64,000 nt of DNA from Mytilisepta virgata (taxonomy: Eukaryota > Mollusca > Bivalvia > Mytilida > Mytilidae), in assembly GCA_028015205.1 (NCBI GenBank), contig CM051514.1, positions 49,864,150-49,928,149 on the forward strand, in the 5' to 3' direction. The notes below the pieces were generated by a model. That model had not been told where the DNA came from. It saw only the letters and a list, made by a program, of their open reading frames with translations, and did not search any database. Position 1 is the first letter of the stretch; each line of letters starts with the position of its first letter. Shown here piece by piece: positions 1 to 64,000 of the stretch. The translations under genes were made by a program, and so were the position numbers.

Positions 1-1364
1 TCATGTATTACTGCAATATTTGTCTACAAAGTTGCCTTTTAACTACAACTAAATATTCGTACACTTTCTTATAGATTAGTGTTTTAATGAACATATAAAT
101 CCTTTAAAACTCGTTACTCTTTTAATGAATGTGATCACATATTTATTTAAAGATGGTTTCAATTTGCGACCACAAGTATTTTTATTCCATCTCTTTTTCA
201 TCAATAAATGCGTGGTCATTCATGTAATACACCGGTGACTTTGTATTGTCTTTGTCCTGCAATCATATTTATCCTGCAATCATATATAACATTTTATTAT
301 ACCCCTGTTATTAGTAAATGGCTTGATTGCATTATCAAAATACATCTTTACAAGGAACTGCAATCAATAGATTTTATGGGAGTAAAGGAAGTGATATTTG
401 AGCCTGATAATTTTATCTAAAGATTCAAAAATGTTTCTATTTAAAAACCCTCTATTAACTTATTTCAGCTGATTCATGTAATACCACATTTATCCTTAAT
501 TTTTTTTACTACAATTGGGAGCCTGAATATTTTTTTTAATTCCAAATATGACACTTAATTCAATACATTTTCATCTAAGATCTGGAATTTATTCAATAAT
601 TATTAATCCAATATGTTGTTTAAAGTGTTGCTTAAAATAAACTAAACACTCGTAAACTTTCCTATAGATCAGTTTTTTAATGAACTTAAAAGGAAGTATC
701 AAACAATATGTGCACAATTATGTAATCAATAATTCATCATACTCTAAAGTATTGCGGAACAATATATATTGTCTGTAAAATGTGTCCGTATTAATGAATG
801 TGATCACATTGTTTGATGATGGTTTTAATTGGGACAATATTGTATTTTATACTGTATGTTGCTATAAATCTGCATCTTGTTCATTCTGATCAGACAAGAG
901 GTAAGGCTTTAATATGATTATGTAGGATTAAACATTTCCACGTTCTTCATTTGATATATTTATTACAAATATAATTTTCAATTATTTTTTTCAAAAAATC
1001 ATAAAACTCCAAAATTATTCCACATGTGACCTTTCCGACAACAAATATTTTAATGTATCTTCTTGTCATCGATATATTCGTGATCGACTATCTAGTCCAC
1101 CATGTAGTTCAAGGTGTATGGTCAATTTATTTCTTTGATTGTGTATAATAACAACCATTTGGACTTACCATTTCCACCTAAGTTAAAAATAGAAAACAAA
1201 TTTTGCTGTCAACCCCAAAACCGGTTGGATTTTCGAAGCAACTTCTTAAATGCAGCAATATCCTTCACCAAAATACTGTAAAATTAAACATATTGTTTAG
1301 AATTTTACGGTCGTCGACACGAATTGATTCGCCGATACGAAGTCTCTATCTCACATATGACACT
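1..1364. other. Duplicated inter-unit flank, no gene seen
   Basis: This stretch is similar to 17.9-18.5 kb, 31.4-32.4 kb and 51.8-52.8 kb, where it lies between the first NCKX-like alpha-repeat exon and the next receptor gene. Within it, positions 78-120 match the sequence interrupted by a ribozyme element at 18.3 kb and so represent the empty site. I see no conserved open frame; the short open frames differ between copies. It is probably intron or 5' flank of the exchanger remnant. Confidence 0.6.
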
Positions 1365-2625
1365 GGTAATACAATATATCACAAAATACCGAAATAAATT
1401 TGATGCACTGTATGGCCATTTCGTTGACGGACAACTCCTCAGCAGTGCTCTAGATCAAAATGTTGGAAAAACGGTTAAAGATATAATGGTGAATTAATAA
1501 GCACAACCATCAAAAACCAAAACAATTAAAACTAGAACTTGGTGCCATCGGAAAGGATGTCAATCCCCGCATTGCACAAATCAAAAAACAATTTAACAGT
1601 GAAAAATTAGCAATTTAACAATTTCAGTCTGAAAATTGGAACCTTGAATCAAATTTCAAAATTGAAAACCTTATTACATATCTACACATAGCGAAGAACA
1701 ATATTATACACAAATGAAACCACTGAAACAAAAAATGAATGAATATTTGCAGAGACAAAGCAAAATTAGCAATTTCAACATTTTCTGTCCCTAACTTTGA
1801 TCCCTTAATATATTTTCAAATTTTAAAGCCTTTTTTGCATATCTACAGAAAATAAAGGACCGTATTATATATATACAAATAAATTCGTTAAATCTAAATG
1901 TAAAATGAAAGAGGAGTTTAAGGTATAAGTTTAAATTCACTATTTCCGAAATACAATCCCTGTTGGCCTAAGGTTGTCAAAATCAAAATTATAAAACCTC
2001 CTTGCGCATCTACATGCTGTATGTGACAATATTGTATAGAAAAAATAAAAGCATAAAATGAAAAATTAATAAGCAGTTTAGTTTAAATTTCCAGTTTTCG
2101 AAATTGACCCCTGTGGACCCCTATATTTGAAAATCAAAATTTTAAAACCTTATTGCGCATCTACATATAGTATGTGACAATATGGTATAGAAACTAAATG
2201 CATGACCTGAAAAATGAAGAGGGGTTGAGGTCACAAGCTTAAATTCCAATTTTCGAAATTCGACCCTGTGGGCCCCAATTTTTAAAAAATCAAAATTCCA
2301 AAACCTTATTGCACATCTACATACAGTATGTGACAATACTGTAAAGAAATTAAAGCATAAAACGAAAAATGTATGAGGAGTTTAGGTCACAAGTTTAAAC
2401 TTCCAATTTTTGAAATTCGACCCATGTGGACCCCAATATTTAAAAATCAAAATTCGAAAACCTTATTGCACATCTACATACATTATGTAATAATACTGTT
2501 AAAAATGAACGAGGAGTTCTGGAGACAAGATCATCTAACGGACGGACAGACGGACAGAGAGACAGACGGACCGATTACAAATATCCCCGAACTTAATTCG
2601 AAGTGCGGGGATAACAAACAGGATA
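1365..2625. repeat. Insertion carrying tandem repeats of about 155 bp
   Basis: Units C and D read straight through this point (32.33 kb and 52.78 kb), so about 1.26 kb is inserted in unit A. The core (about 1610-2510) holds roughly six diverged tandem copies, each with a segment like 'cttattgcgcatctacat' followed by 'gtatgtgacaatat', spaced about 150-160 bp. The left copies are most diverged. The right end (2530-2610) is rich in 'acggacagacgg' words and has a GC-richer 'atccccgaac' segment. The left part (1455-1535) matches a segment at 40110-40190. It is probably a non-autonomous transposon with an internal minisatellite; the family is not identified. Confidence 0.7.
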
Positions 2626-3308
2626 TCTTCATTGATTGCACGTCATTTCACAGTTGCCGTTAACGGAGCAGGACATGCTTACCCTTCCGGTGCACGGATT
2701 GGTAATTTATTCTTCTATGAAACTATGAAATTAGTTGGTTAGTTGGGAAAAGGGTCCCTTCTCAAAACTGTTTATGCCCGAGTTTTTTATTTGCAAAGTT
2801 ATTTAATAAGGTTGGGAAAATGCTTAATTTGTCAAAATATATATTACCTTAAACAAGAAGTACTCTAAGGATGATGCTGTTAACATCATAAAATTTCTAC
2901 TCCACAATTATATTTCTTGACTTTGGAAAGCAAACTTTCCAATGGAGCATTTGATGCCATTCGTGTTTTTTCTGGGATTTCGCATTGTTATTGTTTTAGT
3001 TGAATGGTTTTATTTATTTATTTGCTCTAATTCTCTTTCATTTACTATGTACTTTATTTATTCTGTGGGATATAACATTTGTTAAATTTTGCTTTGTAAT
3101 TTGCTCGCATGATTTCGTCTGGTCTGAATTTCGATTTAGCATCGCAATACCTAGCCTTATAACAATGAAAACCAATTTACAAATGTCAACTGGTTTCAAA
3201 TTAAAAACTACCTTTTTTTCTAAACGATTTTGTAATAGAAACAGCAACTGTAATAGCAGTAGTACATGCATTGCATGTCGTATAAATTCTTGTTTAGTAT
3301 TATTACAG

Positions 3309-6300
3309 ATACCAAACAAGGATGATACCGATGGATGTTCAGTTGTACAAATCAAAGACAGAAGGGTAACTCGCTTTGCTCCAACAGACAGCAGTGAAAC
3401 TCTGGCAAAACCACTATGTCTGAGTAACTTCTGTAAAAATGGACGCAAAAGTAAATAAAGTATTTAATCTTTTACTTATTCCTCACTTCAATATGTGAAT
3501 GTAATAAAACGATACTTTTACATAATGAAGGATTGATCATTAGGTTTTAGTCCATTAAGTTGGATTTGAACTGTTTTCCATTGAATAACATTTCAAGGAT
3601 ATATAATGGTTTAGATGGCTTGCTTTTTCCCCGTCTTTCATTTTCAGTTAAACGTGACGTAGATATTTCTTTGCATAGTAACAGGAAAAATATGTTTTAA
3701 ATGAAAAACAAAGATTGGATTTTTATTATTTATTGTTTACAATGCTTGTTTTATATAGTGAAGTTTAGTCCATGTAATCGGGTAACCTTTTACTTTTATG
3801 AAGGGACTACGATACAGTAACCTGTGGAGGGGACACATTGTGGTGTTTCTCCCGGAACACCCTAAAATTTGAGGTTTTCTTAAATATGTTCATAAAGTGC
3901 GCATGGACCCCTACTTTTTTCTGTTCCAAAGTCTATTACTTAAATATCATTATACAAACATTATAAAGACACATTCAGTAGATATATGTATGTAAAAATA
4001 AAAAAAGATCATCAACATTCCTTAGTTAGCCAAAATGTGCATAATTTCCTAATTGTTTTATCGATCTTTGCCACCAATTATTTATGAGAGAACAAAAGTA
4101 TTAGTACAAAAGACGTGGTGAAGTTATCTTTTTCGTTAAAAAGTTTGGCAATTTGATGTAAATGTCGTGCAATGTGAGAAAGTAAGGGATTATGGCTCAA
4201 ATCAGTATAAAATGACTTAAATCTTAATCGTGAAGGTATGCTTTTCTTTGCAAAAATCAAAAGAATAAACAAAAAGCAAAATGTCTGCAAAATATCAGTA
4301 TAAAAACATTACTGCATTTTATATGGCTAAATAGCCTGATTACAACTTAAGTATGATTTTATAAAGAATGTAGAATAGGGAATGCTTTACACGAGATAAC
4401 AGACCTTTTATTTGTAACTGTTACAATATTTATTCAGTTATATTGGAATGTCTTCGTACCGTATCATTTAACAAAACTTGCCGTGATGCCATAGACGATT
4501 GTGCACATTGGAGTGCCAGTTTAACGTCCGAGAAGACACTCGAATCAATGCAACTTGTAAATGTAAAGGAAGGGTATTATTGGGCATATGACAGCAACAC
4601 AATGAAAGTTACAACTAAGGAAACCCAAGACGACTTTGATGAACACAGTTCTGGTATGTATATATGTACATGTATTTGAAAAATAAATGGAGGACTTGAT
4701 ATGGTCTACCAGCGCTCTTAAGTCTCGGATACAAACTATAAAAAATATTTAATTCAAGTTTAATTATAATGAATAATGCTGTTTTGTTCTAATTATAGTT
4801 AGTTTACTAGTATTATAGGTTTTTTTCATTTTAGTTATACGTGTATTCTCCTGGCGTTTGTCAGCTATCTTGCAGAAAAAGTAACAAAATGATAAAAAAA
4901 TATAATGAAATAAACAGAATAAAAACAAGGCAGCACACAAATAAAATACAACATGGGAACTCCCACTCAATTTGATATTTTCAATGTAATAGAAGAGATA
5001 GTTTAACATATTTTCATAGGTTTTTCTTAACTCAACATGTGATCATAACAGAGAAAATATAGCGGAAAACCTTCAATAATAAATGTATTTCTGAAACATT
5101 AAACATATTCGAGAATGTTAAAAACTTTAATGATTACTCAAAAATTGATAATCTATAACCCTTTCCAGAAATTCATTTCCGGTATCACGATTTTGATATA
5201 ATTTGAAAAATTTGAAGCAAGTTATTTCCCTTTCTTGGATGTTCCGGGACGTAGTACTGGATCGCTGCAATGAAAAGTAAAGTAGTATCTGTTTTTTAAA
5301 ACGTAATGTTTGGTTTATATAAACTTGGGAACTACTTACGATCTTTTTGCTTCCAACATACTTGTAATCAAACTTGCACTGCAGTGAACTGAACCAGTAC
5401 TACGTCCCAGCAAGGGAAATAACTTGCTTCAAATTATAATTTTTGGGTCAGAATTGTGATACTGGAAATGAGTTTCTGGAAAAAGCTACAACAATATCTC
5501 TTATTTTTCAAACAAGCGTATTCGGAATCTCTTGTTACTGGGACTGGATATTTTACAACAGTTGAAAGAAACAGAAATAATTTTGTCAAAACTAATTATG
5601 GTATGTTTTCATGTTTTCATAAATTTATACAACCACATCCCCTAAATGGTTTCGCTATTTGGGATATAACTTATAATTGCATGTCCATGATGTTTTTGTG
5701 ATTTTGATAAAAGACTAAACACAACAATAATCGAAATAACTGTAAATAAATTCCAAGCCAAGTTTCCATATATACATTTCCTATTTCAAATCTTTTTAAC
5801 TAGAAATTGCACAATGTGTCTATATTTAAAATATATATGAATATGAAGCTTAATTATTATTATATATTACAGGTGTGATTATAGGCATAATTTTTGGAGT
5901 GTTAGTAATGCTTGGAATTATTTTACTCATCGTAATACTGTAAGTTAAAACCTAATGTATAGCTTTAGTCAACACAGACTACAAAAATGGAAAATAACAT
6001 GAAATCAGACACATTTGCTGAATTTCCAATTGTGTTCTATAAATATCAGCAAAATAATACCAAAGCAATAACATGGGTAGAGATGTCTTTACGATCACAA
6101 TAACAAGACGAATTACTTAAAACAGTAACATAGGCAACAAATTCTATAAAGATATAAATGATGGAATAAAAAACGTAACATACATTTGTACCAAAGAGAA
6201 TCATAACAGACTGAACAACTAGCAAAGTGAATTCCAAAAAAAACCCGCATTATCCAAAATGTAATTCTTATCAACGTTTGTAACGTGTATTTGCAGACTA

Positions 6301-7573
6301 CAGTCAGTGGCCATAAATAAGTTCCCACTTGTGAATTTCCGTGTACAATTCATATAAAATTACTTTATTTCAAAATACTGTCCAGATATTATTCCTTATC
6401 CCATTATTATAAAATTTATACGAACACTCTCAGAAATATTTACGTTTTCCTTAGATAATTCTGAATTGTTCTGTCATTCCGTATTTAAGATAAATCATTA
6501 ATTAAACACAAATAAGATTTTATGTGTGTAAAAATTTCATATGTGTTATAGGGAAAATACTGTTCAAAATTAGTATCTGTATTTAAATTGTAGATTTAAA
6601 AAACAACAAAATATTATGATATTGTGATATTATCAGAATAGATTTTAGATATTTCTCTGCTCATCAATACAAACTTCATTAAAATCAGAAAAAATACCTT
6701 CAGGACAAATTTTTGTGGTTTTATGTTATGTATAGCCAATTGTCCAAGTGGAGACAAATTTAAGGCTGACTGTATGATTTGTATGTTGTAGTTGATATGT
6801 TGTTAACCAGGTTTAATGAGAATGCACTATGAATTTGTGATCATTATACCCAGATTCGCAACGACAATACCACAAATACAATGCTTTTGATAGATGCAAA
6901 TAACGTATTCACCATAATTCAGTATCATCCGGAAATTAAGTTTACACTTTAAAGTGGTTTCGTATTATGTCTGGAAAAGAGTTTTCAATAGTGGTACAAT
7001 AATAAGTAGTTTATAGTCTACCGAAAAACTTTGAATATTTGAGACAGATTCATTAATTCAAACAAGAAACATATTGCATATGAACATTTTATGTTATTAT
7101 ATTTTTGGTCATCTGGGTTTGTATGACGAAAAGTTCTAGCAGAAAAGTCTATTGTAACTAATTGAATGCATGAATTTTATTTTGAAAGTACATGTTTTCT
7201 TACTGAGGTATATTCCATATAATTTCAATTGATATTTAGTGTGAAGCGAAGAAATACAAAGTCTGAAATACCTGAAATTACTCTAAACAATATGTCAAAC
7301 AAAAGTGGGCGTCCGCAAATATCAGCATACTACAGCGTTGTAGAGGATGTCATACAAACAGATGAACATATACAGGAGGGTAGTGACAGTGGAATAAAAT
7401 TTACACCTAGAATACCAATGGAAATAAGTAATTATGAAAACATAGACGCCATTAATATGGAGAACAATGTTTATAATAATACAGACTTCACGTACGGGAA
7501 CCAATTTCCGAAGCAGGATGTCGGTGAATATGACAATGTGGCTATTGACTATCAAAACAACATGAAACGATGA
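3309..7573 (+). CDS. Single-pass membrane receptor, copy A (five exons, 5' end not found)
   Basis: Visible exons are 3309-3450, 4438-4653, 5517-5600, 5873-5939 and 7240-7573, giving 280 residues. All have AG/GT borders with matching phases (0-1, 1-1, 1-1, 1-2, 2-stop). Exons 1 and 2 hold three cysteines each, and exon 2 has an N-glycosylation sequon (NKT) and the motif GYYWAY. Exon 4 encodes one transmembrane helix (VIIGIIFGVLVMLGIILLIV), followed by a basic stop-transfer (VKRR) at the start of exon 5. The 110-residue tail has tyrosines in YSVV, YENI, YNNT, YDNV and YQNN; four fit the pYxN motif bound by Grb2-type SH2 domains. Exon 1 starts in phase 0, so a signal-peptide exon should lie upstream but I could not identify one. 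A possible AATAAA lies at 7970. The exon 2 pattern C-x3-I-x2-C...GYYW faintly recalls half a C-type lectin fold; that is only a guess. The reading frame is open throughout. Confidence 0.78.
5161..5483. repeat. Foldback (inverted-repeat) element upstream of exon 3, copy A
   Basis: Arms of about 100 bp (5161-5275 and 5385-5483) are reverse complements, ending in 'ccagaaattcatttcc' and 'ggaaatgagtttctgg' and containing the shared word 'gaagcaagttatttccctt'. The right end lies only 33 bp before exon 3, next to its polypyrimidine tract. Copies occur at the same site in units B and D, while unit C lacks it. Confidence 0.8.
7240..7573 (+). CDS. Receptor A exon 5, cytoplasmic tail
   Basis: This is the final exon, preceded by the acceptor 'ttgatatttag'. 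It completes a codon begun in exon 4 and encodes 110 residues starting LVKRRNTKSEIPEITLNN. Five tyrosine motifs are spread over the C-terminal 80 residues. The four homologous plus-strand exons are each exactly 334 nt, with substitutions but no indels, which supports a constrained coding sequence. Confidence 0.85.
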
Positions 7574-8115
7574 AATAGTGAATATAGTACCAAGCAAAGG
7601 TCAATTGACATAATGATTGTAAAATATTATGATAGCTAATAAGCTGCATTGAATCATTATTTGGTGCTTTTGTGAAGTTAAGATTATAAGAATGTAGTTG
7701 AAAGTTTTACATTGTGCATAACGTTAACTTATATTTCCCACTATGTCACAGAAATACAAATGACAATTGGACTCTGAACTGTCAAATGTCTAAAGGTAAA
7801 AAAAAATAATAGGAATACAATGTACTAACAATATAAATATAATGTACTTAAACTTTGTTTATTAATTATCGCGAGTTTTATCACAGTGTATTAGAAATAT
7901 TGCAGTGTTCCAGTTTGTATTGTATTTTTTAAAGAGCATATCCTTTTGATATCACTGCCAAAGCATGTAAATAAATAATAAGACGGATGTCAGGGACAAT
8001 GATATTCCAATTAATGAACACCACCCAATCGACAGACCTTTAGACAAGAAACAACCATACCAAAAAAAATTCAAACAAAGAAACAGCAGAGGGTCGGAAT
8101 AGTCTGACTTGTTAG
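7574..8115. other. Receptor A 3' flank with dispersed repeat
   Basis: This matches the 3' flanks at 23.4-23.95, 42.83-43.4 and 59.53-60.1 kb. From about 7985 it enters a repeat with 'gaacaccacccaatcgacag', found downstream of every receptor copy and inverted near 37.3-37.4 kb. A candidate polyadenylation signal (AATAAA) lies at 7970-7975 and is conserved in the other units. No open frame is conserved. Confidence 0.6.
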
Positions 8116-8890
8116 TGATGGGCATTTTTGTGATTACCCACCTAACACCAACCGAAATACGTAAATGTTTAATTACTACATTATACGTATAAAACGTAGA
8201 AATACCGTTATAAAGATATAATAGTTTTGAATGTACATATATGTTTTTTATAACCGTTCTTCAAATTCCTTTTAAGGTTTTCAACAATATACCAAACTCA
8301 CACTATACCAGAAGATCAAGACGACCCCTATCGTCATTTTAAGGAGCACTACTTATCAAGTTCCGCTTTTTCAAATATGCAGAAGTACACCAATAGAACT
8401 ATTAGTAAAGCATTCCTTTAAAAACGTTATCCATTTTCCAGACAAAAACATATAATAAACTAAATAAAACTAGAACAAGACAGCACAGAAACTAAATCAC
8501 TAGCAATGTGAACTCCGATACAAAAAAAAAGTGCGTGATATCAGGTGCTCTAGAAGGGTAAGAAAATCGGGAGGAATGGGCATTCACAAAGTAAGAAATG
8601 GTAGAATAAAGATTGGAGGGTAGTACCATGAAATATAACGACCAATATGGTACCACCACACAAATGTTCGAAAAATTAAAGATTATAAACTTCAAACGTT
8701 TTACGGATTAAAAACATAAAAGAGCATATTCTTATAAAGAAGAAGGTGAAAAGGGTGTGACGGACGTAATTACATGTATGCCTGTTTTTTTCTTTTAAAA
8801 AATAAGACAAAAAATGTTTTTTTTAAATGCTATTATGATGTTGAAACAAAAATGAAAAAAAAAAAATTTGTATTTACCAATGTTTACACG
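8116..8890. other. Displaced exchanger intron segment, no exon
   Basis: From about 8120 the sequence switches abruptly from receptor 3' flank to sequence matching 27.94-28.4 kb and 48.5-49.49 kb, which is intron beside the NCKX-like alpha-2 exon. It includes 'gcgtgatatcaggtgctc', the 3'-tail-like word shared with the reverse-transcriptase elements. It ends where the GATC-rich element begins. The junctions show unit A is a rearranged mosaic. Confidence 0.6.
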
Positions 8891-9540
8891 AGTGTATACG
8901 ACCGCTACAAAATGATATTAAAGGGTGTGCAGATCTGATAAACAAGGAATCACAGTAGACCTGAGTAAAATAATATATCTAAAAAATCTAGATGGAGATA
9001 GAACAATTGCAAGTGTTCGCAGAGTGGTTAGAGCTCCAGAGTTTATCAGATTTGCACACCTTTTCATAGCATCTTGTTGCGGTCATGGATACTCGTGTAT
9101 GGTCGAGTAGAGATCGAGAAGTGTTCGAGCAGAGATCGGGTATTGGTATAGTTGGTCTGTGAATCAATATAATAGTAGTCACAGGGATCGGGAAGCGGTA
9201 GGTATTGGTCGGGTAAAGGTCGAGAGGATCGAGTATTGATCGGTAATATATTTGTTTCCAGACCAAACTCGATCTCTACACGATCCTTTCCCGATCAATT
9301 CGACCGATACACGACGAATACCCGATCTCTCCGCGGGTGCTTGTCTTCTCGATCTCTACTTGAAATTTTTGGCATGTAAAAAATTGTCGGGTAGAAACTT
9401 GGAGCGATGTCGAGAAAGGTAGACTACCCCTAACATTCTTGTCGAGCGAGTCAGACCAGTCTCTCGATCGCTTACTCTGTCTTGATCGAGTTAATCTGAT
9501 CAGCAGAATGAACTTATTGTCCAAACCCGACCCCTATACG
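8891..9540. repeat. GATC/TCGA-rich palindromic element, half copy
   Basis: This corresponds to the centre and right arm of the large palindrome at 29.1-30.15 kb. Its inner inverted repeat is visible: 8891-8945 pairs with 9036-9100 (for example 'gtgtgcagatctgataaac' with 'gtttatcagatttgcacac'). The outer left arm is missing and the element abuts exchanger intron. The arm is built of short degenerate words such as 'gatcgag' and 'tcgatctc'. Open frames here are by-products of this composition. Confidence 0.75.
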
Positions 9541-11500
9541 ATGGGTAGAGATGTCTATACGATCAAATCTAAAGACGAATACCATAAAATAGTAGCATAG
9601 GCTACAAATTCTATACAAATGGGTTAAAAAAAACATAACATACCAAAGAAAATCAGAGCAAGACAACTTAATTAGCAAAGTGAACTCCAACAAAAACCTG
9701 CATTATTCATAATTAAATTACAACGTGTAATTTTCATAAAAAAAACTAATTTATTTCAAAATACTGTCAAGATATTATTTCTTATCCTTTAATTATAAAA
9801 ATTGTACGAACAATACCAGAAATATTTATATTTTCTTTAGATAATTTTTTTTGATTCCGTAATTTTGAGAAATTATTTTTCAAACACAAATAAAATAACA
9901 TTTCTTTAATAGGAGAAATGGTGTAAATTATTGATTTTTAGGCATAATAAAATGTTATGATATTTTGATATTATCAGAATGCATTATAGATATTTCTTGG
10001 GAAAATTGAAAATTGGGATTTTATGTTATGTATAGGAAGATTTCCAAGTGGGAACTCATTTATGGCATTTGACAATTTGTATTTTGTAGTTGATATGTTA
10101 TTAACCAGTTTCAGTGAGAATGTGCTATGAATTTGTAATCATCATACGCCAATTCGCAACGACAATACCACAAATTCAAGGCTGTTTAATTAGTGCAAAT
10201 AACGTTAAACAATATACCTAACAATATTAGGCATCGAATAATTTTAGCATTCTACTGCGAAGTGCAGGATATTATACAAACAGATAAAAATGTGCAGGAA
10301 GGTAGTGACAGTGGAATAAAATTTACACCTAGAAAACCAATGCAAATAAGTTATTATGTATTATAGATACAATGGATAAGCTTTGGTTCTTGAAAAAGAA
10401 ACCATGAGCCCGGAGGGCGAATGGTTTGTTTTTCATGAATCAACGCTTATCCATTGTATCTCTTACTTAAACTATTGTTGTGACGACTTTTCCCAATTAC
10501 CTTTCCTTTCTTAATTAGACCCTATTATGTGTGAGCTTAAATTAACTCAATTCTCTATACTACTATTCAATTAGATATATATATATAGTCAAGTTGATGA
10601 TTTTGATGGTAAATGAAAATAATTTTCCAGTAAAACATAATTTTACTGAAAGAAAAAATAGTTTAAATCGATTTACACTTTTTATATTTTAAAAATATGT
10701 CAAAATATGCAGTGAAACAGTTAAAACTGCCATAAACATAAAAAAAAACAATGTTCTAATTTTTTATTGAAATATATGAAATTGTCGATAATAATCAAAT
10801 AAAAAGAATAATGATCTTTTCTTATTACTAAATTATATCAATGATAACACAAAGATTCAGAAAAAAGGGAACGCCGAAACAGAGAATCGAACTATGTCTA
10901 CAAGTGTTACTCTCAACTCATCCTATCCTTGCGGCTACCATCTTACACTATACAAACGTCGTTTTTAAATATATAAAGGCGAAAGCCTTATGTATTATTG
11001 TACGGTATCATATTGATATATGTCAAAACGACACTTAGATGTCATCCGATTGATAACCGAGAGGTTTCGTCGATGTGTTCCTGAACTATGATACGTAATT
11101 TACTTCAAGGAGGGAGTTCGAACCCCAGTCACGGCAAATAAAAATTTGCAAAAGTCAAAGGTAAGTTTTTAAACTAATACCATCTGTGAACAGAAATCAG
11201 TAAATTAGCCAATTCAACCTTAATGAAATTAAGTACACAAAGGGACCAATTGAATATAATTTGATGACTTCATTTCAGTGACGGATTAAAGAAGCGTTGA
11301 TTCTAGAAAAAGAAACCACGGTAGATGAATAGGCTGACGTCACAGCAGTGGTTTAAGAAACAATGAAACCAAATAATTTGGAGAAGAATATTTATAATCA
11401 TACAGGCTTTACGTGCATGAAACCTATTCCCAAAGCAGGATGTCAGTGACTATGACAGTGTGACTATTGGCTATCAGAACAATATGAAAATATTAATAAA
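9541..11500 (+). pseudogene. Partial duplicate of receptor intron 4 and exon 5, interrupted
   Basis: Positions 9541-10240 match receptor intron 4 (compare 6070 onward). 10245-10357 is the first part of an exon 5 copy (readable as QTDKNVQEGSDSGIKFTP), and 11357-11493 is the last part (matching YNHTGFTCMKP, then a frameshift before the final YDSVTIGYQNN). About 1 kb of foreign sequence separates the halves. The acceptor and first third of the exon are lost. It is a dead fragment, useful as evidence of local duplication inside unit A. Confidence 0.75.
10362..11355. repeat. Insertion splitting the exon 5 duplicate, with terminal hairpin
   Basis: At 10366-10462, 'gatacaatggataagc' and 'gcttatccattgtatc' form a hairpin whose arms also share a 'aaaaagaaacca' / 'tggtttgttttt' segment. 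A related word 'aagcgttgattct' recurs near the right end (11291). 'gagttcgaacccc' at 11107 resembles a tRNA B box. The family is not recognised. Unit copies elsewhere have continuous exon 5 here, so the insertion is specific to this fragment. Confidence 0.55.
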
Positions 11501-11675
11501 GTAACCAGTAAAAGAGAATAAAGTGATTGTAGAGGATTGTGATAGATTTCATACGTCTAATAGGCATGATTAAAATTATTAAAACTTTATTTCGTAATTC
11601 CTGTGAAACAAATCATTTAATGTTCTATAAAGGTGTAATTCAACTTTTTTTGGTCTTCCAAATGTTTCGGTTTTA

Positions 11676-11722
11676 ATGCTGCTGATGAGAGGTAACTCCT
11701 TGAAATGCGTCGTATACAGCAT
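11676..11722 (+). ncRNA. Type I hammerhead ribozyme motif (copy 1, left)
   Basis: Stem I pairs ATGCTG (11676-11681) with CAGCAT (11717-11722). The core CTGATGA is at 11682-11688. Stem II GAGG-loop TAACT-CCTT is followed by GAAA (11702-11705). Stem III is ATGC/GTAT with a 3-nt GTC loop. Cleavage is predicted after the ATA triplet, between 11716 and 11717. All invariant core bases are present. Confidence 0.8.
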
Positions 11723-12052
11723 AGTATAAATTAACTATATCTAATATAAATATCTTTGGATTGTTATTTTGAAACTCCTGGGATGATGCCTCTGCTGGTG
11801 GACCCTAGGTCCCCGAGGGTATTCGCCAACCCAGTCGTCAGACTTGTCTGACATGATTATTCATTGATTTGTTACAGAAATTACCAGTATTTAGCAAAAT
11901 TCAAAAAGAATAGAAATACTAAGGGTTCATTCCTTGTATTGCACATGGTAGATCTCCTTAGCTGAAATTTGGCTTCCTATTTCAGTATTTTTGGTTGAGT
12001 ACTTCTTTTTTAATATATGTTGGGTTTTGGTCTTCCAAATGTTTCGGTTTTA

Positions 12053-12099
12053 ATGCTGCTGATGAGAGGTAACTCCTTGAAATGCGTCGTATACAGCAT
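12053..12099 (+). ncRNA. Type I hammerhead ribozyme motif (copy 1, right)
   Basis: This has the same fold and sequence as the left copy. The core CTGATGA is at 12059-12065, GAAA at 12079-12082, and predicted cleavage falls between 12093 and 12094. With the left motif it would release a unit of 377 nt. Confidence 0.8.
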
Positions 12100-12133
12100 A
12101 GTATAAATTTACTATATCTAATATCAGTATCTT

Positions 12134-13834
12134 TAAATTTTGTTTCCAATTTTTTTTAATGATAAACAATAATAATAGGATACCTGTCAACTGTCTAAAG
12201 GTAAAAACTGAAGGGAGAACGAACCATATAAATATTTATATTTAAAAACACTTTGTCATATTAGATTGGTTTTTAAAATATCACGACTTTTGTCACAGAT
12301 AGTGTATCTGCTATGGTTTCCATGCATGCAAGAAATATTACATTGTTCCAGTTTTTATTATATTTTGAAAGTAGTACATACCCTTTTGATTGTATTTGTA
12401 AAGCACTTAAATAAATAATATGTACGATATCAGGAAACATCAAAAATGACATTCCGATCTATTAACCCTATCCAATTGTCTAACATTTAGACGAACAATA
12501 ATCATACAAGAAAAACAGAATCGTCCCGGTACAGAGTATTGATGCTTTAAACCTCCCCCTTATCTATAGTGAACCTATATGCACACTATAAAAGTTAATA
12601 TTTTATCGTTAGCAATAAGGTGGATGCTAGCATAAAAATTTAAAATTTTACAGTACAAATTTAGATACATTGTACCAGTGTCAAAATATGCTTGTTATCA
12701 GTGCACAACTAGCTAAGTGTAGTCAGATACTGTCGGTCTATTAAACGAAATTATCAGAAATAACACTCCATTAAAGTGTTTAATTGCGACCATTTGTGGC
12801 ATTGTGAGACTGTTTCAAGGAAACTCTCATTTAAGTTGATAATTTCAATATCCTCCCTCAAATTTAAAATTGGCTTCCTTTCAATACTTTGCAATTTCAA
12901 TCAACGTTAGATACATTTTTTTTGGGGGGGGGGGGGTGTTGGCATCTTGATTGTAAATATTGGATCGGAGCTGGTGGCCGAATATTAGTAAATATCAACT
13001 GTGTGGTTTTTTTTCAAATAGCAAGTGGATATCTGCATGGAATTTCTCAAACATTTCTTTAAAATGAAAGCAAAAAGTATTACACTACCTATTGTTCCGA
13101 TAGTCGTGGTGAATTATAGTCTTTTCCATTGCCGAAATGTCCAAAATATTTTACAAGAGCTGATTTCCATTTTTTGTGTGCATTTCCCTGATTTGTATAT
13201 CATCTATGACGTCACCACAAGAAATTGTGAAGTTGCAGAATACATGCAAGTTATGTTTCCGATCGCCTGATCCATTTTGACTCTTAAGGCATATCTTATT
13301 GATATTTTATTTGTACAGAAAATTAATGGAGTACTGAGTTTTTTAATCAAGAAATCAGTTGCCGAAGTACAAAGGGGTTAATTTTACTTTACCGAAGTCT
13401 ACCATAGATTCATTACTGTCATACACATGATATTTTTTATAAATGTTACCCACTTGTATGTGTGTGTATGCGGCTTCACATTGTTACTGCCTAAGATTTA
13501 TTTTCGTGATTTTTAAATTCTCACGAATTGGCATTTTCGTTGAATTTTGAATTTATGGATTTTGCCCTCTGAATGTTTTATTGTTTTTTCTTCACTATTA
13601 ACCCATTCATTTTCTTACTATTTTAATTTACTCTTTTAAGCATCAATTATTTATCTTAATTTTAAAATCTACGACAATCAATTTTAATTTGTTATAACTG
13701 TAACAATTTTTTCTAAATACAAACTTGTGCCAAGAAAAAAAGAATATTCATGAATCACGTGCACTCTAAATTCCTTGTCACTTTAAATTTTTCATATATC
13801 AAATGATTATATAAATAATCTTTTACTAAATATT
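12134..13834. other. Inter-gene stretch of unit A
   Basis: Parts match receptor 3' flank (12180-12850, compare 23.58-24.2 kb) and exchanger 3' flank (13440-13830, compare 24.74-25.06 kb). Positions 12791-12811 ('ccatttgtggcattgtgag') are the uninterrupted version of the site filled by ribozyme dimers in units B and D. A G-run sits at about 12926-12936. The 81-codon open frame at 13025 has no counterpart in other units and is not supported as a gene. Confidence 0.55.
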
Positions 13835-14131
13835 CGCCTCCTGGACAAATATCTGCTACAAAAGTTCCAAATACATTAAGTTCGTATAAAACGTTATGAC
13901 CATATCGTACGCCGTCAGACAAATACTTCAAAAAACTTTGTTTAAAGTCCGTTGAGTGAAAAACATAGCGAGTAATAAAAACACCACAGTGATAATAAAG
14001 CTAGCGATGAGTAACTGCTGATCTTTACCACATTCCCAGAGTTTACCGCGGCCTTGGAAGACCAAGACATAATCAAAAGATCAAATATGTTGCTTCCAAT
14101 AGAATTAGAAACCGCCATGTCTGCAAAACCT
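13835..14131 (-). pseudogene. NCKX-like last exon remnant (unit A)
   Basis: The reverse strand reads [11 protein letters not shown] then degenerates. Relative to the 329-332 nt exons at 25.06 and 61.2 kb it has several small deletions that break the frame, including loss of the segment after the signature and within the central helices. The acceptor-like AG before the GFxDMAV start is still visible. It would have encoded the end of the alpha-2 repeat and the last helices of a K+-dependent Na+/Ca2+ exchanger. It is now non-functional. Confidence 0.8.
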
Positions 14132-14164
14132 TTGTGTCATACCAAAAGGTGTTTTTAAGTAAAA

Positions 14165-14615
14165 AGGACAAATATGCCTAGAGAGCAAATAAAAAAACGT
14201 AATCCATCGGACAGACAAACCCAGGAAGACAAATGAACAAGCACAACAAATAATCACTGAAAACTAAAAAAGCCATGAACAACACGGAACTCATATAAAA
14301 ACCAGGAGTGAACTTATGTGCTCCCTAAGGGTAAGTAGTTCCTGCTCCGTATACAACACCCGTCGTGAAGTTCAACTAAGTCAATCCGGTGGAAGTCACA
14401 AATCGGCGGAGGCACATGAAATGTTACGACAGTGGGAACGGGTTCAACATCATCTTAGATTGGAACACTGTAACGGTCAATCAATTCGTGATACGACCGT
14501 AACATTTCCTAAGTGATTACATCAACTTATCCCTGATAAAACCCTGGTTAAGAAGCTTTTGTGACAGCATTTATCCTCTTTGTCGAAAGTCAGGGTAACT
14601 CACGCATCCGCTTGA
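14165..14615 (-). mobile_element. 3' fragment of a reverse-transcriptase retroelement
   Basis: This is the reverse complement of 36815-37200, covering the last part of the RT open frame and the 3' tail with 'ggagcacctgggttcact'-type sequence. Exchanger flank resumes at about 14616. It is 5'-truncated, as expected for target-primed reverse transcription. No usable frame remains. Confidence 0.75.
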
Positions 14616-16687
14616 AGATATATATTACAAAAGAATAGATATTAATTCTTGCCTACATGCAAATGACAAATGTTAAAGCATAGTAAGCACTCTTAGTGAT
14701 AAGGTTTTGTAGTGAGAGTCACAATACCTTTTGGTACTATTGTTTTCCTGTTTTTTTTATATTTTTGTATATATTGTTTTAACTGTAAATAAAATAGCAC
14801 TCTAAAAGTATGAGGAAGTTCATTTTGAAGACTCGATTCAAAATAATGATAAGAAGTTTTATTCACTTGTAAAATTAATTTAACATCTGTAACTCATATG
14901 TCAATTTTTACATTTGTACAATGAAGTTCCAATATACACAATATCCTGCGTTATATATTCTCTGTGCGTATGTCAAAGTTCAGTTTTTTAACAATTCCAT
15001 ATATGTTGCATAGCAATGCCAAATATTATATAAGTATGTTGAACATGATGCATGGAAAAATGATTAAACAATGTTTTCGTTTAGTTAAAAGCCTCTTGAC
15101 ACTCAAAGTAGAAATGTCCTGCTGGTACAGACGTGACCTTATTCTCCATATTTGAATCAGTAAATGTTCATTTTCATCGTTTGAGTTTTTTATTATCATT
15201 TGTTCTTTTTCTAAGATCTTTACATAATTATCGTAGTCTGTTCTTTCCATATTGTACAACTGGACGTTACATTATTCAGGTATTGTACATTACCGAAATA
15301 GCTCGTTCTTCTTTTTTTCTATATCAAATGATGATAATCATATATTTAAATTTAATTTTACTGAGGCTCGTTTGAAAAAAAAAGATAAATATATTTCAAA
15401 ACTTGGTTATACTTAAATATATCAAATAGTGTTAGTACATGTAACATTGTTTGTGTTGCATTTATATTTCCTTTACAGTGAAAAATTTAAGTTTTCATAT
15501 TGTACTGAAAACTGTATAATAACCCAGTAATATGTAACATTCATTTAACTACATGCATGTACCAATTTGCTTCAGTAGTAACATCTAATTCAACTAACTA
15601 CATTGTTCATACAAATCTGCTATAGTACCAATTATCACTGGTACAATTATCAAGTACCATCTGTAAGTTTTATGGTTATTGCTGAAGATTCAAGATGAAG
15701 AATATAGCATAGAACTGTTGCATTTCTGTTTATATTATGTATGACTTTCACAACTACATTAAGCATACCGTGCATCCGTTTTTATCCTTTTAGACACACA
15801 AATTATTACACTGATGATCAGCAACGAAAATATTTATTGGTAGATACAGCTATTCAACACTGCAGGAAAAATGTAAGTCTTGTTTTCAGGGAGCATGAAA
15901 TTTGGTAGAGATATTTAACAAGGAGAGCACTGAAAGAGAAGATGAAATAAACAAACCAGACGAAGTAGCTAACGATCACACGTCATTCTCTTCAAAAATT
16001 AGGTAGTCCTATTTCCAAAGCAGAATGTCAGTGATTATTTTATTCACCATAAATACGTAATATAAACTTGATTTTGATTAACGACTTTTTCACATGTATA
16101 AATTTACTATATCTTATATTAGTATCTTTGGATTGTTATTTTCGTCTTGTCTTCGTTGTTCTCGGGAGTTTGTCAGTTGTTTCGATTTTTCCCTCCTTCG
16201 AATATCCCTTTGGTATTTCTTGACTTGACATATAGTTTATCGTTAAAACGTGTCCACATGTGAACACCCCCTATTTTAGTTTTGAACAGAGCAGGACATA
16301 CTTATCATTCCAGATCACCTGAGTTGGCATTGTCACCGCTTTGGCTTTTTTGTTAGGGTCCCAGCAAATTAAGAAAAAGCCCGTTTGGCGTTAGTGGATT
16401 CTCGGAATTAGTAATACAATAAAATGCATGCTAAAGTTAATTATGAATATCCAAGGTATTCACCGCTTATGTTCCCCAGTTTTGACAATGAATTTTATAT
16501 ACACAACTAAATATTAAATGCTATGATACGTGGATTTAGAAACCGATGTCCTTATTCTTATTCTTTTATTTTTTACCTTTATTTTTTTTTTAATTTGTTT
16601 CATTTACTTTAATATGTATTCTAGGGCATAAATGGAGAGTTTTTATGTTAACTTTTTCATATGATGATTGATTTATTATCAGACAAT

Positions 16688-16689
<2 letters not shown>
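14616..16689. other. Exchanger intron remnant of unit A
   Basis: Segments match introns between the NCKX-like last exon and alpha-2 exon of the other units: 14616-14960 resembles 25.42-26.06 kb, and 15540-15710 resembles 26.5-26.9 kb without the SINE. No exchanger exon is recognisable. Positions 16105-16143 repeat the 3' flank of the ribozyme elements. Positions 16144-16235 match, in plus orientation, the extreme 3' tail of the RT element seen at 43601-43690. Confidence 0.55.

Positions 16690-16737
<48 letters not shown>
16690..16737. repeat. (TC)n microsatellite
   Basis: A perfect TC dinucleotide run of about 48 bp, not present in the other units. Confidence 0.98.
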
Positions 16738-16741
<4 letters not shown>

Positions 16742-18313
16742 TGTTTCCGAATACCAGTTTTACTCAAAGCATAAAATGTTAGAAGCCAAACTATAATCCA
16801 AAATGTTGAAGAGAAAATTCAAATGCCAAAATGATAAAGCCTGCACCTCATCTAAGGATAGAGTTGCAAACTATGGAGTTGTTCTGAAATGTGCTAATGT
16901 CAACCTTTTTTAGATGATTCACTTCTACATTGCACAAATCGAACAATTCAATGCAACGGATAAGCACATATACACAAAGTACATACCATATAAGAACCAC
17001 TACGTCTGATTAAAGTGCCTCCACACAAAAATCAAGGAAATATTTCCTTCATAAAAAATATGGACATTACTTCCCTGAAATAAAAATACACGACTTGTAT
17101 AATTCGTATTTGTCATGAATGTCATTGTTTTAGGCACTAACAGGAGAAATGTCTATATACAAAAACATTCTGTACTCTATTTTAATCTGAAGTTTTGTTT
17201 GTGTTTATTTGACGTTTTGTACTTGCGCCTTGTATAATTATCATTTTCCAAACTTAAAAAGATTTTAAAACCTGTACACTTAAATCTGGTATAATTATAA
17301 TTTACCATCTCTTGCAACAGAAAAACCAGAACCACAACTTCTCAGTGTCTGTATCAAGTCACACTATTCTAATTCCCTGATGTTTCTATGTTTATGTGTT
17401 GTGTTCTTTATTTATTTTTTGTCTGGGAGCTGTAATTAGATCCTGTTAATTGATTGGCGTGTCATTGTTGCCCTTACCTGTTATCCGTTTTAATTAAGTA
17501 ATGTCATGAACTTCTACTGCTACTAGCTATTGAATATATCTCTTACCGTCTCTCTCTCTCAAACAGACTGGATTTTTTTGCACTGGAGTGTCAGGATACA
17601 TATGGGACAAGCTTGTGTACCAATACAACAGGTGTATCCCACCAATATTCAGTGCTTGTTCCAAGTCAGGGTATCCTGAATCTCAGTTTATATTTGTGTC
17701 TTGGTTATCAAAAAGGTTAACTGAAACATTTATAGAAATATTTCCCAAAGACACACACTTGTCCTTATACTAAAAAGAACCTTTCAAGCTTTTTGCTGGT
17801 CTTCTAAACTAGAATTCAGATTTCTATTAATTTTTGAAAGTAATGATGTAAGCTTCTAGATCAAGAGGTCTTCAGGGGTCAACTAAAGTGCTACTACTTG
17901 ATGTTCATAATTAACGACTACATATTTTTGTTATCTTTGTATATTTTGTTTGGAAGAGTTCATAAATAAATCTTCACATGGAAACTGCAACAAATTGATT
18001 TTTTGGAAGTAAAGGAAGTGATACTTGTGTAATTTGTATCGAAAGATTCAAATGCGTTTCTTTTTAAAAATCCACTATTCTCGGCTGGTAAACGTAACCT
18101 CTTTTAGGCTTAATATTTTTTACCAAATTTTGCAGCCTGAATATTTTTTTCAAATTCCATATATGACACTAAAATCCATACATTTACATAATATATGATC
18201 CTGAAATTTATTCAATCATTTATTAATGCAATATTTGTCTACATATTTGCATTTAACTACAACTAAATATTCGTACACTTTCCCATAGATTATTGTTTTA
18301 ATGAACTTATAAA
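16738..18313. other. Unit A/B junction region, no gene seen
   Basis: Positions 16740-17320 partly resemble exchanger intron. The 61-codon open frame at 17588 is not shared with other units. From about 17980 the sequence matches the window start (around position 370 onward) and marks the start of the flank of unit B. Nothing else is supportable. Confidence 0.5.
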
Positions 18314-18418
18314 ATAACAATCCAAAGATACTAATATTAGATATAGTAAATTTATACTATGCTGTATACGACGCATTTCAAGGAGTTACCTCTCATCAGC
18401 AGCATTAAAACCGAAACA
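18314..18418 (-). mobile_element. Solo hammerhead element with target duplication
   Basis: A 105-bp insert is flanked by 'ttataaa' (18307-18313 and 18419-18425). The uninterrupted site is visible at about 90-96 in the window ('tgaacatataaatcc'). The insert holds one complete hammerhead plus its AT-rich 3' flank and no spacer, comparable to a solo LTR. Confidence 0.8.
18359..18405 (-). ncRNA. Type I hammerhead ribozyme motif (solo copy)
   Basis: On the reverse strand, stem I is 18400-18405 with 18359-18364, the core CTGATGA is 18393-18399, and the predicted cleavage lies between 18365 and 18364. The sequence across core and stems is identical to the copies at 11.7 and 12.1 kb. Confidence 0.8.
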
Positions 18419-20998
18419 TTATAAATCCTTTAAAACTCTTTACTCTATTAATTGAATTTTTTGAATTTACGTTAAACGAGAAGAGTTTAAGCAAATTGTT
18501 AATTTATTTTAAATCTTCTATGAAACTAGTTGGTTAATTGGGAAAAGGGTCCCTTCTCAAGACTGTTTATGTTCGAGTTTTTCATTTGCAAGGTAATTTA
18601 ATAAGGTTGGGAAAATGCTTAATTTGTCAAAATCCACATTACTTTGCACAAGAAGTACTCTAAGGATGATGTTGTTAATATGATAAAATTTCTACTCCAC
18701 AATAATATCTTGAGTTTGGAAAAAAACTTTCCAAAGGAGCACTTAATTCCATTCACGTGGAAATTCACATTGTTGGTGCTTTAGTCTGATTTTTTTTTTT
18801 TTATTATTATTTATTTTTATTTACTTGCTCGAATTCTCTTTGGTTCGATATTTATTTTGTTTATTCTGTGAGTTATATCATTATATAATTGTACTTTGTG
18901 TGTTTGTTCGTGTGTATATGCCTTGTCTTCGGATTTCCATTCCATCTACTGTCCGTTATAACCATATAATGAATTCACATGTGCCAAATGGCTTCAATTT
19001 AAAATTGCAGTTTTCAACTCGAGATTTTAGTAGTAGAAACAGCAGCTTCAAAAATAATAGTACATGGACTAAATACAGTATAACATTCTTGTTTAGTATT
19101 ATTACAGATCCAAAAACAGGAAGACATGGATTTATGTTCAGTTGTACAAATCAAAGACAAAATGGTAACTCGCTTCGATCCAATTCAAAGCAGTGAAACG
19201 GTGGCACAACCACTATGTAACTTCTGTAAAAATGGAATCATGAGTAAATGACGTTTTTTTTTTACATATCAATTCCTAACTCCAGTATGTTCTTGAATGT
19301 AATAAAACAACCGATTTACATGATGACGTATTGGTCATTAGTTTTTAGTCCATTAAGTTGGATTTTAACTTTTTGTCCCTTGAATAACACTTTAAGGATA
19401 AATAATGGTTTAAATCGCTTGCGTTTTCTCCGTCTTTCAGTTTCAGTTAAACATGATTTAGATATTTCTTTGCATAGTAAGAGTGAACATACCTTCTCAA
19501 CAAAAAACAAAATATTTTTATTATTTGTTGTTTTCAGTGCTTGTTTCATAAAGTGAAGTTTAACACAAATCGAGTAACGTTTTACATTTATGAAGGGAAT
19601 ACGATACAGTGACATGGGGGAGGAGTGGGTAATGAGAATACCAAAAGACACAAATTGTGATGTCACATAGTTTCTCTCCTGAAATACCTTAAAATTGAAA
19701 GCTTTTTTTAATATTTTCACAAAAAACGCTTTTTACTTTTGCAAACAGAAGTCCATAACTTTGAAATTATTATACAAACATTTTAAAGACAAATTCAGTA
19801 GATATGTTTATTCTATATGTATCTAAAAATAAAAAAGATCATGACCATTCCTTAGTTAGCCAAAATGTGCATAATTTCCTATTGTTTTATCGATCTTGAG
19901 AGAACAAAAGTATTCGGGAATATTTTACAAACGACATGGTGAAGTTATCTCTGTCGTAAAAATGATTAGGACCATGTGAAAAACGTGTAATGTGAAAAAC
20001 TAAGGGTGTTTTGCTCAAATCAGTATCAAATGACTTAAAAAACTCAATCGTGAAGGTATGTTTCTCTTTGTGTGTATCAAAGGATAAACAAAATGCAAAA
20101 TGTCTGAAAATATCAGTTAAAAACATAACTGCATTCTATATTGCTGAATAGCCTGATTACAACTTTTTAAATATAATTTTACAAACAATGTAAATGCTTT
20201 ACACGAGATGAAAGACTTTTTATTTGCAAATTTTACAATATTTATCCAGGTAAATGTATTCGTACAAATACAGACAACAAAACTTGTCGGGATGCTATAG
20301 ACTTATGTACAAGCTTAAATGCCAGTTTAATGTTCGAGACGACACTTGAATCACTGCAAATGGTAAATCAATTGGATGGGTATTATTGGGCATATGACAG
20401 CAACACAATGAAAGTTACAACTAAGGAAACCCAAAAAACATTGATGAACACAGTTCTGGTATGTATATATCATGTATTTGAAAAATAAATGGAGGAATTG
20501 ATATGATCTTCCAGCGCTGTTCAGTCTCAATGCAAAATTGAATTGTGCATAAAAAATATTTCTACATTAACTATAATGGATAATGCTGTTTTGTTCTTAT
20601 TGTAGTTAGTTTACTAGTATTATAAGGGTTTTTTTTTCATTTTATACGTATATCCTCCTGGCGTTTGTCAGCTATCTTGAATAAAAAGTAATAAAATGAT
20701 AAAAAAAATATATATAATGAACTAAACAGAATTAAAACAAGGCAGCACAGAAATAAAAAACTACATGGGAACTCCCACTCAATTTGATGTTTTCAATGTA
20801 ATAGAAGAGATAGTTGAACATATTTTCATAGATTTTTCTTATCTTAACATGTGATCATTACAGAGAGAATATAGCGAAAAACCTTCAATAATAAATGTAT
20901 TTCTGAAACACTAAACATATTCGAGAATGTTAAAAACTTTTAAGATTTTTAGCGACAATTCATGCGGATGATTACTCAAAGATTGATAATCTATAGCC

Positions 20999-21333
20999 CT
21001 TTCCAGAAATTCATTTCCGGTATCACCATTTTGATATAATTTGAAACATTTGAAGCAAGTTATTTCCCTTGCTGGGATGTTCCGGGACGTAGTACTGGGT
21101 CGTTGCAATGAAAAGTAAAGGAGTAGCTGTTTTTTAAAACTTATTAATTTGCACAGAATGTTTAGTTTATATAAACTTGGGAACTACTTACGATCTTTTA
21201 GCTTCCAACATACTTGTAATCAAACTTGCACTGCAGTGAACCAGTACTACGTCCCAGCAAGGGAAATAACTTGCTTCAAATTATAATTTTTGAGTAAGAT
21301 TCGCGATACTGGAAATGAGTTTCTGGAAATGGC
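20999..21333. repeat. Foldback element upstream of exon 3, copy B
   Basis: Same element and same position as in unit A, with inverted arms ending 'ccagaaattcatttcc' and 'ggaaatgagtttctgg'. It ends about 30 bp before exon 3. Confidence 0.8.
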
Positions 21334-23057
21334 TGTAACAATATCTCTTATTTTTCAAACAAGCGTATTCGGAATCTCTTGTTACTGGGAATGGATATTT
21401 AACAACAGTTGAAAGAAACAAAAATAATGTTGTCAAAACTAATTATGGTATGTTTTCATCTATTCATAAAGTTATACAATCACATCACCTAAATGGTTTC
21501 GTGATTTGGGATACAACTTATAATTGCATGTCCATGATGTTTTTGTGATTTTGATAAAGACTAAACACAACAATAATCGAAATAACTGTAAACGAATTCC
21601 AAGCCAAGTTTCCATATATACATGTCCTATTTCAATTTTTTTAACTAGAAATTGCACAATGTGTCTATATTTAAAATATATATGAATATGAAGCTTAATT
21701 ATTATTATATATTACAGGTGTGATTATAGGCATAATTTTTGAGTGTTAGTAATGCTTGGAATTATTTTACTCATCGTAATACTGTAAGTTAAAACCTAAT
21801 GTATACCTTTAGTCAACACAGACTACAAAAATGGAAAATAACATGCAATCAGACACATTTGCTGAATTTCTAATTGTGTTCAATAAATATCAGCAAAATA
21901 ATACCAAAGTAACAAGATGGGTAGAGATGTCTATACGATCAAAATAACAAGACGAATTACTTAAAACAGTAACATAGGCAACAAATTCTATAAACATATA
22001 AATAATGGAATAAAAAAAATAACATACATTTGTACCAAAGAGAATCATAACAGACTGAACAACTAGCAAAGTGGATTAAAAAAGACCGCATTATTCAAAA
22101 TGTAATTCTTATGCACGTTTGTAATGTGTATTTTCATCGGCTACAGTCAGTGCCATAAATAAGTTCCCACTTGTGAACTACAATTCATATAAAATTACTT
22201 TATTTCAAAATACTGTCCAGATATTATTCCTTATCCCATAATTATAAAATTTATACGAACAATCTCAGAAATATATATGTTTTCCTTAGATAATTCTGAA
22301 TTTTCTGTCATTCCGTAGTTAAGAGAAATCATTAATTAAACACAAATAAGATTTTATGTGCGTAAAAATTTCATATATTTAATTGGGGAAATGCTGTTCA
22401 AAATAAATACTTGTTTTTAAACTGTAGATTTAAAAAAAAACAATAAAATATTATGATATTGTGATATCATCAGAATAATTTATAGATATTTCTCTGCTCA
22501 TCAATACAAATTTCATTTAATTCAGAAAAAATAATTTCAGGACAAAATTTAGACAAATTATGGTTTTATGTTATGTATACCAAAACTTCCACGTGGAGAC
22601 TAATTTATAGCTTCTGACTGTATAATTTGTATTTTGTAGTTGATATGTTGTTAACCATTTTTAATGAGAAGCGATATGAATTTGTGATCGTCATACCCCG
22701 ATTCGCAACGACAATACCACAAATACAATGTTGTTTGATAGATACAAATAACATATTCACCAAAATTCAGTGTCATCAAGAAATTAATTTTACACTTGAA
22801 AATGGTTTCATATTATATCTGGAAAAGAGTTTTCAATAGTGGTACAAAAATAAGTAGTTTTATCCTAATTAAAAACTTTTGACAGATTCATCAGTTCAAA
22901 CAAGAAATATAATGCATATGACCATTTTATCTTATTATATTTTTCAGCACAATTAAAAGTTAAAAAGCTATTGTAACTAATTTAATGTATGAATTTATTT
23001 TGAAAGTACATGTTTTCTTACCGAGGTATATTCCATATCATTTCAATTGATATTTAG

Positions 23058-23391
23058 TGTTAAGCGAAGAAATTCAAAGTCTGAGATACCTGAAATAACC
23101 CTAAACAATATGCCAAACAACAGTGGGCGTCCGCAAATATCAGCATACAACAGTGTTGTAGAGGATGTCATACAAACAGAGGAAAATATACAGGAAGGTA
23201 GTCACAATGGAATAAAATTTACACCTACAAAACCAATGCAAACAAGTAATTATGACACAATGGAGGCCATTAATTTGGAGAACAATATTTATAATCATGC
23301 AGATTTTACGTGCAGGAACCAATTTCCGAAGCAGGATGTAAGCGAGTATGACAGTGTGACTATTGGCAATCAGAACAACACGAAACAATGA
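23058..23391 (+). CDS. Receptor B exon 5, intact tail exon in a broken gene
   Basis: This is 334 nt like its paralogues and open to the TGA at 23389-23391. It encodes VKRRNSKSEIPEITLNN followed by tail motifs YNSV and YDTM. YDTM fits the YxxM pattern bound by PI3-kinase p85 SH2 domains, unlike YENI in copy A. Confidence 0.8.
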
Positions 23392-24209
23392 ATATAGTAC
23401 CAAGCAAAAGTCAATTAACACAATGATTGTAAAAGATTATGATAGCTAATAAGCTGGATTTCAATGATTGAATCATTTTTTGGTGATTTTGTGAAGTTAA
23501 GATTATAAAAATGTAGTTTAAAGTTTTACATTATGTATTGCGTTAACTTATATTCCCATTTTTTCACAGAAATACAAATGACAATTTGACTCCGACGTGT
23601 CAAATGTCTAAATTTAAAAAAAAATAATAGGAATACTAAGAATATAAATACAATGTATTTAAAGAAACACCGTGTCATGTTGCTTTTTGTTTACTAATTA
23701 TCGCGAGTTTTATCACAATACATTTGATATGGTTTTTATGGATGCTAGAAATATTAGTGTTTCAGTTTTTGATATCATTGCCAAGGCATGTAAATAAATA
23801 ATAAGACGGATTTCAGGAACAATGATATTCTAATTAATGAACACCACCCAATCGACAGACCTTTAGACAAGAAACAACCTTACAAAAAAAACAAAATTCA
23901 AACAAAGTAACAGCAGAAGGTGGGATTAGTCTGACTTGATACAGAGTAGTGATGGGGTTAAACCTCTCCCTTATCTACCATGACTCTCTGATGCATACTA
24001 TAAAAGTCAATATATTATGATCACCAAAAAGGTGACAGATGGTTATAAATATTAAAATTAGTTGGACAGTTAATAATTTAGTAGGAGTCAAAATGTAAAC
24101 ATTAGATAAGGCTCTCATAGCTGTAAGTCGGACAGTGTCGATCCATCAAACAAAATTATCAGAAATAACACTCCCATAAACGGTATAATTGCGACCATTT
24201 GACATTATG

Positions 24210-24256
24210 ACGCTGCTGATGAGAGGTAACTCCTTGAAATGCGTAGTATACAGCAT
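24210..24256 (+). ncRNA. Type I hammerhead ribozyme motif (unit B, left)
   Basis: The core CTGATGA is at 24216-24222 and GAAA at 24236-24239. The stem III loop is GTA instead of GTC, with the stem unchanged. Cleavage is predicted between 24250 and 24251. Stem I has one mismatch because the element boundary falls in its 5' strand. Confidence 0.72.
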
Positions 24257-24677
24257 AGTATAAATTTACTATATCTAATATTAGTATCTTTGGATTGTTA
24301 TTTTGAAACGCCTGGGACGATGCCTCTGCATGGTGGACCCTAGGTCCCCGACGGTATTCGCCAACCCAGTCGTCAGACTTGTCTGAGATGATTATTCATT
24401 GATTTCTTATAGAAATTACCAGTATTTAGCAAAATTCAAAACTAATAGAATTACTAAGTGTTCATTCCTTGTATTGCACATTGTAGATCTCCTTAGTTGA
24501 AATTTGGCTTCCTATTTTAGTATTTTTGATTATGAGTACTTCTTGTTTCAAAATAAGTTTGGTTTTTGGTGTTTCGGTTTTTATGCTGCTGATGAGAGGT
24601 AACTCCTTGAAATGCGTCGTATACAGCATAGTATAAATTTACTATATCTAATATTATTATCTTTGGATTGTTATTTT
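24211..24677 (+). mobile_element. Retrozyme-like dimer (unit B)
   Basis: The element is about 467 bp, flanked by 'acattatga' (24202-24210) and 'acattgtga' (24678-24686), a near-perfect 9-bp target duplication. Unit A has a single 'cattgtgag' at the equivalent place (about 12802). Cleavage sites of the two ribozymes are 373 bp apart. Spacer content matches copies at 11.8 and 60.5 kb. Confidence 0.8.
24583..24629 (+). ncRNA. Type I hammerhead ribozyme motif (unit B, right)
   Basis: Complete motif with perfect stem I (ATGCTG/CAGCAT). The core is at 24589-24595, GAAA at 24609-24612, and predicted cleavage between 24623 and 24624. Confidence 0.8.
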
Positions 24678-25063
24678 ACATTGTGAGGGTGTTCTACAGG
24701 GAGCAGGAATACTTATCCTTATTGAACACCAAAAAGCACTTCGTTTTTTTGTGTGTGTGAGTTCACATTGTTACTGCTTCAGATTTTTTTTTTGTGATGT
24801 TTATGAATTGGTCTTTTCTTTTGAATTTATGGATTTTGCACTCTGAATCTGTATTATTATTTTGCGGTTCTCTATAAACCCCTTCGTTTTTACTGTTTTA
24901 ATTTACTCTTTTGAGCATCACTTATTTTTCTTAATTTTAAAATCTACGACAATCAACTGACTGCAAAAAAATCAATATTCATAAATTACTATAAATTACT
25001 TGTCACTTTAAATGTTTTATATATCATATGATTATGTAAATAAATAATTACATATTTTAGTAG

Positions 25064-25392
25064 TTATTCGCCTCTTGGACAAATATCTGCAAAAGTGCCG
25101 AATACATTAAGTTTATATAAAACAGAAAAAGTTATTACTATAACGTAAGCCGTCAGACAAATACATCCAAAAACTTTGTTTAAAGTCCATTTAGTAAAAA
25201 ACATAGCGAGTACTAAAAACACTATAGTGGATAATAAAGTTATCGATGAGTATGTAAGGCCGTCACTGCTGATATTCACCACGTCTCCAGAGTTTACCGC
25301 GACCGTCTCGATTATCCAGGGAAGACCAAGACACACCAAAATATCAAATACGTTGCTTCCAATAGAATTAGAAACCGCCATGTCTCCAAAAC
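25064..25392 (-). CDS. NCKX-like last exon, unit B (open)
   Basis: This is 329 nt with acceptor AG at 25393-25394. It begins [14 protein letters not shown], the conserved second half of the alpha-2 repeat that lines the ion-binding site, followed by three predicted helices and a short C-terminus. A one-residue difference in length from copy D comes from a 3-nt deletion near the C-terminus. Confidence 0.8.
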
Positions 25393-26284
25393 CTCTATGG
25401 TATACGAATATGTGAGTTTATATAATAAGAAAGAAGAGATATTAATACTTGACTACATGCACGTGACATAGGTTTACGCAGAGCAACGGTGCTTTCGCTG
25501 CTTTTTTCAACTTATAGTCATATTGATCACAATTTTTAGTGACATTAACCAGATTTTTGCTAATATTTTGTTCCCTTATTTTGTTCGTCTTTTAATTGTA
25601 AATAGAACAGAATTCTAAAAGTATGGGAAAGTTTTTTCTTGCTTATTTCCTATTGAAACATCTGTCATAAAACAAGTATGTTAAAAATTATTTTTTTGAT
25701 ACCAATTTTGATGCAGAAAATGTGAAAATTTCGTAGATTTAAGTCTCAACAGTTGTGCTCAATGCCTAATATGTTTAAAACAAAACAAGAATCCAAAATG
25801 TTAAAGAGCAAATTCAAAAGTGCCAAAATGACAAAAAGGGGAAAGGCTATAACCATCTAAGGACAGAGCTGTGCACGAGGAAGATACTACATAGTTTAAA
25901 AATTTTGTAACAGTAAATGTAAAGCATGGTTTTGGGGCTAGTATCGAAGTACTAGCAACTGAATTTGGGATAAAATACCGTCTTAAAAGAGCCAACTATA
26001 TTTTTACCATTGTTACATTTGTCGCCTCTTACAATGAAGTTTCAATATACACAAATTTAAACGGGGAAGTATTTATGCAATTTTTATAACTGATTCGAAT
26101 TTAAAAATTTGAAATTTAACAGCTTGATTTAACAGGTGATTAAAGTCCAAGTCCATTTTCATTAAACTACATGTATTGTTATCAATAGGTATAAGTGCCT
26201 CGTTCAAAAAATGTTTTCCACGTTTCCGTCTTGAAATAGCATTATACAGTCTGTATGTATGACAAATGAAATTTTAAAACATTC

Positions 26285-26285
<1 letters not shown>

Positions 26286-26362
<77 letters not shown>
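26286..26362. repeat. (AT)n microsatellite, unit B
   Basis: About 77 bp of AT dinucleotides. The same site in unit D (62496-62523) is much shorter and unit C has a very short version near 47.15 kb. Confidence 0.98.
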
Positions 26363-26365
<3 letters not shown>

Positions 26366-26618
26366 CTATGTTGAAAGATGAGAGAATAAAAAACAATGCT
26401 TTTCCTTAGTGTAAATCTTATTATCACTCAAAGGAGAAATATAATGTACCTTTAGATACTGTCTTATTGTGCATTACAATAAGTAACTTTTCATCGTTTT
26501 GATTTGGTCTTTTTTGGCCTTCGAACACTTTTTACCATCTCATTCAACTAACTACAGACCAATCTGCTGCTGTATACATACCACTTGTACAGTTATCACA
26601 TACCATCTCTAAGTTTTA

Positions 26619-26885
26619 GGGGCCTCGGTGGCCGAGTGGTCTTTGTAGTTCGTCATGACTATTAATGATCAACACTGTCAACACTGAGGTTACGAGTTCG
26701 AATCTCACCTGTGGCGGGGTGTGTTCGACTCCGATCTAAATTGACAAGGATTTCCAATTTTCCTACCGAAGGTCAGTGGTTCTCTTCGGGTACTCCGGCT
26801 TCCTCCACCAATAAAAACTGGAGCTGCGAAATAGCCAAATGTACTGAAAACGGCGTAAAACCCCAACTAAACAAAAAACAATCTA
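26619..26885 (+). mobile_element. tRNA-derived SINE
   Basis: The head resembles a Ser/Leu-class tRNA: A-box-like 'tggccgagtgg' near 26629 and B-box-like 'gagttcgaatc' near 26694. It is followed by a central segment 'tcttcgggtactccggcttc' typical of conserved SINE core domains in invertebrates. Units A, C and D read directly from 'aagtttta' into 'tatt' here (for example 47428), so the empty site is documented. The element sits in an exchanger intron. Confidence 0.85.
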
Positions 26886-27683
26886 ATTTTTATATTATTG
26901 TTGAAGACCTATAACAAAAAACAATTTTTTATTGAATTTTTGTATCATGTTCCAGTACTGCACGGATATGTTTCTTTTTTACAAGAACCATGTGTAAGTT
27001 TGGTTTTTTACGTAGGTTAGGAGGTACCTAAATCCGCTTAATTACGGATTTTTTTATGAAATTTTACATGCAGCTAGAATATCCAAAACTACATTTAGCT
27101 ATCGAAATAATTTTATATTTAGCTTTCATATTTCGTCAATAATCTGGATAGTAAAGGTCTTTTACTGTAGATTTTGTCTAAGAACTGCCGAAAAACCAAC
27201 AATTTCACTTTAAAAAGTCATTTCAATTAAAAAAATCCCTATAATTTTCTATTAAAACGATACGCGATTGCTGTCAACTTCGATTCTAAATAAATATAGT
27301 CACCAGCTTCGTTTTCGATGTGGAAATCATTCAACCTTATGTCCTGTCTGTAGAAAAAATCGACGTCGTGACGACGTTACGCTTATTTTGGTTTTTTTTC
27401 ACGCTTTTTGTCGATCTACATATATATTAATTTAACATACCTAAAAAACGAATCTGGTGACCTCTAATAAAATTTATATATCAATAAAAAAAAATTCAAT
27501 GATTCAAATGAATTTCAAAAAAATCCTAGGGATAATTGATACAGAATTTTCCGGGAAGTATTAAATTAATAACAATTATTTTATTTATAATCAGATGCAA
27601 AATTTTATAAAAATCTGAAATATAGCCCAATTAGGTAATCTTCTACATTGTCACATGATACTTCTGACAGTAATTTTACATAC

Positions 27684-27785
27684 CATCTCTAGCAACAAAC
27701 AGACTAGATAAATAATCTGGTACACTGGTACCTGCTGCTAGTATAGTTAAACCCATTACTGTATTCGCAATACCTGAAGAGTCAC
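27684..27785 (-). CDS. NCKX-like alpha-2 repeat exon, unit B (open)
   Basis: This is 102 nt, phase 1-1, with acceptor 'tttcag' and donor 'gtatgt'. It encodes [19 protein letters not shown] and [16 protein letters not shown], matching the alpha-2 signature (MGLTxLAAGTSxPD) of SLC24 exchangers, which coordinates Ca2+, K+ and Na+. Confidence 0.82.
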
Positions 27786-29134
27786 CTGAAACGTAAATAT
27801 TTTATTGGTATTGGATAGATACAGCTTTTTACATACATGTAAAATAACATCACAGTGTAAAAACAATAGTCTTATTCTTGGAGAGTATGCGCCTGCGTCG
27901 AACCGCACAAATGACAAGGAAGAGAAATAATATGAGGACATTTTTGTGATTACCCATCTAACACCAACCGAAATACGTAAATGTTTAAGTACTACATTAT
28001 ACGTATAAAACGTAGAAATACTGTTATAAAGATAAAATAGTTTTAAATATACATATATCGTTTTTTATAACCGTTCTTCAAATTCCATTTAAGGTTTTCA
28101 ACAATATACCAAACTCACACTTTACCAGAAGATCAAGACGACCCCTATCGTCATTTTAAGGAGCACTACTTATTAAGTACCGAAAAACGATTTTCGCTTT
28201 TTCAAATATGCAGAAGTACACCAATAGAACTATTAGTAAAGCATTCCTTTAAAAACGTTATCCATTTTCCAGACAAAAACATATAATAAACTAAATAAAA
28301 CTAGAACAAGACAGCACAGAAACTAAATCACTAGCAATGTGAACTCCGATACAAAAAAAAGTGCGTGATATCAGGTGCTCCAGAAGGGTAAGAAAATCGG
28401 GAGCAATGGGCATATATACGGGGACTATCCAAGTGATAATTAAATATCGGCAAAAAAAATACCGAAGCGACAAAACAGTGGGAAATGTCCACAAATTCTA
28501 AGTCCAAGGAATAGACAAAGTCAGGAGAATGGAACACAACAAACAAACGCGACAAGGATACATGTATAACTAAAAGAATAAAAAACTTATAATAAACTGA
28601 ATAAAACTAGAACAAGACAGCACAGAAACTAAATCACTAGCCATCTGAACTCCCATACAAAAAAAACGTGGGTGATATCAGGTGCTGATCGTTGGCTGAT
28701 CATAACATTTTGTACATCACACGAAATTATATACTAATTTGTATGGATGGTAATATAGGCAATTTCCCAAAGAAAGGTTAACATTAAATTTTCTCTTTTG
28801 TCATAGAAATAAAATGACTATTCATTTCTACATTTGTTTTGTGTAATCAACGATAGATCTGTGATAAAAAAATCCAAATGAGTAATGTCATTTTCAAAAA
28901 AGGATCTCAATAAAGACAACCTGTCTTCTGTTAATATCTTCTTGGAGTTCATAAAAAAAAATATCATGCAGACTTGGCTTTTAGATGTGATCTCGGTAGA
29001 TTAACTATTTTCAGTTTTATTACTTGACTGTCTTTGAAATATTTAATGGAAAACCAATTAACTAATCTAAGTCATGGTAAGAGTATTTTTCCCAAAGTAA
29101 CTATGCAATTCTGAGTTACTGGCATTTGATTAAG

Positions 29135-30150
29135 CGACCGGGAGACTAGTCTGACTCCCTCGACAAGAATGTTCGAAATGATAAAAAAAAATCGAGTGGG
29201 GATCTAGAAGCCAAGAACTCATGATCTGCTTCGCTCGACAAGAATGTTCGGGGTGGTCTACCTTGCTCCATACAGCCCAACTTTCTACATGCCAAAAATT
29301 TCGAGTAGGGATCGAGAAAACAAGCACCCGCGGAGAGATCGGGCATCGGTCAAATTGATCGAGAAAGGATCGTGTAGAGATCGAGTTTGGTCGGGATACA
29401 AATATATTATCGATCAGTACTCGATCATCTCGACCTATATTCGACCAATGCCCGATCGCTTTCCGATCACTGCGACTACTATTATATTTGATTCCCAGTC
29501 CAATTTGACCAATACCCAATGTCTACTCGACCACACGCGATCATTTCTCGATCTCTTCTCTACTACACTCGATCATTTCTCGATCTCTAATCGACCATAC
29601 ACGAGTGCATACGACCGCTACAAAATGCTATAAAAGGTTGTGCTGATCTGATAAATAATGAATCACAGTAGATCTGAGTAAAATCATATATCTAAAAAAA
29701 TCTACATGGAGATAGAACAATTGCAAGTGTTCGCAAGGTGGTTAGAGCTCTGCACACCTTTTTATAGTATCTTGATACTCGTGTATGGTTGAGTAGAGAT
29801 CGAGAAGTGTTCGAGCAGAGATCGGGTATTGGTATAGTTGGTCTGTGAATCAAAATATAATAGTAGACACATTGATCGGGAAGCGATAGGCATTGGTCGA
29901 GATGATCGAGTACTCATGGGTAATATATTTGTATCCTGACCAAACTCGATCTCTACACGATCCTTACCCAATTAATTCGACCGATACTCGACGAATACCC
30001 GATCTCTTCGCGGGTGCCTGTCTTCTCGATCCCTACTCGAGATTTTTGGCATGTAACAAATTATCGGGTAGAAAGGTGGAGCGGTGTCGAGCATGGTAGA
30101 CCACCCCGAACATTCTTGTCGAGCGAGTCAGACCAGTCTCCAGATCGCTT
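29135..30150. repeat. 1-kb palindromic element of GATC/TCGA-rich words
   Basis: The left arm (about 29135-29660) and right arm (about 29735-30150) are reverse complements with scattered differences. For example, 'ctcgacaagaatgttcg' occurs at 29159 and 29238, and 'cgaacattcttgtcgagcga' at 30108. The arms are built from short degenerate words such as 'gatcgag' and 'cgatctc', giving an extraordinary density of GATC and TCGA. Unit C lacks the element: it goes from the equivalent of 28.88 kb to about 30.27 kb. It is probably a foldback-type transposon. Open frames on both strands reflect composition, not genes. Confidence 0.8.
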
Positions 30151-30344
30151 ACTCTGTCTTGATCGAGTTGATCTGATCGGCAGAATGAACTTATTGTCCA
30201 AACCCGACCCTTATACGATGAGGTCGATCTGGTCTGGTCGAGATCAGGTTGGGATCGAGCAAACGTTGATTTGGTCTAGCTATTCGACTAAAGATCGTGC
30301 ATTGGTCGGTATAATTGAAGAGATGTCCAATTAGGGGTCTGGTA

Positions 30345-31134
30345 GAAGTCCTTAACAGGCCGCATCAAAAATTTGGTAGCGCGTGGTCGGGACAAATTTG
30401 ACAATCGGGATCATCGATTTGATCTGATTTAGCATGTTTAGCTTAACATTTACCCTATTTTATCTTTGAACACTACCGACGAAACATAATTTGTTGAAAT
30501 ATACTTGTATTGAGTATTGCCATTGGTTATTGTATGGAATATCGATACATTTGATTTCTTATAGTAGGTTGATGGTTAAATGACATTTCACTTTCACCGG
30601 ATTTGGCTCATTGTTTAATTCCCCGACTTACAATCTAATGTATCAGGCCATGCTTATTATCCTTTTGTAGTATTTGATACTATATTTATATTTCACTTTT
30701 GTCTTGTAAAGTTTATTTGTGTTTTTTTTTATTTCTTCTATATTTTTTTTTTGTTTCTCCATTCTTAAGCTATCATATAATTAGGTATTAATTTCGAATC
30801 GTATGTTGCCGTTCTATCAGAAGACCTTGGTAACTTTACTCGGTTTTTGAATTTCGTCCTATTTCTGGCATACTACTGATAAAATATATAAATTACTAAA
30901 TCTCACTAAGAAAATTAAATAAAATTGTAACTAAGAGTATGTTTTAATTTTAAGAAGTTGTTTAAAATTAGCAAAAAACATTAAACACTTTGCATTTTAT
31001 GTCGAAAGGAAGGGAGATCATTCTTAGTTTGTATTAAATATTGTATTCATATGCAAGTGAGAATCATCTTCACTTGTGTTAATGGGTACAGGATGAAAAT
31101 CCCATACATATTTCTCAGTAGTGTGTTAACTTAC
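30345..31134. other. Exchanger intron, unit B
   Basis: Collinear with 50.71-51.51 kb in unit C. No exon or conserved open frame is visible, and no trace of the missing exchanger loop exons. Confidence 0.6.
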
Positions 31135-31219
31135 CATTCCTGAAAATATTGCACACACATCAATACTAAACAGTATGTTAAATACATCTGATCCAACGAT
31201 TGTCCCAACTCCTACGTCA
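31135..31219 (-). CDS. NCKX-like alpha-1 repeat exon, unit B (open)
   Basis: This is 85 nt with acceptor 'tttatag' and donor 'gtaagt'. It encodes SDVGVGTIVGSDVFNILFSI then DVCAIFSGM, matching the alpha-1 repeat of SLC24 exchangers (family consensus GDVGVGTIVGSAVFNI). Confidence 0.82.
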
Positions 31220-31311
31220 CTATAAACACAGCTAAAACCTAATCGCTTATGTTATGATTAGGAAACAATGACTGGAAACCAATTTTAACTGTAAAGGCTT
31301 ATAGATTATTA

Positions 31312-31414
31312 AATGGCATTTTCCATCCCGGGACTCCAATATCGGACCGAGGGCTGTGCCCGAGGTACGATACTGGTCGAGGGATGATACAAAGTGTGAT
31401 ATTAAAAATGCCAT
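31312..31414. repeat. Small inverted-terminus repeat, unit B
   Basis: It starts 'atggcattttccatccc' and ends 'ttaaaaatgccat', with a GC-richer middle 'gaccgagggctgtgcccgag'. The matching copy in unit C is at 51689-51790, so it predates the duplication. It could be a short MITE. Confidence 0.5.
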
Positions 31415-32499
31415 GTTATAATCTTTTTATCATATATTTTGAATTTAAGATCTATACGCTACTACTCTAAAGATTCAAAAGTGTTTCTTTTTAAAAATCT
31501 AATTTCAGGTGGTTCTTGTCATACCCCCTTAATTTTTTTTAATAAATTTGGGCGCCTGAATATTCTTTTTAATTCCAAATTTGACTCTAAATTCAATACA
31601 TTTTCATCTATGATCCTGAAATTAAGTCAATAATTATTACTGCAATATGTTGTTTAAAATGTTGCTTAAACTAAAACTAATACTCGTAAACCTTCCCATA
31701 GATTATTTTTTTAATGAACTTAAAAGGAAGTATCCAAACGTATGTGTAATCAATAATTCATCACTCTAAAGTATTGCGGAACAATATATATTGACTGTAA
31801 AATCTTTCCGTATTAATGAATGTGGTCACGTGTGTTTGATGATGGTTTTAATTTGGAGAATATTGTATTTTATACTGTATTTTGCTATAAATCTGTATCT
31901 TGTTCATTCTGATCACACAAGAGGTAAGGCTATCATACACTTATGTACGACTAAACATTTCCATGTTCTTCATTTGATAAATTTATTTATAATTTATTTT
32001 TTAAATTTAAAAATCATAAGTCCAACATAATTCCGCATCCTGTCATCAATAAATGTGTGGTCAACCATGTAATACACCACCAAATCTGCATGGTCAATTT
32101 ATTTCTTTTATAATGTTTATACAGCAACCATTTGGACTTACCATTTCCAACTAAGATAAAATTAGAAAATCAATCTTGCTGTTATTGATGTCAACCCAAA
32201 AACCGGTTGGATTTTCGTAGTAACGTCTTGGGTTCAGCGATATCCTTCACCATAAGACTGTAAAATTAAATATATTTAAAATTTTAAGGTCGTCAACACG
32301 AATTGATTGACCGAATTTTCTATCTCATAAGAGACTATATATATTCAGGTTGCTGTCACGTCCTTCTGGAATTGACACCTCACTGGACTTGATACCTCAA
32401 TGAATTTTATTCACTGGCAATAACGGAGCAGGACATACGTACCTTTCTGATTTCCCACCAAGGTTTTCAGTGGTGGTTCATATTGATAGTGCTAAGTTG
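31415..32499. other. Duplicated inter-unit flank, unit B/C
   Basis: Collinear with 1-1364 and 51.79-52.9 kb. It ends near a fragment with 'aacggagcaggacatacgta', a word shared with the 3' tails of the RT elements. No conserved open frame. Confidence 0.55.
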
Positions 32500-33000
32500 T
32501 TTTTTTAGCTATGCATGTATATTTGTATCATACATATTTATGTTCCATTTTCATGAGTTTGACATGCTTTAAATCTCGATGTTACGGAATCTTTCCGCTG
32601 TTTTGTCGCTTTGGCATTCTTTTGCCATTAAACGAGCAGTGTTTCATCAAATTGTTTCTTTGTATTGTTGTTTGCTTTATGTCCAGTAGCAAATATGTCA
32701 TGCCGCTTCAGGACGAGAACCAGTTCGATTTATCAAACACTTCAAATAGGGATGGGGCGGTATATAGAGGGGAACCAATTTTTGACTGCCACTGTAAAGA
32801 GGGGTCGTTAGTTAGGGTCGGATAATTTTTAGCCTTCTGAAGCGGCATTGGCCAACTCTTTTTCGAAAAGACAGAAAAGGTCTTTAGCGTGCAGGGAGTG
32901 TGGCATTCAAACACCTTACCCACTATGGACCTGACAACCCCAAACGAGAGAGCATTCCCTATCCGCCACCTGGGGATGCGCTTGGCAGAAAATTGTTTAA
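32500..33000. other. GC-richer segment unique to unit C
   Basis: This stretch is absent from the flanks of units A, B and D and is less AT-rich than its surroundings. The plus strand has an open frame ending near 32825 that contains MPLQDENQFDLSNTSNRDGA; the minus strand is also open. Similarity to a protein family is not evident to me. It is probably a fragment of a mobile element. Confidence 0.45.
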
Positions 33001-33470
33001 TTTGTTTAAAATCTTTTATCAAACTGGTTGGTTAGTTGGTAAAAAGGTCCTTTCTCCAGAATTTCTCCAAAATTATATGTGTTTAGTTTGGCGAAAAAAC
33101 TTTCGAAAGGAGCACTTGATGCCATTCACGTTCTTTTTTCTGGAAATTTACATTGTTAGTGCTTTTATTTGAATATTTTTATTTGTTGCTCTAATTCTCT
33201 TTGATTTGCCATGTACATTAATTTTTCGGTGGGTTATATCATTTATTTAATTTTGCTTTGTATTTTTGTCTTGTCTGAATTTCGAATTCATGCACTTTCC
33301 CGTCGTAATATCTAGCCTTATAATAATAAAATCAATTTACAAGTGTCCACTGGGTTCAAAATAAAAAATACAGTTTCCATCTAAAAGATTTAGTAATAGA
33401 AACAACAGCTGTAATGGAAGAAGTATATGGACTGCATGTTGTATTACATTCTTGTTTAGTATTATTACAG

Positions 33471-36400
33471 ATACAAAAACACGAAGACATAGATGGATGT
33501 TCAGTTTTACAAATCAAAGACAGAAGGGTAACTCGCATTGTTCCAATACAAAGCAGCGAAATTCAGGCACACCCACTTTGTAATTTCTGTAAACATGGAA
33601 GCAAAGGTAAATGAAGTTTTAATTTTTTACTTATTACATTCCTCACTTCAATAAGTTCTCGAATGTAATGGAACAACAGATGTACATGATGAAGTATTGA
33701 TCAATAGGTTTCTGTCCTTTCTTTCATTTTCAGTTAAATGTGACGTACATATTTCTTTGCATAGTAACAGGAAAATACTTTTTAAACGAAAAACATAGAT
33801 TTGAATTTTATTATTTAATGTTTTCAGTGCTTGTTTTATAGAGTGAAGTTTAACCCATGTAATCGGGTAACCTTTTTCATGAAGGGCCTACGATACAGTT
33901 ACCTGAGAGAGGGATGGGTAATGAGAATACTGTTACGGCCAAAAATCACCTTTAAATTGTAGCCAACAAAAGACACAAATCAATAATAAAATTTGACAAG
34001 ATTTATTATACACAAGTTTACAAGAAATATTATACAAATTGAAATGTCAACTTAACTGTTAAAATATATGTCCGATCCTTTTGTCCTTTCTTTATCCGGA
34101 ATTCTTCATTGTTGCGGGAATCCAAACAGAATATTATGTTCAATATATCACAATCTAGTATTATGTAGTTAACGTAAATAAAACTGTCAATACAATATAT
34201 GAGAACACACGAATGCTAATGTCTAATCCGTCACGGAAATCTCTAGATCACTGTAGAAGGGAAACTCATAGAAAACTGTTGAACAGAAACTTCTAGAATA
34301 TGGTAGAAGTTCGAATTACACATCGTATATTATGATCATTCCAGAATTATTATGTAAGTCAAATAGAAAGTTCTAATAATTGTATCAGTATTTATGATTG
34401 TTCCGGTGATTTCTAAACAGCACAGTTATAACATTATTTGGTAAACAACTATAAGTATTCATGTTATAAGATCACACAAAACAATTAGGCCAAGATAAAT
34501 AAATATGATAATTACAATATCATAACAATACCAAGACACACATTGTGCTGTCACATAGTTTCTCTCCTCAAATATTAAATTCAAATATCCTCAAATATCA
34601 AATTATTATAAATTCAGTAAATATGATTTTTCTATGTGTATCTGAAAATTAAAAAAAATCAACATTCCTTAGTTAGCCAGAATATGTTATGTTTATTGGT
34701 TTATGGATCTTGCCAGCAATATCTAATGATAGAAAAAAGAGTTAGGGAATATTTTACAAACAATATGGTGACGTTATCTTTTTCGTTAAAGAGTTAGGCA
34801 ATTTGATGTGAAAGTCGTTGAATATTAGAAAGTAAGGGATTTTGGCTGAAATCAGTCAAATGACTTAAAAACTTAATCGTGAAGATATGCTTTTATTTGT
34901 GTAAATCAAAAGAATAAACAAAAAGCAAAATGTGTGTTAAATATCAGTATAAAACCATTACTACATTTTATATGGCAAAATAGCCTGATTACATTTTTTA
35001 ATTATGATTTTACAAAGATTTTAAATGCTTTATACGAGATAACCGACCTTTTATTTGCAAATTGTACAATATTTACTCAGGTACATTGGAATGTCTTCGT
35101 TCCCAATCATCAGTCAACAAAACTTGCCTGGATGCTATAGACTACTGTGTAAGCTTGAATGCCAGTGGTTTGCCGTCCGAGAGGACACTTCAATCGATGC
35201 AACATGTAAATTTAAGAGATGGATATTATTGGGCATATGGCAAAAACACAATGAAAGTTACAACTAAGGAAATCAAAGAAGACTTTGATGAACAAAGTTC
35301 TGGTATGTATATATGTACATGTATTTGAAAAATAAATAGAGGAATTGATATCGTGTACCAGCGCTCTTCAGTCTCAGATGCAAACTTGAATTGTGCATAA
35401 AAAATATTTCTACTATAATGGATTATACTGTTTTGTTCTAATTCTAGCTAGTTTACTAGTATTATGGGGTTTTTGTTTTCATTGTAGTTATACGTGTATC
35501 ATTCTGGTGTTTGTCTGTTATCTTGAATAAAAAGTAATAAAATGATAAAAAAAATATAATGAACTGAAAAGAATTGATTCAAGGCAGCACACAAATAAAA
35601 TATTACATGGGAACTCACACTCAATTTAATGTTTTCAATGTAATAGATGCAAATTTTACAATATTTATTCAGTTACATTTAAATGTCTTATCACCCAAAG
35701 AGGCAACAAAACTTGCAGTGATTCTATAGACTACTGTGCAAATCGGAATGCCAGTTTTACGTCCGTTTATCGGTGTCATTTCTGACCATTTTGTTTTATG
35801 GATCGACACTATCCGACTAACAGCTATGAGAGCCTAATCTAATGTTCACATTTTGACTCCATCTAAATTATGTACTGTCCAACTAATTTTAATATTGATA
35901 ACCAGCTGTCACCTTATTGGTAATCATAGTGTGCATCAGTGGGTCATGGTAGATAAGGGGGAGGTTTATTGCTCTCTATTGGATTCCTAAACTACATAAG
36001 AATCCGTTTAAACAAAGGTACATTGCTGGGTCAGCTAATTGCTCTACAAAACCTCTTTCAAAGATTTTAACATCCGTATTGACATGTATTAAAGAGGGCC
36101 TTCAGAATTACTGTGAAACATCATATTCCACCACTGGCGTCAATCAGATGTGGATTCTTAAAAACTCCAAAAATTTACTTCAATATCTAAAATCAAAATC
36201 TTTGGCTACATTCACAAAAATGGGACACGCAGGTATAAATTTCTTCTACTAGGTAGAGAAAAGTCTTATTTCGTGAAGAACCACTCTGATTCTGACAAAA
36301 AGTATTCTGAAGATGAAATTACAAACATGTTAGATTTTCGCATAGACAACATATTCGTTGAATTTGGTTGTCTAATTTTCCAACAAACAATCGCCATTCC

Positions 36401-39400
36401 AATGGGAACCAACTGTGCTCCTCTCCTCGCCGATCTGTTTCTGTACTAATATGAAGCGGACTTCATTCAAGTGTTACTATGTGAAAACAAAAGAAACTAG
36501 CCCAATCCTTTAATTTCACTTTTCGTTATATAGATGATGTGTTGTCGTTAAATAACGACAAATTCCAAGACTTTCTACATCTTATCTACCCCAGTGAGCT
36601 TGAAATTAAAGATACTACAGATACACCAAAGTCCGCTTCATATTTGGATTTGTTTCTTGAAATAGACTATGAGGGACGTTTGAAGACAAAACTTTATGAC
36701 AAACGTGATGACTTCAACTTTCCTATTGTTAATTTTCCCTTCTTGGATAGCAATATACCAGCATCGCCTGCATATGGCGTCTACGTTTCTCAGTTTATCC
36801 GATTTTCAATGGCAGCGTGAGTTACCCTGACTTTCGACAAAGATGATTACTGCTGTCACAAAAGCTTCTTAACCAGGGTTTTATCAGGGATAAGTTGATG
36901 TCATCACTTAAGAAATTTTACGGTCGTCATCATGAATTGATTGAGCATTACAGTGTTCCAATACCTAAGATGATGTTGGACCTGTTCCCACTGTCGTAAC
37001 CTTTCATGTGCCTCAACCGATTTGTGACTTCCACCGGATTGACGTATACGGAGCAGCAACTGCTTACCCTTCCGGAGCACCTGGGTTCACTCATGGTTTT
37101 TATAGGAGATCGTGTTGTTCATTGTTTTTTAGTTTTCTGTGTTTATTTGTTGTGCTTGTTGCTGTTCATTTGTCTTCCCGGGTCTGTCTTTCCAATGGAT
37201 TACGTTTTTTTTTTATTGTTCCTTAGGTATATTTGTCCTTTCTTTTAACCCAATCACTACTCTGCAATCAGACTATTTCGACATCTGATGTTTCTGTTTG
37301 CATTTTTTTGGTATGGTTGTTTCTTGTCTAAAGGTATGTCGATTGGGTGGTGTTCATTAATTGGAATATCATTGTTCACCTTTCCTGACATTCGTCTTAT
37401 TATTTACTTACATTCTTTGGGAATGATATCAAAAGGATACGCTCTTTAAAAAGTACAATACAAACTGTGTGATAAAACTCGCGATAATTAATAAACAAAT
37501 ATATATGTCACAGTGTTTCTTTAAATACATTATATTTATATTGCTAGTATTCCTATTATTTTTCTACCATTAGACATTTGACAGGTCAGAGTCGAATTGT
37601 CATTTGTATTTCTGTGAAAAAGTGGGAAATCAAAGTTAACGTAATACACAATGTAAAACTTTGAACTACATTTTTATAATCTTAACTTTACAGAATCACG
37701 CAGTAATGATTCAATCATTGAAATCCTGCTTATTAGCTATCATAATCTTTTACAATCATTATGTTAATTGACTTTTGCTTGGTACAATACTCATCGTTTC
37801 ATGTTGTTCTGATAGCCAATAGTCACACTGTCATAGTCGCTGACATCCTGCTTCGGAAATAGCTTCCTGCCCGTAAAGTCTGTATGATTATAAATATTGT
37901 TCTCCAAATTAATGGCTTCCGTGTTTTCATAATTACTTGTTTGCATTGGTTTTCTATGTGTAAATTTTATTCCACTGTCACTGCCTTCCTGTATATTTTC
38001 ATCTGTGTGTATGATATCCTTTACAACGCTGTAGTATGCTGATATTTGCGGACGTCCACTATTGTTTGGCATATTGTTTAGGGTTATTTCAGGTATCTCA
38101 GAATTGAAATTCTTCGCTCCACCCTAAATATCAATTGAAATGATATGGAATATACCTCAATAAGAAAACATGTACTTTCAAAATAAATTCATACATTAAA
38201 TTCGTTACAATGGACTTTTCTGCTAGAACTTTTCATCATATACACCCCTGACCAAAAATATAATAACCTAAAATGTTCATATGCAATATGTTTCTTGTTT
38301 GGACGAATCTGTCTCAAATATTCAAAGTTTTTTAGTAGACTAAAAACAACTTATTTTGGTACCACTATTGAAGAATCTTTTCCAGATATAATATGAAACC
38401 ATTTTAAAGTGTAAAATTAATTTCTTGATGACACTGAAGTTTGGTGAATACGTTATTTGCATCTATCAAATAGCATTGTATTTGTGGTATTGTCGTTGCG
38501 AATTGGGGTATGACGATCACAAATTCATAGCGCATTCTCATTAAAACTGGTTAACAACATATCAACTACAAAATACAAATTGTACAGTCAGAAGCCATAC
38601 ATTAGTCTCCACTTGGAAATTTTGCTATCCACAACATAAAACTACAATTTTTCAAAATTTAGTCCTGAAGGTATTTTTTATGATTTTAATGAAATTTGTA
38701 TTGATGAACGAGAAATATCTATAATTTATTCTGATAATATTACAATATCATAATATTTTATTGTTTTTTTAAATCTACAATTTTAAATACAAATATTAGT
38801 TTTGAACAGCATTTTCACTAGTAAACATATGAAATTTTGAGACACATAAAATCTTATTTATGTTTAATTAATGATTTCTCTTTAATACGAAATGGCAGAA
38901 ATATTCAGAATTATCTAAAGAAAACAAATATTGTTCGTATACATTTTATAATTATGGAATAAAGAATAATATCTGGACAGTATTTTGAAATAAGGTATTT
39001 TTATATAAATTGTATAGGGGAATTTACAAGTGGGAACTTATTTGTCTACCACAGCTGAATTTTTTTAACATAGAACCCTATAAAAAAAACAGCCAAATTG
39101 ACTGCAACACTTACATTTTTAGTCCTCCTCAAGGTGAAAAGATAAAATCCAGGTGAGCGATACAGACTCTTGAGAGCCTCTAGTTTATTAATATTATTAT
39201 CATTATTATTTTCTTTTAGTTATACATGAATCCTGCTGGGATTTGCCTGCCATTTTGAATAAGAATAAATAATATAATAATAATAACATATTAATAAACT
39301 AAATAGAATTGAAATAAGACAGTACAGAAATAAACCACTACAAATGGGAACTCCTACTTAATTTGATGTTTTCAATGTAATGGAATAGATATTCTAACAT

Positions 39401-42400
39401 ATCTTTATAAGCTTTTTTTTAACTTAACATACGATCATTACAGAAAGACCTTGAATAATAAGCGTCTTTCTGGAAACCTCACGCTTAGTTTTAAGATGTA
39501 AGTAACAATTACAAAACAACAATATTTTAAAACGACGGCGCCCCATGCACAGTACCGTCTGGAAAAATATAATGTTTAATGGAAAAAAGTGTAAAATTGC
39601 ACAATTACAAATTAAATCTGTCAATTTTCTTTTCTTTCCGGTGTAAACTGTGGAGATTTTATAATTACAAACTTTTTTGTGGTGGACGGACAGACAGATA
39701 AAAATAAAATGAGACAATTTACATATAGACCTACGAAATGTACCTCTTGTGATACTGGATATTAAAAAAATAAACTAATTTGGTGGCATTATATTTTAAT
39801 TCTAATTGATCCGTCTTTCTTTCTCCTATATATATTGATTTATATAAAACTGAAATAGGAACAACAGTTGAAAACACTATAAAAGTTACAACCATGAAAA
39901 CTCAAGAAGACTTTGATGAACAAAGTTCTGGTATGTATATCTGTATTTTAATAAGCGATTATTACATGCAGAATTTTACAAAAAAGCCTTTAATAATAAG
40001 TGCTTTCTGGAAACCTCACGCTTAGTTTTAAGATGTAAGTAACAATTACCAAACACCAATAATTTAAAACGCCAGCGAACCATGCACAATACCGTCTAGA
40101 ATTGATCATAATGTTGGAAATCCGGTTAAAGATATAATGATGAATTAATAAGCACAACTATCAAAACCCAAAACAATTAAAACAAACAGAAATCCAAATT
40201 CAGCTAAGGTTACCTCTGCATCAATAGGAAGAGCCTTAGAAATTTGTTGTAAATTTTTATCAAATTTTGAACGGAAAATATAAAGGTATTTAAGTAATGA
40301 ATGATGCCATGACAAAAATTCTGGCTACCGGGCTGATATGTATAATGTATAATGTACAATGGAAAAATTGAAATCATTCTTCTTTTTACATATTTTGATA
40401 TTCTTGGAAGGCTGTTCAATCATTACATTTAATCATTGTACCCTTAGGAATTAAAACGGCCTGTCGACATCAACAGTGTTGCCAAAGAGCAACAAAAACG
40501 TTATCCAACGAGAAAAAATACTTTATTTGTTAACAATATCGAAATGAATAGGATATATGCAGAAAACAAATCAAAACAAATCTCTTCTGACATCTTTCGA
40601 GCCTTTTTATCCTTACACACTGAAACACTAAATATATACGAAAAATGTTAAAGACGTGTTTCATTTTTAAGCGGCAATTACTCAAAGATTGATATGTATA
40701 ACAATAGCTCTTATTTTTTTCAAACCAGCGTATTTGGGATCTCATGTAACTTGGACTGGATATTTGACAACAGTTGAGAGTAAAGGAAATTATTTTGTCA
40801 GAATTAATTATGGTATGTTTTTGTGTATGATTCAACAACAAGTTTTGGAAAAATTGTTCGTGATGTTTGTCTGATAAAAGAATAAAACAACAATATTCGA
40901 ATAAACATCAAAATGGATAACAGGAAAGGTCAATAATAACATACCAATAAATCACATCAACCCAACTGACAACATGCCTTGCAAAAATAACATAAAAGAG
41001 TACAAAACACAAACATGAACACAACAGAGAGTCATGATAGCCTGACTTGGTACAAACATTGAATAGTGGTGGGGTTAAACCGGTTTTATATTTTTTAATT
41101 ATATATGAATTTAAGGCTTACTAATTATTATATATTACAGTTGTGGTTATAGGCATAATTTTTGGAGTGTTAATAATGCTAGGAATTATTGTACTCCTCG
41201 TAATACTGTAAGTTAAAACCTATTGTATAGCTTTAGTCAACACAGACTACAAAAAATGGAATATAACATGCAATCAGACATGGTGAATTTCCGACTGTGT
41301 TCCATAAATATCAGCAAAATAATACCAAAGTAACAAGATGGGTAGAGATGTCATTACGATCAAAATAACAAGACGAATTACTTAAAACAGTAACATAGGC
41401 AACAAATTCTATAAATAATAAAAAAAAAACATAACATACATTTGTACCAAAGAGAATCATAACAGACTGAACAACTACCAAAGTGAATTCAAAAAACCCC
41501 GCATTATTCACAATGTAATTCTTATCCACGTTTGTAACGTGTATTTCCATAGAGTACAGTCAGTGGCCATAAATAAGTTCCAACTTGTAAATGTCCGTGT
41601 AAATTCATATACAATTACTTTATTTAAAAATACTGTCCAGATGTTATTGTTTATTCCATAATTATGAAATTTATACGAACAATCTCAGAAATATTTATGT
41701 TTTCTTTAGATAATTCTTAATTTTTTTGTCATTTCGTATTTAAGAGAAATCATTAATTAAACACAAATAAGATTTTGTGTGTCAAAATTTCATATGTTTA
41801 ATAGGGAAAATGCTGTTCAAAATTAATATTTGTACTTAAATTGTAGATTTAAAAAACAATAAAATATTATATTGTGATATTATCAGAATATATTATAGAT
41901 ATTTCTCTGATCATCAATACAGATTTTATTAAAATCAGAAGAAATACCTTCAGGACAAAATTTAGAAAAATTGTGGTTTTATGTTATGTATAGCAAAATT
42001 TCTAAGTGGAGACCAATTTAAGGCTTCTGACTGTACAATTAGTTGATATGTTGTTAACCAGTTTTAATGAGAATGCGCTATGAATTTGTGATCCCCATAC
42101 CCCAATTCGCAACGACAATACCACAAATACAATGCTGTTTGATAGATGCAAATAATGTATTCACCAAAGTTCAGTGTCATCAAGATATTAATTTTACACT
42201 TTAAAATGGTTTCATATTATATCTGGAAAAGAGTTTTCAATAGTGGTACAAAAATAAGTTGTTTTTAGTCTACTGAAAAACTTTCAATATTTGAGACAGA
42301 TTCATTAATTCAAACAAGAAACATACTGCATATGAACAATTCATGTTATTATATTTTTGGTCATGGGTGTTTGTGGGACGAAAAGTTCTAGCAGAAAAGT

Positions 42401-42826
42401 CCATTGTAATAAATTGAATGTATGAATTTTATTTTTAAAAGTACATGTTTTCTTATTGAGGTATATTCCATATAATTTCAATTGATATTTAGTGTGAAGC
42501 GAAGAAATACAAAGTCTGAAATACCTGAAATTACTCTAAACAATATGTCAAACAATAGTGGGCGTCCGCAAATATCAGCATACTACAGCGCTGTAAAGGA
42601 TATGATACAAACAGATGAAAATATACACGAAGGCAGTGACAGTGGAATAAAATTTACACCTAGTTTACCAGTGCAAATGAGTAATTATGAAAACATGGAC
42701 GCCATTTATATGGAGAACAATGTTTATAATAATACATACCTCACGTGCATGAACCCATTTCCGAAGCAGGATGTCGGTGACTATGCCAATGTGGCTATTG
42801 GCTATCAAAACAACATGAAAAGATGA
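33471..42826 (+). CDS. Single-pass membrane receptor, copy C (expanded introns)
   Basis: Exons are 33471-33606, 35081-35302, 40729-40812, 41141-41207 and 42493-42826, all open with conserved phases. Exon 2 is the longest of the family (222 nt), with two N-glycosylation sequons (NKT, NAS) and the motif GYYWAY. The membrane exon reads VVIGIIFGVLIMLGIIVLLV. The tail has YENM, YMEN, YNNT, YANV and YQNN; YENM fits both YxN and YxxM. Intron 1 holds a solo LTR. Intron 2 is swollen to 5.4 kb by a broken second exon 2, an inverted receptor segment and an RT element. The exon 3 foldback element present in A, B and D is absent. Closest relative is copy A. As elsewhere, the signal-peptide exon is not visible. 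The insertions may reduce expression, but no coding break is seen. Confidence 0.75.
33931..34527. mobile_element. Solo LTR in receptor C intron 1
   Basis: The 597-bp insert begins TGTTACGG and ends CATAACA (TG...CA, inverted TGTTA/TAACA) and is flanked by 'atac' on both sides (33927-33930, 34528-34531). The homologous introns of A, B and D lack it. A poly(A)-signal-like 'aataaaa' occurs at about 33986. No internal coding region is left. The class (Ty3/gypsy-like) is inferred from the 4-bp target duplication. Confidence 0.75.
35673..35765 (+). pseudogene. Second exon 2, 5' part (unit C)
   Basis: After a normal 'tttattcag' acceptor it reads TFKCLITQRGNKTCSDSIDY then CANRNASFTS, clearly homologous to receptor exon 2. 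It stops at the breakpoint of an inverted segment, so this tandemly duplicated exon has lost its 3' half and donor. Confidence 0.8.
35969..37247 (+). mobile_element. 5'-truncated reverse-transcriptase retroelement
   Basis: The fragment starts within the RT domain (YWIPKLHKNPFKQRYIAGSA), includes QQTIAIPMGTNCAPLLADLF and the catalytic box FRYIDDVLSLNN (36521-36556), and ends with SPAYGVYVSQFIRF and a 3' tail to a TTTA-flanked junction. Breaks include an internal deletion before the palm, a TAA at 36447-36449, and frameshifts. RT copies DNA from its own RNA; YIDD holds the metal-binding aspartates. The layout fits a Penelope-like or LINE-type element; I cannot decide between them from this fragment. 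Confidence 0.8.
37791..38124 (-). pseudogene. Inverted receptor exon 5 copy
   Basis: The reverse strand from the acceptor AG reads VERRI then shifts frame because one base is missing in the 'gaagaaattc' segment. Downstream, 93 residues remain open (MPNNSGRPQISAYYSVVKD to YQNNMKR). It keeps YENT, YNHT, YDSV and YQNN motifs. It lies antisense within intron 2 of receptor C and lacks other exons. Confidence 0.8.
39061..39867. other. Duplicated intron 2 material in copy C
   Basis: Positions 39180-39460 match intron 2 of the other units (compare 4800-5090). A segment of about 90 bp at 39465-39555 recurs at 40005-40095, 'cctcacgcttagttttaaga' in both. No exon is present in this stretch. Open frames are not conserved. 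Confidence 0.55.
39868..39930 (+). pseudogene. Second exon 2, 3' part (unit C)
   Basis: It reads VENTIKVTTMKTQEDFDEQ and ends SSG at a normal donor (gtatgt), matching the 3' end of exon 2. It has no acceptor of its own. It may be the other half of the exon begun at 35673, now 4.1 kb away, or a third exon 2 copy. Confidence 0.7.
42493..42826 (+). CDS. Receptor C exon 5, tail with most tyrosines
   Basis: 334 nt, open, ending NNMKR. Compared with copy A, Tyr is gained in YMEN and YLTC, YENI has become YENM and YDNV has become YANV. Preceded by the same 'gatatttag' acceptor. Confidence 0.85.
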
Positions 42827-43600
42827 GTATAGTGCCAAGAAAAAGTCAACTGACATAATGATTGTAAAAGATTATGATAGCTAATAAGCTGGATTTCAAT
42901 GATTGAATCATTATATGGTGATTTTGTGAAGTTAAGATTATAAAAATGTAGTAGAAAGTTTTACATTGTGTATTACGTTAACTTTGATTTCCCACTATTT
43001 CACAGAAATACAAATGACAATTGGACTCTAAACTGTCAAATGTCTAAAGGTAAAAAAAAAATAATAATAGGAATACTAAAAATATAAATATAATGTATTT
43101 AAAGCAACACTGTGTCATATTTCTTTTTTTGTTAATTATCTCGAGTTTTATTACAGTGTATTTGATATGGTTTTTATTCATGCTACAAATCTTGCAGATT
43201 TCCAATTTGTATTGTACATTTTAAAGAGCATATCCTTTTGATATCATAGCCAAAGCATGTAAATAAATAATAAGACGGATGTCTGGAACAATGATATTTC
43301 AATTAATGAACACCACCCAATCGACAGATCTTTAGACAAGAAACAACCATACAATAAAAAACAAAATTCAAACAAAGAAACAGCAGTGGGTCGGAATAGT
43401 CTGACTTCATACAGAGTAGTGATGGGGTTAAACCTCCCCCTTTTCGCCCATGACCCTCTGATGCACACTATAAAATTCAATATATTATGATTACCGAAAA
43501 GGTGACAGCTGGTTATAAATATTAAAATTAGTTGAACAGTTAATAATTTAGAAGGAGTCAAAATGTAAACATTAAATATGGCTCTCATAGCTGTACGTAA

Positions 43601-45755
43601 AGTCAAGAAATACCAAAGGGATATTCGAAGGGGAGAAAAATCGTAACAACTGACAAACTGAACAACGAAGACAAGACCAAAACAATACATGCACTACAAT
43701 TAAAAACTAAAAAAAATATGAACAACATGGACCCAATCAAAAAACCGGGGGTAGACTCAGGTGCTCCGGAAGAGTAAGCAGTCTCTGCTTCCTGCAGGAC
43801 ACCCGCCATGCTGTCCATGTCAAATCCGATATGCGGAAGGGATAATATCAATGGAACAGGTCCATTTTCATTTGGGAAACGGTTTCTTCATACCTGTCAA
43901 CCAAGTCATGATGACGCCCATAAAACTTTAATAAGGATGACTTCAGCTTAGGAGCAACGTGCCCCTGTCTGAGCAACTTTTTTGTCAGAAGCCGGGCTCT
44001 GTCCAGGAAGTCAATGTATATGTTACAAGCTCTGGAATAACGTATGAGTTGTTAAATATATACTCCATACGCCGGCGCTTCTGGAATATTTCCGCTCAAA
44101 AATGGGAAGTTGACGATTGGAAGGTCAAAGTCATCCCGTTTGTCGTAAAGTTTTGTATTCAACCTTCCTCTGGTGTCAATTTCGAGGTGAAGGTCAAGAT
44201 AAGATGCAGACTTGGCAGTGTCTATTGTATCCTTAATTTCGAGCTCATTGGGATAGATGAGAAGTAAGAAATTCCCAAAACGTGAATTGTTGAGTGATAA
44301 GACATCATCTATTTAGCGGAAGCTGAAATTAAAGGTACGGGCTAATTTCTTCTGTTTTTCATTAAGACGACCGTCAAGGAAGTCTGCCTCATATGAGTAA
44401 ATGAACAAGTCGGCCAGTAGTGGCGCACAATTAGTACCCATAGGAATGCCAATTGTCTGTTGGAAAACACGTCCACCAAATTAAACAAATATGTTGTCGA
44501 TCAAAAATTCAATCATCAGGACAATTTCGTCCTCTATATATTTTTTGTTAGATTTAGAATGGTTATTAACAAAGTATGATTTATCTCTACAATGACAAGG
44601 TATGTGTATCTGTTGTTGCCATTTTTATTTAAAAGCATCGATGGATTAGATCTTTCAGCTTCTCCTTCAGTTGTGAATGAGGAATGGTGGTATAGAGGGT
44701 AGAGAAATCAAATGTTTTTATGCTGTTACAGACTGAAATGGACCGAGATCGTAAAATATTCTTTGTCTTTGGAGTTCTTTAATATCCACATTTGATTGAT
44801 GCCACTTCTTGAATAGCTTGTCTCACAATAACTTTGGAGGCCCGTTTTGACAGCTGTTAAAATAGAAGTTAAAAGTTGAGACAATGGTTTGGTGGAACAC
44901 TTGGCAGATCCAGCTATAAAGCGTTGTTTGTAATGACATTTATGTAACTTTAGTATCCAATACAAGGTAGGAAGATCAAGATCATCATCTTTGATGGAAA
45001 TACCAAATGACGACAAGACTGATCTATGATTGTCGGTTATTTCTTCCTTTGAAAGTGTAGTAGCTTTATAGGTAGGGTTGCCAAGTGACCTAGCAATCCC
45101 TAGTTCATTAATCAAGCATTGAATATAGTAGCTTTTGCATACAAAAACGATGTTATAAGGGGCCTTGTCTGCAGGAACAACATCATATTTGTCATGAATT
45201 ACGGACAATGTCTTGGCAGCATCGGGGTTGCTGAAGACTGATGTTCCTTTTTTATTCATAGTCCTTCTAAGTTTATCAATTCGGACATGTATCAACGATC
45301 TCACAGCTTTAATCCACTCTGAAAGTGAATCATGTGCTCTTGTTCACGTTTGGTCCATTTTCTGGCATAGTCCTCCACGGCATCCATCAGTAGTTTGAAA
45401 TTTCCAATTTATGGATGAGGGTTCGCGATACTTAGGACCTTTTGCAAGGACATCACGAAGAGACTCATTGCCTATGATATTTAAGTCTCCTGTGATGACA
45501 TGGCCAGCAGGACTATATTTGAATGGAGAACTGTTGCATGAACAATCCGGTGGCTTAGCTTTGAGATCGTCGATTTTGAGGTCCTGCAGTGCACGTTTGT
45601 GATTGAATATTTTTGATGCAATGGGTGTAGTATAGGTATAAGAAATAATGGGAACCGACTGATCGTTGAAATAAGGCGGAACTGTTAATTTGACCGATTT
45701 GTGGTGAAGGATATTGCCAAGATTTACGGCATCTAAACCTTTGTAAGTTGGTCTT
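43601..45755 (-). mobile_element. Reverse-transcriptase retroelement, long defective copy
   Basis: Read on the reverse strand, this starts with an N-terminal domain (PTYKGLDAVNLGNILHHK; DCSCNSSPFKYSPAGHVITG). It continues through MRSLIHVRIDKLRR and LPTLYWILKLHKCHYKQRFI and on to a degraded RT palm where the catalytic Tyr codon is a stop (TAA at 44313-44315, FR-stop-IDDV). Frameshifts separate the parts. The 3' tail carries 'caggtgctccggaagagtaa'. It replaced or deleted about 1 kb of the inter-gene region where the ribozyme dimers sit in units B and D. Not functional as is. Confidence 0.8.
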
Positions 45756-48700
45756 TTTGTTTGAATTTGTGGATTTTGCACTCTAAATCTGTATTATTAT
45801 TTTGCAGTTCTCTATTAACCCATTCGGTTTTACTCTTTTGAGCATCAATTATATTTTCTTAATTTAAAATCTACGACAATCAACTGATTGCAAAAAAAAA
45901 CAATGTTCATAAATTACTCTAAATTCCTTGTCACTTTAAATGTTTTATATATCATACATTAAGTTCATATAACTATAACGTAAGCCGTCAGACGAATACA
46001 TCCAAAAACCTCGTTTAAAGTCCATTTAGTAGCAAGTAATAAAAACACTACAGTGGATAATAAAGTTATCGATGAGTATGTAAGGCCGTCACTGCCGATC
46101 TTCACCACGTCCCCAGAGTTTACCGCGACCGTTTCTATTAGCCAGGGAAGTCCAAGACACACCAAAATATCAAATACGTTGCTTCCAATAGAATTAGAAC
46201 CGCCATGTCTCCAAAAACTGTATGGTATACGAAAAAGTGAGTTTATATAATAAGAAAGAAGAGATATTAATACTTGACTATATTCACGTGTCATAGGTTT
46301 ACGCAAAGCAACCGTGATTTCGATGTTTTTTTTCAACTTAAAGTCATATTGATCAGAATTTGTAGTGACATTAACCAGATTTTTGCTAATATTTTGTTCC
46401 CTTATTTTTGTTCGTCTTTTAATTGTAAATGGAACAGAATTCTAAAAGTATGGGAAAGTTTTTTCTTGCTTTTGTTTCCTATTGAAACATTTGTCATAAA
46501 ACAAGTATGTTAAAAATTATTTTTTGATACCAATTTTGATGCAAAAAAATGTGCACATTTCGTAGATTTACGACTGAACAGTTGTGCTCAATGCCTAAAA
46601 TGTTGAAAACCAAAACAACAATCCAAAATGTTGAAGCTCAAATTCAAAAGTGCCAAAATGACCAAAATGGTTAAGCCAAAACCATCTAAGGGCAGAGCTT
46701 TGCACAAGGGAGATACTATTTAGTTTCTGCAAATTTTACAATTTTGTAACAGTAAATTTAAAAGTATCTATTTCTGGCTATAGTATCAAATACTAGCAAC
46801 TGTTGGGATAAAATACAGTCTTAAAAGAGCCAACTATATTTTTAACATTGTTACATTTGTCGCTTTTTACAACGAAGTTTCAATATACACAAATTTAAAA
46901 CGGCCATAACGGGGAAGTATTTATGTAACTTTTATAAAAATTTGAAATTTAAAAAAAACTTGATTTAACAAGTGATTCAACTGCAAGTCCATTTTTATTG
47001 AAATACATGTATTGTTTATCAATAGGTATAAGTGCCTCGTTCAAAAAATTATTTTTACACGTCATGAATTTGCAGATTCATATCCTGCTTTCTATATCCT
47101 CTGTATGTATGACAAATGAAATTTTTCAAACATTTCCATATATATATATAAGTATGTTGAAAGATGAAACCTGGGAAAATAATAAACAATGCTTTCTCTT
47201 AATGTAAATTTCCTTATCACTCAAAGGAGAAATGTCATGTACGTTTAGATACGGTCTTATTGTGCATTATAATAAGTAACTTTTAATTTTTATAGTTTTG
47301 ATTTGGGTTCTTATTTTTTTTTTTTTTTTTGGCGTTCGAACACTTTGTACCATCTCATTCCGCTAACTTCATGCCAATCTGCTGCAGTATACCTACCACC
47401 TGTACAGTTATCACATACCATCTCTAAGTTTTATATTATTATTGAAGACCTTACAGTTACTTTCAAGATGAAGAACAACAAAACAATTGGTCATTTGATT
47501 TTTGTATCATGTTCCAGTACTGCACGGATATGTTTCTTTTTTACAAGAACCATGTGTTAGTTTGGTGTTTTTACGTAGGGTAGGAGGTACCTAAATCCGC
47601 TTAATTACATATTTTTTATGAAATTTTACATGCAGCTAGAATATTCAAAACTACATTTATCTAGCGAAATAATTTTATATTTAGATTTATATTTCGTCAA
47701 TAATTTGGATTTGAAATCCTTAGAGTAAAGGTCTTTTACTGTAGATTTTGTCTAAGAACTGCCGAAAAAACCAACAATTTCACTTTAAATAGTCATTTCA
47801 ATAATAAAATCCCTAGAATTTTCTATTGAACGAAATGCAATTGCTGTCAACTTAAATTCGAAGTAAATATAGTCACCAGCTTCGTTTTCGATGTGGAAAT
47901 CATTCAACTCATGTCCTGTCTGTAGAAACACTCGCCGTCGTGACGACGTTACGCTTATTTTGGCTTTTTTTCACGCTTTTTTTTGTCGATCTACATATAT
48001 ATTAATTTAACATACCTAAAAAACGAATCTGGTGACCTATAATAAAATTTATATATCAATAAAAAAAATTCAATGATTCAAATGAATTTCAAAAAAATCC
48101 TAGGGATAATTGATACAGAATTTTTCGGGAAGTATTAAATTAATAACAATTATTTTTTTATAATCAGATGCAAAATTTTATAAAAATCTGAAATATAGCC
48201 CCATTAGGTAATCTTCTACATTGTCACATGATACCTTCTGACAGTAATTTTACATACCATCTCTAGCAATAAACAAACTAGATAAACAATCTGGTACACT
48301 GGTACCCATTACTGTATCCACAATACCTGAAGAAGAGTCACCTGAAACGTAAATATTTTATCGGTATTGGATAGATACAGCTGTTTACCTACATGTAAAA
48401 TAACATCACAGTGTAAAAGCAATAGTCTTATTCTTGGAGAGTATGCGCCTGCGTTGAAACCGCACAAATGACAAGGAAGAGAAATAATATGAGGACATTT
48501 TTGTGATTACCCATCTAACACCAACCGAAATACGTAAATGTTTAAGTACTACATTATACGTATAAAACGTAGAAACACATTATAAAGATATAATAGTTTG
48601 AATGTACATATATGGTTTTTTATAACCGTTCTTCAAATTCCTTTTAAGGTTTTCAACAATATACCAATATCACACTTTACCAGAAGATCAAGACGACGCC

Positions 48701-48824
48701 TACCGTCATTTTAAGGGGCACTACTTATCAAGTACTGAAAAATGATTTCCGCTTTTTCAAAGTACACCAATAGAACTATTAGTAAAGCGTTCCTTTAAAA
48801 GCGTTATCCATTTTCCAGACAAAA

Positions 48825-48825
<1 letters not shown>

Positions 48826-48861
<36 letters not shown>
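48826..48861. repeat. (TA)n microsatellite, unit C
   Basis: About 36 bp of AT dinucleotides occupying the place where unit B has about 140 bp of unique sequence (28275-28415), so a deletion seems to have resolved at this repeat. Confidence 0.95.
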
Positions 48862-48862
<1 letters not shown>

Positions 48863-49555
48863 GGGGACTATCCAAGTCATAATTAAATATCGACAAAAAA
48901 AATACCGAAGCGATATAACAGTGGGAAAAGTTCACAAATTCTAAGTCCAAGGAATAGACAAAGTCAGGGGAATGGAATACAACAAACAAACGTGACAAGG
49001 ATAAAGGTATAACTAAAAGAATAAAAAACGTATAATAAACTGAATAAAACTAGAACAAGACGGCACAGAAACTAAAGCACTAGCAATCTGAACTCCCATA
49101 CAAAAAAACGGGCGTGATATCAGCTTCTCCGGAAGGGTAAGAAAATCTGGAGGAATTGGCATTCACAAAGTAATAAATTCTAGAATAAAGACTGGAGGGC
49201 AGTACCATGAAACATAACGACCACTACGGTACCACCACACAAATTTTCGAAAAATTAAAGATTATAAACTTTAAACGTTTTACGGATTAAAAACATAAAA
49301 GAGCACATTCTTATAAACAAGAAGGTGAAAAGGGTGTTACGGACGTAATTACATGTATTTTTATGTGTGTGTCAGTCAGAAAATGCCTGGTTTTTTTCGT
49401 TTAAAAAATAAGACAAAATTTTTTTTTTAATGCTATTATGATGTTGAAACAAAAATGAAAAAAAAATAATTTTTGTATTTACCAATGTTTAGGGTGCAAA
49501 TTGAGTATGTGTAGTGAAACCGGAATGATATATATAATATCTAAATAGCTTTTAC

Positions 49556-49659
49556 CTGCAATAGTTATCATCCAAACTATAACATAAGAAAATCCTGCAA
49601 TCTATGCAACTGACATAATAAAGGTCAAAGGGTAAGTCTTCCGCCATTTTTCTGGGTAC
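49556..49659 (-). pseudogene. NCKX-like membrane exon with nonsense codon
   Basis: 104 nt between acceptor 'ttgtag' and donor 'gtaaaa', phase 2 to 1, which fits the alpha-2 exon that follows. It encodes the segment just before alpha-2 (family pattern W-x3-Y-P-x-T-F...SY-x3-W). The TAG at 49602-49604 interrupts it. It is the only copy of this exon in the window. Confidence 0.82.
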
Positions 49660-49663
49660 CTAC

Positions 49664-51511
49664 AATCTGGTACCGATACGTATAAAATAGCCTACACTGA
49701 CAACATAGGGATCCAAAATATGCGTAGGAGAAAACTGTCTGGTATTATCCAAGGTGATTCATAATCTTTGCCTAAAAGTACAAGAATTGGCACTAAATTT
49801 TGCAAAAATGCAAATCGTTGGTTGGTTATAACATTGCATACATCCCACGAAATTATATATTTATTTGTATGGCAATAATGGTAATTTATTTAACACGGGT
49901 GTTTGAATTCTTATATTTCAATTTCAATCTTCAAAGAAAGGTTAACATTAAATTTTCTCTTTTGTGATAGAAATAAAATTACTAGAATTCATTTCTGCAT
50001 TTTATTTTTGTTTAAGTTGTTAATACCGCAAAAAAGTGTACTTTTTTCTAATCAAAATTCCAACGGCATGTTTGAAACACCCTCAAAATAGTCATATGAC
50101 TATGTTGGCCCCCTTTCCTTATGATTTTTTTAAGTTGGTTTATCACCGTTGCCCTTAGAATTGTACTTTTTTCAACCTAAAGATCAAAAGGTATATTTAA
50201 AACCTACGTTAAAAAATAGTCATGTATAGCTACATGTATTTTGCCCATTTTATATACAACATTATCCACCATGTAGGGTATTTTTCAGTTTATTCACAAT
50301 TATCGATCGGTTGTAAAGAGAGAATCATTGTTGTGTAATACCATTACGTGAACTTTAATTTAGAATATGATGTCAGGTTTAAAACAAAGCTCAGAACATT
50401 GGGGAACATTCGAGGAACTTCTATCACATATATCTCATCCGGTTGGTCGATTCGGCTGCGTTTGTAGAATTACAAGAAAGAGGCTCTAAATTTTGCAAAC
50501 ATGCAAATCGTTGGCTGATTATAACATTGTGTACATCACAAGAAATTATATGCTAATTTGTGTGGATGGTAATATAGGCAATTTCCCAAACAAAGGTCAA
50601 CATTAAATTTTATAATTACTAGAATTCATTTCTGCATTTTTTTGTATAATCAACGATAGATCTGTGATAAAAAAAAATCCAAATGAGTAATGTCTAATGA
50701 TTTGGTCTAGCTATGTCCAATTAGTGGTCTGGTAGAAGTCCTTAACAGGCCGCATCAAAAATTTGTTACCGCATGGTCGGGACAAATTTGACAATTGGGA
50801 TCATCGATTTGATCTGATTTAGCATGTTTAGCTTAACATCTACCCTATTGTATCTTTGAACACTACCGACAAAACATAATTTGTTGAAATATACTTGTAT
50901 TGAGTATTGACATTGGTTATTGTATGGAATATCGATACATTTGATTTTTCATAGTAAGTTGATGGTTAAATGGCATTGCAATTTCACCGGATTTGGCTCA
51001 TTGTTTAATTTCCCGACTAACAATCTAATGTATCAGGCCATGCTTATTATCCTTTTGTAGTATTTGATACTATATTTATATTTCACGTTTGTCGTCTAAA
51101 GTTGATTCGTGCTCATTTTATTTCTTCTACAATCTTTTTGTTTCTCTATTCTTAAGCTATCATATAATTAGGTATTAATTTCGAATCGTATGATGCCCTC
51201 CTAATAGAAGACCTTGGTAACTTTACTCTGTTTTTGAATTTCGTGCTATTTCTGGCATACAACTGAAAAAAATATATAAATTACTAAATCTCACCAAAAA
51301 AAATTAAATAAAATCGTAACTAAGAATATATTTTAATTTTTAGAAGTTATTTAAAAGAAGCATTTTATGTCGAAGGGAAGGGAGATCATTCTTATTTTGT
51401 ACTAAACATTGTGTTCATATGAAAATGAGAATTATCTTCCCATTCTTCACATATGTTAATTGGTACAGGATGAAAATCCCATACATATTTCTCAGTGGTA
51501 TATTAACTTAC
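49664..51511. other. Exchanger intron, unit C
   Basis: Collinear with 28.7-28.88 and 30.27-31.13 kb of unit B apart from insertions, including a local partial duplication: 'caaatcgttggttggttat' at 49810 and 'caaatcgttggctgattat' at 50505 head similar stretches. No exchanger loop exon is visible. Confidence 0.55.
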
Positions 51512-51595
51512 CATTCGTGCAAATATTGCACACACACCAATATTAAACAGTATGTTAAATTATCTGATCCAACGATTGTTCCAACTCCTACGTCA

Positions 51596-53300
51596 CTATA
51601 AATACAGCTAAAACCTAATAGGTTATGTTATGATTAGGAAATAATGACTGGAAACCAATTTTAATTGTAAAGGTTTATAGATTATTAAATGGCATTTTCC
51701 ATCCCGAGACTCCAATATCGGACCGAGGGCTGTGCCCGAGGTACGATACTGGTCGAGGGATGAAACAAGGGCCGATATGTAAAATGCCATGCTATAATCT
51801 ATTTATCACATATTTTGAATTTAAGATCTATACACTACTAATCTAAAGATTCAAAAGTGTTTCTCTTTAAAAATCTAATTTCAGGTGGTTTTTGTCATAC
51901 CTCTTTATCCCTAATTTGTTTTTAATAAATTTGGGAGCTTGAATATTTTTTTAATTCCAAATATGACACTAAATTCAATATATTTTCATCTATGATCCTG
52001 AAATTAATTCAATAATTATTACTGCAATATGTTGTTTAAAATGTTACTTAAAATAAAACTAAATACTCTTAAACTTTCCTATAGATCAGTTTTTAATTGA
52101 ACTTAAAACGAAGTATCCAAAAGTATGTGCACAAGTATGTAATCAATAACTCATCATACTCTGAAGTATTGCGGAACAATATATATTGTCTGTTGTCTGT
52201 AAAATCTGTCGTATTAATGAATGTGTTCACATTTGTTTGATGATGGTTTTAATTGAGAGAATATTGTATTTTATACTGTATGTTGTTATAAAACTGTGTC
52301 TTGTTCATTCTTATCACACAAGAGGTAAGGCTTTTATATACTTATGTAGGATTAAACATTTCCACGTTCTTCATTTGATATATTTATTACAAATAAAATT
52401 AAAAATCATAAAAGTACAAAATAATTCCACATTTCAACCTTTCCGACAATACATTTGTTTAATCTATCTTCTTGTCAGTAGTAATAAGTAAGTGGTCAAC
52501 CATGTAATACACCACCTAGTTTAATTTGCATGATCATTTTAATTCTTTAATTGTGTTTATACAACAACCATTTGGACTTACCATTTCCAACTAAGATAAA
52601 ATTAGAAAAACAATCTTGCTGTTATTGTTGTCAACCCAAAACCGGTTGAATTTTCGAAGCAACTTAGATCCAGCAATATCCTTCACCAAAAGACTATAAA
52701 ATTAAACATATTGTTGAGATTTCAACGGCCGTCTGCACGAATTGATTCGCTGATACGAAGTTTCTATCTTATGCATGAGACTAGATATATATCTTCATTG
52801 ATTGCATGTCCTTCTGGAATTGATGCCTTACCAGACGTGACAACTCATTGAATTTCATTCACTGGCAATATGACGGGTGCCGTTAACGGAGCATGACGAG
52901 CATACCCTTCCGGAGCACCGGTATCGATGTTTAAAGGATCATAATTTACATTGTACCTATATTTCTTCTTCTTTCAAATTCCAATTGAATTTTTTGAATT
53001 AACGTTAAACGAGAAGAGTTTAAGCAAATGGTTAATTTATTTTAAATCTTCTATGAAACTAGTTGGTTAATTGGGAAAATGGTCCCTTCTCAAGACTGTT
53101 TATGTTGAGTTTTTCATTTGCAAGGTAATTTAATAAGGTTGGGAAAATGCTTAATTTGTCAAAATCCACATTAATTTGCACAAGAAGTACTCTAGGGATG
53201 ATGTTGTTAATATGATAAAATTTCTACTCTACAATAATATCTTCAGTTCGGAAAAAAAACTTTCCAAATGAGCACTTAATTCCATTCACGTGGAAATTCA
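51596..53300. other. Duplicated inter-unit flank, unit C/D
   Basis: Collinear with 31.2-32.4 kb and then with 18.47-18.8 kb. A short segment near 52.87-52.92 kb ('cccttccggagcacc') matches RT-element 3' tails. No conserved open frame and no signal-peptide exon recognised. Confidence 0.55.
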
Positions 53301-53645
53301 CATTTTTGGTGCTTTAGTCTGAATTTTTTTTTTTTATTTGCTTGCTCGAATTCTCTTTGGTTCGATTTTTTTTTTTTGTTTATTCTGTGCGTTATATCAT
53401 TATATAATTTTACTTTGTGTGTTTGTTCGTGTGTATATGCCTTGTCTTCGGATTTCGATTCCACCTACTGTCCGTTAATAGTATCCAGCCTTATAACCAT
53501 ATAATGAACTCACAATCATGTGCCAACTGGCCTCAATTTAAAATTGCAGTTTTCATCTCGAGATTTTAGTAGTAGAAACAGCAGCTTTAAAAATAATAGT
53601 ACATGGACTACATGCATCAAACATTCTTGTTTAGTATTATTACAG

Positions 53646-56600
53646 ATCCAAAAACAGAAAGACATGAATGGATGTTCAGTTGTACAAATCAAAGACGGAA
53701 GGGTAACTCGCTTCGATCCAATTCAAAGCAGTGAAACTCTGGCACAACCACTATGTAACTTCTGTGAAAATGGAGGCATTCCTCACTCCAGTATGTTCTT
53801 GAATGTAATAAAACAACCGATTTACATGATGACGTATTGATCATTAGGTTTTAGTCCATTAAGTTGGATTTTACCTGTTTTTCCCTTGAATAACACTTTA
53901 AGGATAAATAATGGTTTAAATCGCTTGCGTTTTCTCCGTCTTTCAGTTTCATTTAAACATGATTTAGATATTTCTTTGCATAGTAAGAGTAAACATACTT
54001 TCTAAACGAAAAACAAAATATTTTTATTATTTGTTGTTTTCAGTGCTTGTTTCATAAAGTGAAGTTTAACACAATTCGAGTAACGTTTTCCATTTATGAA
54101 GGGAATACGAGACAGTAACATTGAGGAGGGGTGGGTAATGAGAATACCAAAAGACACACATTGTGATGTCACATAGTTTCTCTCCTGAAATACCTTAGAA
54201 TTGAAGGTTTTCTTTAATATTTTCACAAAAAAAAAACGCATGGACCCCTGCTTTTTACTTTTGCAAACAGAAGTCCATAACTTTGAACTTATTATACAAA
54301 CATTTTAAAGACAAATTCAGTAGATATGTTTATTCTATATGTATCTAAAAATAAAAAAAGATCATGACCATTCCTTAGTTAGCCAAAATGTGCATAATTT
54401 CCTATTGTTTTATCGATCTTGCTACCAATTATTTATGAGAGAACAAAAGTATTCGGAAATATTTTACAAACGACATGGTGAAGTTATCTCTGTCGTAAAA
54501 ATGATTAGGACGATGTGAAAAACGTGTAATGTGAGAAACTAAGGGTGTTTTGCTCAAATCAGTATCAAATGATTTAAAAAAACTTATTCGTGAAGGTATG
54601 TATCTCTTTGTGTGTATCAAAGGATAAACAAAGTGCAAAATGTCTGGAAATATCAGTTAAAAACATAACTGCATTCTATATTGCTTAATAGCCTGATTAC
54701 AACTTTTTAAATATAATTTTACAAAGAATGCAAATGCTTTACTCGAGATAACAGACCTTTTATTTGCAAATTTTACAATATTTATTCAGGTAAATGTATT
54801 CGTACTAATCCAAACAAAAAAACTTGTCGGGATGCTATAGACTTATGTACAAGCTTAAATGCCAGTTTAATGTTCGAGACGACACTTGAATCAATGCAAA
54901 TGGTACATTCATGGGATGGGTATTATTGGGCATATGACAGCAACACAATGAAAGTTACAACTAAGGAAACCAAAGAAGACTTAGAAGAACAAAGTTCTGG
55001 TATGTATATATACACATGTATTTGAAAAATAAATGGAGGAATTGATATGATCTTCCAGCGCTATTCAGTCTCAATGCAAAATTGAATTTTGCATAAAAAA
55101 TATTTCTACATTAACTATAATGGATGATGCTGTTTTGTTCTAATTATAGTTAGTTTACTAGTATTGTAGGGTTTTTTCATTTTATACGTATATCCTCCTG
55201 GCGTTTGTCAGCTATCTGGAATAAAAAGTAATAAAATGATAAATAAAAATATACAATGAACTAAACAGAATTAAAACAAGGGAGCGCATAAATAAAAAAG
55301 AGTGGACACACAAAAATGTCTCGCCTGTCGTGTATTTCTAATGAAAGTAAATGCTATCAGACATACATTATAAATTTTAAGCTGTAAATAATGAGATAAT
55401 GTCAATGCTGCTGATGCCTGTATGAACGCTAAAGCTGCTGCCAGGCCTACTGAAGACAACTATAATAGTGTGTTCATACTACTAATTATATAGGTTATTA
55501 TTCGCTATATGAAGATATGCTAGATAACTGTGGTTAAGAGTGAAATAACTTTAATAGTGATATACCATTGATATTGACTATTGTAACAAAAAATGGCAGT
55601 GAACAATGAGCAATACGCCATGTAAATACACCAAATATAGTTGACATATTGCGTATTTTTCAACAATATATAGTCCAAACCACAAAAACCTAACATTGAG
55701 CAATGAACTGTGAAAATCAGGTCAAGGTCCAATAAAACCTGACTGACATGTTCATCGTAAAATATTTCCATACACCAAATATAATTTACCTATTACATAT
55801 ATTTTTAAAACTTTAACCACAGAACCTTATAAATGATGTCAAAGTCTAATGAGACCTGTCAGTTGGACATCTTAAAATCAATCCATACACTAAAATATAG
55901 CAGACCTATTGCATACAGTATTCGAAAAACAGATCAAAACACAAAAACTTAACTATAACCACTGAACCATGAAAATGAGGTCAAGGTCAGATGACACCTG
56001 TCAGTTGGACATGTACACCTTACAATCCTTCCATACACCAAATATAGTAGACCTATTGCATACAGTATTCGAACAAACTGGCCAAAACACAAAAACTTAA
56101 CTATAACCACTGAACCATGAAAATGAGGTCAAGGTCAGATGACACCTGCCAATTGGACATGTACACCTTACAATCCTTCCATACACCAAATATACTAGAC
56201 CTTTTGCTTATAGTATCTGAGATATGGACTTGATCACCAAAACTTAACCTTGTTCACTGATCATTGAAATGGGGTCGAGGTCAATTCAAAACTGTCTGAT
56301 GGGGATGAGAACCTTGTAAGGTACGCACATACTAAATATAGTTAACCTATTTCTCATAATAAGAGAAAAATAAACATTACAAAAAATCTTAATTTTTTTT
56401 TCAAGTAGTCACTTAACCATGAAAATGAGGTCAAAAACAATGTACATATGACAGACGGAAACCTCGTAACATAAGGCATCTATATGCAAAGTATAAAGCA
56501 TCCAGGTCTTCCAGCTTCTTAAATATAAAGCTTTCAAGAAGTTAGTTAGCGCCGCCGCCGACAAAAACTACATGGGAACTCCCACTCAATTTGATGTTTT

Positions 56601-59531
56601 CAATGTAATAGAAGAGATAGTTTAACATATTTTCATAGATTTTTCTTAACTTAACATGTGATCATTACAGAGAGAATATAGCGGAAAACCTTCAATAATA
56701 AATGTATTTCTGAAACACTAAACATATTCGAGAATGTTAAAAACTTTAACATTTTTAGCGACAATTCATGCTTGTGATTACTCAAAGATGATAATCTATA
56801 GCCCTTTCCAGAAATTCATTTCCGATATTACGATTTTGATAAAATTTGAAAAATTTGAAGCAAGTTATTTCCCTTGCTCGGATGTTCCGGGACGTAGAAC
56901 TGGATCGCTGCAATGAAAAGTAAAGGAGTAGCTGTTTTTTAAAACTTATTAATTTGCACGTAATGTTTGGTTTAAATAAACTTGGGAGCTAGTAACGATC
57001 CTTTTGCTTCCAACATACTTGTAATCAAACTTGCACTGCAGTGAACCAGCAAGGGAAATAACTTGCTTCTAACTATAATTTTTGAGTCAGACTCGTGATA
57101 CTGGAAATGAGTTTCTGGAAATGGCTGTAACAATATCTCTTATTTTTCAAACAAGCGTATTCGGAATCTCTTGTTACTGGGACTAGATATTTTAAAACAG
57201 TTGAAAGAAACAGAAATAATGTTGTCAAAACTAATTATGGTATGTTTTCATAAATTTATACAACCACATCACCTAAATGGATTCGTGATTTGGGATACAA
57301 CTTATAATTGCATGTCCATGATATTTTTGTGATTTTGATAAAAGACTAAACACAACAATAATCGAAATAACTGTAAATGAATTCCAAGCCAAGTTTCCAT
57401 ATATACATGTCCTATTTCCAATCTTTTTAACTAGAAATTGCACAATGTGTCTATATTTAAAATATATATGAATATGAAGCTTAATTATTATTATATATTA
57501 CAGGTGTGATTATAGGCATAATTTTTGGAGTGTTAGTAATGATTGGAATTACTTTACTTATCGTAATACTGTACGTTAAAACCTAATGTATAGCTTTAGT
57601 CAACACAGACTACAAAAATGGAATATAACATGCAATCAGACAAATTTGGTGAATTACCAACCGTGTTCTATAAATATCAGCAAAATAATACCAAAGCAAT
57701 AAGATGGGTAGAGATGTCTTTAAGATCAAAATAACAAGACGAATTACTTAAAACAGTAACATAGGCAACAAATTCTATAAATATATAAATAATGGAATAA
57801 AAAACATAACATACATTTGTACCAAAAAGAATCATAACAGACTTAAGAACTAGCAAAGTGAATTCCAAAAAAAAACGCATTATTCAAGATTTAATTCTTA
57901 TGCACGTTTGTAACGTGAATTTTCATAGGCTACAGTCAGTGCCATAAATAAGTTCCCACTTGTGAATTACAATTCATATAAAATTACTTTATTTCAAAAT
58001 ACTGTCCAGATGTTATTCCTTATCCCATAATTATAAAATTTATACGAACAATCTCAGAAATATATATGTTTTCCTTAGATAATTCTGAATTTTCTGTCAT
58101 TCCGTTGTTAAGAGAAATCATTAATTAAACACAAATAAGATTTTATGTGCGTAAAAATTTCATATGTTTAATTGGGGAAATGCTGTTCAAAATTAATACT
58201 TGTTTTTAAACTGTAGATTTAAAAAAACAATAAAATATTATGATATTGTGACATCATCAGAATAATTTATAGATATCTCTCTGCTCATCAATAAAAATTT
58301 CATTAAATTCAGAAAAAATAATTTTCAGGACAAAATTTTGACAAATTATGGTTTTATGTTATGTATACCAAAACTTCCACGTGGAGACTAATTTATAGCT
58401 TCTGACTGTATAATTGGTATTTTGTAGTTGATATGTTGTTAACCAGTTTTAATGAGAAGCGATATGAATTTGTGATCGTCATACCCCGATTCGCAACGAC
58501 AATACCACAAATACAATGTTGTTTGATAGATACAAAAAACGTATTCACCAAAATTCAGTGTCATCAAGAAATTAATTTTACACTTTAAAATGGTTTCATA
58601 TTATATCTGGAAAAGAGTTTTTAATAGTGGTACAAAAATAAGTAGTTTTATCCTAATTAAAAACTTTTGACAGATTCATCAGTTCAAACCAGAAATATAA
58701 TGCATATGAACATTTTATCTTATTATATTTTTCAGCACGATTAAAAATTCAAAAATAATAGAAATACTAAGGGTTCATTCCTTGTATTGCACATGGTAGA
58801 TCTCCTTAGCTGAAATTTGGCTTCCTATTTTGGTATTTTTGGTTGAGTACTTCTTGTTTAATAGAAGTTTGGTTTTTGGTCTTCCAAATTTTTCGGTTTT
58901 AATGCTGCTGATGAGAGGTAACTCCTTGAAATGCGTCGTATACAGCATAGTATAAATTTACTATATAGAATATTACTATCTTTGGATTGTTATTTTTTTT
59001 TTATCGTAATTAAAAACTTTTGACAGATTCATCAGTTCAAACAAGAAATATAATGCATATGAACATTTTATCCTATAAATTTTTGAGCACGATTAAAAGT
59101 TAAACGTCTATTGTAACTAATTTAATGTATGAATTTATTTTGAAAGTACATGTTTTCTTACCGAGGTATATTCCATATCATTTCAATTGATATTTAGTGT
59201 TAAGCGAAGAAATTCAAAGTCTGAGATACCTGAAATAACCTTAAACAATATGCCAAACAAAAGTGGGCGTCCGCAAATATCAGCATACAACAGCGTTGTA
59301 AAGGATGTCATACAAACAGATGAAAATATGCAGGAAGGTAGTCACAGTGGAATAAACTTTACACCTATAAAACCAATGCAAACAGGTAATTATGACGCAA
59401 TGGAGGCCATTAATTTGGAGAACAATATTTATAATCATGCAGATTTTACGTGCAGGAACCAATTTCCGAAGAAGTATGTCAGCGAGTATGACAGTGTGAC
59501 TATTGGCTGTCAGAACAACACGAAACGATGA
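53646..59531 (+). CDS. Single-pass membrane receptor, copy D (shifted exon 1 donor)
   Basis: Exons are 53646-53790, 54790-54999, 57156-57239, 57504-57570 and 59198-59531. The normal exon 1 donor (gtaaat in A-C) is deleted. The sequence then runs on to a GTATGT at 53791 in the correct phase, adding four residues (IPHS). Exon 2 is 210 nt with one sequon (NAS) and GYYWAY. The membrane exon reads VIIGIIFGVLVMIGITLLIV and its donor is GTACGT. The tail has YNSV, YDAM, YNHA and YDSV plus an extra Tyr (KKYVSEYDSV), and lacks the final Tyr (IGCQNN). All visible exons are open. It is closest to B, which shares the tail type. Intron 2 carries a 1.26-kb repeat-bearing insertion and a foldback element. 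Use of the new donor is inferred. Confidence 0.72.
55300..56562. mobile_element. Insertion with tandem repeats of about 140 bp in receptor D intron 2
   Basis: Introns 2 of A and B lack it (20.75 kb is the empty site), and runs of 'aaaaa' flank it. The interior has about five diverged repeats of 140-150 bp, each with 'accatgaaaatgaggtcaag' and 'ccttccatacaccaaatata'. The right end is 'gccgccgccg'. This repeat type looks like one common in bivalve genomes, possibly the minisatellite core of a rolling-circle or other DNA transposon. No protein. Confidence 0.75.
56803..57123. repeat. Foldback element upstream of exon 3, copy D
   Basis: Same inverted-repeat element and site as in units A and B, with arms ending 'ccagaaattcatttcc' and 'ggaaatgagtttctgg'. 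The centre of the right arm has a small deletion ('gtactacgtcc' lost). Confidence 0.8.
58742..58998 (+). mobile_element. Partial retrozyme unit flanked by a 95-bp duplication
   Basis: The unit starts midway in the spacer ('caaaaataatagaaatac'), ends after one hammerhead and its 3' flank, and lies in receptor D intron 4. Host sequence before it (58650-58744) is repeated after it (59003-59096), each copy with 'acagattcatcagttcaaac'. In unit B this host sequence occurs once. Confidence 0.75.
58902..58948 (+). ncRNA. Type I hammerhead ribozyme motif (receptor D intron 4)
   Basis: Complete motif. Stem I is ATGCTG/CAGCAT, the core 58908-58914, GAAA 58928-58931, loop III GTC, and predicted cleavage between 58942 and 58943. 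Confidence 0.8.
59198..59531 (+). CDS. Receptor D exon 5, cytoplasmic tail
   Basis: 334 nt, open, ending NNTKR. It shares GNYDAM and YNHADFTCRNQ with or near copy B. YDAM fits YxxM rather than YxN. QDVSEY of B has become KYVSEY, adding a tyrosine. Confidence 0.83.
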
Positions 59532-60358
59532 GTATAGTACCAAGCAAAAGTCAATTGACACAATGATTGTAAAAGATTATGATAGCTAATAAGCTGGATT
59601 TCAATGATTGAATCATTATTTGGTGATTTTGTGAAGTTAAGATTATAAAAATGTAGTTTAAAGTTTTACATTATGTATTGCGTTAACTTATATTCCCACT
59701 TTTTCACAGAAATACAAATGGCAATTGGACTCCGACGTGTCAAATGTCTAAATGTAAAAAAAAATAATAGGAATACTAACAATATAAATATAATGTATTT
59801 AAAGAAACACCGTGTCATGTTGCTTTTTGTTTACTAATTATCGCGAGTTTTATCACAATACAATTGATATGGTTTTTATGAATGCTAGAAATATTGCAGT
59901 GTTCCAGTTTGTATTGTACTTTTTAAAGAGCATATCCTTTTGATACCATTGCCAAAGCATGTAAATAAATAATAAGACGGATGTCAGGAACAATGATATT
60001 CTAATTAATGAACACCACCCAATCGACAGACCTTTAGACAAGAAACAACCTTATAAAAAACAAAGAAACAGCAGAAGGTGGGATTAGTCTGACTTGATAC
60101 AGAGTAGTGATGGGGTTAAACCTCCCCCTTATCTACCATGACCCTCTGATGCACACTATAAAAGTCAATATATTATGATCACCAAAAAGGTGACAGCTGG
60201 TTATAAATATTAAAATTAGTTGGACAGTTAATAGTTTAGTAGGAGTCAAAATGTAAACATTAGATAAGGCTCTCATAGCTGTAAGTCGGATAGTGTCGAT
60301 CCATCAAACAAAATTATCAGAAATAACACTCCCATAAACGCGACCATCTGACATTATG

Positions 60359-60405
60359 AGGCTGCTGATGAGAGGTAACTCCTTGAAATGCTTCGTATAC
60401 AGCAA
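60359..60405 (+). ncRNA. Type I hammerhead ribozyme motif (unit D, left)
   Basis: The core is at 60365-60371 and GAAA at 60385-60388. Loop III is TTC instead of GTC, with stem III intact. Cleavage is predicted between 60399 and 60400. Stem I is reduced to about four pairs (GCTG/CAGC). Confidence 0.65.
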
Positions 60406-60828
60406 AGTATAAATTTACTATATCTAACATTAGTATCTTTGGATTATTATTTTGAAACGCCTGGGACGATGCCTCTGCATGGTGGACCCTAGGTCCCCGA
60501 GGGTATTCGCCAACCCAGTCGTCAGACTTGTCTGAAATGATTATTCATTGATTTCTTATAGAAATTACCAGCATTTAGCAAAATTAAAAAATAATAGAAG
60601 TGTTTATTTCTTGTATTGCACATGGTAGATCTCCTTAGTTGAAATTTGGCTTCCTATTTCGGTATTTGTGGTTATGAGTACTTCTTGTTTCAAAACAAGT
60701 TTGGTTTTTGGTCTTCCAAGTGTTTCGGTTTTAATGCTGCTGATGAGAGGTAACTCCTCGTATACAACCTAGTATAAATTTACTATATCTAATATTAGTA
60801 TCTTTGGATTATTATTTTACATTGTGAG
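60360..60828 (+). mobile_element. Retrozyme-like dimer (unit D)
   Basis: This is the same insertion as in unit B: the flanks are 'acattatga' (60351-60359) and 'acattgtga' (60829-60837). The left ribozyme is complete. The right one (60734-60775) has lost about 10 bp including GAAA and cannot fold. It therefore predates the block duplication and is decaying. Confidence 0.8.
60734..60775 (+). pseudogene. Degenerate hammerhead ribozyme (unit D, right)
   Basis: Stem I 5' strand, CTGATGA and the first part of stem II are present, but about 10 bp covering the GAAA box and the 5' strand of stem III are deleted. Confidence 0.75.
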
Positions 60829-61209
60829 GGTGTTCTTCACGGAGCAGGAATACTTATCCTTATTGAACACCAAAATTATTCCGTTTTTGTGTGTGTGCGA
60901 GTTCACATTGTTACTGCTTAAGATTTTTTTTGTGATTTTAAATGTTTATGAATTGGTCTTTTCTTTTGAACTTATGGATTTTGCACTCTGAATTTGTATT
61001 ATTAGTTTGCGGTTCTCTATTTACCCCTTCGTTTTTACTGTTTTAATCTACTCTTTTGAGCATCAATTATTTTTCTTAATTTTAAAATCTACGACAATCA
61101 ACTGATTGCAAAAAAAAACAATATTCATAAATTACTCTAAATTCCTTGTCACTTTAAATGTTTTATATATCATATGATTATGTAAATAAATAATTATATC
61201 TTTTAGTAG

Positions 61210-63746
61210 TTATTCGCCTCTTGGACAAATATCTGCTACAAAAGTTCCGAATACATTAAGTTCATATAAAACAGAAAACGTTATAACTATAACGTAAGCC
61301 GTCAGACAAATACATCCAAAGATTTTGTTTAAAGTCCATTTAGTGAAAAACATAGCGAGTAATAAAAACACTACAGTGGATAATAAAGTTATCGATGAGT
61401 ATGTAAGGCCGTCACTGCTGATCTTCACCACGTCTCCAGAGTTTACCGCGACCGTCTCGATTAGCCAGGGAAGACCAAGACACACCAAAATATCAAATAC
61501 GTTGCTTCCAATGGAATTAGAAACCGCCATGTCTCCAAAACCTGTATGGTATACGAAAAAGTGAGTTTATATAATAAGAAAGAAGAGATATTAATACTTG
61601 ACTACATGCACGTGACATAGGTTTACGCAAAGAAACCGTGCTTTTGCTGCTTTTTTCAACTTAAAGTCATATTGATCAGAATTTGTAGTGACATTAACCA
61701 GATTTTTGCTATTATTTTGTTCCATTATTTTTGTTCATCTTTTAATTGTAAATGGAACAGAATTCTAAAAGTATGGGAAAGTTTTTTCTTGCTTTTTTCC
61801 TATTGAAATATCTGTCATAAAACAAGTATGTTAAAAATTATTTTTGATACCAATTTTGATGCACAAAATGTGCAAATTTCGTAGATTTACGACTCAACAG
61901 TTGTGCTCAATGCCTAAAATGTTGAAAACCAAAACAAGAATCCAAAATGTTACAGAGCAAATTCAAAAGTGCCAAAATGACCAAAAGGGGAAAGGCCATA
62001 ACCATCTAAGGACAGAGCTGTGCATGAGGCAGATACTACATAGTTTCTGCAAATTAAAAAAATGTTGCAACAGTAAATTTAAAGCATCGATTTCGGGCTA
62101 TTATCGAAATACTAGCAACTGAACTTGGGATAAAATACAGTCTTAAAAGAGACAACTATATTTTACCATTGTTACATTTATCGCTTCTTACAATGAAGTT
62201 TCAATATACACAAATTTAAAACGGCCATAACGGGGAAGTATTTATGTAATTTTTATAACTGAGTCGAATTTAAAAATTTGAAATTAAAAAACTTGATTTA
62301 ACAGATGATTCAAGTCCAAGTCCATTTTCATTGAACTACATGTATTGTTTATCAATAGGTATAAGTGCCTCGTTCAAAAAATGTTTTCCACGTTTCCGTC
62401 CATGAAATAGCATTATACAGTCACGTATTTCCAGATTCATATCCTGCTTTCTATATACTCTGTATGTATGACAAATGAAATATTTCAAACATTCCCATAT
62501 ATATATATATATATATATATATAAGTATGTTGAAAGATGAGAAAATAATAAACAATGCTTTCCCTTAGTGTAAATCTTCTTATCCCTCAAAGGAGAAATG
62601 TCATTTACGTTTAGATACTGTCTTTTACTGCATTACAATAAGTAACTTTTCATCGTTTTGATTTGGTTTTTGTTTGGCATTCGAATACTTTTACCATCTC
62701 ATTCCACTAACTACATACCAATCTGCTGCAGTATACCTACCACCTGTACAGTTATCACATACCATCTCTAAGTTTTATATTATTTTTGAAGACCTTAGTT
62801 ACTTTCAAGATGAATAACATCAAAACAATTGGTCATTTTATTTTTGTATCATGTTCCAGTACTGCACGGATATGTTTCTTTTTTACAAGAACCATGTGTT
62901 AGTTTGGTTTTTTACGTAGGGTAGGAGGTACCTAAATCCGCTTAATTACGGTTTTTTATGGAATTTTACATGCAGCTAGAATATTCAAAACTACATTTAG
63001 CTATCCAAATAATTTTATATTTAGCTTTTATATTTTGCCAATAATTTGGAATTAAAATTAAGTAAAGGTCTTTCACTGTAGATTTTGTCTAAGAACTGCC
63101 AAAAAATAATTTGGATTTAAAATCCTTAAAGTAAAGGTCTTTTACTGTAGATTTTGCCTAAGAACTGCCGAAAAAAACATCAATTTCACTTTAAATAGTC
63201 ATTTCAATAAAAAAAAATCTCTAAAATTTTCTGTTAAACGATACGCGATTGCTGTCAACTTCGATTCTAAATAAATATAGTCACCAGCTTCGTTTTCGAT
63301 GTGGAAATCATTCAACCTTATGTCCTGTCTGTAAAAAAAACTTGACGGCGTTAGGCTTATTTTGGCTTTTTGTATCTCTACATATATATTAATTTAACAT
63401 AACTAAAAAACGAATCTGGTGACCTCTAATAAAATTTATATATCAATAAAAAAAAATTTCAATGATTCAAATGAATTTCAAAAAAATCCTAGGGATAATC
63501 GATACAGCATTTTCCGGGAAGTATTAAATTAATAACAATTATTTTTTTTATAATCAGATGCAAAATTTTATAAAAATCTGAAATATAGCCCAGTAAGGTA
63601 CCTTCTACATTGTCACATGATACTTTCTGACAGTAATTACATACCATCTCTAGCAACAAACAAACTAGATAAACAATCTGGTACACTGGTACCTGCTGCT
63701 AGTATAGTTAAACCCATTACTGTATCCGCAATACCTAAAGAGTCAC
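61210..63746 (-). CDS. NCKX-like K+-dependent Na+/Ca2+ exchanger, 3' exons (continues past the window)
   Basis: Two intact exons are visible. The alpha-2 exon at 63645-63746 (102 nt) reads [20 protein letters not shown] and LFVARDG. The last exon at 61210-61541 (332 nt) reads [20 protein letters not shown], then hydrophobic helices, ending ICPRGE-stop. Phases match (1-1). SLC24 exchangers extrude Ca2+ together with K+ in exchange for Na+ across the plasma membrane or an organelle membrane; the alpha-2 repeat forms half of the ion site. The 5' exons would lie beyond 64 kb. Of the four copies this is the only one with no break in the sequence seen, so it is the best candidate for a working gene. 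It is tail to tail with receptor D. Confidence 0.8.
62496..62523. repeat. (AT)n microsatellite, unit D
   Basis: About 28 bp of AT dinucleotides at the same exchanger-intron site as the longer run at 26286-26362. Confidence 0.95.
62524..63644. other. Exchanger intron, unit D
   Basis: Collinear with 26.37-27.68 kb (without the SINE) and 47.15-48.26 kb. A local duplication of about 65 bp ('aaaggtctttcactgtagat' and 'aaaggtcttttactgtagat') lies at 63045-63170. No exon. Confidence 0.6.
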
Positions 63747-64000
63747 CTGAAATGTAAATATTTTATTGGTATTAGATAGATACAGCTGTTTACCTACATG
63801 TAAAATAACATCACAGTGTAAGAACAATAGTCTTATTCTCGGAGAGTATGCGCCTGCGTCGAAACCTCACAAATGACAAGGAAGATAAATAATGAGGACA
63901 TTTTTGTGATTACCCCGATAGCGCCAACCAAAAAACGTATTACTAAATGTTTAAGTACTACATTATACATATAAAACGTAAAAATACCGCTATGAAGATA

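Follow-up and report, generated by a model that had tools for sequence, protein, structure and literature searches.

The best described counterparts of the repeats analyzed here are the retrozymes of the mussel Mytilus galloprovincialis, for which circular RNA and self-cleavage are reported as demonstrated in the accessible text of PMC7229834; since mussel retrozymes with circular RNA are already published there, the kind of element is known. A 2020 review describes metazoan retrozymes, in its accessible part, as having no conserved motif from which an autonomous partner could be deduced (PMC7761336). Penelope-like elements provide a second point of comparison, in particular through a purified Anolis protein described in the accessible portion of PMC11167929. 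With this protein, synthesis begins within the RNA, at two adjacent sites that correspond to genomic tails; these lie 111-118 nt into the frame, against 26 nt for the hammerhead cut. The same source reports that it favours AT-rich targets, that hammerhead mutants insert normally and that the main substrate is the uncut RNA.

The window, i.e. the whole 64-kb stretch of Mytilisepta virgata DNA that was analyzed, contains 8 copies of a type I hammerhead motif. The motif is composed of stem I (ATGCTG/CAGCAT), the core CTGATGA, stem II (GAGG/CCTT, loop TAACT), GAAA, and stem III (ATGC/GTAT, with a 3-nt loop) next to the site ATA. The layout is that of type I, with three helices and the open end at stem I, and is not the minimum-energy fold. 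A loose core pattern placed the core starts at 11682, 12059, 24216, 24589, 58908 and 60365 on the plus strand and at 18399 on the minus strand. Cleavage is predicted between GTATA and CAGCAT, and the first base after the predicted cut is at 11717, 12094, 24251, 24624 and 58943. Unit positions are counted below from this first base. The copies are distributed in the window as follows:

11647 to 12134, plus strand: retrozyme array of 1.29 units with two motifs, both with 14/14 pairs; 3' end at unit position 41
16096 to 16142, plus strand: retrozyme 3' tail fragment of 47 bp, unit positions 8-54, no hammerhead
18311 to 18420, minus strand: 5'-truncated copy of 110 bp with the motif 18359-18405; ends at unit position 54
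24212 to 24677, plus strand: array of 1.23 units, 5' end within stem I, motifs 24210-24256 and 24583-24629; ends at 54
58646 to 58752, plus strand: left direct repeat of about 107 bp, flanking the insertion 58744-58996
58744 to 58996, plus strand: 5'-truncated copy of 253 bp with the motif 58902-58948; ends at position 54
58999 to 59104, plus strand: right direct repeat, 92.5% identical to its left member 58646-58752
60361 to 60818, plus strand: array of 1.21 units, paralogous to 24212-24677, with the motif 60359-60405 and a broken motif at 60734-60770; ends at 54

All 14 planned pairs were found in 5 of the 8 copies (11676-11722, 12053-12099, 24583-24629, 58902-58948 and, on the minus strand, 18359-18405). 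Motif 24210-24256 has 13/14 pairs, its outer stem I base falling in the flank, and motif 60359-60405 has 12/14; both are short of 14 because the repeats start within stem I. In the eighth motif, at 60734-60770, the GAAA/stem III part is lost. The invariant core (CTGATGA, GAAA and the UH site) is present in 7/8 copies. An earlier note on this DNA had announced seven copies with all core bases and a partly deleted eighth, and both statements are borne out here, as are its five cut-site coordinates. The three-stem fold that it attributed to all seven stands for the core, the full stem I being present in 5/7.

Much of the window consists of segmental duplications, several kb long and sharing 82-95% identity with the stretch at 57-62 kb (5345-8114, 21197-26251, 37244-39043 on the minus strand, 41089-47141 and 57002-62500). 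They account for two retrozyme copies and provide empty sites. The arrays at 24212 and 60361 were taken as one insertion, because they have a common 5' breakpoint (unit position 340) and lie within a segmental duplication of about 5 kb. The copy 58744-58996 is absent from the paralogous stretch 22858-22966, which represents an empty site, and the direct repeats of about 107 bp around it are possibly a long target-site duplication. The array 11647-12134 is inserted in an older repeat, whose parts on either side of it lie closer together elsewhere. The window also contains tandem arrays of 156-bp units (1896-2506) and of 148-bp units (55809-56216); by eye, the 156-bp unit resembles the target of another retrozyme array, at locus L013.

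The loose core pattern gave 10 rows in the window (7 family copies, 2 extra overlapping rows of the minus copy and 1 unrelated row at 15811) for 0.71 expected, and none of 100 shuffles reached 10. The descriptor, which asks for the core bases and stems of at least 4, 3 and 2 pairs and for no loop sequences, was run on 362,874 bases of partly overlapping loci. It returned 152 matches with the family core; outside this core, only one match had at least 13 pairs, and it is itself a one-base variant of the family.

Covariance models gave a weaker answer. With Rfam, no match at E<=1 was found in the whole window, and no hammerhead at E<=10 was found on a locus with a tandem array. When 121 bases were given, an end-to-end match to RF00163 (type I) scored 15.0 bits (E 0.39) for a cut-off of 34, which is a tool threshold and not a trait that defines the class. 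The covariance check proposed in the earlier note is thus weak and not clean: there is an end-to-end match, below the cut-off, and nothing window-wide. We rejected Rfam alone as a ribozyme test, as too weak to decide. Predicted folding is also unfavourable. When the 47-mer is folded with nearest-neighbour energies, the hammerhead comes out at -7.1 kcal/mol against -12.6 for another fold (a gap of 5.5), forcing the hammerhead in the 378-nt circle costs 6.0 kcal/mol, and the hammerhead is the best fold in 0 of seven window stretches (six copies). Nearest-neighbour energies omit the contacts of the catalytic core; the unfavourable fold therefore weakens the hammerhead reading and does not refute it. 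In the published mussel hammerheads most of the usual loop contacts are absent, cleavage is slower than in a coral one, and some circles are predicted to keep the hammerhead not free, according to the accessible text (PMC7229834). Self-cleavage of the window-family motif is a predicted activity.

The size of the family was estimated with a 45-base motif. Allowing up to 3 mismatches, 14,212 matches were counted in the 1.03-Gb, 109-contig assembly (7,135 forward and 7,077 reverse), and exact matches amounted to 6,529 genome-wide; the reversed-pattern control gave 0 matches genome-wide, and the control of the exact search gave 0 as well. The repeat unit is about 378 bp long, and copies are partial, single or in tandem over many contigs. 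GC content is 36% in the one unit tested, and the longest frame overlapping 11647-12134 is of 55 aa. No reverse transcriptase or GIY-YIG frame is present in the repeat, as judged on this array, and the repeat is therefore not a Penelope-like element. The ends of arrays are truncations of the unit and not LTRs. A type I motif in 150-450 bp repeats arranged as dimers to multimers, a GC content under 50% and no coding frame are what is looked for in a retrozyme, and all were found here, with 34 of 69 sampled copies below one unit. We conclude that the family very probably belongs to the metazoan non-LTR retrozymes. The retrozyme-like family proposed in the earlier note is supported, given the type I motif, the unit size, the low GC, the arrays and the many contigs, and we infer an ability to form small circular RNAs. 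Viral contigs contained no exact copy of a 27-mer from the motif; near kin of the window genome are possibly absent there.

Array structure was studied on 70 loci plus the window, aligned to three neighbouring real units. This gave 82 placements, from which 12 in overlapping loci were dropped, leaving 70 arrays. The sample is not random: 20 loci are the best matches to the window array and the rest are the first exact motif matches along contig C1. Among the 69 arrays uncut by a locus edge, 34 are shorter than one unit, 22 span one to two units and 13 are longer; the corresponding numbers for the 52 arrays of C1 are 30, 17 and 5. Among the matches listed, the shortest arrays span a tenth of a unit and the longest about 13 units. 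Two copies at L054:2648-3459 are arranged head to head, inverted, 122 bases apart.

Units are much more alike within arrays (33 pairs, 10 arrays, mean 1.6 differences, median 0) than between arrays (231 pairs, 22 arrays, mean 14.4, median 12). Three of the 10 arrays are less uniform: L013 shows 5 differences, L009 8, and one in L062 6-13. Eight long arrays, hand-picked from the listings, have one period each, 378 in five of them and 377, 379 and 380 (with one 383) in the others. Other listed arrays are irregularly spaced, e.g. near C1:9.167 Mb and C1:12.251 Mb. Such uniformity would follow if a single circle were copied over and over, and unequal crossing-over could produce it too.

The main observation concerns the ends of the arrays. 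In 65 of the 70 arrays, the 3' end is located at unit position 50-60, about 54 nt past the predicted cut, and no array of the 70 ends at the cleavage site. The five exceptions end at 41 (the window array 11647-12134), 69, 235, 285 and 294. Alignments ending at 55-60 were taken, by eye, for chance extensions. The retrozyme tail ends in TTTT (unit positions 51-54). In junctions anchored on TTGTTA (n=62), exactly four T's of the unit precede the flank in 30, and 1-3 or 5-10 in the others. The 5' ends are scattered over the unit, 4/69 lying within 17 positions around the cut for 3.1 expected. The same 3' boundary is visible genome-wide: a 45-mer ending at position 54 has 15,548 matches and a 45-mer across 54/55 has 5,993, counts which depend somewhat on the variants chosen. 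From this drop, most copies end just past the tail.

DNA copies pass through the predicted cut site unbroken. Since copies are continuous across the cut, a hammerhead-cut unit left linear cannot be the template. An RNA that escaped cutting or was closed again can serve, provided that synthesis starts internally, as can an RNA which itself ends at 54. A fixed 3' end with a 5'-truncated form is what target-primed synthesis yields. The reading to which we give somewhat more belief than doubt is that of a high-copy retrozyme family for which a Penelope-type reverse transcriptase starts inside the RNA circle, about 54 nt past the cut. According to this scheme, the repeat would be transcribed and the transcript would be cut by the hammerhead, at the predicted site between GTATA and CAGCAT, into units. 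A host ligase may then close the unit into a circle, by analogy with the published mussel case. An autonomous Penelope-like protein would nick AT-rich DNA and start the cDNA internally at unit position 54, as suggested by the fixed 3' end. The enzyme would go round anything from part of a turn to about 13 turns before falling off, which would produce both the scattered 5' ends and the uniform arrays. A Penelope-type enzyme is named because the plan, i.e. hammerhead, short tail, fixed end and AT flank, is as in Anolis.

The closest alternative, which we consider unlikely, is that a linear read-through transcript that escaped cutting is the template, with the same internal start at 54 and an array length copied from the source array. 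It is in keeping with the continuity of copies across the uncut site, and fixed 3' and scattered 5' ends fit it equally well. It also has the Anolis precedent on its side, hammerhead mutants inserting normally there and uncut RNA being the main substrate in the accessible text (PMC11167929); this result means that a circle may not be a required template. It would demand, however, that source arrays be already uniform to give uniform arrays with their own period, and in mussels the related repeats build up chiefly in circular form according to the accessible part of PMC7229834.

The TTTT tail brings in a further alternative, since a transcript end at position 54 is possible. In this SINE-like case, a linear transcript would end at the T-run 51-54 in the manner of polymerase III and then be copied from the 3' terminus by an enzyme of either the LINE or the Penelope type, with the hammerhead serving for trimming alone. 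The common end at a T-run and the near half of TTGTTA junctions (30/62) with exactly four T's agree with it, whereas multi-unit arrays would require repeated read-through of this very T-run. ARAGORN found 0 tRNA in the window, where degenerate heads could escape detection. We hold this explanation to be quite improbable. Lastly, an ordinary satellite spread by recombination, its hammerhead look being a relic or due to chance, would account for uniform tandem units, the weak covariance score and the unfavourable predicted fold, but is very hard to believe in view of the sampled copies that are dispersed and below one unit (34/69), a 3' end shared by copies whose 5' ends are scattered, empty sites in the window for one copy (58744-58996) and 6,529 exact motif copies.

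Under the preferred reading, i.e. an internal start inside the circle, the target would be AT-rich. The flank right after the T-run starts with AT in 26/62 junctions for a background of 17.6% (one-sided binomial p 6e-6). Most junctions lack a target-site duplication, 40/69 scoring zero. Five of the 69 junctions exceed the maximum of 400 swapped-pair controls (L013, window 58744, L055, L064 and L059), and by eye those of L013 and L064 lie in local repeats. With zero scores in 40/69 and two of the top five in local repeats, target-site duplications were rejected as a proof of insertion.

We then examined Penelope-like elements as candidate partners. Locus L073 carries a canonical one (RVT_1 42.8 bits, GIY-YIG 29.8 bits), whose protein shares 89% identity with one from Mytilus edulis across 65% of its length. 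A receptor exon of this genome shows 80% identity to a serotonin receptor of Mytilus trossulus and up to 84% to unnamed proteins, and a search for COX1 gave no match in the assembly; the two protein comparisons suggest that the host is likely a mytilid of a genus other than Mytilus. CTGACGA...GAAA...GTC occurs at 1591 and 4763 (L073:1591-1703 and 4763-4875) and constitutes a hammerhead-like core, reported by neither the descriptor nor Rfam. When the 3' region of L073 was searched, with 40 of 317 candidates scored and rows counted by eye, 41 rows began at query position 1; one is the locus itself, 18 run into an (AT)n tract and 22 stop at 236-237. In 15 of the latter, a separate (AT)n match begins 75-79 bases further. 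This family thus appears to stop at either of two fixed ends, one about 66-77 nt past the core GTC, the other about 77 nt beyond, on (AT)n. We do not claim L073 as the partner: its plan is alike, yet it ends on (AT)n tracts, on which the retrozyme generally does not end, and no tail match was seen.

A second kind of Penelope-like element is abundant in the genome (150 of 6,692 candidates scored), and fragments of it lie at 44726-45781 on the minus strand of the window. A close genome copy of these fragments, L071, has an 856-aa open frame and an RVT_1 score of 20.4 bits (under the cut-off). Its frame is bracketed by a 118-bp repeat, in which none of the CTGA-N-GA cores of L071 lies. Locus L072 looks by eye like the same kind, with the GIY-YIG domain N-terminal; no CTGA-N-GA core was seen in 6,001 bases of it. 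Permuted elements of this sort are known as Naiads. The absence of a core from the L071 repeat and from L072 led us to reject the window fragments of this second kind as the partner. No Penelope-like element sharing the retrozyme tail was found among the elements compared (L071, L072 and L073). Within 16096-16235, the sequence next after the 47-bp tail fragment looks by eye like the 118-bp repeat of L071, possibly a nested insertion.

Taken together, the 14,212 motif matches, the 65/70 ends, the 45-mer drop, the uniform units, the plan of L073, the AT flank and the Anolis results argue for the proposed mechanism. Weighing against it are the weak Rfam score, the unfavourable fold, the use of uncut RNA in Anolis, the 5/70 other ends and the 3/10 less uniform arrays, as well as the irregular listed arrays, the rarity of target-site duplications, the (AT)n ends of L073 and its unconfirmed core. 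That the fixed start about 54 nt after the cut is a tail signal marking animal retrozymes as Penelope parasites which prime inside circles is, in our judgement, close to an even call, leaning slightly to the negative. If true, this tail signal would supply the motif so far missing between metazoan retrozymes and an autonomous partner. With its placement like that of a Penelope tail, the common 3' end is a clue to this partner, and the question becomes testable. Thousands of insertions in one genome also offer material on which to study how RNA circles undergo rolling reverse transcription.

What is new here is the insertion anatomy, in which the 3' end is fixed and the 5' ends are scattered. 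The literature searched, mostly open-access and partial in places, gave no mention of such a fixed end for retrozymes, which does not prove novelty. The accessible description of the Mytilus galloprovincialis family (PMC7229834) does not mention a fixed 3' tail at position 54. Compared by description, the Mytilisepta virgata family is for the rest like those retrozymes: both carry a type I hammerhead, occur in tandem or dispersed, have units in the range of about 350-390 bp with low GC, and number thousands of copies (accessible text of PMC7229834). The motif copies counted here are about 3x the roughly 5,000 reported there. As described in the accessible parts of PMC7229834 and PMC7761336, plant LTR retrozymes are likewise non-autonomous and flanked by hammerheads, and are thought to move via RNA circles; they differ by type III hammerheads, a size of about 700 bp, LTRs with a primer-binding site and 4-bp duplications. 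As far as the accessible text of PMC11167929 and locus L073 describe them, canonical Penelope-like elements share with our family a hammerhead or hammerhead-like core, a short tail with a fixed 3' end, an AT-rich target and a partial tandem and inverted arrangement. Unlike these elements, which carry a reverse transcriptase and a GIY-YIG domain, the retrozyme has no frame >55 aa in the window array and a longer stem III. The fixed tail end after the hammerhead (65/70) speaks for a Penelope-like way of working, not for membership.
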